A DNA stretch of 38,392 nt from contig JAJZBN010000017.1 of the NCBI GenBank assembly GCA_021798875.1, positions 1 to 38,392 of the forward strand, given 5' to 3'. The position numbers and the translations under genes are program-made. A model generated the notes under the pieces. It was not told where the DNA came from, searched no databases, and worked only from the letters and a program-made list of their open reading frames with translations. This stretch comes from a bacterium (GTDB lineage Bacteria > SZUA-79 > Acidulodesulfobacterales > Acidulodesulfobacteraceae). How positions within the stretch are numbered: position 1 is the first letter of the stretch; every line of letters starts with the position of its first letter. This document shows, one piece after another, positions 1 through 38,392 of the stretch.

Positions 1-76
1 TGGTGGAGCTGATCGGGGTCGAACCGACGACCTCTTGCATGCCATGCAAGCGCTCTGCCAACTGAGCTACAGCCCC
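1..76 (-). tRNA. tRNA-Ala (anticodon GGC)
   Basis: Read on the minus strand this is a complete 76-nt cloverleaf with an encoded 3' CCA. The 7-bp acceptor stem pairs GGGGCTG with CAGCTCC (one G-T pair). The D arm contains the usual AGCTCAGTTGG stretch. The anticodon stem CTTGC/GCAAG closes the loop ATGGCAT, which places GGC at positions 34-36, so it decodes GCC/GCU alanine codons. The T arm has the canonical GGTTCGACCC. It begins at the very edge of the window, so any tRNA further downstream on the minus strand is not visible. Confidence 0.96.
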
Positions 77-114
77 ATTATATAAAATAAAGTGATGTTT
101 AATTAATTTATTTT

Positions 115-144
115 ATATTACTATAATATGAGGTTTTAAGTCAA
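115..144 (-). promoter_or_regulatory. Candidate promoter of tRNA-Ala
   Basis: On the minus strand there is TTGACT at 144-139 and TAATAT at 120-115 with an 18-nt spacer. A start about 7 nt downstream would leave a leader of roughly 30 nt before the tRNA 5' end at 76. This is a consensus match only, in AT-rich sequence. Confidence 0.4.
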
Positions 145-206
145 TAAAAAACATAAATACAAAAAAACATTAAGCGGAATAAAGTTTTGTTTATGGAGTT
201 TGTTTA

Positions 207-236
207 TTGACACATTATAATACAAGAGAGTATAAT
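207..236 (+). promoter_or_regulatory. Sigma-70-type promoter of the Usp gene
   Basis: Both hexamers are perfect: TTGACA at 207-212 and TATAAT at 231-236, with an 18-nt spacer. Transcription would begin near 243, giving a 5' leader of about 70 nt before the ATG at 316. It is the strongest housekeeping-type promoter match in the window. Confidence 0.65.
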
Positions 237-315
237 TAAATTAATTTTTTAGAATATTTTGAATTTTGAAAAAGAAAATTATACATATACACGTTATAAA
301 TAAGGATCTGCAAAT

Positions 316-1242
316 ATGTTTAACACGGCTCTGTATGCTGTAAATTTCGGAGATTTTTATTACGAAAATTTGGATTGTTTCGTAAACTATTCGAAAATCG
401 GCTTAAAAGAAATAGTGCTGATACATGTAATAGACCCTTCCGTTTTTCAGCACAGCCTTTATTCCGTTTATAAAAAAGAAGACGAAGATAAAATAAGAAA
501 ATTTGCAGAGATAAAGCTTGAGGATATTAAAAAATATTTGGAAAAGTCGGGGTTCGGCGTAAGATATGTTATAAGAGTAGGTGACGTAGCAGAGGAAATT
601 GCCGACGAAGCAAAAGCCGAAAATATAGATTTTGTAGTTTTAGATAAAAAAGCTGGTGCAAAAAATAAGGGGTACTTTTCGTTTTACGGTTCTCCTTTGT
701 ACGACATAATTATAAAAACGGAAAAGCCGATACTTGTTATGAGAAGAGTCTTGTTTCATTCTTCAAGCGATTTTAAGAACGATGCAAAAACAAGTTGCCG
801 AAATCTGTTTGACGAGATAGTTTTTGCTACCGATTTTTCCGATTTTTCGCTTAAAGCCATTCCGTTAATTTTGAAAATACCGGACGACGTAGTTAAACTC
901 CTCACCGTTCTGCACGTTATAGATGAAAAATTAATTAGGGGACTCAAGGATTCTACGCAAGCAGAATTGGAAAATTATGAAAAAAATCTTGCAGATAAAT
1001 TTGAATCGGTAATGCGCGGCCTTAATTATAGATTTGCAAAGGAAAAGTCCAATATTGCTATCGTCGTCAAAAAAGGCGCTCCTTGCAAGGAAATAATCGA
1101 TTATATCGAAGAAACCGGCAAAAAACTGTTAATTTTAGGATTTAAGGGGAGAGATAAAGAAGGAATAAAAGAAATTCTTTTTGGAAGCACCGCCGAAAGG
1201 ATAATAAATGCTCTTCCTTGTTCAATATTTATAGCTAAATGA
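316..1242 (+). CDS. Tandem-domain universal stress protein (UspA family)
   Basis: A 308-residue cytoplasmic protein made of two Usp domains, about residues 1-143 and 165-308. The second half ends with the clear nucleotide-binding signature of ATP-binding Usps: GFKGRDKEG followed by LFGSTAERI and the closing strand PCSIFIAK. The first half has a degenerate counterpart (KKAGAKNKG, then FYGSPLYDI, then PILVMRR), so only the second domain is likely to bind ATP in the classical way. An AAGGA ribosome site at 302-306 supports the ATG at 316. It has its own strong promoter and converges with the MFS gene. Such proteins bind ATP/AMP and act in stress survival; the specific trigger here cannot be read from the sequence. 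Confidence 0.88.
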   Translation: MFNTALYAVNFGDFYYENLDCFVNYSKIGLKEIVLIHVIDPSVFQHSLYSVYKKEDEDKIRKFAEIKLEDIKKYLEKSGFGVRYVIRVGDVAEEIADEAKAENIDFVVLDKKAGAKNKGYFSFYGSPLYDIIIKTEKPILVMRRVLFHSSSDFKNDAKTSCRNLFDEIVFATDFSDFSLKAIPLILKIPDDVVKLLTVLHVIDEKLIRGLKDSTQAELENYEKNLADKFESVMRGLNYRFAKEKSNIAIVVKKGAPCKEIIDYIEETGKKLLILGFKGRDKEGIKEILFGSTAERIINALPCSIFIAK

Positions 1243-1294
1243 AATAAAATTGAAATAATTTAAAATTAGTTAATGCCGAAACGGTATATTTTGT

Positions 1295-1336
1295 ATTTAG
1301 TCTGTAACATTTAGTCTGCAATATTTAATCTGCAAC
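1295..1336. repeat. 14-bp tandem repeat, three copies, at the 3' end of the MFS gene
   Basis: Three contiguous 14-mers occupy 1295-1308, 1309-1322 and 1323-1336, with consensus ATTTAGTCTGCAAC. The third copy contains the last codons and stop of the minus-strand MFS gene (stop at 1327-1325). The others lie in the short gap between the convergent genes and repeat the same stop-codon region. Confidence 0.8.
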
Positions 1337-2692
1337 GACCGGCGCATTTGTATTGCGATAAGATTTGGCGAAAAATCCAAATAAAACCGTGGCAAAAATA
1401 AGTATAAACGCAACCAAATTATATGCATTTATATAATTAAAGTAATCGAAAACCGCTCCTATGGCAATAGGTCCAAGAACAAAACCGAAATCGCTTAATG
1501 TCCTATATATGCCGATTGCTTCGTCATAATGGTTTTTGTCCACGCTGTCCATTAAATAAATGTTTCTTGCAGGACCAGAAAATCCGCCGCCGGCGCTTAA
1601 TAAAATAATGGATAATCCGAACGATAATAGGTTATTAAATATTATAAAGCTTAAAACTCCTACGGCCGTAATAATAAAAGAGGTTATTATAGATTTTTTA
1701 ACCCCCATCACGTTTATAACTCTGTCGGAATAATACGTAAGAACGACTCCTATTACCGCCGATATAGAAACAAGAAGTCCTATGTCGGCTTTATTTAAGT
1801 CCATTATGCTGTATCCTACTAAAGGAACAAGCTCCCTTCTCGAACCTATTCTTGAAAAGAAAAAAGTAAACGTTAAAAAACATAATGCTATAAAATTAAA
1901 ATTATAAAGTAGAGAAAAATATTTTTTACGGGTATTCATGCCGATTTTTTTATCTGCTTCGGCGGTTTTTATAGAAGTCTCGGCGTCGTTAGCGATATCG
2001 ATATTTTCTGTGGAATTATTTTCCGTATCCGTTTGTATTTTTATGTTTTCTTTTGCGTTTTCCGAATTATCTTGCAGGGATGTTTTGTCCGTATTATTTA
2101 TGCTGTTTAGGAATTTTTTATTGTAAAAAGCTATTATTAAACCTGCTGCCATTATTACGGCATAAAGCAAAAATGCGGCTTTATCGGAAAATTCGTAAGC
2201 GACTGCCGCTCCGATAAACGGCGCAGACCCCATAGAAAGTCTTCTTGCTATCATATATCTGCTTAAAACTTTTGCTCTTTTTTCTTCTTTATAAAGGCGT
2301 TTAGTCAGGATTATCATAGAAGACGTGTTAATTATGCCTGAACCGAATCCCTCGAGAAATCTAAATAGGAAAAGCTGATAATATGAAGTGGAAATCAGGT
2401 AGCCGACTGCTCCCAGAAAAATAGACAGTATTCCTATATGTATATATTGCGCATTAAGTTTTTTGCTTATAATGCTTATAGGAATATTTACGAATATACG
2501 TGCCAGTCCGAAAGAAGCGATTATTAAACCTATAGTGATTATGCTGGCGCCGAGACTTTTAGCGTAAAGAGGAAGCACGACGGTATTTAATCCAAGTCCG
2601 AAATCGGCAAGCGCTATTGTCGAAAGTATGGCAATTAAAAGCCTTTTTGTGGACACTGGTTTTGTGGATACGGGCGTAGGTTTCGGTTCCAT
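1325..2692 (-). CDS. MFS-family transporter, 12 TM
   Basis: A 455-residue integral membrane protein of the major facilitator superfamily. Two bundles of six hydrophobic segments are separated by a long polar, Asn/Glu/Thr-rich cytoplasmic loop at about residues 195-255. The first half has the post-TM2 region FGLARIFVNIPISIISKK, in the position of the MFS motif A loop. The N-terminus carries a small duplication, PVSTKPVSTK. The substrate cannot be assigned; the general look is of drug- or metabolite-efflux MFS proteins. There is no Shine-Dalgarno before the ATG at 2692, but a promoter ends about 8 nt upstream, so the mRNA may be leaderless. It is divergent from the ferritin-FNT gene and the two share a 118-bp control region. 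Confidence 0.85.
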   Translation of the reverse strand: MEPKPTPVSTKPVSTKRLLIAILSTIALADFGLGLNTVVLPLYAKSLGASIITIGLIIASFGLARIFVNIPISIISKKLNAQYIHIGILSIFLGAVGYLISTSYYQLFLFRFLEGFGSGIINTSSMIILTKRLYKEEKRAKVLSRYMIARRLSMGSAPFIGAAVAYEFSDKAAFLLYAVIMAAGLIIAFYNKKFLNSINNTDKTSLQDNSENAKENIKIQTDTENNSTENIDIANDAETSIKTAEADKKIGMNTRKKYFSLLYNFNFIALCFLTFTFFFSRIGSRRELVPLVGYSIMDLNKADIGLLVSISAVIGVVLTYYSDRVINVMGVKKSIITSFIITAVGVLSFIIFNNLLSFGLSIILLSAGGGFSGPARNIYLMDSVDKNHYDEAIGIYRTLSDFGFVLGPIAIGAVFDYFNYINAYNLVAFILIFATVLFGFFAKSYRNTNAPVVAD

Positions 2693-2700
2693 AAGCAGTT

Positions 2701-2729
2701 ATTTTACAGTATAATGACTTTTTAGTCAA
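2701..2729 (-). promoter_or_regulatory. Candidate promoter of the MFS gene (near-leaderless)
   Basis: On the minus strand TTGACT at 2729-2724 and TAAAAT at 2706-2701 are spaced by 17 nt. Transcription would start near 2694, only a base or two before the ATG at 2692, and no ribosome site is present. The -35 overlaps a 5-bp inverted repeat TGACT/AGTCA (2715-2728) that could be an operator. Confidence 0.35.
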
Positions 2730-2735
2730 TTATTG

Positions 2736-2764
2736 TACCGGCATTATGCACCGGCATTATTGCC
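2736..2764. repeat. Short direct repeat in the MFS/FNT divergent control region
   Basis: The string ACCGGCATTAT occurs twice, at about 2737-2747 and 2750-2760, between the two divergent promoters. The spacing of about 13 bp is close to one helical turn, so it could be a tandem regulator site. No regulator is identified. Confidence 0.35.
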
Positions 2765-2775
2765 ATGACATCGTG

Positions 2776-2804
2776 TTGTCAAATTAACAGACTTGATATA
2801 TAAT
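2776..2804 (+). promoter_or_regulatory. Promoter of the ferritin-FNT gene, leaderless
   Basis: TTGTCA at 2776-2781 and a perfect TATAAT at 2799-2804 are spaced by 17 nt. The expected start, 7 nt after the -10 box, is position 2811, which is the A of the ATG. This argues for a leaderless mRNA and for that ATG as the start, since an upstream TTG at 2793 would lie inside the promoter and would not be transcribed. Confidence 0.6.
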
Positions 2805-2810
2805 GATAAT

Positions 2811-4256
2811 ATGACGGATTTATATTTAAAAAACGATGAACGAGAAAGCGGTTCAAGCGCCGGACATTCTAAAAATACCAAAGCCGTACAGGATACTATA
2901 GCTCTGCTTCAAAAATATCTTGCCGCCGAGATAGCGGGAAGAGACCTGTATGTGGAACAGGCTAAAACGCTTAAGGATCCCATTTTAGTCCAAGCGTTAA
3001 AATCGTTTGCATCTACCGAAAGCGGACACATAATAAATATCAGGGAGAAAATAACCGAACTTGGCGGAACGCCTAATACTTTAAATTCTATAAGAGAAGC
3101 GCAGAAGGGCGTGAGCGAGGCGTCGCATCAAGTTTCTGCTCCTCTCGATATGCTTAGAATCGATTTAAAAATAGAAGAAAACGCAATTAACGATTATACC
3201 GCGGGATTAGAAGTAATAGAAGATCCTGGAGTAAGGGCGCTCATAGAAAACAATCTAGCCGAAGAAATTCACCATTCTTTATATTTATCGAAAAGAATAA
3301 ACGAAATTTTAGAAACCACCAAAGCACGTATAGGCGCTATCAAGGGAATAGAAAAGCCAGGAGGGAAAGAGGCTTCCGAAATTTTTAATGCTTCGGTCGA
3401 AGTAGGACATGCAAGACTTAAACGAAGTTGGCTAGAAATGTCTATGTCGGGTCTTATTGCCGGTATGAACGTTACTTTCGGCATCATTGCTTCTTCGTAC
3501 GTTGCCGGAGCAACCGCTCCTTTAGTTGGCGCTAATATATCTAAAATATTCGGCGCAATGTTTTTCCCTATCGGTTTTATGTTTTTAATGATAGGCAAAA
3601 GCGAGCTTTTTACCGAAAATTTTTTAGTTCCCGTAACAGCAGTCATCGCAAAAAAGGGCAGAATCCTTGAGCTTTTTAAATTATGGTCGCTTACGCTTAT
3701 CGGAAACATGGCAGGTATTTTTATATTTGCGTTAGTAATAGCGGGATCGCTGAATCAGATTGTCCCGTCTTTCGTTATTAATCATATACACGGCGTTGCA
3801 AACAATTATATGGACAGAACGCCATACGTAATGATTTTAAGCGCTATTTTTGCCGGTTGGCTTATAACTCTTATGACTTGGCTCTTAATAGCGTCAAGCG
3901 GCACTCTTGCAAGAATATTTATTATATGGGTCGTCGGCTTTATGATTTATTTAAACTCTTTCAGCCATATAGTTGTGGCGTCGTCGGAAATTTTAATAGC
4001 CATAAATACAGGTTCGCATATTTCATATATTTCTTGGCTTTATAGCTATGTACCTTTAACTATTGTCGGTAACATGATAGGCGGTTTATTTTTCGTTACA
4101 ATTCTGCAGTATTTACAGATTTTACATTCTGCGCCGGCTGTTCCGGACGAACATTTTTTTGCTTCTTCATCGGAACTTGATATGATGGGCGGCGGAAACG
4201 GCAGAGCTAAGTATGATGCAATGGAAAACGTAGAAAATATAGAAGACAAGATTTGA
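2811..4256 (+). CDS. Ferritin-like domain fused to a formate/nitrite (FNT) channel
   Basis: A 481-residue fusion. Residues about 28-170 form a rubrerythrin/bacterioferritin-like four-helix domain with carboxylate and His residues at diiron-like positions: E40, E70-x-x-H73, E122/E123 and E151/E152 with H154/H155. Residues about 200-450 are an FNT-family channel with six hydrophobic helices. Its hallmarks are GKSELFTENF (about 262-271), a family loop motif, and FSHIVVASSE, where the conserved pore histidine is expected. The arrangement is closest to the YfdC-like branch. FNT pentamers conduct small monovalent anions such as formate, nitrite or hydrosulfide; the substrate here is unknown. The start was chosen from the promoter, which places +1 at this ATG. 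The gene is divergent from the MFS transporter and precedes the sHdr operon, so hydrosulfide or another small acid anion is a reasonable guess but no more. Confidence 0.88.
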   Translation: MTDLYLKNDERESGSSAGHSKNTKAVQDTIALLQKYLAAEIAGRDLYVEQAKTLKDPILVQALKSFASTESGHIINIREKITELGGTPNTLNSIREAQKGVSEASHQVSAPLDMLRIDLKIEENAINDYTAGLEVIEDPGVRALIENNLAEEIHHSLYLSKRINEILETTKARIGAIKGIEKPGGKEASEIFNASVEVGHARLKRSWLEMSMSGLIAGMNVTFGIIASSYVAGATAPLVGANISKIFGAMFFPIGFMFLMIGKSELFTENFLVPVTAVIAKKGRILELFKLWSLTLIGNMAGIFIFALVIAGSLNQIVPSFVINHIHGVANNYMDRTPYVMILSAIFAGWLITLMTWLLIASSGTLARIFIIWVVGFMIYLNSFSHIVVASSEILIAINTGSHISYISWLYSYVPLTIVGNMIGGLFFVTILQYLQILHSAPAVPDEHFFASSSELDMMGGGNGRAKYDAMENVENIEDKI

Positions 4257-4258
4257 AA

Positions 4259-4278
4259 AATTTCTTTAATAAGAAATT
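4259..4278 (+). terminator. Weak AT-rich hairpin after the FNT gene
   Basis: AATTTCTT and AAGAAATT (8-bp arms) enclose a TAAT loop just after the stop codon. The stem is all weak pairs and there is no immediate T-run, so efficient termination is doubtful. Confidence 0.3.
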
Positions 4279-4300
4279 GTTGTAAAAAAAATTGTTAATA

Positions 4301-4383
4301 AATTTGACTTTTTGATTTATTGTGTTATTATAAATATAACTAAGTTAATTTGACTTTTTTATTTATTGTGTTAATATTTAATA
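4301..4383 (+). promoter_or_regulatory. Tandem duplicated promoter of the sHdr operon
   Basis: A stretch of roughly 35 bp is repeated with a 46-bp period: copy one from 4301, copy two from 4347. Each begins AATTTGACTTTTT and contains ATTTATTGTGTTA. Each copy holds a promoter: TTGACT 4304-4309 with TATTAT 4326-4331, and TTGACT 4350-4355 with TAATAT 4372-4377, both with 16-nt spacers. The second would start near 4384, about 70 nt before hdrC1. No other promoter is as clear before the operon. Confidence 0.55.
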
Positions 4384-4456
4384 TAAATATAAATAGATAA
4401 TTGAAATTATTTAGTTATAGCCGATATAAACGAAAACGGTAAAGCAGGAGAGCTTT

Positions 4457-5134
4457 ATGGAATATGATGAAAATGGAGTAAGTATAGTTCCCGCCGAATT
4501 AAAAAAAGAGATTTTCGAAGAAGCAAGAAAAGATTTCCGGTATGAAGAATATGTCAGAGGATGTTTAAACTGCGGCGTCTGCACCGGCGGATGTCCGCCC
4601 CACAGATTTTTCGATTTTTCTCCGCGTATAGTACTTCAAAAAATGAAATCAAAAGACCCCGAACTTATCTGGACTATGATGGACGAATATGTATGGGCTT
4701 GCTTCCAGTGCTTTACCTGCGCAATGATTTGTCCATTTTTAAACAGCCCCGGAGGCGTTATAGCTATATTAAGGGAAATTGCGGTTAGAAGAGGATTCGA
4801 ATCGGCAAAAAAAGTTTTAAAACCTTATTCCAGGGTGCTTTTAAAACTTACCGCATACGGCAACCAGCTTTCTCCGGACATGATACAGCCGGATTTTTTT
4901 CCGGACTGGGGTCCTCATATAGGATATGCCTCGACGGATCTTGCAGTAAAAAGAAAGGCTATTCCTATGCCGACTCTTCAGGTTACCAATTTGGCATGGG
5001 ACGTCGCTCCGGAAACTATGAAAGAGTTATACGACATATTCGACGAAGCAGGAGTTTTTAAAATAATAGAATCCGTCGACCCTTCGCTTTACGAAATAAT
5101 TCAGGATATTGTGGACGACGTCAGGAGTTCTTAA
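4457..5134 (+). CDS. hdrC1: sHdrC1: HdrC-like [4Fe-4S] electron-transfer subunit
   Basis: A 225-residue iron-sulfur protein of the sulfur-oxidising heterodisulfide-reductase-like complex. Two complete 4Fe-4S ligand sets are visible: C36-x2-C39-x2-C42-x3-C46 followed by P, and C82-x2-C85-x2-C88-x3-C92 followed by P. This is the standard HdrC layout that passes electrons between the flavin subunit HdrA and the catalytic-type HdrB. An AGGAG site 6 nt before the ATG supports the start. It is the first gene of a six-gene unit whose order, C1-B1-A-hyp-C2-B2, is that of sHdr clusters in Hyphomicrobium, Acidithiobacillus and Aquificales. There are no membrane segments, so it is cytoplasmic. The 221-bp gap to hdrB1 carries hairpin repeats. 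Confidence 0.9.
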   Translation: MEYDENGVSIVPAELKKEIFEEARKDFRYEEYVRGCLNCGVCTGGCPPHRFFDFSPRIVLQKMKSKDPELIWTMMDEYVWACFQCFTCAMICPFLNSPGGVIAILREIAVRRGFESAKKVLKPYSRVLLKLTAYGNQLSPDMIQPDFFPDWGPHIGYASTDLAVKRKAIPMPTLQVTNLAWDVAPETMKELYDIFDEAGVFKIIESVDPSLYEIIQDIVDDVRSS

Positions 5135-5167
5135 CGGGAAAAAGTTATTAATTATGACGATAAAAAA

Positions 5168-5248
5168 CTGGATCCCGCTATCCTTTGCATGCATAAACGG
5201 CATGCGTTGATAAACGCAGGCAAAGAATATGCGGGAATGACAAAAAAA
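5168..5248. repeat. Long, nested hairpin repeat between hdrC1 and hdrB1
   Basis: The outer ends are ACTGGATCCCGC and GCGGGAATGACAAAAA. Nested pairing is possible: CCCGC 5174-5178 with GCGGG 5231-5235; CTTTGC 5183-5188 with GCAAAG 5220-5225; GCGTT 5204-5208 with AACGC 5213-5217. The outer ends match those of the short hairpin at 6560-6592, so the two are long and short members of one family. Related ends occur in the widespread proteobacterial repeat ATTCCCGC...GCGGGAATGAC (recalled). Confidence 0.6.
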
Positions 5249-5270
5249 GAATACTGCAATGAAAAAAAGA

Positions 5271-5320
5271 CGGGAATTATAAAATAAGGTAAATATTTAG
5301 ATTAAAGTTTAGTCATTCCC
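5271..5320. repeat. Partial inverted pair upstream of hdrB1
   Basis: CGGGAAT at 5271-5277 and ATTCCCG at 5314-5320 are complementary across 36 nt. The same words form the ends of the neighbouring hairpin family, so this may be a disrupted copy. It lies in the leader just before hdrB1. Confidence 0.35.
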
Positions 5321-5355
5321 GTGTAGTGTTAATCCCGAAATAAGGAGACATAAAT

Positions 5356-6558
5356 ATGGCTATAGAAATCAGCAACAGGCTTGGTCTTGCAAACGTAAAA
5401 TCGGATTTTATCCACACTGCCGGAAGAAAACTCGAAGATATACATGAAAGACTTCTTGAACTCGAAGCAAAAGGCGAGGTCAAGGTAATACACGTAAAAG
5501 AAGAAAATAAAGCTATAGAAGCAGAAACTTTGCTCGGTTGGAAGAAAAAAGTACCTACCAATAAATTATGGCATCATAAATCCTGCGGACAGTGCGGTAA
5601 TATTCCTGGATATCCAGTGTCTTTGCTGTGGTTTATGAATCAGATGGGTTTGGAATACGTCGACGAACGAAATCAGACATCATGTACCGCTTGGAATTAC
5701 CACGGTTCAGGAACATCTAATCCGGTGGGACTTGCCGCCGTCGCCGTAAGAAACTGGCACAGGGCATACGAATTAGGTTTATTTCCGCTTTTTCACTGTG
5801 CTACAACTTTCGGCGATTATAAAGAGATGAGAAATTTGCTCGTCGAAAATAAAGAACTGCGTGACGAAGTCCGCAGAATTATGCATAAAATAGGAAGAGA
5901 ATTAGTAATTCCCGAATATATAGTGCATTACAGCGAATGGGTTCACGTTATGCGGTTTGAAATAGCAAAGTTAAAAAAATACGACTTAAGCAATATTATA
6001 GCGACCGTTCATCCTGCCTGCCATACATATAAAATGATTCCTGAGGACTGTATTTACGACAAAGACATTTACGCAGGAAAAAGAACTGCCGTTTCTACTG
6101 GAGTAATGCTTGCTCTCGGAGCGCAGGTTGCGGATTATTCTACATGGTACGACTGCTGCGGTTTCGGTTTCAGACATATATTAACTGAAAGGGAAGCTTC
6201 GAGGTCTTTCGTAATGGACAGAAAAATAAGGCCGATGGTCAGGGAAGCCCATTCCGATGTCTGTATTACTCAAGATACGGGATGCACCACTACCTTGGAT
6301 AAAAACCAATGGATAGGAAAAGCTATGGGCTATACGGAACAGGTTCCCGTTATGGCGGACGTTATGTTTGCTGCGTTAGCCTGCGGAGCGGACGTTTTTA
6401 AAATAGTTCAACTTCAGTGGCATACGACCGATTGGAGACCTTTATGCGAAAAAATAGGAATAGACTGGAAAAAATCGGAAGAAGAATACAACGCGTATCT
6501 CGAAGAACTTAAAGCTGGAGGTAAAACCATTAATTTATACGAGTATCCAAAAAGTTAA
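5356..6558 (+). CDS. hdrB1: sHdrB1: HdrB-like CCG-domain subunit with atypical first motif
   Basis: A 400-residue homolog of heterodisulfide reductase subunit B, larger than the B2 paralog (307). Canonical HdrB holds two Cys-rich CCG motifs that bind non-cubane iron-sulfur clusters. Here the first set is altered: C77-x2-C80, then SC110TAW where CCG is expected, then HCATTF where CxxC is expected. The second set keeps a true CCGFGF, preceded by HPACHTYK, but ends GCTTTLD instead of CxxC. Cluster ligation therefore probably differs from that of B2. About 70 extra N-terminal residues precede the first motif. An AAGGAG site 8-13 nt upstream supports the start. The position right after hdrC1 and before hdrA matches sHdrB1 of known sHdr operons. 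Confidence 0.86.
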   Translation: MAIEISNRLGLANVKSDFIHTAGRKLEDIHERLLELEAKGEVKVIHVKEENKAIEAETLLGWKKKVPTNKLWHHKSCGQCGNIPGYPVSLLWFMNQMGLEYVDERNQTSCTAWNYHGSGTSNPVGLAAVAVRNWHRAYELGLFPLFHCATTFGDYKEMRNLLVENKELRDEVRRIMHKIGRELVIPEYIVHYSEWVHVMRFEIAKLKKYDLSNIIATVHPACHTYKMIPEDCIYDKDIYAGKRTAVSTGVMLALGAQVADYSTWYDCCGFGFRHILTEREASRSFVMDRKIRPMVREAHSDVCITQDTGCTTTLDKNQWIGKAMGYTEQVPVMADVMFAALACGADVFKIVQLQWHTTDWRPLCEKIGIDWKKSEEEYNAYLEELKAGGKTINLYEYPKS

Positions 6559-6559
6559 A

Positions 6560-6592
6560 ACTGGATTCCTGCTTTTGCAGGAATGACAAAAA
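6560..6592. repeat. Short hairpin repeat between hdrB1 and hdrA
   Basis: ATTCCTGC (6565-6572), a TTTT loop, then GCAGGAAT (6577-6584), flanked by AACTGG and GACAAAAA. The flanks and stem ends match the longer element at 5168-5248. It has no T-run after the stem on the plus strand, so within the operon it may act as an mRNA stability hairpin rather than a terminator. Confidence 0.7.
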
Positions 6593-6644
6593 TAAAAAGA
6601 TTAATTAATATTAATTAACACGGCGAGTTAATGGAGGATGTTTT

Positions 6645-7688
6645 ATGTCTGAAAATATTTTAGTAATAGGCGGAGGTCCGGCAGGTTTGAATGCGGCCGT
6701 TATGCTTTCGGAATTGGGAGTTAACGTGACTTTGGTCGAAAGAGATTCGTTTCTCGGAGGCAACCCTAAAAAATTCAAATATAAATTTTTGTTTCCGGAT
6801 ATGCAGCCTGCTGATAACGTAATAGGAGAGCTTATTAAAAAAACCGAGTCCGCCGATAATATCAAGGTTTATTATTCTTCCGAAGTTTCGGATTTTAAAG
6901 AAAACGGAAAAAAATTCGACGCAGTCATAAAGTCTACCTCCGGAAGCGAAACTAAAACATTTGATTCCGTTATAGTCGCTACCGGTTTTGAGCATTTCGA
7001 TCCGGCAAGGGACGCAAAATATTCTTATCAGTTGTTCGACGACGTTATAGATATTAAAGACCTCGAAAGAATGATGGGAGAAAATAATTTCGTAAGACCG
7101 TCTAACGGAAAGCCGCCCAAAAAAGTAGCGTTTATTCTGTGCGTAGGTTCAAGGGACAGGCATGTCGGCAACCAGTACTGTTCAAGGGTCTGCTGTACGG
7201 TTTCCGTAAAACAGGCCATTGAAATGAGAGAACATTTTCCCGACTGTGAAGCATACATATTTTACATGGACATCAGAACGTACGGTTTTTTTGAGGATTT
7301 ATACTGGAAAGCCATGGAAGAACATGATGTACAGATAGTAAAAGGCAGAATTGCCGAAATTACTTCCGGACCGGATAACACTGTCGTATGTAAAGGAGAA
7401 GACACGCTTTTAAGGGGGCCGTTCGAAATTCCTTTCGATATGGTAGTGCTTGCTTCAGGCATGGAAGGCGGATCCCAGTCTCCTGAAATATCAAGTAAGC
7501 TTGGCATCGAACTTGACGAACACGGATTTTTAAAGCCGGAAAACGTTACGCTTTCACCGTTTAAATCTAACAAACCGGGAGTTTTTTTGGCGGGCGCGTG
7601 TACCGGGCCTAAGGCTATTTCGGATTCTATTACCGAAGGCGCAGCTGCCGCTATGAATGCTTATACTTATGCCGTAAAAAACAGGTAA
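6645..7688 (+). CDS. hdrA: sHdrA: FAD-binding HdrA-like subunit
   Basis: A 347-residue flavoprotein of the short sHdrA type; methanogen HdrA is about twice as long. It starts with the dinucleotide-binding motif GGGPAG at residues 9-14, has the second flavin-site strand FDSVIVATGFEHFD and a C-terminal GVFLAGACTGPKAI. C166, C179, C183 and C184 are candidate [4Fe-4S] ligands. The N-terminal HdrA cysteines normally following the FAD loop (near LGGNPKKFKYKF) are absent, as known for sHdrA proteins. In the family it collects or passes electrons between the HdrCB arms. GGAGG lies 11 nt before the ATG. Only one base separates its stop from the next gene, so the two are translationally coupled. Confidence 0.92.
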   Translation: MSENILVIGGGPAGLNAAVMLSELGVNVTLVERDSFLGGNPKKFKYKFLFPDMQPADNVIGELIKKTESADNIKVYYSSEVSDFKENGKKFDAVIKSTSGSETKTFDSVIVATGFEHFDPARDAKYSYQLFDDVIDIKDLERMMGENNFVRPSNGKPPKKVAFILCVGSRDRHVGNQYCSRVCCTVSVKQAIEMREHFPDCEAYIFYMDIRTYGFFEDLYWKAMEEHDVQIVKGRIAEITSGPDNTVVCKGEDTLLRGPFEIPFDMVVLASGMEGGSQSPEISSKLGIELDEHGFLKPENVTLSPFKSNKPGVFLAGACTGPKAISDSITEGAAAAMNAYTYAVKNR

Positions 7689-7689
7689 A

Positions 7690-8466
7690 ATGCCTTACAT
7701 ACTAAAAAATAACAAAATAGATAAAAGATACGAAGAAAAATTTTTCGAAATAGTAAGAGAAAATTTACCGGATGAAAAAATAGAGTTTTTTGATGGTCTT
7801 TTAAGATTTAAAACTAAAATTATAAAGGAGTTTTTATCCGATGCGGTAAACGCATCGAAAAACGAAGGTAAATTAGAATTAGAAAAAGAAATATTGGATA
7901 AAATATTATCCATGATTTTTTCGATTAGAAGGCATAAGGAAAAAATTTTAAACGGTATAAGCAGCGAAACTTTAAAAAATTCTTTCGCAATTTTAGCAGA
8001 TAATAAAAAGTCCGCCGAAGTAAGAATAGGACGTTTTTTAGAATTCTTTTCTTATGACGATGTTATAGTTAAAAGAGACATAGCTTTAGAGCTTTTGCAT
8101 TTTTATGAACCTGATAAGAATGTTTTTTGGACTTCATGGGTTTACAGGCAGGATAATGGAACCGGATGTCTGCCTTATATGGCAGATTTTTTAAAAAGGA
8201 CTTGGGAAGGTAATCCGTATATTATGCCATTCAGTATCAGTGAAATGAAAGACGAAATTGATTATCTCTACGAACTGTCCGGTAAAAATGGACTTAATTT
8301 GAAACGTCCTTACGGAGCTGATATTTTGCTAAGCTATATGTATTCCGATTATGTTTTTAAAATGGTGTACGCCGAATCCAAGTCTTTGTCTGTAGGCGTT
8401 CCGGATGGATTTACTTTAATGAAAAAACTTCTCGGTATCGAAAAATTAGAACAGGCAATAAAATAG
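7690..8466 (+). CDS. Conserved protein of the sHdr cluster (hyp position)
   Basis: A 258-residue soluble protein with no signal peptide, membrane segment or cysteine motif that I recognise; it is rich in Lys, Glu and Ile and appears largely helical. Its place between hdrA and hdrC2 is where sHdr operons of other sulfur oxidisers carry a conserved gene of unknown function, and I assign it on that basis. It starts one base after the hdrA stop with no separate ribosome site, indicating translational coupling, and ends 11 bp before hdrC2. It may be a scaffold or assembly partner of the complex, but the sequence gives no direct proof. Confidence 0.7.
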   Translation: MPYILKNNKIDKRYEEKFFEIVRENLPDEKIEFFDGLLRFKTKIIKEFLSDAVNASKNEGKLELEKEILDKILSMIFSIRRHKEKILNGISSETLKNSFAILADNKKSAEVRIGRFLEFFSYDDVIVKRDIALELLHFYEPDKNVFWTSWVYRQDNGTGCLPYMADFLKRTWEGNPYIMPFSISEMKDEIDYLYELSGKNGLNLKRPYGADILLSYMYSDYVFKMVYAESKSLSVGVPDGFTLMKKLLGIEKLEQAIK

Positions 8467-8477
8467 GAGGAAAAAAT

Positions 8478-9266
8478 ATGGCTATAGAAAATCATAATAC
8501 AGGAAATTCCGGCGGCGTAAGACCAGTCGTGGAAAAAGGCGAGCATATAATCGCACGACATCTTATAGAAGACGATAATATTAAAGAAGAAAAAAATTTA
8601 GTTATAGATGGCGTAGATGTTTCCGGCCGTTGGAATACCTTTATTATTTCACGTGTTGATTCCGATTTCGACAGAAGTTTTTTTGAAGAAATAAAAAAAA
8701 CAGTAGTAGGTTCCAGAATTAACAGATGCTGGCAGTGCGGCATGTGTACCGCAAGCTGCACCGTGACGCCTTTATACAGAAGATTTAATCCAAGAGCGTT
8801 CATTTACATGATGCAGTTGGGCAACTTAAAAGAGCTGAAAAAATATATAGACGTCGCTTGGAGATGCGTGGGATGCTATAAATGTTCGCAGAGATGCCCA
8901 AAGCAGGTAAATCCCGCAGAAATGATGGAAGCCCTCGCGCTTGTAATAAAAAAATATTTTCCCGAAGAAGTAAAAACTAAATTAAAACTTGACGAAGAAG
9001 TAAAAAAAATATACGAAGATATGATAATAGGACATGGAAGATTGGATCTCGCAAAACTTCATACGTCTGCAATGCAAAAATCAGGCAAAACTAAAGAACT
9101 GCTCGGAAAGATAGAAAGAGACGCTATTTTTAAAATGGCTAAAGACGGCAGGGCATTTTCTATATTAAGACTTGGCAAGCCCCATAACTGGAGCAGGTCA
9201 AAAGAAGCTATAGAAAATTATTTACATAAACTAAATACTATTGAAAACGGTGAAGCGGGGGTTTAG
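8478..9266 (+). CDS. hdrC2: sHdrC2: second HdrC-like [4Fe-4S] subunit
   Basis: A 262-residue cytoplasmic ferredoxin-like subunit. The two clusters are bound by C84-x2-C87-x2-C90-x3-C94 and C130-x2-C133-x2-C136-x3-C140 followed by P. Compared with C1 it has an N-terminal extension of about 50 residues before the first cluster. A strong AGGAGG site precedes the ATG by 8 nt. It would pair with sHdrB2, encoded 4 bp downstream, to form the second electron branch of the complex. Confidence 0.9.
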   Translation: MAIENHNTGNSGGVRPVVEKGEHIIARHLIEDDNIKEEKNLVIDGVDVSGRWNTFIISRVDSDFDRSFFEEIKKTVVGSRINRCWQCGMCTASCTVTPLYRRFNPRAFIYMMQLGNLKELKKYIDVAWRCVGCYKCSQRCPKQVNPAEMMEALALVIKKYFPEEVKTKLKLDEEVKKIYEDMIIGHGRLDLAKLHTSAMQKSGKTKELLGKIERDAIFKMAKDGRAFSILRLGKPHNWSRSKEAIENYLHKLNTIENGEAGV

Positions 9267-9270
9267 ATAA

Positions 9271-10194
9271 ATGGATAAATTAAAGGAAAATCAGGCGGCG
9301 TATTATCCTGGATGCGCATTATTGACTATAGACAGAGCCTACAATAACAGTTCAAAATTAGTTTCAAAAAAAATGGGCATCGAGCTTGTCGAAATTCCGG
9401 ATTATAACTGCTGCGGAATCGGCGAGATGAAATCCAAGGGTGCGGCTTCTATGTATATGCCCCTTAGAAATATGATGCTTGCTAAAAACAGGCTCGGCTC
9501 TAAAAACTTAGTTATGGCTTGCTCGGTATGCTATCACGAATTTAGCAGGTCGATTGCGAGAGTTAAGGAAAACCGGAACGAACTTTCCGCCGTTAACGAA
9601 ATATTTAAAGAAGCGGGCGAATTTAACGAGGAATATATTCCTGACGGCGAGGCAAGGCATATTCTTGAATTTTTGTATAACGAAAAAGGCGTCGAAGAAG
9701 TAAAAAAGAACGTCGTTAAACCTCTTAAAGGGCTTAAAGTCGCTCCTTATTACGGGTGCCTTTATTCCAGACCTTCGATGTACACGTTTACCGATAAAAA
9801 ACCTAAAATGGATAATTCCGAAAGACCGCATTTTATGCATGAATTTTTGGAAGCTTTAGGCGCGGAAACCGTTTTTTACGGCAACGAAGTACAGTGCTGC
9901 GGCGGCAGAAACGTAGTTCAGGACGAAGAGACGTCTTTTACGTTATGCTCGCAGACGATTTCAAAGGCTAAAAAAGCCGGAGCCGACGTTATAGCCCTTA
10001 TATGCCCTAAATGCGCCGGTGCATTAGACGTTAATCAGCCGAAAATAGTCGAGAAATTCGGAAAAGACTCCGAACTTCCGATTGTTTATCTGACCCAGTT
10101 AATGGCTTTAGCTTTCGGCTTTTCGAAAAAAGAAGCGGAATTCGGCGATATGATTTCCGAACCTTTAAAAGTTCTTAACGAAAAAGGTTTTTAA
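9271..10194 (+). CDS. hdrB2: sHdrB2: canonical HdrB-like CCG-domain subunit
   Basis: A 307-residue HdrB homolog with both CCG motifs intact: C15, C47-C48-G49 and C84-x2-C87 in the first domain; C163, C209-C210-G211 and C245-x2-C248 in the second. In methanogen HdrB such motifs hold non-cubane [4Fe-4S] clusters that split disulfides; in sHdr complexes this subunit is thought to act on a protein-bound sulfur intermediate. Only 4 bp separate it from hdrC2, so translation is probably coupled. The usual partners (lipoate-binding protein, DsrE, TusA, rhodanese) are not in this window. The gene ends 8 bp from the convergent GT39 gene. Confidence 0.92.
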   Translation: MDKLKENQAAYYPGCALLTIDRAYNNSSKLVSKKMGIELVEIPDYNCCGIGEMKSKGAASMYMPLRNMMLAKNRLGSKNLVMACSVCYHEFSRSIARVKENRNELSAVNEIFKEAGEFNEEYIPDGEARHILEFLYNEKGVEEVKKNVVKPLKGLKVAPYYGCLYSRPSMYTFTDKKPKMDNSERPHFMHEFLEALGAETVFYGNEVQCCGGRNVVQDEETSFTLCSQTISKAKKAGADVIALICPKCAGALDVNQPKIVEKFGKDSELPIVYLTQLMALAFGFSKKEAEFGDMISEPLKVLNEKGF

Positions 10195-10210
10195 ATTTTA
10201 ATTTAAAATT
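10194..10210. terminator. AT-only inverted repeat between the convergent sHdr and GT39 genes
   Basis: AATTTTA (10194-10200) and TAAAATT (10204-10210) form a 7-bp stem overlapping the GT39 stop codon, with T-rich flanks. As the only structure in an 8-bp convergent gap it may serve as a weak bidirectional terminator. Confidence 0.3.
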
Positions 10211-11759
10211 CCTTGGACGAGAATTTTTTAAACATATATTTATCTCTGTAAAGAAAATCTTTAAGTATATAAAATTTAACCGTTCTGATTTTCTGTCCGA
10301 ATTTATTTTTTATTACTGTTTTCTTAACTAAAGAACAGCTTTTAAAATTATCGCATAAGCTTTTTTCCAAGTTTTTTCCGTATTTTGTATCTATCACGTA
10401 AAGAAAATTCCGTCCTTTTTTGTTTTTAAAATTATTCCATAGCGAATATTCGTTGTTTCTAATAAAATAGTTAAAGGAGTATGTCTGAGGTCTTCCTTTA
10501 ACGTAATAAGCAAGTTCGCTTGCCGTTTGAAATCTTCTTGCGGCTATAAGAAGCCGGTCTTTTTTGTATTTATTTAAAATAAAATCCGTGTCTTCGGCCA
10601 TCTTTTTCCATCCCAGCATATCTCTTAAAGGGCTTTTGCTTACCTTAACGTTAAACAGTTTTCCTACCTGAAGATAATAAGGAGAAATAAAAATAACAAC
10701 CGAAAACAGAATTCCTGTAAAAAATGAAAGACCGTAAAAATAAACGATTATTTTTCTTATTTTCTTATTAGAAGTTTCATAAAGTCTGTATGTTACAAGG
10801 GCGGCAAGCAGGAAAGCCGGAAAATATAAAAAAACCGGCCAGTTAGGCTGAACCATGGTTTTTGTGCATTGATATAAAAAATATAAAAAAGGTATTATAG
10901 ATGCAGAGGAAAGGACTAAATAAACGTCGTTTTTTTCTTTTAATGCAATATATAATCCAGCAAACATCGAAACCATTATTATTAAAAATAAAAATGGAGA
11001 AATAATACCCGCCTGCGATAATATAAATAAAAGAAGATTATTTAAAAATATATGGAAGTTTCTATAGCCGCCCGACAGCGTCATGAGATGCCTGAACGAT
11101 ACGAAGTTGTTAAGACTGTTCCATACTATTACCGGAGCGAATATAATTAACGATATTAAAAAAGCTATATACGGCTCTTTTTTAAAAAGATATTTCCTGT
11201 GTTTCCAGCTTAAAAGAAGAAAAGCTAAAACTATCGGATAAATAAATGCGGCAGTGTATTTGCTCAGTAATGCGAGTCCGGTGGATATACCGATTAAATA
11301 CCAGTAAAAATCTTTGCCGGAAATAATAAAATATATCAATAGCAGAATCGTCAAAGAAAAAAACAGCATCTGCAAATTTCCGTAAACTATTAGAATAGAA
11401 CCGATATTTAATATCGGAACCGCGTTTAATAAAATAGCCCATATTAACGGTTGCAAGTTTTTTCCGGTTATTTTTTTTAAAGCCGAATATGCAATCAAAG
11501 ACAAAAGCAAAGAAATAGCCGGAGCCGCAAATCTGACGAAAAACTGAGAATTGAATCTGCCGAAAAAAGTCGTTAACGCGATAGTATAGGCAACCATGGG
11601 AGACATATCGTAATATGAAAGAGCAAGATGTCTAGACCATTGCCAGTAATAAGTTTCTTCGGGAATAAGATCTATTTTAGATATCAATATTAGCCTGACG
11701 GCAAATAAAATAACAAGGATTAAAGAAAGAGAGTAAGCGGTTATTTTGTTTTTATTCAT
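10203..11759 (-). CDS. GT39/ArnT-like membrane glycosyltransferase (GT-C fold)
   Basis: A 518-residue polytopic membrane protein with about 10-12 hydrophobic helices through residue 380, then a soluble C-terminal domain of about 130 residues. The first external loop holds IPEETYYWQWSRHLALSYYDMSP, the acidic-aromatic catalytic-type loop of GT39 (PMT) and ArnT-like enzymes, with the acidic residues right after TM1. Such enzymes transfer a sugar from a polyprenyl-phosphate donor to lipid A, glycan or protein on the periplasmic face. The acceptor here is unknown. It is transcribed against the sHdr operon and divergently from pilM, so it appears to be a single-gene unit. Confidence 0.85.
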   Translation of the reverse strand: MNKNKITAYSLSLILVILFAVRLILISKIDLIPEETYYWQWSRHLALSYYDMSPMVAYTIALTTFFGRFNSQFFVRFAAPAISLLLSLIAYSALKKITGKNLQPLIWAILLNAVPILNIGSILIVYGNLQMLFFSLTILLLIYFIISGKDFYWYLIGISTGLALLSKYTAAFIYPIVLAFLLLSWKHRKYLFKKEPYIAFLISLIIFAPVIVWNSLNNFVSFRHLMTLSGGYRNFHIFLNNLLLFILSQAGIISPFLFLIIMVSMFAGLYIALKEKNDVYLVLSSASIIPFLYFLYQCTKTMVQPNWPVFLYFPAFLLAALVTYRLYETSNKKIRKIIVYFYGLSFFTGILFSVVIFISPYYLQVGKLFNVKVSKSPLRDMLGWKKMAEDTDFILNKYKKDRLLIAARRFQTASELAYYVKGRPQTYSFNYFIRNNEYSLWNNFKNKKGRNFLYVIDTKYGKNLEKSLCDNFKSCSLVKKTVIKNKFGQKIRTVKFYILKDFLYRDKYMFKKFSSKEF

Positions 11760-11852
11760 AGCGTTATTAATTTTTTAAGAAATATTATACGATTTTTAGA
11801 ATTAAAATAAAATCAAAAAGATTATAATTTTTATAAAAAATAATAAAAATAC

Positions 11853-11881
11853 TTGACATTTAATTTAATTAAAGGTATTTT
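11853..11881 (+). promoter_or_regulatory. Candidate promoter of pilMNOPQ
   Basis: A perfect TTGACA at 11853-11858 is followed after 17 nt by TATTTT at 11876-11881. The leader would be about 104 nt. The region is very AT-rich, so the -10 assignment could shift by a few bases. Confidence 0.45.
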
Positions 11882-11991
11882 ATAGTTATATATTTAAGTT
11901 TTATATAAATAAAATTTAAAAAATAATTTAATATTTTATATATAAAGTTTTGTATATATATTGCCGATTTTTATAATAAAGTGAGGTTTTC

Positions 11992-13044
11992 ATGGCGCTT
12001 AAATTTGGAATAGGTTCAAAAAAGAGCGTGGGTATAGACATAGGATCCGACTCTATTAAAGTAATTGAACTTTCTAAAAGCGGACATAAATATTATATAG
12101 ACGTTTTAGATATAATAGACCTTCCTTCCGGAGCCGTTAGCGGAGGTATTATAAACGATGCGGCTTCTACCGCTTCATACCTTAAAAGTTCTCTTGCGAA
12201 GCACGGCGTCAGCGAAAAAAAAGTAGTAATCGGAATACCCTGTAAACACGTAATAATTAAAACCATAGAAATGCCAAAAATGAAACCGTCGGAACTTGAA
12301 TCTTCGATTTATTACGAAGCTCAAAGATATATAACGTACGACATGAACGAAGTGTCTTTGGATTACGTGGTTCTGGGGGATTCGCCGTCCGAACCTTCCA
12401 ATAACGCTATAATGATAATTGCCGGCAAAAAAGATATAATTGAAAACCAGTCCGATTTTTTTCATGAGTGCGGTCTAAATCCATATATAATCGATGTGGA
12501 CTGCATAGCTTTAGAAAATATGTTTAATTTTAATTATCCGGAAGAATTCGACGAACTTATATCCATAGTAAAAATAGGCGCGTCGGAAACAAACGTACAT
12601 ATAATTCAAAAAGGGGCTAATTTATTCAGAAGAGATATACCTATCGGCGGAATAAACATTACGGAAGAAATAGCCAAAAAATTTCAAATGAATTTTAACG
12701 AAGCCGAAAATATTAAAACCGGAAATATGGGGAACAGAAGCGAAGATTTTAAATCGGAATTCAATATATATTTAGATATGATTTTGACCAGGGTTATTTC
12801 CGAAATTCATAGGACTATAGACTATTTTGCGGCTAATAACGACAAGCAGTATCCTAAGAAAATTTATTTGACGGGCGGTTCTGCACTGCTCGGCAATATA
12901 TTGCAGGAAATAGAGAGTAAGATTAATATTCCTGCATCAAATTTAAATCCTTTTAGAAATTTACTGTTTAAGCATGAATTGTCCGACGATATTCACGATT
13001 TTTTCGGGGTTGCCGTCGGTCTTGCATTAAGAGGAGCGGAATAA
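11992..13044 (+). CDS. pilM: Type IV pilus assembly ATPase-fold protein PilM
   Basis: A 350-residue actin-like cytoplasmic protein. The phosphate-1 region is GIDIGSDSIKVIEL (about 14-27), and the adenosine region is YLTGGSALLG near residue 300. The conserved MPKMKPSELESSIYYEAQRYI helix region is typical of PilM. PilM binds the cytoplasmic tail of PilN and links the inner-membrane alignment complex to the pilus motor. GTGAGG 7 nt before the ATG is the ribosome site. The gene order pilM-N-O-P-Q is the standard one, with 1-bp gaps to pilN and between pilN and pilO. Confidence 0.95.
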   Translation: MALKFGIGSKKSVGIDIGSDSIKVIELSKSGHKYYIDVLDIIDLPSGAVSGGIINDAASTASYLKSSLAKHGVSEKKVVIGIPCKHVIIKTIEMPKMKPSELESSIYYEAQRYITYDMNEVSLDYVVLGDSPSEPSNNAIMIIAGKKDIIENQSDFFHECGLNPYIIDVDCIALENMFNFNYPEEFDELISIVKIGASETNVHIIQKGANLFRRDIPIGGINITEEIAKKFQMNFNEAENIKTGNMGNRSEDFKSEFNIYLDMILTRVISEIHRTIDYFAANNDKQYPKKIYLTGGSALLGNILQEIESKINIPASNLNPFRNLLFKHELSDDIHDFFGVAVGLALRGAE

Positions 13045-13045
13045 A

Positions 13046-13603
13046 TTGATTAAAATCAATTTAAATAAAAAACCTAAAAAAGTAAAAATTTCCATAGAAG
13101 CCGGAAGCCTGCGCAATATGCTTATCTTTTTAATAATTCCGGTTATAGCAGGAGGAATTGTTATTTTTTTGATGCAGTCCTCAATAGAAAGTAAAATAAA
13201 AGATATAAATAAAAATATAAAAATTTATAACGCCAAAACTATAGTTTTAATGCCTAAAGTCGAGAAAGTTAACGCACTTAAAGCAAAAGATGCCCAAATA
13301 TTGCAAAAGATTAACATTATTAAAACATTAAAAAAAGCTCAGATGGGACCGCTGGGATATATATATTACATTACCGACGTAATTCCAAGGTTTTCATGGA
13401 TTAATTCTTTAAAATCAAATAATGGCGTTATATCGGTTTCAGGAACTGCATTGGACGGACAGGTCGAGTCTATATTTATGAATAATTTAAGCAAAACAGG
13501 TTTTTTTAACGACGTAAGTTTAATACAGACTTCCGAAACAAAAAAACAGGGGCTGAAACTGCAAAATTTCAGCATGACTATGAACGTAAAAGGCAAAAAA
13601 TAA
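13046..13603 (+). CDS. pilN: Type IV pilus inner-membrane protein PilN
   Basis: A 185-residue bitopic protein with a short cytoplasmic N-terminus beginning IKINLNKKPKK, close to the conserved INLLP-like PilM-binding motif. One membrane helix lies at about residues 25-44, followed by a periplasmic coiled coil and a ferredoxin-like domain. It starts with TTG one base after the pilM stop, with GAGGAG inside the end of pilM as ribosome site. It pairs with PilO in the alignment complex. Confidence 0.92.
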   Translation: MIKINLNKKPKKVKISIEAGSLRNMLIFLIIPVIAGGIVIFLMQSSIESKIKDINKNIKIYNAKTIVLMPKVEKVNALKAKDAQILQKINIIKTLKKAQMGPLGYIYYITDVIPRFSWINSLKSNNGVISVSGTALDGQVESIFMNNLSKTGFFNDVSLIQTSETKKQGLKLQNFSMTMNVKGKK

Positions 13604-13604
13604 T

Positions 13605-14234
13605 ATGAATTTAGAATCTATAAAATCTAAAATAGATTTAAAAAATCCTAAGGTTTTGGGGATAATTATAAGCATAATTTTGTTTATAGTTATTATCGGC
13701 GTTTACTATTATTTTATATATGCGGGATTAAAATCTAAAGAAGCGCAGAAACAGAATGCTTTAAACGCGGCGACGGCTAAATATAATTCATATTTAACTT
13801 TGGTAAGAAGCTATCCGCTTATATTAAGGCAGGATAAAAAATTAAACAAAGAATTTGCAGGTTTGCTTTTAGAACTTCCTTCAAAGAAAAATATACCTCA
13901 GCTTTTAATGAAAATTTCAAACTACGAAAAAGTTTTAAATCTTAATTTAAATATGTTTAAACCTAATAAAGGAATGACTAAAGGTTTTTACGAAACCGTT
14001 CCTTTTTCGATGAATATAAGCGGAAATTTTTATAACGTATATAAGTTTTTTTATAAACTTGCGTCTATGAAAAGAATAGTGGATGTGCACGACGTGTCTA
14101 TTTCAAAGAAAGCTAAAGGCGGTAACGTTTCGGTTTCTTTTCAGGGAACGACTTTCTCGTTTATAGGGGCGATAAAGCCGAAAGTTCCGGTAAAACCGGC
14201 GCAAAAACCTGCTGCAGCGGTTAAGAAACCATAG
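13605..14234 (+). CDS. pilO: Type IV pilus inner-membrane protein PilO
   Basis: A 209-residue bitopic protein. The single membrane helix is at about residues 17-40 (GIIISIILFIVIIGVYYYF), followed by a periplasmic coiled coil and the PilO domain with ELPSKKNIPQLLMKIS, a segment typical of the family. The C-terminus is a Pro/Ala/Lys-rich tail. It starts one base after pilN. The product forms heterodimers with PilN that connect to PilP. Confidence 0.93.
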   Translation: MNLESIKSKIDLKNPKVLGIIISIILFIVIIGVYYYFIYAGLKSKEAQKQNALNAATAKYNSYLTLVRSYPLILRQDKKLNKEFAGLLLELPSKKNIPQLLMKISNYEKVLNLNLNMFKPNKGMTKGFYETVPFSMNISGNFYNVYKFFYKLASMKRIVDVHDVSISKKAKGGNVSVSFQGTTFSFIGAIKPKVPVKPAQKPAAAVKKP

Positions 14235-14268
14235 AAATAAGCAAGGCAATGAGTTAACGAGGTATAAA

Positions 14269-14838
14269 ATGCCAATTATTAATAAAACCACGATATATAA
14301 TACAAACGATATGTCCGAAAATGTAACTAAAAAAATAAAACAATGGAAACGGTTTAAGTTTATTTATGAATTTACATCGTTTGCCGCAATTTTAGTTTTA
14401 TCAGCCGGTTTAGTTTTTTACGCCCCGTTTTGTTATGCCGGCAGCGTTAAAAGCATCGGAATGCATAATAAAAGTAAAACGGTTAAAAAATTAAAAAACA
14501 GCGATATCGCTTATCCTTATTATTTAAAAAGAGATCCGTTCCAGACTTTTTTATATACCCAAAGACCGACAACGTCATTTAAATCAGGAGAATTGCCTTT
14601 ATTGCAGTACGCCGTTTCATCCCTGAAAGTAGTCGGCATTATGAGCAGAAGAGGAAAATATTTTGCTATGGTTCAAACTCCTGGAGGAAGGTCTTATATA
14701 GTTACCGACGGTTCTTTGATCGGCGTCAACAGAGCAAAAGTAGTTTCTATTACGTCTAATGCCGTGCATTTAATAGAAAGGACTTATAATATTTTAGGTC
14801 AAATGCGGTCTATGAATTTAGTTATGCCGTTACGATAG
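14269..14838 (+). CDS. pilP: Type IV pilus assembly protein PilP
   Basis: A 189-residue periplasmic protein. The homology domain is clear: RDPFQTF near residue 87, then LKVVGIMSRRGKYFAMVQTP and YIVTDGSLIGVNRAKVVSI. PilP usually is a lipoprotein; here the N-terminus carries a hydrophobic segment at about 40-58 ending FCYAGS, so it looks anchored by an N-terminal helix or cleaved after AxA-like residues rather than lipidated at a clear lipobox. That is a difference from the common form. GAGG lies 8 nt before the ATG. It bridges PilNO and the secretin PilQ. Confidence 0.88.
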   Translation: MPIINKTTIYNTNDMSENVTKKIKQWKRFKFIYEFTSFAAILVLSAGLVFYAPFCYAGSVKSIGMHNKSKTVKKLKNSDIAYPYYLKRDPFQTFLYTQRPTTSFKSGELPLLQYAVSSLKVVGIMSRRGKYFAMVQTPGGRSYIVTDGSLIGVNRAKVVSITSNAVHLIERTYNILGQMRSMNLVMPLR

Positions 14839-14905
14839 AACAATAACAATAAAGATAAAACAACAATATGATAATTTATCAAATTTTAGCTATGGAGAAA
14901 ATAAT

Positions 14906-16267
14906 ATGAAAAAGAGAAAATTATTATTGCAGTCTTTTATATTTATATTATTCTTTGTTTTGTCCGCCGGAATAAATAGTCTATCGTCGGCTTATGCGGG
15001 GCAAAAAACCAACGGCGGCGGAAGCGTAGGCGGAGTCAAAAAATTTTTCGTCGATCCTTCCGATATGAGAGTCAGCTTCAATTTTCAAAATGCTAACGTA
15101 GTCGATGTTATAAAAATGATAGCAAAAGTTTCCAATATGAACGTTTTGATAGGCTCAAACGTGAAAGGAACCGTCACGATGAAAATGAAAGACGTTCCGC
15201 TAAAAAATATACTGTCCCTTATATTAGAGGCTTATGGTCTCGGCATGATAAAAAAAGATGGAATTTATTATATAAACTCTACAGGAACGATAGCGACCAT
15301 AGTATCGTCGGAGAAAAAAGCTAGAGCGATTTCCGAGCATAAAATAACGAGGCTCGTTCCAATTAATTACGTTTCTGCAAGCGGGTTGATGGCTAAAGTT
15401 AAATCGGTCTTAAGTTCTCAGGGAAGGGTCATTTACGATAAATCACTTCATTCTCTTCTGATTACCGATATTCCAAGCCGCGTTGCGAGAGCCGTAAGAT
15501 TGGTAAAAATGCTTGATAAAAGAACGCCTGAAGTCGAGATTATAGCTAAGATGGTCGAGGTGCAAAAAAATTATTCAAACCAACTCGGCATTAACTGGAA
15601 CGGCAGTTATCTCGGAGCAGCTCCGACTTCTTCAAGCGCCGCCGTTACGCCAAATTATTTCAGCGGTCAAACAACCGGTAATCCGGCTGGACCAGGTTTA
15701 AGTCCTACGCTTACTACTTCGGCTGCAGCAGGAACTTTTACGGTAGGCATATTAAACTCTTACGCAAGCATTAACGCAACCTTAGAAGCATTGGAAAGCT
15801 TGTCGAGAGCGAAATCAATCGCTTCTCCAAAGGTTGTCGTTCTTAATAACCAGACCGCTACGATTGAGAAAGGCGAGACCCTTTATCTGCCTGGCGTAGC
15901 AGGCGTCGGAGCAACGGCTGCTCCGCAAGCTATAACGGCGCAGATTTCGCTTCAAATAACTCCTCATATAATGGCAAACGGAAACGTTAAACTTGTAATT
16001 AATTCGTCGAATAATACCGTAGCTCCGCCCGTTTCCGGAGCCCAGGCTACTCTCGATACGGAAAGCGCCAATTCAACGGTTATTATCAAAAACGGACAGA
16101 CTGTCGTAATAGGCGGCGTTTACCAAATGAGCAAGACCGTTTCCAACAGCGGCGTTCCTGGGTTTATGAGCATTCCACTTCTTGGCTGGCTTTTTAAAAC
16201 AAAAAGCGTGACCTATTCAAAAGACGAACTTATGATATTTATAACACCCCGAATAATTAACGGTTAA
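14906..16267 (+). CDS. pilQ: Type IV pilus secretin PilQ (short form)
   Basis: A 453-residue outer-membrane secretin. A Sec signal peptide covers residues 1-31, ending AYA. An STN-type domain follows (VSFNFQNANVVDVIKMIA), then the N1 domain (VPINYVSASGLMAKVKSVL) and the C-terminal secretin beta domain with ASPKVVVLNNQTATIEKG and the terminal VPGFMSIPLLGWLFK ... LMIFITPRII signature. At 453 residues it is shorter than many PilQ proteins because the N-terminal AMIN domains that bind peptidoglycan are absent. It forms the pore through which the pilus exits. It is the last gene of the pilus unit, and no pilin or motor ATPase is in the window. Confidence 0.94.
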   Translation: MKKRKLLLQSFIFILFFVLSAGINSLSSAYAGQKTNGGGSVGGVKKFFVDPSDMRVSFNFQNANVVDVIKMIAKVSNMNVLIGSNVKGTVTMKMKDVPLKNILSLILEAYGLGMIKKDGIYYINSTGTIATIVSSEKKARAISEHKITRLVPINYVSASGLMAKVKSVLSSQGRVIYDKSLHSLLITDIPSRVARAVRLVKMLDKRTPEVEIIAKMVEVQKNYSNQLGINWNGSYLGAAPTSSSAAVTPNYFSGQTTGNPAGPGLSPTLTTSAAAGTFTVGILNSYASINATLEALESLSRAKSIASPKVVVLNNQTATIEKGETLYLPGVAGVGATAAPQAITAQISLQITPHIMANGNVKLVINSSNNTVAPPVSGAQATLDTESANSTVIIKNGQTVVIGGVYQMSKTVSNSGVPGFMSIPLLGWLFKTKSVTYSKDELMIFITPRIING

Positions 16268-16296
16268 CGTCAAGACTTTTAATTATTCCGTTTTTT

Positions 16297-16305
16297 TGAT
16301 AAAAT
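16297..16305 (+). promoter_or_regulatory. Extended -10 promoter of folE2, leaderless
   Basis: TG-A-TAAAAT (16297-16305) fits an extended -10 element. The expected start 7 nt downstream is the A of the folE2 ATG at 16312, and no ribosome site is present. The -35 region is poor, as is common for extended -10 promoters. Confidence 0.4.
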
Positions 16306-16311
16306 TAAGCA

Positions 16312-17217
16312 ATGTTGACGGACGTTCAAAATTCAAAAGACGGAAGAGGCATAGCCATAGATAAAGTCGGGATAAAAAACCTTCATTATCCTATATCGGT
16401 TCTCGATAAAGCAAAATCATTCCAGCATACCGTGGCAGACATAAATATGTACGTTGACCTTCCGCATTATTTCAAAGGCACGCATATGAGCCGCTTCTTA
16501 GAGGTTTTAAACCAATACAGGGGCGAAATAAGCATAGTTAATTTTCCCGATATTTTAAGAAAAATAAAGAAAGTTTTAAACGCAGGTTCCGCATCCGTCG
16601 AAATTGAATTCCCGTATTTTATAGAAAAAACCGCTCCCGTCAGCGGAAAGAAAAGCCTTATGGAGTATATCTGCTATTATAACGGAACTATAAAAGACGG
16701 AAAAGCTGCTGCTTCTAAACAGGAAAAAACAGAAATAAATGAAATAAAGAGATCGATAGCGATAAAGGGGTCAGAATTGAATTCTGACCCCTTTATCGCC
16801 GATAAGAAAGAGTCCGCCTGCGCTATCCGCTCCGACGACGAAAGCGTTATAATAATCGGCGTCAAGGTGCCAATAAACACTCTTTGTCCGTGTTCAAAAG
16901 AAATATCGAAATATGGGGCGCACAACCAGAGGGGCATAGTTTCGGTTTCGATAGAGTTCGATAAACTGATATGGTTTGAAGATATTATAGCCGATGTTGA
17001 ATCGTGTGCCAGTTCCCCAATTTATTCGCTGTTAAAGAGGGAAGACGAAAGATTTTTGACGGAGCATGCTTACGAAAATCCTATGTTTGTAGAAGACGTC
17101 GCAAGATGCGTAGCCGGAATACTCAAAAAGAATAAAAATATTAAGCGTTTCAAGGTAGAGGCGGAAAACTTTGAAAGCATTCATAACCATAACGCCTATG
17201 CTATGATAGAGGGATAA
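16312..17217 (+). CDS. folE2: GTP cyclohydrolase FolE2 with an in-frame palindrome-encoded insert
   Basis: A 301-residue type IB GTP cyclohydrolase, which converts GTP to dihydroneopterin triphosphate, the first step of folate synthesis. Family marks are FPYFIEKTAPVSGKKSLMEY, the metal-ligand and substrate segment INTLCPCSKEISKYGAHNQR, and a C-terminal RFKVEAENFESIHNHNAYA. The usual length is about 260 residues. The extra residues lie around 140-172, in a loop between the strand ending YNGTIKDGK and the strand SVIIIGVKVP. Residues 150-163 are encoded entirely by a 41-bp perfect palindrome, with peptide core KGSELNSDPF. All recognisable catalytic segments lie outside the insert, so the enzyme is probably active. 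There is no ribosome site; see the leaderless promoter upstream. Confidence 0.93.
   Translation: MLTDVQNSKDGRGIAIDKVGIKNLHYPISVLDKAKSFQHTVADINMYVDLPHYFKGTHMSRFLEVLNQYRGEISIVNFPDILRKIKKVLNAGSASVEIEFPYFIEKTAPVSGKKSLMEYICYYNGTIKDGKAAASKQEKTEINEIKRSIAIKGSELNSDPFIADKKESACAIRSDDESVIIIGVKVPINTLCPCSKEISKYGAHNQRGIVSVSIEFDKLIWFEDIIADVESCASSPIYSLLKREDERFLTEHAYENPMFVEDVARCVAGILKKNKNIKRFKVEAENFESIHNHNAYAMIEG
16759..16799. repeat. Coding palindromic element, copy 1 (inside folE2)
   Basis: Perfect 20-bp arms (16759-16778 and 16780-16799) around a single central G. The core is GGGGTCAGAATT-G-AATTCTGACCCC with outer arms GCGATAAA/TTTATCGC. It is read in frame as A-I-K-G-S-E-L-N-S-D-P-F-I-A, with no stop codon. 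The same core and reading frame recur in aroC. Confidence 0.93.
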
Positions 17218-17233
17218 AGAAAAATATATTAAG

Positions 17234-17274
17234 GAAATAAAGGTGTCAGAATTCAATTCTGACACCTTTATTTC
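17234..17274. repeat. Palindromic element, copy 2 (folE2-aroC intergenic)
   Basis: Perfect 20-bp arms (17234-17253 and 17255-17274) around a central C. The core is GGTGTCAGAATT-C-AATTCTGACACC: the G-to-T change in the left arm is matched by C-to-A in the right arm. The outer arms are GAAATAAA/TTTATTTC. It lies 17 bp after the folE2 stop and 52 bp before the aroC start, outside any gene. Confidence 0.93.
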
Positions 17275-17325
17275 TGACTTTATTCAAATTGCTAAGTTAT
17301 TAATGTTATCGGGAGGTAAGTAAAA

Positions 17326-18609
17326 ATGCTCAGATTTTTGACGGCTGGGGAGTCGCACGGCAAGGGACTTATTACAATAATAGACAATTTTCCTGCGGGC
17401 GTTAAAATAGACGAAGAGTTTATAAACGAAAAATTGAGGCTTAGGCAGTCGGGCTACGGCAGGGGCGCAAGGCAGAAAATAGAAACCGATAAAATAGAAT
17501 TTTTATCCGGAGTCAGGGGCGGTTTAACTACCGGTTCTCCGATATCGTTCTTTATAAAAAATAAGGATTACGAAAACTGGCGCGATAGGATGGACGTATA
17601 TAAACCAGTTCCGGAAGAAAGTAAAATTCATACGCCGAGACCTGGTCACGCCGATTTTGCCGGTTCGATAAAATTTGGGTTAGACGATATTAGAAATGTT
17701 TTGGAACGTTCCAGCGCAAGGGAAACTGCGTCGAGGGTTGCGGTCGGAGCGATTTGCCAGATATTTTTGAAAAATTTCGGCATCGAGTTTGCTTCTGCCG
17801 TGCTGAACATCGGCGGAATCGGAATTGAGACGGCTGAAATTTTGCCTGACACACATGCGGCTAAGAAAAAGGGGTCAGAATTGAATTCTGACCCCTTTTT
17901 CTCCGAAACAGCCGAAACAGACCGCTTTTCTATAGATATTTTCGACCCTGCTATTCGTCAAAATATCGAAAACTCCGAGCTCCGCATGCCGCATCCGGAA
18001 CTTGAAGAAAAAACTAAGGATTATATCGACAAAATGAAAGCAGAAGGCGATACCGTCGGCGGACTGATTACGGCTCAGGTAAAGGGCGTACCGGTGGGTC
18101 TTGGCAGTTTTACACAGTGGGACGAGAAATTGGATGCCCATATATCGATGTCCGTAATGAGCATTCAGGCAATTAAGAGCGTAGAAATCGGCGCCGGCGT
18201 AAAATCTGCTTATCTGAAAGGTTCGGAATGCCACGATTCGATATACAGTCAAAGCAGCGATAAAGAGAAAAGGAGGGATTCTGCCGTGTGCGGTTTTTAC
18301 AGAAAAACCGACAATGCCGGCGGCATAGAAGGCGGAATGTCTAACGGGGAAATAATAAGCGTAATCTGCGCAATGAAACCGATACCCACTTTAATGAAAC
18401 CCTATCTTGACACCGTTGACTTAAACACCTGCGAAGCAAAAAAAGCCTTTCTCGAAAGGTCAGACGTATGCGCCGTTCCGGCGGCGTCAATCGTCGTCGA
18501 ATCCGCCATCGCTTTTTCTATATGCTATTTTTTCCTCAAAAAATTCGGCGGCGATAGTTTTGCCGAAATTAAAAGAAATTACGACGGATATATAAAAAAT
18601 GAGCAGTAA
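17326..18609 (+). CDS. aroC: Chorismate synthase with an in-frame palindrome-encoded insert
   Basis: A 427-residue chorismate synthase, the last step of the shikimate pathway (EPSP to chorismate, needing reduced FMN). Diagnostic segments are TAGESHGKGL (6-15), RLRQSGYGRGARQKIETD, HTPRPGHADFAGSIKFG, RSSARETASRVAVGA, EGDTVGG and NAGGIEGGMSNGE. Family members are often 350-400 residues; the excess includes residues 180-193, encoded by a palindromic repeat with core KGSELNSDPF, and flanking low-conservation residues (about 170-205). A second variable stretch, SQSSDKEKRRD, lies near 305-318. Catalytic segments are intact, so function is likely kept. GGGAGG 11-16 nt before the ATG is the ribosome site. 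Confidence 0.95.
   Translation: MLRFLTAGESHGKGLITIIDNFPAGVKIDEEFINEKLRLRQSGYGRGARQKIETDKIEFLSGVRGGLTTGSPISFFIKNKDYENWRDRMDVYKPVPEESKIHTPRPGHADFAGSIKFGLDDIRNVLERSSARETASRVAVGAICQIFLKNFGIEFASAVLNIGGIGIETAEILPDTHAAKKKGSELNSDPFFSETAETDRFSIDIFDPAIRQNIENSELRMPHPELEEKTKDYIDKMKAEGDTVGGLITAQVKGVPVGLGSFTQWDEKLDAHISMSVMSIQAIKSVEIGAGVKSAYLKGSECHDSIYSQSSDKEKRRDSAVCGFYRKTDNAGGIEGGMSNGEIISVICAMKPIPTLMKPYLDTVDLNTCEAKKAFLERSDVCAVPAASIVVESAIAFSICYFFLKKFGGDSFAEIKRNYDGYIKNEQ
17864..17902. repeat. Coding palindromic element, copy 3 (inside aroC)
   Basis: Perfect 19-bp arms (17864-17882 and 17884-17902) around a central G. The core is identical to the folE2 copy: GGGGTCAGAATT-G-AATTCTGACCCC. The outer arms differ: AGAAAAA/TTTTTCT. 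It is read as K-K-K-G-S-E-L-N-S-D-P-F-F-S, the same frame as in folE2. Confidence 0.93.
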
Positions 18610-18683
18610 AATTGACTTTTATTTATATGTTTAATATACTTTAAATATATAGCAAATCTTTATTATGGAGAAATAGTATCAAT

Positions 18684-18941
18684 ATGAATGCAAGTATAAT
18701 CGATATATTTAATGCGCTTAAAGACAAGTTAGGCGAAAAGGAGGCAAAAACCATAACCGAATATTTCGAGGTTATGAACGAAAATTGCAAAAAAGAAAGT
18801 CAGGAAAATATGTTAAAGACCTTTGCAACTAAAGATGATCTAAATAAAGCGGTATTAACATTGATAAAATGGTTTATAGGCATTCAAATTGGTTTCGTTG
18901 GTATTATAGGTTTATTAATTGAGTTAATGTTAAAAAAATAG
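18684..18941 (+). CDS. Small coiled-coil protein with C-terminal membrane anchor
   Basis: An 85-residue protein: an acidic/basic helical N-terminus (1-55), the segment TFATKDDLNKAVLTLIKW, then one hydrophobic helix at about 62-82 and a Lys tail. The layout resembles DUF1640/CCDC90-like small bacterial proteins, which have a coiled coil followed by one membrane span. Function is unknown. GGAG lies about 13 nt before the ATG. It sits between aroC and aroK, but nothing ties it to aromatic synthesis. Confidence 0.65.
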   Translation: MNASIIDIFNALKDKLGEKEAKTITEYFEVMNENCKKESQENMLKTFATKDDLNKAVLTLIKWFIGIQIGFVGIIGLLIELMLKK

Positions 18942-18971
18942 ACTATAAAAAACAAAATTTATAATAAAATA

Positions 18972-19559
18972 TTGAAAACAAAAACTAATATTTTGCTAAT
19001 CGGCTTTATGGGAGCGGGGAAGACTGAAGTCGGGAAGATTCTTGCAAAAAATAAAAAATTTAATTTTATTGATTTGGACTGTTTAATAGAAGCGCAAGAG
19101 GGTATGAGTATTACGGAAATATTTAAACAAAAAGGCGAGAGTTATTTTAGAAATCTTGAAACCGAAATTTTGAAAAGAATAGATAACAATAAAACAGACA
19201 TATATAAATTAAAATTTGAAGAAAAATGTTTAGAAATAAACAGCCATGAAAGTAAAAACTGGGTAATATCTACCGGCGGAGGAATGCCGGCGTTTAACGG
19301 CAACATTAAATTGCTTAAAAATATAGGGACTGTCATATACCTTAAAGCCTGCGCAAAGACTATTTACGACAGAATAAAATCCGAAGTACACAGACCTGTT
19401 CTGGGCGGAAGCGGTTTTACCGAAGAAACCATTGCCGAAAAACTTAAGGAAAGAGAAAAATATTATGAACAGGCAGACTTTGTTATATACACCGAAAATT
19501 TAACTCCGCCCGCGGTAGCCGAAGAGATAGGGATTTTTATTAATAAAAATCAAAATTAA
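18972..19559 (+). CDS. aroK: Shikimate kinase
   Basis: A 195-residue cytoplasmic kinase that phosphorylates shikimate with ATP. The Walker A motif is GFMGAGKTEVGK (11-22), the substrate residues are DLDCLIE and FRNLETE, the Walker B-like GGG loop is VISTGGGMPAF, and the lid arginine segment is RPVLGGSG followed by LKEREKYYEQAD. Between FRNLETE and VISTGGG there are about 20 more residues than usual (around 70-90, Lys/Glu/Asn-rich), making it longer than typical shikimate kinases (about 170). The only start that leaves room for the P-loop is TTG at 18972; no Shine-Dalgarno is visible, so initiation may depend on coupling or be leaderless. Confidence 0.9.
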   Translation: MKTKTNILLIGFMGAGKTEVGKILAKNKKFNFIDLDCLIEAQEGMSITEIFKQKGESYFRNLETEILKRIDNNKTDIYKLKFEEKCLEINSHESKNWVISTGGGMPAFNGNIKLLKNIGTVIYLKACAKTIYDRIKSEVHRPVLGGSGFTEETIAEKLKEREKYYEQADFVIYTENLTPPAVAEEIGIFINKNQN

Positions 19560-19607
19560 AGTTTTTAAATTGATGTGACGATTAATTTATGAAAGGATAG
19601 GTTAAGC

Positions 19608-19633
19608 ATCTGATAATTTAGAAAATATCAGAT
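19608..19633. repeat. Inverted repeat upstream of the flagellin promoter
   Basis: ATCTGATA (19608-19615) and TATCAGAT (19626-19633) are perfect 8-bp arms around a 10-nt loop. It lies between aroK and the sigma-28-like promoter. It could be a weak terminator for aroK or an operator; no T-run follows on the plus strand. Confidence 0.45.
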
Positions 19634-19659
19634 AAAAATTAATTAAGGAGGTGAATATT

Positions 19660-19686
19660 TAAGGTTTTTAATTATTTAGTCGATGT
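19660..19686 (+). promoter_or_regulatory. fliC: Sigma-28 (FliA)-like promoter of flagellin
   Basis: TAAGGTTT at 19660-19667, 11 nt, then GTCGATGT at 19679-19686. The flagellar sigma-28 consensus is TAAAGTTT-N11-GCCGATAA, so the -35 matches 7 of 8 and the -10 keeps the CGAT core with exact spacing. Transcription would begin near 19693 and leave a leader of about 117 nt containing a strong GGAGG at 19797-19801 before the ATG. Confidence 0.5.
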
Positions 19687-19809
19687 TTTTCTAAAAGCGG
19701 CGAGGTGTTAATCTATTCCAAAAATAAGTTTTAAAAAGATAAAGCAAAAGTAACTTAATTTAACAATTTCGGCACGGACGCCGGAATATTTATCACGGAG
19801 GATAAAAAA

Positions 19810-20733
19810 ATGTATAACGGTCTATTTATCAATTCGAACCAGTCAGCCATCATAGCTACTGACAATCTTCAAAATACCAATAACCAATTAGGGCAAGCGT
19901 TAAACGAACTTTCCAGCGGTTTGCAGATAACGGGAGCTTGGGTCAATCCGGCAGGCTACGAAATAGCGCAGAGCTTGAATGCAACGTCTCTCGGCATTAA
20001 TCAGGCAACTTCAAACGCCAACAACGGAAATTCCTTAATCAATATCGCTTCAGGCGCTCTTTCTACCATACAGGGAATGCTTGGCACGATGCAGACCCTT
20101 GCTACAAACGCGGCAAACGGAACAAATAGCACGCAAAACTTACAGGCGTTAAACAGCGAATTTCAGCAACTTAGTTCGGAAATTACGCAGATTGCTGATT
20201 CTACGCAGTTTAACGGACTATCTCTTTTAAATGCAGTGTCAGCAGGTGCATCGGGAGCTATTACAAGCAGTTCAATTAGTGCATTTTCATTTCAAATTGG
20301 TCCTAACGCAAATACTGTAACCAATCAAATATCTGTTTCTATTCAGGGCGTTAGCGCTAGCTTATTAGGTATTACAAATTCCAATGGCAGCGTTACTACT
20401 GCTTTGCAGTCAGGACAAGGGACAGCCATCGGCGTTAACTTGAACACTAACGGCAGTGCATTAATAGCTCTTACGGCTGTTCAGGCGGCTATTAATCAGG
20501 TCGCCGGTATAAGCGGTCAGCTCGGTTCTTATCAGAACAGGGTTACGCAGATACTTGGAAACCTTCAGACTGAAGGAACGAACACTCAGGCTGCATATAA
20601 CAACATTATGGACGTCAACTTTGCGCAGGAAATGTCCCAGTTTACATTGCTTTCTACTCTGGCGCAGTCCGGTGAAGCTATGCTTTCTCAGGCTTCCATG
20701 GTTCCGCAGGGACTTTTGACCCTTTTGAAGTAA
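19810..20733 (+). CDS. fliC: Flagellin
   Basis: A 307-residue filament protein exported by the flagellar type III system. Conserved D0/D1 helices are present at both ends: TNNQLGQALNELSSGLQI (about 24-41), ANNGNSLINIASGALSTIQGML (about 70-91), and the C-terminal YQNRVTQILGNLQ with LAQSGEAMLSQASMVPQGLLTLLK at the end. The middle, about 145-220, is a short Ser/Thr/Asn-rich domain, a natural place for O-glycans. In the first D1 helix region the usual RINSAKDDAAG-like sequence is replaced by ITGAWVNPAGYE, which lacks the charged residues. GGAGG lies 9-13 nt before the ATG. It heads the flagellar set and has a sigma-28-like promoter. Confidence 0.94.
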   Translation: MYNGLFINSNQSAIIATDNLQNTNNQLGQALNELSSGLQITGAWVNPAGYEIAQSLNATSLGINQATSNANNGNSLINIASGALSTIQGMLGTMQTLATNAANGTNSTQNLQALNSEFQQLSSEITQIADSTQFNGLSLLNAVSAGASGAITSSSISAFSFQIGPNANTVTNQISVSIQGVSASLLGITNSNGSVTTALQSGQGTAIGVNLNTNGSALIALTAVQAAINQVAGISGQLGSYQNRVTQILGNLQTEGTNTQAAYNNIMDVNFAQEMSQFTLLSTLAQSGEAMLSQASMVPQGLLTLLK

Positions 20734-20763
20734 AATTTGTATGATTTGGGAATAGATTAAATT

Positions 20764-20800
20764 AATATTGGGGACAGATTTCAAATCTGTCCCCAATATT
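20764..20800. repeat. Variant palindromic element between flagellin and flaG
   Basis: Perfect 18-bp arms (20764-20781 and 20783-20800) around a central C. The core is GGGGACAGATTT-C-AAATCTGTCCCC, related to but distinct from GGGGTCAGAATT of the folE2/aroC copies. Outer arms are AATATT. It lies 30 bp after the flagellin stop, with T-rich sequence only further on, and could separate high flagellin mRNA from flaG as a stability hairpin or terminator. Confidence 0.9.
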
Positions 20801-20825
20801 TCAAATAAAAAAGAAGTGATATATC

Positions 20826-21233
20826 ATGAATAATTTATCGTTAAACATAAATTCGATAAACGTTAATAATAATACCAACTTGACCGAGCCTAACAACGTC
20901 AATATTCCAATAAACGTTAATACGAATAAAAATGCTGCAAGTCAAAATACCGACATTGCAGGTAATGCCTCAAATAAATCGGCGAATGTATCTTCAAATC
21001 AGTCTGGGTCGGCAAAAGAAAAAGAATTAAGCAAACAAATCGAGGCTAATCTTAATCCCTCGCCTATGTTGTCTCAGGCAATGCTTTTTAAATGGGATGC
21101 AAGCGCCGGAGGGGCGGTAATTAACGTAGTGGATTTTAAAACCGGTAAAGTATTAGCGCAAATTCCGCCTAATTCGGTTTTAAAAATAATGTCTAATTAC
21201 CAGAAAGGTTCGCTGTATAACGGTAAGTTATAA
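20826..21233 (+). CDS. flaG: FlaG-family flagellar protein
   Basis: A 135-residue protein. The N-terminal 75 residues are Asn/Ser-rich and low complexity. The C-terminal half has the FlaG domain: MLFKWDASAGGAVINVVDFKTGKVLAQIPPNSVLKIM, in which the V-D-x-x-T-G-x-V-x-x-Q-I-P-P pattern is diagnostic. FlaG influences filament length in several bacteria. It lies between flagellin and fliD, the usual order. GAAGTGA 8 nt upstream is the ribosome site. Confidence 0.88.
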   Translation: MNNLSLNINSINVNNNTNLTEPNNVNIPINVNTNKNAASQNTDIAGNASNKSANVSSNQSGSAKEKELSKQIEANLNPSPMLSQAMLFKWDASAGGAVINVVDFKTGKVLAQIPPNSVLKIMSNYQKGSLYNGKL

Positions 21234-21275
21234 AACTGCATCTTGTCCCTTATTATCTAAAAGAGGTGATATAAA

Positions 21276-22745
21276 ATGTCCGTATCTTCAACGTCTTCGA
21301 TAGGCAATAGTTTAACCCCTAGTTCTTATCCTAACCAGGGTCTTATAGTTATGGGAACCGGTCCTGAATCGGGAATTAATTATACGGCTATATTGAACGC
21401 TCTCGATAAAGCTCTTTCTGCGCCTATTACATTGATGAAGGCGCAAGAAACGCCGCTTAATAATCAGCTTTCTGCATGGAAGTCTATAGGTTCGGATATT
21501 ACGGCATTAAGTTCGTCCGCCTCGGCTCTCGGACAGCCGTCTTTGTTTCAATCATATACGGCAGCTTCAAGCGATGCTTCCGTCGCAACTGCTCAGGCTT
21601 CTTCTTCCGCAATTCCGGGAACGTATAACGTAACCGTTTCAAGTCTTGCCACTGCGGGAGTAATCGCTTCGCAGGGCGTAGCGTCTACTTCTACTGCCGT
21701 TGCAAGCTCAGGTTCGACGGGAACGTTTAATATAACCGTTAACGGAAACACTACTGATGTAGCTTTAAACTCTACCACAGGTTATACTTTAGCGGATTTG
21801 TCGCAGGCAATAAATAATTCCAACGCCGGCGTAACAGCTTCTATTATTAACAACGGCGCTGCCTCTGATCCTTATCAGCTTGTCCTTACAAGCAATAATA
21901 CCGGAACCAATTATGCGCCTTCCGTTACGGATAATCTTACAGGTGGCACGGCTCTTACTTTTACCACGACTCAATCAGCTGCAAATGCAACATTAAATTA
22001 TGAAGGCATCAGTATAACAAGCCAGTCAAATACGGTAAAAAATGTTATACCGGGCGTTACTTTAAGTCTTGCTTCTACCGGTTCTACCACTATAACTGTA
22101 GGTTTGGATACTAATACTATAGACAATGCGGTAAACAGTTTTATTTCGGCATACAACAAAGTAATAGGCGATGTATCCTCACAGAATACCGTAACTTCGA
22201 GCGGTTCGGGGAACACTAAATCGGAAACTTTAGGTCCTCTCGGAGGCAACATTTCTTTGAATAATCTGGTAAATAATCTTTATAGCTTTATAGGAAGCGA
22301 AGCCCCAGGTCTTTCCGGAAATGCCGGTCTTCCTTCTACTTACGGAATTACTCAGAGTTCGAGCGGATCGGGAAAACTTCAGCTTAACACTACGGAATTA
22401 AACAATATGTTAACATCCGATCCTCAACAGGTTCAGCAGTTTTTCAGCTCGTTGGTAAACGGTTCGCCCACTGCTGACGGTGCCTCTCAACCCGGCGGCA
22501 TGACTAATTTTTTGAATACATATACAAATCCTGCAAACGGAGTTATACAGTTCAGCGAACAGGATATAAACGATCAGATTACGGCGATGAATAACCAGAT
22601 TTCTTTACAGCAAGCATTGGTTCAGGACCAAATGGGTATGTACACGAAACAGTTTTCAAGCTTAGAGTCTTACATTGGACAGATGCAGACGACTAATTCT
22701 GCATTGACCAGCAGTATTAAGCAGATGATAGCTCAAGGCGCTTAA
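21276..22745 (+). CDS. fliD: Flagellar filament cap protein FliD
   Basis: A 489-residue hook-associated protein 2. The N-terminal FliD_N region is seen in INYTAILNALDKALSAPITLMKAQETPLNNQLSAW (about 35-70). A Ser/Thr-rich central part follows, then the C-terminal region with NSFISAYNKVIGDV (about 287-300), LNNLVNNLYSFI and the terminal coiled coil INDQITAMNNQISLQQALVQDQMGMYTKQFSSLE. It caps the filament tip and helps flagellin fold into place. GAGGTGA 8 nt before the ATG is the ribosome site; it lies between flaG and its partner chaperone operon. Confidence 0.93.
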   Translation: MSVSSTSSIGNSLTPSSYPNQGLIVMGTGPESGINYTAILNALDKALSAPITLMKAQETPLNNQLSAWKSIGSDITALSSSASALGQPSLFQSYTAASSDASVATAQASSSAIPGTYNVTVSSLATAGVIASQGVASTSTAVASSGSTGTFNITVNGNTTDVALNSTTGYTLADLSQAINNSNAGVTASIINNGAASDPYQLVLTSNNTGTNYAPSVTDNLTGGTALTFTTTQSAANATLNYEGISITSQSNTVKNVIPGVTLSLASTGSTTITVGLDTNTIDNAVNSFISAYNKVIGDVSSQNTVTSSGSGNTKSETLGPLGGNISLNNLVNNLYSFIGSEAPGLSGNAGLPSTYGITQSSSGSGKLQLNTTELNNMLTSDPQQVQQFFSSLVNGSPTADGASQPGGMTNFLNTYTNPANGVIQFSEQDINDQITAMNNQISLQQALVQDQMGMYTKQFSSLESYIGQMQTTNSALTSSIKQMIAQGA

Positions 22746-22791
22746 TTATAATTTAGTATATAAATAAATTTTAAGGAGGATAAATTTTATT

Positions 22792-23271
22792 ATGGATGCA
22801 ATTTCAAAATACGAAAACATAAACGTTAATACCGTCGATCAGGGAACGCTTATAATAATGGCTTACGAAGGCGCTATAAATTTTGTAAAAGAAGCAAAAG
22901 AAAGGCTTGCTCAGAATGATTATGCCGGCAAGTCTATTAATATATCCAATGCAGTTTCCATTATTAACGAGCTTAATGCCCGTCTCAATATGGAAAAAGG
23001 CGGCGAAACGGCAAAAAATTTAAATAAACTTTATACTTTTTTGTCTATTCACCTTACTACCGCGAACTTAAAAAAAGATGCCCACAAACTTGACGAGTCG
23101 CTCGTTATACTTCAAAATCTTTTAAACGGATGGAAGATTATAATAGAAAAAGACAGAATGCAGAATCAAAAATCTACGGTTTCCGGCGTTAATTCTGCGA
23201 TAAATGCCGAATCTGTTCAGTCAGGCATTTCAGGCAAACCTGTTTCGGGCGGCATTGCCGTATCCGCTTAA
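22792..23271 (+). CDS. fliS: Flagellin export chaperone FliS
   Basis: A 159-residue helical cytoplasmic chaperone that keeps flagellin unfolded before export. The N-terminal start ISKYENINVNTVDQGTLIIMAYEGAINFVKEAKERL matches the FliS pattern, and the helix NISNAVSIINELNARLNMEKGGETAKNLNKLYTFL follows. A 30-residue Ser/Gly-rich tail extends beyond the usual length (about 130). AAGGAGG lies 13 nt before the ATG. The gene ends 12 bp from the first glycosyltransferase, so the flagellar set and the glycan genes may be one transcript. Confidence 0.93.
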   Translation: MDAISKYENINVNTVDQGTLIIMAYEGAINFVKEAKERLAQNDYAGKSINISNAVSIINELNARLNMEKGGETAKNLNKLYTFLSIHLTTANLKKDAHKLDESLVILQNLLNGWKIIIEKDRMQNQKSTVSGVNSAINAESVQSGISGKPVSGGIAVSA

Positions 23272-23283
23272 TGAATATAATTA

Positions 23284-24906
23284 ATGAATATATTTGTATT
23301 TCAGACGAGACGAATAGGCGATTTTTTTCAGTCTGTTCCGCTTATAGAAACTTTAGCGCAATCATATTCCGAAAACGGTGTCGAACCTAAAAAAATCGAT
23401 ATTTTAATAGACGAAAGTATATTCGAAATCAGAAATATTTTTAACGCAAAAATAAATTTTGTTACATATCAAAACCTTTTAAACCCTCTCGGAATTTCCG
23501 TTAAGCGTTTAAACGAATTTGGCAGCTTTTTATCCGATTTTACTTCCGATTATAATCTTGCCGTAAACTTAAACTACGATTTTACGAATGCTCTTTTTTT
23601 AAGCTTCTTTAAAAATAAAAAGAAAGGTTTTATCGTTTTAGATAAATCTCAAAAAACAGCAGAATCTATTTCAAGAAGCGGCGCGGCAAACTATCTTTTT
23701 AATATCGTAAAAAACCGGAGTCTTAACAGGATAAACATTGCGGATTTATATTCTCTTATAGGGACCGAAAAACCCGCCGAAATAAAGACTTCGTATAGCA
23801 TTATAAACTTAAAAAAGAAAACCGAAAGCAAAAAAAAACTGTTAAGCGGCGAGTCCGTCAGAATTTGCATTTCCATAGGAGCAACCCATCCGAAAAGAAT
23901 CTGGCAGCCCGAAAATTACGCAAAGTTAATAAGCATCCTTTCTTTAAATTTAAACTGCGAAATAATAATCGTAGGAACGGCCGAAGAATCGTCCGCCGCA
24001 GAAGAAATAAAAAGCAAACTGTCTGACGGCCTAAATATTATTGATTTGACGGGAAAGACCAAACTTAACGAACTTATTTATCTTATAAAAGACTTCGATT
24101 TAATTATCGCATCCGATACCGGAACTTTGCACATAGCGCAGATTTTTAACATTCCGTCTGTTTCTATTTATATCGGCAACGCCAATTTTTATGAAACAGG
24201 TCCGCACGTAAATGATTCTTATGTAATCCATTCTGTTATGCAATGTTATCCGTGCATGCAGCATGAACCATGCCGATTTAATTACGCATGCAAAAACGAT
24301 ATAAACCCCGAAGACGTTTTTAACCTTGCCTTTATGCAGATTATTAAAAATAAACTGCATTATTCTTTTAAAGAACAGGGAATTAAATTTTCCGACCTTA
24401 AAAAAAGAGTTATCGCAAACGCAAAAAAAGGAAGTTTTTCCGTAGCAGTCTGCAAACATTTAGATTCGGTCCATTTTTATCCTTTATATAAAAGAAAAAT
24501 ATCAAAAAACGAACTTGCTTCTGAAATATTAAAATTCTGCTGGATTAGCGTGCTTTCAAAAAATAGCCTAAAAATAGATAAAAATAATGTTTTGAGATAT
24601 ACGAACAAATATTATAAAATAGACGAAAGCGTTCTTAGCTCTTTAATAAATGAAATTTATTTTATAAAAGACGTTTTTGAAAACGCCGGTAAATCGTTTA
24701 GCAAAGAAGATAAAAGAGATGAAAAAAACGTTTTATATTTCGAAAAATTTAAAGACGCCGTTAAATCTCTCGGTTTAAACTACGGTTATCTTAAACTTGC
24801 CTGCGATTATTTTATAGACGAATTAAATTCTTCCGGAATGCAGAAAAGTTTTGACGATATAATTTTGCTTTTAGATAACGCCGTTAAAATTTTAAAAATG
24901 TTTTAA
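23284..24906 (+). CDS. GT9-family (heptosyltransferase-like) glycosyltransferase
   Basis: A 540-residue cytoplasmic GT-B enzyme. The N-terminus MNIFVFQTRRIGDFFQSVPLIETL is the GT9 Rossmann start, and residues about 195-300 give the donor-binding half: ISIGATHPKRIWQPENYAKLI, then LTGKTKLNELIYLIKDFDLIIASDTGTLHIAQIFNIPSVSIY. A Cys-rich loop, CYPCMQHEPCRFNYAC, follows. The last 180 residues are an extra helical region absent from classical WaaC/WaaF. GT9 enzymes use ADP-heptose or related donors. Placement directly behind fliS suggests the flagellin as acceptor. No Shine-Dalgarno is seen, so coupling to fliS is likely. A second GT9 with the same layout follows at 26764. Confidence 0.87.
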   Translation: MNIFVFQTRRIGDFFQSVPLIETLAQSYSENGVEPKKIDILIDESIFEIRNIFNAKINFVTYQNLLNPLGISVKRLNEFGSFLSDFTSDYNLAVNLNYDFTNALFLSFFKNKKKGFIVLDKSQKTAESISRSGAANYLFNIVKNRSLNRINIADLYSLIGTEKPAEIKTSYSIINLKKKTESKKKLLSGESVRICISIGATHPKRIWQPENYAKLISILSLNLNCEIIIVGTAEESSAAEEIKSKLSDGLNIIDLTGKTKLNELIYLIKDFDLIIASDTGTLHIAQIFNIPSVSIYIGNANFYETGPHVNDSYVIHSVMQCYPCMQHEPCRFNYACKNDINPEDVFNLAFMQIIKNKLHYSFKEQGIKFSDLKKRVIANAKKGSFSVAVCKHLDSVHFYPLYKRKISKNELASEILKFCWISVLSKNSLKIDKNNVLRYTNKYYKIDESVLSSLINEIYFIKDVFENAGKSFSKEDKRDEKNVLYFEKFKDAVKSLGLNYGYLKLACDYFIDELNSSGMQKSFDDIILLLDNAVKILKMF

Positions 24907-24924
24907 AAAAAATTAATAAAATAT

Positions 24925-26757
24925 ATGAATAATTCAAATATGAGCCGTAACGATTTAAATTTCGAGTTAGTTCAAACCAAAGCCGTCTCCGCCCCATCTT
25001 TTAAGATTAACGGAATAACCGTCCATTCCGTTTACGACCCTGTTTCGGAAGCGCAGAAATGGGCGGCTCAGGTTACGGACAGGATTAATTCGGAAGGAAT
25101 ACCCGATAAAATTTTAATTTTCGGGTTTGGGGCGGGTTATCACGTAAAAGCTTTAACCGATTTATTAAAAAAAGACGAAAAAAAAATAAAAATAGAAGTC
25201 ATCGAGCCGACGAAAGAATCTTTTGAATTTATAAAAAATAATTTCGACGTTGCCGAATTGCAGTCTAATTCTAATATAAATACTATTATTACGGTCTTGA
25301 ACAGCGTAAGCGAAAACCAATATTTAGACGTTTCCGCAGTTTCCCAAAAATTTGAACTGGATAAAGGCGTAATATTATTTTGCGAACTGCCGTCGTATAA
25401 AAAAATATTTCCCGAAGAATATACCCTGATACATAAACTTCACGGAATTAACCAGTTCTTTACGCCGTCTTCTTTTAAGGTTTTGGTTGTCCAGCCTATG
25501 TACGGCGGTTCTTCTACAATCGGAAATTATTTGTATTCGGCTCTTTTAAATCTTGGTTACGACGCAAAAATACTCGACTTTTCAAAATTTTACGACGCAT
25601 ATAAATATATGGGTGAATTTACCCCTAACGAAGACCACGTAAATTCTTTAAAGCAAAGTCTTGTAAACCTTATGTCCGAAGCTCTTCTTTCTTCGGTTTT
25701 TAACGAACCGCCGGATTTAGTTATTTTTATGGCTCAGTCTCCTGCTACTGAAAGAACCATGATTAAACTAAGAAGCATGGGTATTAAAACTGCATACTGG
25801 TTCGTTGAAGATTTCAGGACGTTTACATACTGGAATACCATAGTAAAAAATGTGGATTATTTTTTTACTATACAGAAAGACGATTTTTTTGCGGAGCTTA
25901 AAAATATTGGGGCGGATAACTATCATTATCTTCCTTTGGCCTGCCTTCCAAATTTTCATAAAAAAATTACCGAAATTAACGAAGAAGACAGGATAAAATA
26001 CGGCTCCGACGTAAGTTTTGCAGGTGCGGGTTATTACAACAGAATAAACGTTTTCGCACAGCTTGTCGATTTTAATTTTAAAATATGGGGAAGCGACTGG
26101 TACGTCGGACTGCCTTTAAGTTTGTTGATACAGGACGGAGGCAAAAGATTTACGGAAGAGGAAGCGGTTAAGATATATAACTATTCCAAAATAAATATCA
26201 ACCTTCATTCTTCTAAGTGGCACTGGGACATAAATCCAAACGGAGATTTTTTAAATCCCAGGGTTTACGAAATTTTGGCCTGCGGAGGTTTTCAGCTTGT
26301 GGACAGGCGCAGGTACATGGACGGAATTTTTGAGGACGGAAAAGATTTGGTAGTTTTTGATACGGTGGACGATTTAAGAAAAAAAATAAAGTACTATCTT
26401 GCAAACGAAGAGGAAAGGCTCGCCATTGCCGCACACGGCAGGGAAACCGTCGTTAAAAATCATACTTACGAACGCCGCGTCCGCGAGATGATGAATATAA
26501 TACTTCTTGGTTCATACGAACAGATAAAATCTAAACTTGAAACCAGAAAGCAAAATATCTTGGAGCTTTTGAAAGAAACCGAAGGAAACAAAGAACTTCA
26601 CGACTTAATTATGCAGTTTTCCGACAAGAAATCGCTTTCTATAAGAGATATGGCGGAGCGCATAAAAAGCGGAAAGGGCAGGTTGTCTAAATCTGAAGCA
26701 ATGATTTTAATGCTATGGGCGATAAAAACAAAATTAGTCAAACTCGAAGGGCTGTAA
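24925..26757 (+). CDS. CgeB-like GT-B glycosyltransferase with N-terminal extension
   Basis: A 610-residue protein. The first 180 residues include an open Rossmann-like segment, IPDKILIFGFGAGYHVKALTD, and IEVIEPTKESFEFI, resembling the N-terminal part of flagellin-modification (Maf-type) or methyltransferase-like folds. From about residue 190 (KVLVVQPMYGGSSTIGNYLYSAL) the protein is a CgeB/GT1_2-type transferase, with KTAYWFVEDFRTF, YHYLPLACLPNFH, and the donor region LNPRVYEILACGGFQLVDRR followed by HGRETVVKNHTYERRV. CgeB-type enzymes are common in spore-coat and flagellar glycan loci. It sits 18 bp after the first GT9 and 6 bp before the second, so the three form a unit. The sugar is unknown. 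Confidence 0.85.
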   Translation: MNNSNMSRNDLNFELVQTKAVSAPSFKINGITVHSVYDPVSEAQKWAAQVTDRINSEGIPDKILIFGFGAGYHVKALTDLLKKDEKKIKIEVIEPTKESFEFIKNNFDVAELQSNSNINTIITVLNSVSENQYLDVSAVSQKFELDKGVILFCELPSYKKIFPEEYTLIHKLHGINQFFTPSSFKVLVVQPMYGGSSTIGNYLYSALLNLGYDAKILDFSKFYDAYKYMGEFTPNEDHVNSLKQSLVNLMSEALLSSVFNEPPDLVIFMAQSPATERTMIKLRSMGIKTAYWFVEDFRTFTYWNTIVKNVDYFFTIQKDDFFAELKNIGADNYHYLPLACLPNFHKKITEINEEDRIKYGSDVSFAGAGYYNRINVFAQLVDFNFKIWGSDWYVGLPLSLLIQDGGKRFTEEEAVKIYNYSKININLHSSKWHWDINPNGDFLNPRVYEILACGGFQLVDRRRYMDGIFEDGKDLVVFDTVDDLRKKIKYYLANEEERLAIAAHGRETVVKNHTYERRVREMMNIILLGSYEQIKSKLETRKQNILELLKETEGNKELHDLIMQFSDKKSLSIRDMAERIKSGKGRLSKSEAMILMLWAIKTKLVKLEGL

Positions 26758-26763
26758 TAGGCT

Positions 26764-28488
26764 ATGAAAAATATAATCATACTGAATCTCACCCGCATGG
26801 GCGATCTCATCCAGTCCACCGCTCTTTTTAAAAAAATTAAATTAACCTATCCGGAAAGCCATGTTAAACTTATAATTTCTAAAGAATTTGCGGAGATTGC
26901 GCCGTTCCTTCCGTATATAGATGAGATTAAACCTATAGACGTTACCGGACTGTCCGAACTCCTGAAAGCAAATAATTTTGAATTTACGATAGATGTCGTT
27001 AAATCGTTAAACGATATATTCGACGATATCTTAAACGTAAACTACGACCTTGCGGTCAACCTTTCCCACGATGAATTCAGCGTTTATTTCCTTTATATTT
27101 TAAATTCGTTAAAAAATATAGGAATATCGGTAAACCGCGAAGGAATTATAATATCCAACGACGAAATGATAGCTTATATATTTTCCGCGGTTAAAAACAG
27201 AAAAGTAAGCGTTTTAAACCTTGTGGATCTCTACGAAAGAACAATAGACGCAAATAAAACTCGGCAGCATAAACTGCACGTAAATAAAATTTATTTAGAT
27301 ACAAAAAAAAATAGTGAAGAACATGATGGAAATAGCGGAAATAAGGAGTTTGAAGTTTTAAAAAAATACGGTATAGAAGAAAGCGATAATATCGTTTCTT
27401 TTGCCATAGGAGCATCGACCGAGCTAAAAAAATGGCGTTACGACTATTTTGCGGAACTTGCCAAGATGTTTTTAAACGGCGACACCAAAACTAAAGTAGT
27501 TTTACTAGGGGCAAACTACGACGTTAAAGCAGGCGGTTTTATAGAGAGCATCGTTAATAACGAAAGGCTGATTAACCTTACCGGTAAAACTTCCGTTTCC
27601 GACCTTGTTTATATAACGCGCCGCTCAAATCTTCTTATAACCCACGATACCGGAACGATGCATATAGGGGTTGCCGTCGGAACTAAATTAATCGTTATTT
27701 ACACCGGAAACGTAGGCTTTTTGGAAACGGGACCTTATGTCGAAAACCGGCTGCTCGTAGTGCCGGATATAGGATGTTTTCCGTGCGATTTTAATTTAAA
27801 ATGCTTAAATCCGGTTTGTCAGGGATTAATTAAACCTGAATATATTTACGATATGTCTTTAATGCTATTAAAAACTGAAACAGGCTATGCGGAAAAACTT
27901 TTTAAATACAAAAATACCGGCATTATTCCTTACTTATCCCGTTTTGATTCTAAAAAATTCATCGATTATCTGCCCGCCGTAAAAATTAAATTAAATTTTA
28001 AAGATTTGAAGCTTAAAATGCTTAAGTTAGCCCTTGAACATTATTACGAAGGAGATTTTTGGAAAATAGACGAAAACGAAATTCAACTTTTTCTTGACTG
28101 TTTCGAGGGCATAGAATATAATCTTAGTTTAGATATCGAAGAAGAATTAAAGTCCGTTGAAACCCTTATCGCTTTATGTAAAAGAGGTATATCGGAGACT
28201 AAAAAAATGGTCAATCTTGCTCTTACGTATCCTTTCAATTCTAAAAAAATAGACGAACATACCGGCAATATAAAATCTATCGATTTTGAATTAAAATATA
28301 TCTCTTCGGTTTACGACGACTTGTCTTTATATAACCAGATTCACGTTATAAACCAGAACAGTTCCGTCAGTTACGATTTATTCGGTCTCGCCCTTGATTC
28401 GCTTAAAAATTATTCGAGGTATAAGCTTCAGTTAAATATATTTAAAAAGGTTTCTTTAATATTTTTAGATAAAATTAAAAATTTATAA
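26764..28488 (+). CDS. Second GT9-family glycosyltransferase
   Basis: A 574-residue paralog of the protein at 23284. It has the start MKNIIILNLTRMGDLIQSTALFKKI, the donor region FAIGASTELKKWRYDYFAELAKMF, LTGKTSVSDLVYITRRSNLLITHDTGTMHIGVAVGTKLIVIY, and again a Cys-containing loop, CFPCDFNLKCLNPVC. The C-terminal 190 residues are helical and unassigned, as in the paralog, which suggests both belong to one subfamily of long GT9 enzymes. The ATG lies 6 bp after the CgeB-like gene. Confidence 0.86.
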   Translation: MKNIIILNLTRMGDLIQSTALFKKIKLTYPESHVKLIISKEFAEIAPFLPYIDEIKPIDVTGLSELLKANNFEFTIDVVKSLNDIFDDILNVNYDLAVNLSHDEFSVYFLYILNSLKNIGISVNREGIIISNDEMIAYIFSAVKNRKVSVLNLVDLYERTIDANKTRQHKLHVNKIYLDTKKNSEEHDGNSGNKEFEVLKKYGIEESDNIVSFAIGASTELKKWRYDYFAELAKMFLNGDTKTKVVLLGANYDVKAGGFIESIVNNERLINLTGKTSVSDLVYITRRSNLLITHDTGTMHIGVAVGTKLIVIYTGNVGFLETGPYVENRLLVVPDIGCFPCDFNLKCLNPVCQGLIKPEYIYDMSLMLLKTETGYAEKLFKYKNTGIIPYLSRFDSKKFIDYLPAVKIKLNFKDLKLKMLKLALEHYYEGDFWKIDENEIQLFLDCFEGIEYNLSLDIEEELKSVETLIALCKRGISETKKMVNLALTYPFNSKKIDEHTGNIKSIDFELKYISSVYDDLSLYNQIHVINQNSSVSYDLFGLALDSLKNYSRYKLQLNIFKKVSLIFLDKIKNL

Positions 28489-28526
28489 ACATCATTTAAC
28501 CATATTAAGATAACGGAGGAATCAGC

Positions 28527-29168
28527 ATGAAACTATATATCGACGGGAATTTAACCGATACCGTTCTAAGCGCCGGCAGTATGTACGACATTTTATACGG
28601 CGGCAGCATAAAAAGTTTTATTCCTGAAGGCAAAGTAATAAAAAACATAGCCATAAACGAGACACAATACGACGATTTAATGCTGGACGCCGATAAATCA
28701 AAAGCATTTAAACTTGGAGATACCGACGAAATTAAAATAACAACTATGAATCAGCTTGAGCTTTTAAACGGTTCGTTAAACGCCGCAATAACGTTTTTAA
28801 ACGAATTTAAAGCCGGAATAGTAAAAACTACGGATGAAATAAGATGGGGAAACAGCGCCGGAGGGTTTAAAGATTTTTCGGCATATTTAAGCGGACTTAC
28901 TATGTTTATTCAGATTATGGAAAAAATATCCCAGTTTTTGAAAATTGATTACAACAACATGGTTTACGACGGCAAAAGCGTGCAGTCTTATTTTAACGAC
29001 CTCGAAAAAATTCTTTCTTCCGTTTTATCGACGCAGGTAGAACAGGATTACGTTCTTCTTGCCGATATAGTCGAGTTCGAACTTAAGCCGAATATAGATA
29101 TTTGGGGAAATATTTTGAAAGATATGAAAACTAAAATAAACGACGCTTCCAATTCAGAAGGTAAATGA
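28527..29168 (+). CDS. Protein of unknown function in the flagellar-glycan unit
   Basis: A 213-residue soluble protein I do not recognise. Residues 1-75 look like a small beta-rich domain (MKLYIDGNLTDTVLSAGS ... VIKNIAINETQYDDLM ... FKLGDTDEIKITTM), reminiscent of beta-grasp folds. Residues 76-213 are helical, with several acidic-hydrophobic helices. There is no signal peptide and there are no cysteines. AACGGAGG precedes the ATG by about 6-8 nt, so it is well translated. Its last four bases overlap the sulfotransferase start (ATGA), so it is co-translated with that enzyme and may be a partner or a flagellin-binding adaptor for the glycan enzymes; that role is a guess. Confidence 0.7.
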   Translation: MKLYIDGNLTDTVLSAGSMYDILYGGSIKSFIPEGKVIKNIAINETQYDDLMLDADKSKAFKLGDTDEIKITTMNQLELLNGSLNAAITFLNEFKAGIVKTTDEIRWGNSAGGFKDFSAYLSGLTMFIQIMEKISQFLKIDYNNMVYDGKSVQSYFNDLEKILSSVLSTQVEQDYVLLADIVEFELKPNIDIWGNILKDMKTKINDASNSEGK

Positions 29169-30085
29169 CATTAAAAAAGAAAAGGATTGTTGCCGTTATA
29201 GGGGTTCAGCGGAGCGGTACGAGCGCAATTACAAGGGGGCTTCAAGTTTTAGGAGTCGATCTTGGAAGTTTTTATGGACCAAACGTCGTAGCTCCTGATA
29301 ATGAGAAAGGATATTTTGAGGATTTTGAAATAAGCCATTTAGACGTAAGCATGTTGAACTCTATCGGATATACGTGGGATAATCCGGTTTTACCGATATT
29401 CGACGACAATACTAATATGGTTTTATCGGCTTTTTATCATATTGCCGCTAATATCATTCAAAGGAGGCTCGAATCGACCGATTTGTTCGGCTTTAAAGAC
29501 CCTTTAATCGCTCGGCTTTTGCCTATATGGAACGATGTATTTAAAGGCGAAGGGGCTGAAGTATCCTATATAATAGCATGCCGCAATCCTTTAAGCACTG
29601 CAAAATCGATGCAAAAAAGAGACGGCTTCGACATAGTCAAAGGGTGCTATATATGGCTCGGCTACATTATAGCTTCCTTAATTTATTCGGCAGGCTATAA
29701 CCGCATAGTCGTCGATTACGACGAGTTGATGAAAGACCCTGAAAAACAGCTTAAAAGGACGTCAGAACGTTTAAATTTAAAATTTGACGCCGGGAGTCGG
29801 GAATTTACTGAGTATAAAGAATCATTTTTGAGCGAATCCCTAAGGCATACAAGTTTCGGGATAGACGAACTTGCCGCAAATGCCGACATTCCGCCTAAAA
29901 TTGCCGAGCTTTATATTTTGCTTAAGCACATTGCGATGGATGAAATTTCGATAGACAGCGTTGAAGCGTCGGCCAAAATTAATAAAATTTATTCTTGGAT
30001 GACCGAACTACGTTCGACGCTTTTATATATGCAGGCACAATTCGACGCATTGCTTTATTTAAAAAAAGATATTAATAATAAATAA
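29165..30085 (+). CDS. PAPS-dependent sulfotransferase family protein
   Basis: A 306-residue protein with the sulfotransferase P-loop-like 5'-phosphosulfate motif GVQRSGTSAITRGLQ (about 13-27), and a 3'-phosphate motif CRNPLSTAKSMQKRDG (about 139-154) with the Arg and Ser expected to hold PAPS. The family moves sulfate from PAPS to hydroxyl groups of glycans or small molecules. Next to it lies cysC, which makes PAPS, and it overlaps the preceding gene by 4 bp. It is in the flagellar-glycan unit, so a sulfated surface or flagellar sugar is the natural inference. The acceptor cannot be told from sequence. Confidence 0.85.
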   Translation: MTLKKKRIVAVIGVQRSGTSAITRGLQVLGVDLGSFYGPNVVAPDNEKGYFEDFEISHLDVSMLNSIGYTWDNPVLPIFDDNTNMVLSAFYHIAANIIQRRLESTDLFGFKDPLIARLLPIWNDVFKGEGAEVSYIIACRNPLSTAKSMQKRDGFDIVKGCYIWLGYIIASLIYSAGYNRIVVDYDELMKDPEKQLKRTSERLNLKFDAGSREFTEYKESFLSESLRHTSFGIDELAANADIPPKIAELYILLKHIAMDEISIDSVEASAKINKIYSWMTELRSTLLYMQAQFDALLYLKKDINNK

Positions 30086-30132
30086 AGATACTAGGATTGC
30101 CGAATTAATTAAATATTTATCGACCTGAAAAC

Positions 30133-30738
30133 ATGAATGCAAGAGATAATTCAAACCTATGTATCGTTTGGCACGAACATAAAGTAAAAAGGAGCGACAG
30201 GGAAAAACTTAAAAACCAGAGAGGCTGCGTTTTGTGGCTTACTGGACTTAGCGGCTGCGGTAAAAGCACAATAGCCAATATGCTTGAGGAGCGGTTAAAT
30301 GAAAAAAGACGCCATACTTATCTTTTAGACGGCGACAATATAAGGCACGGGCTTAGTAGCGGGCTGGGATTTTCCGAAGAAGACAGGTTAGAAAATATAA
30401 AAAGGGTTGCCGAAGTTGCCAAACTTTTCGTAGATGCGGGAATTATCGTTATAGCATCTTTTATTTCGCCTTTAAGGAAGCACAGGCAGACGGCAAAGGA
30501 AATAATAGGCTCCGGCGATTTCGTCGAAATATTTATAGACACTCCTTTTCACGAATGCGTTAAAAGGGATGCCAAGGGCTGGTATAAAAGGGCGTTAAAC
30601 GGTGAAATAGAAAACTATACGGGCGTCGATTCTCCCTACGAAAAGCCGGAAAAGCCGGACGTGCATATAAAGGCCGTCGAATCGGAGGCTGAAGAAGCGG
30701 TTAAAGTAATTATAAAATTCCTTGAAAATAATTTATAA
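30133..30738 (+). CDS. cysC: Adenylylsulfate (APS) kinase
   Basis: A 201-residue kinase that converts APS and ATP to PAPS. Walker A is GLSGCGKST (about 38-46; many CysC have GLSGSGKS), followed by DGDNIRHGLSSGLGFSEEDRLENIKR, FISPLRKHRQTAKE and the C-terminal PYEKPEKPDVHI, all family marks. It is a stand-alone enzyme with no fused sulfurylase. Its position after the sulfotransferase indicates a dedicated PAPS supply rather than assimilatory sulfur reduction, since no cysDN, sat or cysH is near. No clear ribosome site precedes the ATG. Confidence 0.94.
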   Translation: MNARDNSNLCIVWHEHKVKRSDREKLKNQRGCVLWLTGLSGCGKSTIANMLEERLNEKRRHTYLLDGDNIRHGLSSGLGFSEEDRLENIKRVAEVAKLFVDAGIIVIASFISPLRKHRQTAKEIIGSGDFVEIFIDTPFHECVKRDAKGWYKRALNGEIENYTGVDSPYEKPEKPDVHIKAVESEAEEAVKVIIKFLENNL

Positions 30739-30752
30739 AATTGATTTTTAAA

Positions 30753-31925
30753 ATGGATTTTAACAGATTTAGTTTCGGCGTAAATATATACGGTTATATG
30801 CAGTCCGAAAAAGGGCTCGGAACGGCAGTGCGCTCGGATATCTATTCGCTTAAATCGGTAAAAATTCCTTTTGCGTTAAATAATTCAGGCGATGCCGGTT
30901 CAGCAAACGTGAATGCCGAATTTAATTCTTTTTCTAATGAAAATCCCTATTTATTTAATTTAATTCATATTAATCCTAACACGATAATTAAATTGGAAAA
31001 CGATTCCAATATTTATTTTCATGAGTACATAGCAAAATATACAAATTATTTAAACGGGCATTACAATATAGGTTATTGGGTCTGGGAACTGGATACTATC
31101 CCCGAATACTGGGTTGCGTTATCGAAATATGTAGATGAAATATGGACGCCTTCCTACTTTTCCATGCAGGCCATATCTAAATCGTTAAACATACCCGTTG
31201 CAAGAATACCTCATTCTATCGAGATTACCGAAAATTCTTTCAATAAAGTAATAAAAAAAATAGACTTAAAAATCTCCGACGATGTCTTTCTCTTTTTATT
31301 TATATTCGACGCCGGCAGTTTTATCGAACGAAAAAATCCGTTCGCGTTGATAGAGGCTTTTAAAAAGGCATTCAAACCGGATGAGAAAGTAATGTTATTC
31401 ATTAAATCTTCCCGTTCAAACTTTAACAGGGCAAAGTTTTATGAAATGTTAAATGCAATTAAAGGTTATAATATTACCGTTTCAGATTCGGTTTTGATGC
31501 GCGACGAGATTTATTCTCTTATCTATGCCTGCGACTGCTATGTTTCCCTTCACAGGTCTGAAGGTTTCGGCTTGACTATGGCGGAAGCCATGGCTCTCGG
31601 CAAGCCGGTAATAGCTACCGGATATTCCGGAAATATGGACTTTATGAATATGGATAACAGTTATCCCGTCGATTATCATTTAGTTGCATTAGACAGAGAT
31701 TACGGTCCTTACCAAAAAGGTAATTATTGGGCAGAACCGGATATAAACCATGCGGCGGAATTAATGCGGGAGGTGTTTGAAAAGAGAGAAGAATCGACAT
31801 CTGTAGGCGCAAAAGGGAAAGATTATATTAAAAAATATTTCAGTCCGGAGACGGTTGGCAAAATATATAAAGCGAGGCTGAATAATATTATATGGGAATA
31901 TGAAGGTAGTATAAACAAATATTAA
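30753..31925 (+). CDS. GT4-family glycosyltransferase
   Basis: A 390-residue GT-B enzyme. The donor-binding motif is HRSEGFGLTMAEAMALGKPVIATGYSGNMDFM, with the two glutamates of the GT4 E-x7-E signature. The N-terminal acceptor half has FGVNIYGYMQSEKGLGTAVRSD and GHYNIGYWVWELDTIPEYW. I chose the ATG at 30753; a TTG at 30741 would add four residues (MIFK). The first residues align with the paralog at 33414, supporting the ATG. Its best-conserved block is nearly identical in DNA to that paralog. It begins 14 bp after cysC, as part of the same unit. Confidence 0.87.
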   Translation: MDFNRFSFGVNIYGYMQSEKGLGTAVRSDIYSLKSVKIPFALNNSGDAGSANVNAEFNSFSNENPYLFNLIHINPNTIIKLENDSNIYFHEYIAKYTNYLNGHYNIGYWVWELDTIPEYWVALSKYVDEIWTPSYFSMQAISKSLNIPVARIPHSIEITENSFNKVIKKIDLKISDDVFLFLFIFDAGSFIERKNPFALIEAFKKAFKPDEKVMLFIKSSRSNFNRAKFYEMLNAIKGYNITVSDSVLMRDEIYSLIYACDCYVSLHRSEGFGLTMAEAMALGKPVIATGYSGNMDFMNMDNSYPVDYHLVALDRDYGPYQKGNYWAEPDINHAAELMREVFEKREESTSVGAKGKDYIKKYFSPETVGKIYKARLNNIIWEYEGSINKY

Positions 31926-31954
31926 TAGATTAATTAAAAAAGATTAAAATGAAT

Positions 31955-32867
31955 TTAATAAAAATTATTACAAATAATGTCGGAGAATTTTTTGATATTG
32001 TTTCTTATATATAAAGGAAAACTGTCATCTATTGGAACACAATATGAATAAAAAAGATTTTCAGGAGTTGATGTATGTAAATGAATAGAACGAGAATCTA
32101 AATTTGCTGTGCGTATATGAGAAAAATGCCAACCACCGTTTTCAATAAAATTAATATAATCTGAATAATCGGGAAGAGCATTATAAGGCATATGCGTAAG
32201 AATTCTAAGGGCTTGAGGAAGTGTAACATTTTTATAATGTGTCATAACCGAACACGATGCATAGAAAGATAAAGAACTACCTGACAAGTTGATATTAACT
32301 CTTTTTTCAAAATTAATATAATCAGAATAAAACTTATGCTTGAAAATTTTTATTCCAGGTTTATCTTTATATAAAAATATTTTATCTGCTTTAGGAATTT
32401 CGTCTAAATCCGATATTATTACGATATCATCAGGCTCACAGTTTAAGCCTGAAAGTATCATGTTTCTTTGGTAATGTTCCCTTTTCCACGAAAGTCTTAT
32501 CGAATTGTCTTGAGCGACAATTTGAGAAATAAACCCGGTAGAAAATCTGCTTAATGCTTTTTTGGTAGCTATTTCTGTTTTCTTTTGTTCAATTGAAATA
32601 CTATCATTATTTAATAAAAAAAAATCTAAAGGATTTAATTGATCTAAAATTTCATCCGGCGGGAAATTAACAACAATATAAATGATTTTATTATGGAATT
32701 TTTTAAATCTTTGCTTGTTTTCTTTGTAGTAAAGGGGGTTTTTCTTTGCCTTGATGGTTCTTTGTAGCTTCTACAATTACGAATTTATCGATTATTTGAT
32801 ATAATTCGTTTAGTCGAATTTCCAAAATATCAAGTTCGTTAGCAAGGATAAAACAATCGTAAATCAT
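31955..32867 (-). pseudogene. GT17-family glycosyltransferase, broken by a frameshift
   Basis: Read on the minus strand from ATG 32867: MIYDCFILANELDILEIRLN, then FVIVEATKNHQGKEKP, which is the start of GT17 (beta-1,4-N-acetylglucosaminyltransferase-like) proteins. At the run of five C bases (32738-32734) the frame shifts by one. With four C the reading would continue LYYKENKQRFKKFHNKII and join, without a break, the remaining frame through SDLDEIPKADK, the DxD-containing site, to the stop at 31955. The span is 913 nt, one more than a multiple of three (303 codons plus stop). Without the correction only the 168-residue C-terminal frame from 32461 is open. It is the only minus-strand gene in the island. 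It may be a real pseudogene, a phase-variable C-tract or a homopolymer error. Confidence 0.8.
32734..32738 (-). other. Frameshift site in a C5 tract (GT17 gene)
   Basis: Five consecutive C on the coding strand (G on plus), preceded by five A. One C less restores a single conserved GT17 frame. The tract is short for slipped-strand phase variation, but homopolymer slippage or sequencing error is possible. Confidence 0.7.
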
Positions 32868-33043
32868 GAATATTATATATAAATATTATATATATTTTAA
32901 ATATTTAAGTTACTATTTTATAAACTTTAAAGTTAAAGCTATCTATAAAAATAATTATAATCTTTATAAATACATTATAAATTTTTAGCGATATAATATC
33001 AACAATTAAGTATGATATTATTTTTTTATTTGTTGTTTTATCG

Positions 33044-33417
33044 ATGATTTTAATTTATAATTTTAATAATACGCGTTTTAGGGAAATTAACGCCGGTTGC
33101 AATATAAACGTTACTTTCGCCATAAAATGGCTTTTCGATAACGAGGAGTCGGACATAATAATGTAGGCCACGGCCATATCGAAGGAACCTACTCCCAAAA
33201 CGAGCAATATTTCATTGAAGAAAGGCGTGATATATCCGAAATAATTCATCCTAAATTTATTTTTCCGAAAGACGATTATAATATAGATATAAATTCTTTA
33301 ACGGCGGAGTTAGAAAACAGCAGAATAACGATTAAACAGTTGCAGGATGCATTAGACAAATTACTGGAAGCCTATGCCTTAAAACAAGTAAAAGAAGGAA
33401 AAGACGGAACAATATGA
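33044..33417 (+). pseudogene. Decayed gene fragment upstream of the GT4-GT2 gene
   Basis: Two adjacent frames form one protein-like reading. The first runs from ATG 33044 through REINAGCNINVTFAIKW to LFDNEESDIIM and stops at TAG 33164-33166. The second continues as VGHGHIEGTYSQNEQYF, then an acidic-helical tail, and ends at TGA 33415-33417, overlapping the next gene's ATG by the string ATGA. Loss of one base near 33163 explains the break. The N-terminal part is missing or lies in the AT-rich sequence before it. The ATGA overlap shows the gene was once coupled to the 33414 gene. I do not recognise the family; the C-terminal coiled coil is seen in several glycan-processing proteins. Confidence 0.55.
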
Positions 33418-35879
33418 AACATAATTTAAATACGGATAAATTTCCTTTCGGAATAAACGTATCAGGGCTTATTCAGTCGGAAAAAGGGCTCGGGTCGGCG
33501 GTAAGGTCGGACATAGAAGCGCTTAAAACGGCTCGTATCCCTTATGTTTTAAACAATATTACCGATTTAGGTTCCGTTAATACCGATAAAACTTACGATT
33601 CAAAAGATTTTTCCCAAGGCAATCCTTATCTTTTTAATTTGATACACGTAAATCCCGACGTATTCGTAAATTTTGCCAATGAAGCTAATATGCCTTATTT
33701 CGACGGGCATTACAATATAGGCTACTGGGTCTGGGAACTTGACGAATTTCCGGAAGAATGGGCACGGCTGGCTTATTATCTTGACGAGATTTGGACGCCA
33801 TCCGATTTTTCTTTTCAGGCTATTTCCAAAGCTGTTTTAAAAACCGTCAAAATTCCGGTAACGAAAATTCCGCACTGTATTTCTTTATCGCCTTCGCCCG
33901 AAAATATTCCGATAGGAAAAGATGTTGTAAGGCGCGCTTTAAATATACCGCCGGATGTTTTTACTTTTCTTTTTATTTTCGATTTTCAGAGCGAAATAGA
34001 AAGAAAAAATCCTTTTGCCGTAGTTGAAGCTTTCAAGAAAGCCTTTACGCCCGCGGATAAAGCAATGCTGTTCCTAAAAACATCCCATTCCGAATTTAAT
34101 AAAAAAGAATTTTACCGGCTGTTAAACTCGGTAAAGGGTTATAACATTACAATAGTAGATTCTGTTTATTCGAAAGAGCAGATTTATTCATTAATGAATG
34201 CCTGCGACTGCTACGTTTCTCTTCACAGGTCGGAAGGTTTCGGCCTGACTATGGCTGAAGCCATGGCTCTCGGCAAGCCGGTAATAGCGACGGGATATTC
34301 CGGCAATATGGATTTTATGAATAAAGATAACAGTTTTCCCGTCGGTTACAGGCTCGTCAAAGTGGACGGCGATTACGGAGCGTATAAAAAGGGCAACGTG
34401 TGGGCGGAGCCGGACATCGGCGAAGCGGCGGATTATATGCGACATGTGTTCGACAACGGGAACGAATCTGAGGCTGTCGGGTCAAGGGGCGGAGGGTTTA
34501 TAAAAAATTATTATTCTTCCGAGGCAATAAGCGAAAAATATAAAGGAAGACTGAATAAGATTATAGCGGAATATGAAGGAGGAGGCAAAAATTATAATTT
34601 TGAAAATATAAATAATAATATATTTACAAATTATAATCCAAAAGTTAGCGTATGTATACCAGTTTACAATAGAAAGCAGTATGTAGAGCAATGCATTCAG
34701 AGTGTATTATCCCAAGATTATAATAATCTGGAAATAATTATTGTAGATGACTGCTCAAATGACGGTGCTGTAGATTTAATAAAAAAATATTTAATAGATA
34801 CTCGAATAAGATTCTATCAAAATGAAAAAAATTTAGGTATGACTGCTAATATAAAAAAAACATTAAATTATGCAACCGGTGAATGGGTAGCTTTTTTAAG
34901 TAATGATGATTATTGGCTAGATCATACTTTTATTTCTCAAGTAATAAATCGTGTAAAATATTCTAATGATGTAACCGGAATTTGCGGCGGTGTTTGTATA
35001 GTTTATGAGAAAGAACAAAATAAGATTGTAAACTATGCAGACAATGCCGATTTTAAAATAAATGGGAGAGAACTATTTTTAAAGGGATTAAATGCAATTG
35101 GACCCTATATAACAAATTTTAACGCTTTAATAGCAAAAACTTCACTTGCAAAAAGTTATTACAATCAGATTAATGATGCAGTTATAACTGGCGGCGATGA
35201 TTATTATTTTTGGCGTTTATGCTTAGAAGGAAATATTTATTTTTTAAGAAAACCTTTTTTGTGTTACAGATATCATGGCGATAATATTTCTATAACTCGT
35301 TCACCGGAAGATTTTATTTCAAGATTAATTTATACTGCTGCAATACCTATTTTGGCGTATAATGCAGCTATTAAAAAAAATGAAATACCGACCATAGTTT
35401 TAGATAAATGGTTGTTAAAAAATATAATATTATATATTGAGAATTATTTAACCATAGACAATTGTGAGAATGTCAAAAATGCTTACGAAAACGTTCTAAG
35501 AGCTATGGATTTATCAATAGAAAATTTTTCTTTTAAAGCATTATTTTCAAGATTAAATGATATAAAAAATTTAGAAAACAAAATATATTTTCATTCTGAA
35601 TCAATAACATTTAAAGATTTTGGGAAAATGGATATGAAAAGTGAATTAGAAATAAAAGAATATTTTAAAAATTACAAAATCAATTTAGCAGAATATGAAC
35701 AATATTTTAATAAGGACGAAAAAATAAAAAAAAATATAATTGAAAATTTTAAACATGATTTAGAATTAGTAGGAGGCTTAAAATATAATATGAATACAGT
35801 GAAGTGTTTTAAAAATTTAGGTATAGATGATAAAAATATAAGAAATTTTTTGGATATATATGTTTATTCAAAGATTTAA
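33414..35879 (+). CDS. Two-domain GT4-GT2 glycosyltransferase
   Basis: An 821-residue fusion. Residues 1-390 are a GT4 enzyme paralogous to the 30753 gene, with FGINVSGLIQSEKGLGSAVRSD, GHYNIGYWVWELDEFPEEW and the E-x7-E motif in HRSEGFGLTMAEAMALGKPV. Residues about 403-640 are a GT2 (GT-A) domain: PKVSVCIPVYNRKQYVEQCIQS, IIIVDDCSNDGAVDL and the metal-site region FLSNDDYWLD. The last 180 residues are helical and unassigned. The DNA changes character at the junction (about 34590): the first part has the moderate GC of the island, the second is strongly AT-rich. The start is supported by GAAGG upstream and by alignment with the paralog. Two enzymes in one chain may add successive sugars. Confidence 0.86.
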   Translation: MKHNLNTDKFPFGINVSGLIQSEKGLGSAVRSDIEALKTARIPYVLNNITDLGSVNTDKTYDSKDFSQGNPYLFNLIHVNPDVFVNFANEANMPYFDGHYNIGYWVWELDEFPEEWARLAYYLDEIWTPSDFSFQAISKAVLKTVKIPVTKIPHCISLSPSPENIPIGKDVVRRALNIPPDVFTFLFIFDFQSEIERKNPFAVVEAFKKAFTPADKAMLFLKTSHSEFNKKEFYRLLNSVKGYNITIVDSVYSKEQIYSLMNACDCYVSLHRSEGFGLTMAEAMALGKPVIATGYSGNMDFMNKDNSFPVGYRLVKVDGDYGAYKKGNVWAEPDIGEAADYMRHVFDNGNESEAVGSRGGGFIKNYYSSEAISEKYKGRLNKIIAEYEGGGKNYNFENINNNIFTNYNPKVSVCIPVYNRKQYVEQCIQSVLSQDYNNLEIIIVDDCSNDGAVDLIKKYLIDTRIRFYQNEKNLGMTANIKKTLNYATGEWVAFLSNDDYWLDHTFISQVINRVKYSNDVTGICGGVCIVYEKEQNKIVNYADNADFKINGRELFLKGLNAIGPYITNFNALIAKTSLAKSYYNQINDAVITGGDDYYFWRLCLEGNIYFLRKPFLCYRYHGDNISITRSPEDFISRLIYTAAIPILAYNAAIKKNEIPTIVLDKWLLKNIILYIENYLTIDNCENVKNAYENVLRAMDLSIENFSFKALFSRLNDIKNLENKIYFHSESITFKDFGKMDMKSELEIKEYFKNYKINLAEYEQYFNKDEKIKKNIIENFKHDLELVGGLKYNMNTVKCFKNLGIDDKNIRNFLDIYVYSKI

Positions 35880-36486
35880 AGTATGCTCTTGTAATTTCAA
35901 GTCTGTTAATTTTAATTCATATGCTCTTTAGGTTGAATTGAAATGATTAATGGTAATATATCTAAAGACTTAATAACGATAAAAATCTCCGAAGATATTT
36001 TTTTATCAGGGTGTATAATAAATGAAACCAAGGATTTATGATAAAGTTTATATTGGATTATTATCTAACTGGAATATTAATATTTTATTGAAACCAAAAA
36101 ATGTAAACAATATGATATAATTGAGATGGTAGGTTAGGAAAATACTTTAGACCGCAGTTATTATTTTGTAACCTTCGAATATTTTATTAATTGATGAATA
36201 TAATATTGTAGTAATTGTGGTTGATATTAAAAAAACATATAATAATAAAAAAATTTTAATAAATTAAAGCATAAAATTAAAAGTATTGTTTTTTATTTGC
36301 TTAACACTTATATTATACAATAACTTGAGGGTAGTTTGAAAGTTTCTATCGGTGATTTAAGAATATATAATGGCATAAATAAAATTATGAATAGTTTATT
36401 CAGCAGCCAAATTATTGAAAGTTTGACATTTTATTATTTTTTGATAGCATAAATTTATAAAATTTTATTTATATTAAGGAATTACA
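35880..36486. other. AT-rich gap without a convincing gene
   Basis: 607 bp between the GT4-GT2 gene and the methyltransferase. The only short frame with protein-like content is 35943-36041 (32 codons), which includes ITIKISEDIFL, weakly like the KIDLKISDDVFLF region of the GT4 paralog at 30753; it may be a scrap of a third GT4 copy. I see no RNA, repeat array or clear promoter. Confidence 0.5.
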
Positions 36487-37449
36487 ATGAGCTTAGCAAA
36501 TTATAATCAAAATAATCTTTATTCAAAAATAAATTCAAAATATGAGTTAAAATTAAATGATATTGATGTAAATAATAAAAATTCATCAATTTCAATTATT
36601 GTTGACTTAATAGCTGAAAACTCAATAGTGCTTGATGTAGGATGTTCTATCGGATATTTAGGAAAATGGTTAAAAATAAATAAAAACTGCAAAGTATATG
36701 GAATAGACATTAATCAAGATGCATTGAATTATGCAAAACAAGAATCAGGTTATAATGATGTATTTTTGATTGATCTAGATGAATTGAAAGGCGAGGGCAT
36801 AAAAAGACTTAAACAAATAGATGTAGTTTTTGATTATATCGTTATGGCAGATGTTATAGAACATTTAAAAAATCCAGCTACTATATTAATGCTATTATCA
36901 GAAAAACTTAAATTTTATTCAAATTTTATAATAAGTATTCCGAATATTGCCAATGCCGATATTATTTTGAATCTTATTGAAGGCAAATTTAATTATGGAG
37001 ATTTTGGCTTATTAGATAGAACTCATTTAAGATTTTTTACTAAAAAATCTTTTATAGAATTTATAGAATCTATAAATCAAAGTGAATCATTAGATGATTG
37101 CAAATTTCAGATAGATTTTATTGCAAACACTATCTATATATCAGATTTTATTAAAAATGTAATTTCAGAAAAACCAATATTATATAATTTGCTAAAATCA
37201 GCTAATCCAGAGATAGATGTTTTACAAAACATATTTGCATTAACAAAAGTTAAGAAAAATGATAAAGTTTTAAACTTAAAAGAAAAATTTAATATAAAAC
37301 CACTTGACAAAATTTTTAATGTAATTAATGAGTTAATTAACATATCGCAGGATTGTGAAAAAGAACTATATAATAGTAAATTTTTAATCAAGGAATATGA
37401 ATCAAAAATTCAACTATTAAAAAATATCATCGAACATAATTTAAAATAA
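36487..37449 (+). CDS. Class I SAM-dependent methyltransferase
   Basis: A 320-residue protein. The SAM-binding motif I is VLDVGCSIGYLGKWL (about 40-54), motif II is VYGIDINQDALNYAK (about 69-83), and DYIVMADVIEHLKNP (about 119-133) is the post-I region typical of UbiG/Methyltransf_23-type enzymes. ISIPNIANADIILNLIEGKFNYGDFGLLDRTHLRFFTKKSF follows the pattern of glycan-linked methyltransferases. The C-terminal 60 residues form a coiled coil. Codon use is extremely AT-rich, matching the GT2 half of the previous gene. AAGGA 9 nt upstream is the ribosome site. Its acceptor is likely a sugar or lipid-linked intermediate. Confidence 0.85.
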   Translation: MSLANYNQNNLYSKINSKYELKLNDIDVNNKNSSISIIVDLIAENSIVLDVGCSIGYLGKWLKINKNCKVYGIDINQDALNYAKQESGYNDVFLIDLDELKGEGIKRLKQIDVVFDYIVMADVIEHLKNPATILMLLSEKLKFYSNFIISIPNIANADIILNLIEGKFNYGDFGLLDRTHLRFFTKKSFIEFIESINQSESLDDCKFQIDFIANTIYISDFIKNVISEKPILYNLLKSANPEIDVLQNIFALTKVKKNDKVLNLKEKFNIKPLDKIFNVINELINISQDCEKELYNSKFLIKEYESKIQLLKNIIEHNLK

Positions 37450-37585
37450 AAATGGTAATTTTTCAATAAATATATTAAAAATTAGTGTCAGCCTTGGTTA
37501 CAGTGCTATGGAAGCAAGATAAAAAATTATCAGGTTCGCCAGGTCAGGGATATAATTTTAAAATATAATTTGGGAGGCAGTTTTG

Positions 37586-37798
37586 ATGCATAAATACGAA
37601 ATTATTATTTACTGGGATAAAAGGGACAATATTTACATTGCCGATGTTCCGGAATTGCCTGGCTGTTCCGCTCACGGCAAAACATACAACGAAGCATTAG
37701 ACAACGTTAATGAAGCTATAGAATTATGGATGAATACCGCTAAGGAATTTGGCGACCCAATACCAGAACCAAAGGGATCTCGCCTTATGTACGCTTAA
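37586..37798 (+). CDS. HicB-family antitoxin-like protein, solitary
   Basis: A 70-residue protein with the HicB fold signature: YEIIIYWDKRDNIYIADVPELPGCSAHGKTYNEALDNVNEAIELWM. In toxin-antitoxin pairs HicB is encoded with the small RNase HicA. No HicA-like frame is seen on either side, and the protein lacks the C-terminal DNA-binding extension of full HicB, so it may be an orphan of UPF0150 type. GGGAGG 9-14 nt before the ATG supports the start at 37586; a TTG at 37583 is less likely. Confidence 0.82.
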   Translation: MHKYEIIIYWDKRDNIYIADVPELPGCSAHGKTYNEALDNVNEAIELWMNTAKEFGDPIPEPKGSRLMYA

Positions 37799-37888
37799 TA
37801 TATAAATTGGAAATACGGAATAGGAAATAAATTTTTTCAAGCATAACAAAATGAAAATATTGCGATTTATATATAAAAAGCAAAGAAT

Positions 37889-38059
37889 ATGAGCCCGACG
37901 ATTTTGAGAATAAACGGTTACAGGTTCTTTTTCTTTTCGAGAGAAGAAAGCCGAATGCATATACATGTTATGAAAGAAATAATGGTGTCAGGTTTATTTA
38001 TTTTCTTACTCCCGCCTGCTTTTGCATCAGATTGCAACGCAAATTTAACAAAAATTTAA
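37889..38059 (+). pseudogene. Truncated DUF4160 gene
   Basis: From ATG 37889 the reading is MSPTILRINGYRFFFFSREE followed by SRMHIHV, a clear DUF4160 N-terminus. It then passes into MVSGLFIFLLPPAFA, encoded by repeat-like DNA from about 37983, and stops at 38057-38059 after 56 codons. Intact members have about 80-90 residues, so the rest is lost. DUF4160 genes are often near HicB/HicA-like or DUF2442 genes, as here. Confidence 0.7.
37983..38030. repeat. Repeat-derived sequence that truncates the DUF4160 gene
   Basis: GGTGTCAG at 37984-37991 matches the start of the palindrome core of copy 2 (17242-17249), and CCTGCTTTTGCA (about 38016-38027) matches the 6569-6580 hairpin of the other repeat family. 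Neither is a full palindrome here, so this looks like a composite of partial copies. Confidence 0.4.
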
Positions 38060-38099
38060 CACATTTGCAACAAAATCGACATAATCATAATATTGCAAC
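38032..38099. repeat. Three TTGCAAC words before the partial gene
   Basis: TTGCAAC occurs at 38032-38038, 38065-38071 and 38093-38099 (spacings 33 and 28). The remainder of 38060-38370 is AT-rich with a short direct repeat, AAATCTTATAA, near 38254-38276, and no gene. The words may be regulator sites for the gene starting at 38371 or chance. Confidence 0.3.
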
Positions 38100-38370
38100 A
38101 TAAAATTATATAATATTTTTTAAGCGATACTTTTTAAATTTTTTTAAATTGAGCAATATATTGTTAACTTATATCGTGAATTGAAATTTAAATCATTTAC
38201 TTTGATATCATTTAAATATTATGTTAGTTTTATAAATATTTTACATCTTTTATAAATCTTATAATAAATCTTATAAATTGAAAAAAAATATTTCAGTGTT
38301 AAAATTTAAGTTGAGTAAGTATTACAGTATTAGAGTATAGAATTATCAGGTTATTTAAGTTTTATTAACT

Positions 38371-38392
38371 ATGACAAATGAAGAATTAATAT
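38371..38392 (+). CDS. Start of a gene cut by the window edge
   Basis: ATG at 38371 opens a frame read MTNEELI to the last base. The seven visible residues do not allow identification. No strong ribosome site is seen, so the start itself is tentative. Confidence 0.4.

Follow-up and report, generated by a model that had tools for sequence, protein, structure and literature searches.

Palindromes in folE2 and aroC

The stretch analyzed here, called the window (38,392 nucleotides), is one contig of a 2.5-Mb genome bin of 126 contigs, and we infer that the organism belongs to Candidatus Acidulodesulfobacterales. The window contains a folE2 and an aroC gene, each with a palindromic insert, and the identities of both products were supported by NCBIfam scores above the cut-off (272 and 388 bits; Table 1). 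Both genic palindromes are perfect and in frame, and the two arms in folE2 are separated by one centre base. In both genes the centre base falls in codon position 3, and the same peptide, KGSELNSDPF, is encoded. These two palindromes with their common frame, and a third copy between the genes, had been described in the initial annotation, and all of them were confirmed with the coordinates and arm lengths listed in Table 1. The sequence GTCAGAATTNAATTCTGAC was found three times in the window, always as an exact match, compared to 0.01 matches expected from shuffling, and the three main copies are clustered within 1.15 kb. A fourth copy in the window, the palindrome further downstream that carries a GGGGACAGATTT core, was not included in the earlier list. 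RNA hairpins were predicted for the palindromes in folE2 (-35 kcal/mol, z -9.74), between the genes (-28 kcal/mol, z -8.37) and in aroC (-33.2 kcal/mol, z -7.29). Since palindromes were also present at the same folE2 and aroC sites in several other genome bins, an assembly artefact, which the initial annotation had considered, is an unlikely source.

Table 1. Palindromes and their host genes in the window.
Feature	Position	Strand	Support
folE2 (GTP cyclohydrolase FolE2), in-frame insert	16312..17217	+	ORF; NCBIfam NF010200 272.2 bits
aroC (chorismate synthase), in-frame insert	17326..18609	+	ORF; NCBIfam NF003793 388.4 bits
folE2 palindrome, 20-bp arms, centre 16779 (G), read as AIKGSELNSDPFIA	16759..16799	.	
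folE2-aroC intergenic palindrome, 20-bp arms, centre 17254 (C), GGTGTC variant	17234..17274	.	
aroC palindrome, 19-bp arms, centre 17883 (G), read as KKKGSELNSDPFFS	17864..17902	.	
Related intergenic palindrome, GGGGACAGATTTCAAATCTGTCCCC core, 18-bp arms, centre 20782	20764..20800	.	

A Dispersed Element Family

A search of the bin to which the window belongs showed GTCAGAATTNAATTCTGAC within two mismatches at 47 places, compared to none for the reversed pattern, and among 16 genomes of the genus, 15 contained CAGANTTNAANTCTG (copy numbers from 0 to 53; 0 to 4 for the reversed control). This supports the proposal of the initial annotation that a mobile element is present in a non-rickettsial genome, in that the element is dispersed and probably mobile. 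The copies fell into two classes, one intergenic and frequently in tandem (GACGGGGACAGAATT is an example), the other marked by AAAGG/CCTTT outer arms. Of the 53 CAGANTTNAANTCTG copies in the bin, 52 were examined and five lay within predicted genes. The N-terminus is doubtful for one of the five; the other four are reliable, and all belonged to the AAAGG/CCTTT class. This class was present in 20 of 30 genomes of the family (control 0 in all 30). A census of at least 102 family palindromes, in which gene calls were ORFs called from codon usage, placed 37 copies of the AAAGG class in predicted genes and 38 between genes, and two copies of the other class in predicted genes and 25 between genes, among the matches listed. 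In this census G002, G012, G009, G015, G007, G018, and G020 were represented by one locus each and G008 by 12 of its 16 copies.

The half-element was AAAGGNG[T/A]CNGA[A/T]TT, two of which are joined head to head with a single base between them, and most elements measured about 31-50 bp. Singlets and inverted pairs of halves both occurred, some of the pairs with a spacer, and up to five palindromes were found in 7.35 kb (locus L145). Farther than about 20 bases from the centre, pairing of the arms was at background level, and the outer arms, at 16-20 bases, showed no family consensus. When bases were counted over 68 copies at distances of 10-40 bases from the centre, neither a GTAG nor a CGTC tag was conserved. 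Core variants were identical in genes and between genes.

The same core was also found in nine loci of other bacteria, from bins titled Gammaproteobacteria, Pseudomonadales, Desulfuromonadales, and Desulfobacteraceae. A phage was rejected as vector, as a search of viral_contigs for GGGGTCAGANTTNAANTCTGACCCC gave no exact match.

Host Genes and Empty Sites

The copies were not confined to the two genes of the initial annotation, as about eight kinds of host gene were found in these acid-mine-drainage bacteria in addition to the intergenic copies. Among the matches listed, the hosts identified by Pfam were FolE2, AroC, shikimate kinase, a PMT_2 glycosyltransferase, an AAA_33 kinase, a sigma-54 response regulator, and ribonucleotide reductase; the eighth kind (L130) had no Pfam match. 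AroC and the PMT_2 glycosyltransferase have two insertion sites each, and aroC, aroK, and folE2 carry insertions in several lineages. The inserts correspond to residues 176-195 (AroC) and 141-148 (FolE2) of solved homologues and fall between blocks that could be aligned to these. Based on these positions the insert sites are loops of variable length, in agreement with the initial annotation.

Empty sites, which the initial annotation had suggested seeking, were found in orthologs of both enzymes. The FolE2 site was empty in L053 and three outgroups, and the AroC site in L021, L022, L024-L026, and L027-L035. A palindrome centre could be identified in 13 of 16 FolE2 orthologs (11 to 15 of 15 pairs); of the remaining three, G011 was empty, a short remnant was left in G006, and G007 carried an inverted version with a spacer. 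Among 15 AroC orthologs, five (G000, G013, G002, G010, and G008) were perfect over 15 pairs, two (G015 and G011) showed 13 of 15 pairs, and eight were decayed, empty or different. The sigma-54 regulator contained the insert in four of 11 orthologs, lacked it in six (sites empty in L234, L237, L238, and L240-L242) and had an unrelated loop in one (L239), and the 14 ribonucleotide reductase orthologs included one perfect and two decayed palindromes. The same residues encoded without a palindrome, which the initial annotation had named as evidence against it, were found in part: some orthologs encode similar residues on a decayed palindrome, for example aroC of G015 (KKKATELNSDAFF, 13 of 15 pairs).

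Reading Frame

Among the matches listed, 36 of 39 in-gene family copies were in phase 2, three in phase 1 and none in phase 0. The frame bias noticed in the initial annotation was thus present, and most of it could be explained by stop codons. Intergenic copies read in both orientations were open in 68 of 68 cases in phase 2, 34 of 68 in phase 1 and 6 of 68 in phase 0, and therefore stop-codon avoidance alone predicts 63% of copies in phase 2. The in-gene copies are not independent; counted by hand as distinct sites, again among the matches listed, phase 2 was found in 10 of 12 (P = 0.12 compared to stop-codon avoidance). This count excluded L122 residue 3, L125 residue 20, L095 residue 7, and L135 residue 7 (triosephosphate isomerase, phase 1), all possibly before the true start, as well as the C-terminal tail of L082 (PanC), and it included the AAA_33 site (residues 16 and 41), which is questionable on the same start-codon ground.

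Stop codons account for most of the frame bias, and selection for readability is not needed. The claim of the initial annotation, in which a sequence readable as a harmless peptide is favored by selection, was not supported, and we consider such selection very improbable. Variable pairs within genes were located 3, 6, and 9 bases from the centre, and also 8 and 10; shaping by third codon positions was rejected for the pairs at 3, 6, and 9, because intergenic copies vary at the very same positions, which also argues against selection of the coding frame. The idea that the phase favors evolvability was dropped, as pairing of codon position 3 with 3 is described as the strictest phase in PMC6649704.

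RAYT-Type Transposase

The initial annotation had suggested looking for a Y1 transposase flanked by the palindrome. The bin contained one Y1_Tnp match (L005), which scored 71.9 bits against the model for REP-associated tyrosine transposases (NF047646), below the NCBIfam cut-off of 80 bits; the NCBIfam comparison of RAYT-type genes covers this gene. Genes similar to L005 in score and length were found in G014, G003, G004, G008, and G002, and one containing a stop codon in G005. Half-elements (GGNGWCAGATTTATTT) were present at five of the seven RAYT-type loci, with 14 in about 21 kb around these loci, compared to 17 in 487 kb elsewhere in the bin and six in 226 kb of stretches from relatives. 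Mobilization of the element by a RAYT-type enzyme is plausible from the sequences.

A link with copy number was rejected. The number of AAAGG copies did not differ significantly with the presence of a RAYT-type gene (p = 0.36; p = 0.13 with intact genes only), where G001 and G015, whose Y1 genes were taken to be plain IS200-type genes by score and length alone, and several incomplete bins were counted as lacking the gene. In genus g2, six of seven genomes showed a Y1_Tnp match, though AAAGG copies were absent from all seven. A phmmer search with the L005 protein against ORFs of the nine distant loci gave no match at E 1e-3, and when it was repeated with two positive controls only the controls were recovered.

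Paired Change of the Two Arms

The arms of the palindrome were compared on gene trees (FastTree, insert removed), and steps shared by both arms were compared to those with permuted partners (5000 permutations). The whole-arm tests took in 13 of 16 FolE2 and seven of 15 AroC orthologs; the inclusion limit was stricter for AroC, such that AroC of G019 (11/15 pairs) was excluded and FolE2 of G005 (11/15) included. On the FolE2 tree 18 shared steps were found, compared to a permuted mean of 6.57 and a maximum of 14, and on the AroC tree nine, compared to a mean of 3.01 and a maximum of 8; neither value was reached in 5000 permutations. With other limits (AroC with 8 and 10 taxa, FolE2 with 10 taxa) it was reached in 2, 0, and 0 of 5000. 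We conclude that the two arms tend to change together and that the palindrome is often retained. Since core variants are identical in and between genes, replacement of whole elements could mimic the covariation of the core.

When the test was restricted to the outer arms, at 16-20 bases from the centre, shared steps numbered eight compared to 4.17 permuted on the FolE2 tree (231/5000) and five compared to 4.80 on the AroC tree (3981/5000). A second test shuffled right arms among orthologs in six orthologous sets (20000 shuffles), ignoring relatedness. Read with that limit, 480 of 510 core cells were paired compared to a mean of 449.3 (0/20000), and 129 of 170 outer-arm cells compared to 100.2 (0/20000). 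In the flanks at 21-24 bases, 40 of 136 cells were paired compared to 33.8 (1877/20000), where an excess is not clear. An excess of own-arm over swapped-arm pairing was not clear in two of the six sets, RNR (0.73 vs. 0.73) and intergenic (0.75 vs. 0.72).

The outer arms of the sigma-54 regulator insert read GAAAA, GATAA, GAAAC, and GAAAT in four species, with the exact complement on the right (20/20 cells). Residues in FolE2 tracked the arm changes (IKGS..DPFIA, IKVS..DTFIS, and EKAS..DAFSA). In AroC of G010 the left flank GGCAAAGG matches its own right flank CCTTTGCC. The right flank is the same in G002, which is 92.2% identical outside the insert, and the left flank is AAAAAGG in G002, G000, and G015. 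Because these three keep AAAAAGG on the left, the left arm of G010 was probably rewritten from the right arm, judging from the flanks; this is a single polarised case. The centre base varied freely among orthologs. Joint change of the arms would link substitutions at separate positions of one protein.

The strong hairpins predicted for the window, together with paired change of the arms, are also what would be expected if the stem functioned in mRNA or DNA (attenuation, mRNA stability or protein binding) and compensatory substitutions were selected. This seems quite unlikely to us, as outer-arm pairing was similar for genic and intergenic copies, the hosts are unrelated genes, the palindrome has been lost or has decayed in orthologs, and the arms of some copies extend up to 24 pairs.

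Origin of the Joint Arm Change

The explanation that we prefer, with a probability slightly above one half (about 0.52), is a compact REP/REPIN-like mobile element that is maintained and sometimes lengthened by template switching from arm to arm once inserted. The compact unit would consist of two half-elements in head-to-head orientation, fused at a single base. Copies would land in intergenic DNA and in permissive enzyme loops, where only in-frame, stop-free insertions would survive, and the mobilizing enzyme would probably be a RAYT-type Y1 transposase acting on half-elements. Switching between the arms during replication would keep, and sometimes lengthen, the palindrome; a change in one arm would be copied into the other, so that codons on both sides of the centre would change together, and copies escaping correction would decay into ordinary loop sequence. 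Template switching would explain the matched changes, the long arms (24/24 pairs in aroC of G008) and a centre base that varies freely, and it is the likeliest cause of the joint change. Switching between inverted repeats is described to homogenise arms and invert spacers and was inferred in yeast coding genes (PMC8604942), and switching between arms was inferred in RNA stems (PMC8794818).

Alternatively, the loops may be hot spots at which copies of different subfamilies landed, or overwrote one another, across species, and the variants at a site would then stem from separate insertions instead of from in-place editing of a single one. This is rather unlikely in our judgment, and several observations fit it: the core variants common to genic and intergenic copies, the lineages in which aroC, aroK, and folE2 were struck repeatedly, the clustering of copies in the window and in L145, and the FolE2 insert of G004, which resembles that of G019 from another genus, as recombination would give. 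The weak outer-arm tree tests lend little support to editing in place; they make it less likely and re-insertion more likely. However, pairing reaches 16-20 bases from the centre, outside any consensus of the element, and imperfect intermediates are known (FolE2 of G019 with 14/15 and of G010b with 13/15 pairs). Moreover, the right flank TAAT was kept in three close relatives, with 94-97% identity outside the insert, which contain three different matched outer arms. The evidence separating template switching from re-insertion is thus good in the shuffle, which is blind to relatedness, and weak on the trees.

A self-repairing, self-extending mobile palindrome in essential protein genes, in which arm copying forces coupled residue changes across a bacterial family, is a tentative proposal that we place somewhat below even odds. 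If it holds, part of the evolution of protein loops would be driven by upkeep of a selfish palindrome and not by selection at the protein level. If template switching maintains them, the palindromes would provide a natural record of this type of mutation in bacteria, and would exemplify coupled amino-acid substitution of a non-adaptive kind.

Comparison with Known Systems

Repetitive extragenic palindromes (REPs) within genes outside Rickettsia and maintained coding palindromes in worm mitochondria are already published (PMC3733652 and PMC6649704, respectively). The unusual part of the present elements is the paired evolution of the arms at orthologous protein sites; among the literature matches listed, no dispersed REP-like bacterial coding element with arms co-changing at such sites was found.

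Rickettsia palindromic elements are likewise in-frame palindromic repeats in solvent-exposed areas of unrelated proteins, with orthologs carrying inserts at the same locus (PMC3767692); for the in-frame inserts in FolE2, AroC, and the sigma-54 regulator, empty-site orthologs were found as well. By description they are set apart by their length of 100-150 bp (PMC3767692), and their repeat identity is stated to fade with time (PMC6649704), whereas the arms studied here co-change. For the three Rickettsia families treated in PMC3767692, palindromes at the same place in orthologs were taken as either hot spots or one diverged insertion, a choice left undecided there; the many-state sets of orthologous sites in the present family allow these to be tested against each other.

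Intragenic GTAG/CGTC REPs are described for several species other than Rickettsia, and in one case orthologs carry the REP at roughly the same position (PMC3733652). In contrast to these, our elements have no conserved GTAG or CGTC tag, and the account in PMC3733652 gives no arm covariation at orthologous sites. REPIN/RAYT systems are similar in their dispersed short palindromes of many copies, in the arrangement of short REP-like halves as inverted pairs, a spacer being present in some, and in the RAYT-type gene in the genome. They differ in that the present halves are fused with a one-base spacer and that copy number does not follow the presence of a RAYT. The elements link coding palindromes to a plausible transposase.

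The coding palindromes of Nematomorpha mitochondria are perfect inverted repeats for which active maintenance was inferred and template switching suggested (PMC6649704). Unlike the dispersed element described here, they sit in conserved host regions and reach 284 bp, and they are depleted in phase 3 pairing, which is the pairing (position 3 with 3) found in our copies. The palindromic amphipathic repeat coding sequence of Mollicutes and other groups is also a palindromic repeat read as protein, and is set apart by its description as intragenic tandem repeats (PMC2996958).

Variants of the element in other genomes

In the related genome bin G007 (stretches L014 and L045), inverted versions with a spacer, GGGGACAGATTTATTTT...AAAAAGAT, were found in frame in the same aroC and folE2 loops as the palindromes. 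The related bin G010 is probably a strain mixture, since folE2 and aroC were each present in two versions (L122/L164, i.e., its contigs C13 and C75). In a Gammaproteobacteria bin (L063, around position 1469), the family core was located within a nested palindrome with arms of 29 bp, which was overlapped by an open frame of 304 codons.

Other repeats

Palindromes of the related class (GACGGGGACAGAATT/GGTGCCAGAATT) were arranged in tandem with 37–41 bp spacing at three places in the same genome bin as the window.

Tandem runs of the GACGGGGACAGAATT/GGTGCCAGAATT class
Contig	Positions	Location
C79	77952-78081	intergenic
C121	83474-83715	intergenic
C110	78824-78924	intergenic

At three places (L105:1436, L101:3856, and L199:815), a terminator-like hairpin, ACTCCCGACTGCG...GTCGGGAGTTTTTTT, came directly after REP-like half-elements GGTGTCAGATTTATTT in the sequence. 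A distinct palindrome, TCCAACATATCTTGCAAGATATGTTGGA (L005, around position 988), was found upstream of the RAYT-type transposase gene. The window itself also contained a pair of nearly identical direct repeats of 31 bp, spaced 46 bp apart (4301–4377), ahead of the ORF at 4457.

Follow-up and report, generated by a model that had tools for sequence, protein, structure and literature searches.

A sulfotransferase and an APS kinase in the flagellin operon of a member of the Acidulodesulfobacteraceae: a predicted module for glycan sulfation

Genes of the flagellin operon

The window, that is, the whole stretch of 38,392 nucleotides that was analysed, is the entire contig C105 of metagenome bin G000 (2.5 Mb, 97% complete), which we infer to come from an acid-mine sulfate reducer of the order 'Candidatus Acidulodesulfobacterales'. 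Its forward strand carries the order flagellin-flaG-fliD-like-fliS-GT9a-GT-B-GT9b-ORF213-sulfotransferase (ST)-APS kinase (CysC)-GT4 (Table 1), and the fliS gene is the only one in the genome. As a first-pass annotation of this DNA had described, the ST and CysC genes are adjacent and a run of glycosyltransferases begins 12 bp after fliS. That annotation treated positions 28527-30738 as the sulfotransferase and its kinase; both lie there, but the interval holds three genes and opens with the previously unannotated ORF213. The start of ST overlaps the stop of ORF213 by 4 bp, and GT4 starts two bases past CysC. Promoter and terminator scans stayed at chance level.

On the 3' side of GT4, glycosyltransferase genes and a methyltransferase gene make up a variable region that reaches the end of the contig. 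Within it, a reverse-strand ORF of 168 aa (31955-32461) shares 31% identity over 189 aa with part of a 421-aa ORF of a relative (L055:779-2044) and looks like a glycosyltransferase remnant. Just upstream of flagellin (17326-19559) are genes for chorismate synthase and shikimate kinase, apparently as in relatives (L054, L091).

Table 1. Features of the flagellin operon and the adjoining variable region (positions in the window)
Feature	Coordinates	Strand	Basis
Flagellin, 307 aa	19810..20733	+	NCBIfam flagellin models; composition
flaG	20826..21233	+	PF03646, 38 bits
fliD-like, 489 aa	21276..22745	+	Place between flaG and fliS, kept in relatives; named without a family-model scan
fliS, flagellin export chaperone	22792..23271	+	PF02561, 115 bits
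GT9a, heptosyltransferase-type glycosyltransferase	23284..24906	+	PF01075, 80 bits
GT-B glycosyltransferase (DUF3880 + Glyco_trans_1_2)	24925..26757	+	PF13524, 123 bits; PF12996
GT9b, second heptosyltransferase-type glycosyltransferase	26764..28488	+	PF01075, 66 bits
ORF213, 213 aa, no assigned family	28527..29168	+	Fold model; conservation
Putative PAPS-dependent sulfotransferase (ST), 306 aa, allele ST1	29165..30085	+	Motifs, family matches, fold search
APS kinase (CysC)	30133..30738	+	PF01583 and TIGR00455, both over cut-off
GT4-type glycosyltransferase, opens the variable downstream region	30741..31925	+	PF00534, 59 bits
GT4-GT2 two-domain glycosyltransferase, variable region	33414..35879	+	N-terminal half GT4 models, C-terminal half GT2 models
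MetW/UbiG-like methyltransferase, variable region	36487..37449	+	PF07021, 52 bits; Methyltransf_11/12/31

The first-pass annotation had also proposed that ST is a PAPS-type sulfotransferase. Against the Pfam model Sulfotransfer_3 the protein itself scores 18.9 bits (E 0.0019), below the gathering score of 27; its homologues match that model in 20 of 20 cases at E<=0.01, the best at 5.8e-7. In an alignment of the 20 homologues, the 5'-PSB P-loop (GVQRSGTS, residues 13-20 of ST) is invariant as GV[Q/P]RSGTS save for the Q/P alternative, and it has the form [P/Q]RSGTS/T that we used to define the PAPS-dependent sulfotransferase superfamily (Sulfotransfer_1/_3). A CRNPxSxxxS block is likewise invariant and sets Arg140 and Ser148 eight residues apart (R-x7-S, 3'-PB); this spacing of the 3'-phosphate-binding Arg and Ser is a rule from SULT enzymes. 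With an AlphaFold model of the protein (pLDDT 83, pTM 0.85), the top 28 Foldseek matches in the PDB were all PAPS sulfotransferases (best E 5.6e-5, probability 0.97-1.00, with modest TM-scores of 0.3-0.5), beginning with the sulfotransferase domains of olefin synthase and curacin, TPST-2 and SULTs. Assignment to another P-loop family was considered and rejected, given what the fold search returned and the matches of all 20 homologues. These motifs and the fold model identify ST as a divergent PAPS-dependent sulfotransferase that is predicted to be catalytically active.

The kinase matches PF01583 at 222.6 bits (cut-off 21.1) and the apsK model TIGR00455 at 248.7 bits (cut-off 138.7) with an intact P-loop, GLSGCGKS; by sequence, its assignment as an APS kinase is unambiguous. 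ORF213 matched no family above cut-off in Pfam and NCBIfam scans, and its model (pLDDT 86), a small N-terminal beta part followed by a helical bundle, had no match below E 0.1 in the PDB. This gene is kept, at 41-92% identity, whether or not a flagellar operon contains the sulfation pair, and is a candidate accessory factor of flagellin glycosylation.

Joint inheritance and allele exchange among relatives

We examined the genomic context of these genes in 30 genomes of the family. The same order recurs in many of them and is thus not a chance arrangement: members of genus g1 share flagellin-flaG-fliD-fliS-GT9a-GT-GT9b-ORF213-ST-CysC, and genus g2 has the near-identical fliS-GT9a-GT-GT9b-ST-CysC-ORF213, in which ORF213 follows CysC. 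Both ST and the flagellar-type CysC are present in 16 of the 30 genomes and both are missing from 13; the one genome with ST alone has a contig that ends inside this gene (Fisher p about 1e-7, uncorrected for common descent, the 30 taxa not being phylogenetically independent). Three relatives (G005, G022 and G021) have a complete operon that lacks the pair. Another, G019, has lost ST and retains a CysC remnant that starts at residue 47, past the P-loop, a scar that fits a single deletion across both genes. In the flagellar operon of G003, ST has no CysC beside it, although that genome does have CysC genes elsewhere.

In all resolved relatives, the upstream glycosyltransferases stay linked to fliS. 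Among the eight genomes without a detectable fliS, all have the ATP sulfurylase Sat and seven have no CysC; in the exception (G006, a 220-contig, 86% complete MAG in which no fliS was detected) the pair lies on a contig that begins inside GT9b. In G021, a gene for a SoFic-type protein adenylyltransferase (L080:11116-12219; 397.6 bits, under its cut-off of 550) sits between GT9b and ORF213, a place that the sulfation pair occupies in g2 relatives and that is empty of genes in g1 relatives.

The sulfotransferase itself varies in place. DNA identity is about 50% over ST and about 90% in its flanks; between G014 and G002 it is mostly 90-97% through ORF213, falls to 35-68% over ST and is back at 98% where CysC begins. 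This position is filled by no fewer than two widely diverged ST alleles (about 46% protein identity) and, in g2, by a third type (41%). These alignments indicate that ST is an allelic cassette exchanged between strains; seen alongside the variable region that follows CysC, the alleles resemble serotype-style variation with a conserved kinase at its centre. Among relatives, ST and CysC behave as one unit in inheritance, exchange and loss. The functional pairing within a flagellin operon that the first-pass annotation had proposed is borne out by the conserved order, the joint presence and absence, the joint-deletion scar, and genomes whose sole CysC is the flagellar one.

Two other regions binned with G000 carry comparable genes. 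The contigs C14 and C19 (L009 and L010) share an exact 127-bp overlap that joins them into a second GT9b-ORF213-ST-CysC block with another ST allele; the C19 cassette is 95% identical to the locus of another species, so that this block could be a second locus or a co-assembled strain. Contig C83 (L012, positions 1-11328) bears an O-antigen-like cluster that includes a CysC of its own, a flippase and a sulfotransferase distinct from ST (347 aa, Sulfotransfer_3). Over 11,328 nt it is 100% identical to a contig that was binned with a genome from another genus, which may reflect recent transfer or mis-binning. Because of these binning doubts, the CysC genes of both regions were left out as evidence for G000.

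When 386 genomes were searched with a profile, relatives of the ST domain also turned up in other families, most of them as fusions with glycosyltransferases. In a second, independent lineage, one of these, an 1852-aa protein with two sulfotransferase domains and GT2, GT4 and TPR parts (G372, L120:9464-15022), is encoded directly after flgF-flgL, a run that includes flgK-flgL, and the flgL-ST-GT link is kept in two congeners (L147, L148), that is, in three genomes of the genus in all. Flagellar operons that contain a sulfotransferase are therefore not confined to the Acidulodesulfobacteraceae group. In L147 and L148, a gene for a small protein (121-133 aa) that contains Cys separates flgL from the gene of the ST-GT protein.

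Supply of PAPS and the likely acceptor

The first-pass annotation had argued for sulfation from a CysC without other sulfate-assimilation genes. This holds at the locus but not genome-wide, where an ATP sulfurylase is present: the only PF01747 protein (Sat) of G000 lies in a sat-aprBA-qmo run, a dissimilatory sulfate-reduction operon whose gene names other than sat were read off translations. Dissimilatory reduction works on APS directly, and PAPS is no intermediate. Because Sat belongs to this operon, PAPS is not needed for reduction, and a better argument than missing sulfate genes is that respiratory Sat would provide APS for a PAPS that the dissimilatory pathway does not use. A single Sat gene is found in 27 of the 30 family genomes. 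A CysQ-type PAP phosphatase was searched for as a marker and proved uninformative, being undetected in G000 and strong in only two relatives; in one relative (G021) the CysQ-type gene directly follows a CysC within a polysaccharide cluster. Clearance of PAP in G000 would need an enzyme other than CysQ.

The proteins of the flagellar cluster have no membrane-spanning peak (maximum 19-residue Kyte-Doolittle value 1.85, against 2.95 for a flippase), and no flippase or polymerase was found in the cluster; glycosylation in the cytoplasm before export is therefore the simplest route. Soluble glycosyltransferase-based systems for flagellin, and the heptosylation of autotransporters, provide precedent for cytoplasmic glycosylation. 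The glycosyltransferases lie in a flagellin/fliS operon and are kept there across relatives, as in a flagellin glycosylation island. We thus regard it as probable that ST and CysC form the module that adds sulfate within an operon for flagellin O-glycosylation, with sulfotransferase activity, cytoplasmic assembly and attachment of the glycan to flagellin all predicted. APS made by the respiratory Sat would be converted in part to PAPS by the operon's own kinase, and the adjacent soluble ST would transfer sulfate from PAPS to a sugar of a glycan that the neighbouring soluble glycosyltransferases are proposed to build on Ser/Thr residues of the central flagellin region. Sulfation and glycosylation would both precede FliS-chaperoned export, and the ST allele, exchanged between strains, may set which sugar or position receives the sulfate.

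That the acceptor is the flagellin glycan is suggested by location, and the pair might instead sulfate a different surface glycan, such as the LPS O-antigen or an exopolysaccharide, while merely being co-transcribed with flagellar genes. The variable glycosyltransferase/methyltransferase island downstream of CysC does resemble polysaccharide loci, and C83, with its CysC and different sulfotransferase beside a flippase, indicates that sulfated polysaccharide clusters occur in the group. We nevertheless judge this unlikely: among the products of the flagellar cluster there is neither a flippase nor a polymerase nor any other membrane protein, its upstream glycosyltransferases do not part from fliS in the resolved relatives, and seven of the eight genomes without fliS have no CysC. 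A role for ST in tyrosine sulfation of flagellin or a cap protein would agree with the presence of tyrosylprotein sulfotransferase-2 among the nearest solved structures (best TM 0.50). The flagellin has only four Tyr (2, 50, 241 and 263), each of them within the conserved termini, which make up the filament core, and in three relatives Tyr residues occupy matching places, with none in the variable centre. A glycan is favoured over sulfotyrosine because of these terminal positions and because the centre is rich in Ser/Thr; moreover, the gene sits among glycosyltransferases, and its homologues elsewhere are fused to them. Tyrosine sulfation is therefore highly improbable. Of the 307 residues of the flagellin, moreover, only 2 are Lys or Arg, against 10 Asp+Glu, an unusual composition in which the scarcity of Lys+Arg is perhaps an acid adaptation.

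It would also be conceivable that CysC serves ordinary assimilatory sulfate reduction and lies beside ST incidentally. Genes of 'Candidatus Acidulodesulfobacterales' have been described as a partial assimilatory pathway, without sulfite reductase (PMC6776010), and G000 encodes one protein with a PAPS_reduct-type domain (PF01507). This sole PF01507 protein is a 772-aa fusion to an N-terminal sulfatase (PF00884; L052:3379-5697, on G000:C110 at about 89.4-91.7 kb), falls below cut-off in every CysH/CysD model, and has a CC...CxxC pair and no ECG motif. Such a pair is typical of APS, not PAPS, reductases. A requirement for CysC in sulfur assimilation was rejected, as many Sat-positive relatives lack the gene and the flagellar copy is the only full CysC in two near-complete genomes (G014, 100% complete, and G016, 99%). 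Since ST and CysC are moreover lost together, we give assimilation very little credence. With a flagellin glycan as the preferred acceptor, the flagella of the source bacterium probably bear a coat of sulfated sugar.

Relation to known systems and implications

Rhizobial NodH/NoeE and other surface-glycan sulfotransferases are served by a PAPS supply of the NodPQ type. As in the present locus, a dedicated PAPS-making enzyme is encoded with the sulfotransferase; the rhizobial acceptor is a secreted lipo-oligosaccharide and the enzyme a bifunctional ATP sulfurylase/APS kinase, whereas here only the kinase is encoded and APS would come from the respiratory Sat. Bacterial flagellin O-glycosylation islands, such as those of Aeromonas and of Clostridioides difficile type B (PMC7874193, PMC5207246), share the linkage of glycosyltransferases and methyltransferases to flagellin/fliS and the strain-variable content, and differ from the operon described here in its sulfotransferase and APS kinase. 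The nearest parallel is Halobacterium salinarum, in which the N-glycan of the archaellins and S-layer is sulfated by two sulfotransferases, VNG1056C and VNG1057C (PMC11980604, PMC6591318). There too, sulfotransferase genes in a glycosylation cluster sulfate the glycan of a swimming-filament protein, as is predicted here, but that system concerns an archaeal archaellin with N-linked glycans made by a lipid-carrier and oligosaccharyltransferase pathway, whereas the present one would involve a bacterial flagellin, soluble transferases, an APS kinase alongside and exchange of ST alleles. The N-glycans of Sulfolobus acidocaldarius carry sulfoquinovose, a sulfonate that Agl3 produces from UDP-glucose and sulfite (PMC4388408); here, too, the surface glycoproteins of an acidophile bear a sulfur-containing sugar with a permanent negative charge, though a sulfonate rather than the PAPS-derived sulfate ester predicted here.

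Exact-phrase and multi-term searches of the open literature, with subscription journals outside their coverage, returned no report of a sulfated bacterial flagellin. Sulfate on flagellar filaments is thus documented for archaea, with none found reported for bacteria, and an operon that holds both the donor-making kinase and the transferase offers a genetically simple, directly testable bacterial case. Sulfate esters are anionic at pH 2-3, where carboxylate sugars are uncharged, and a possible, if doubtful, extension is that the module provides an acid-adapted and antigenically variable flagellar coat on a flagellin nearly devoid of basic residues, in which recombination that exchanges ST alone would generate flagellar 'sulfo-serotypes', for example against flagellum-binding phages. 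Transcripts of fliC and fliD were among the most abundant of 'Candidatus Acidulodesulfobacterales' in the study that described the partial assimilatory pathway (PMC6776010). Our analysis suggests that the flagellar CysC works in glycan sulfation and not in that pathway. It further points to another reading of 'partial assimilatory sulfate reduction' in these organisms, in which at least part of the CysC would serve glycan sulfation by tapping the respiratory APS pool.
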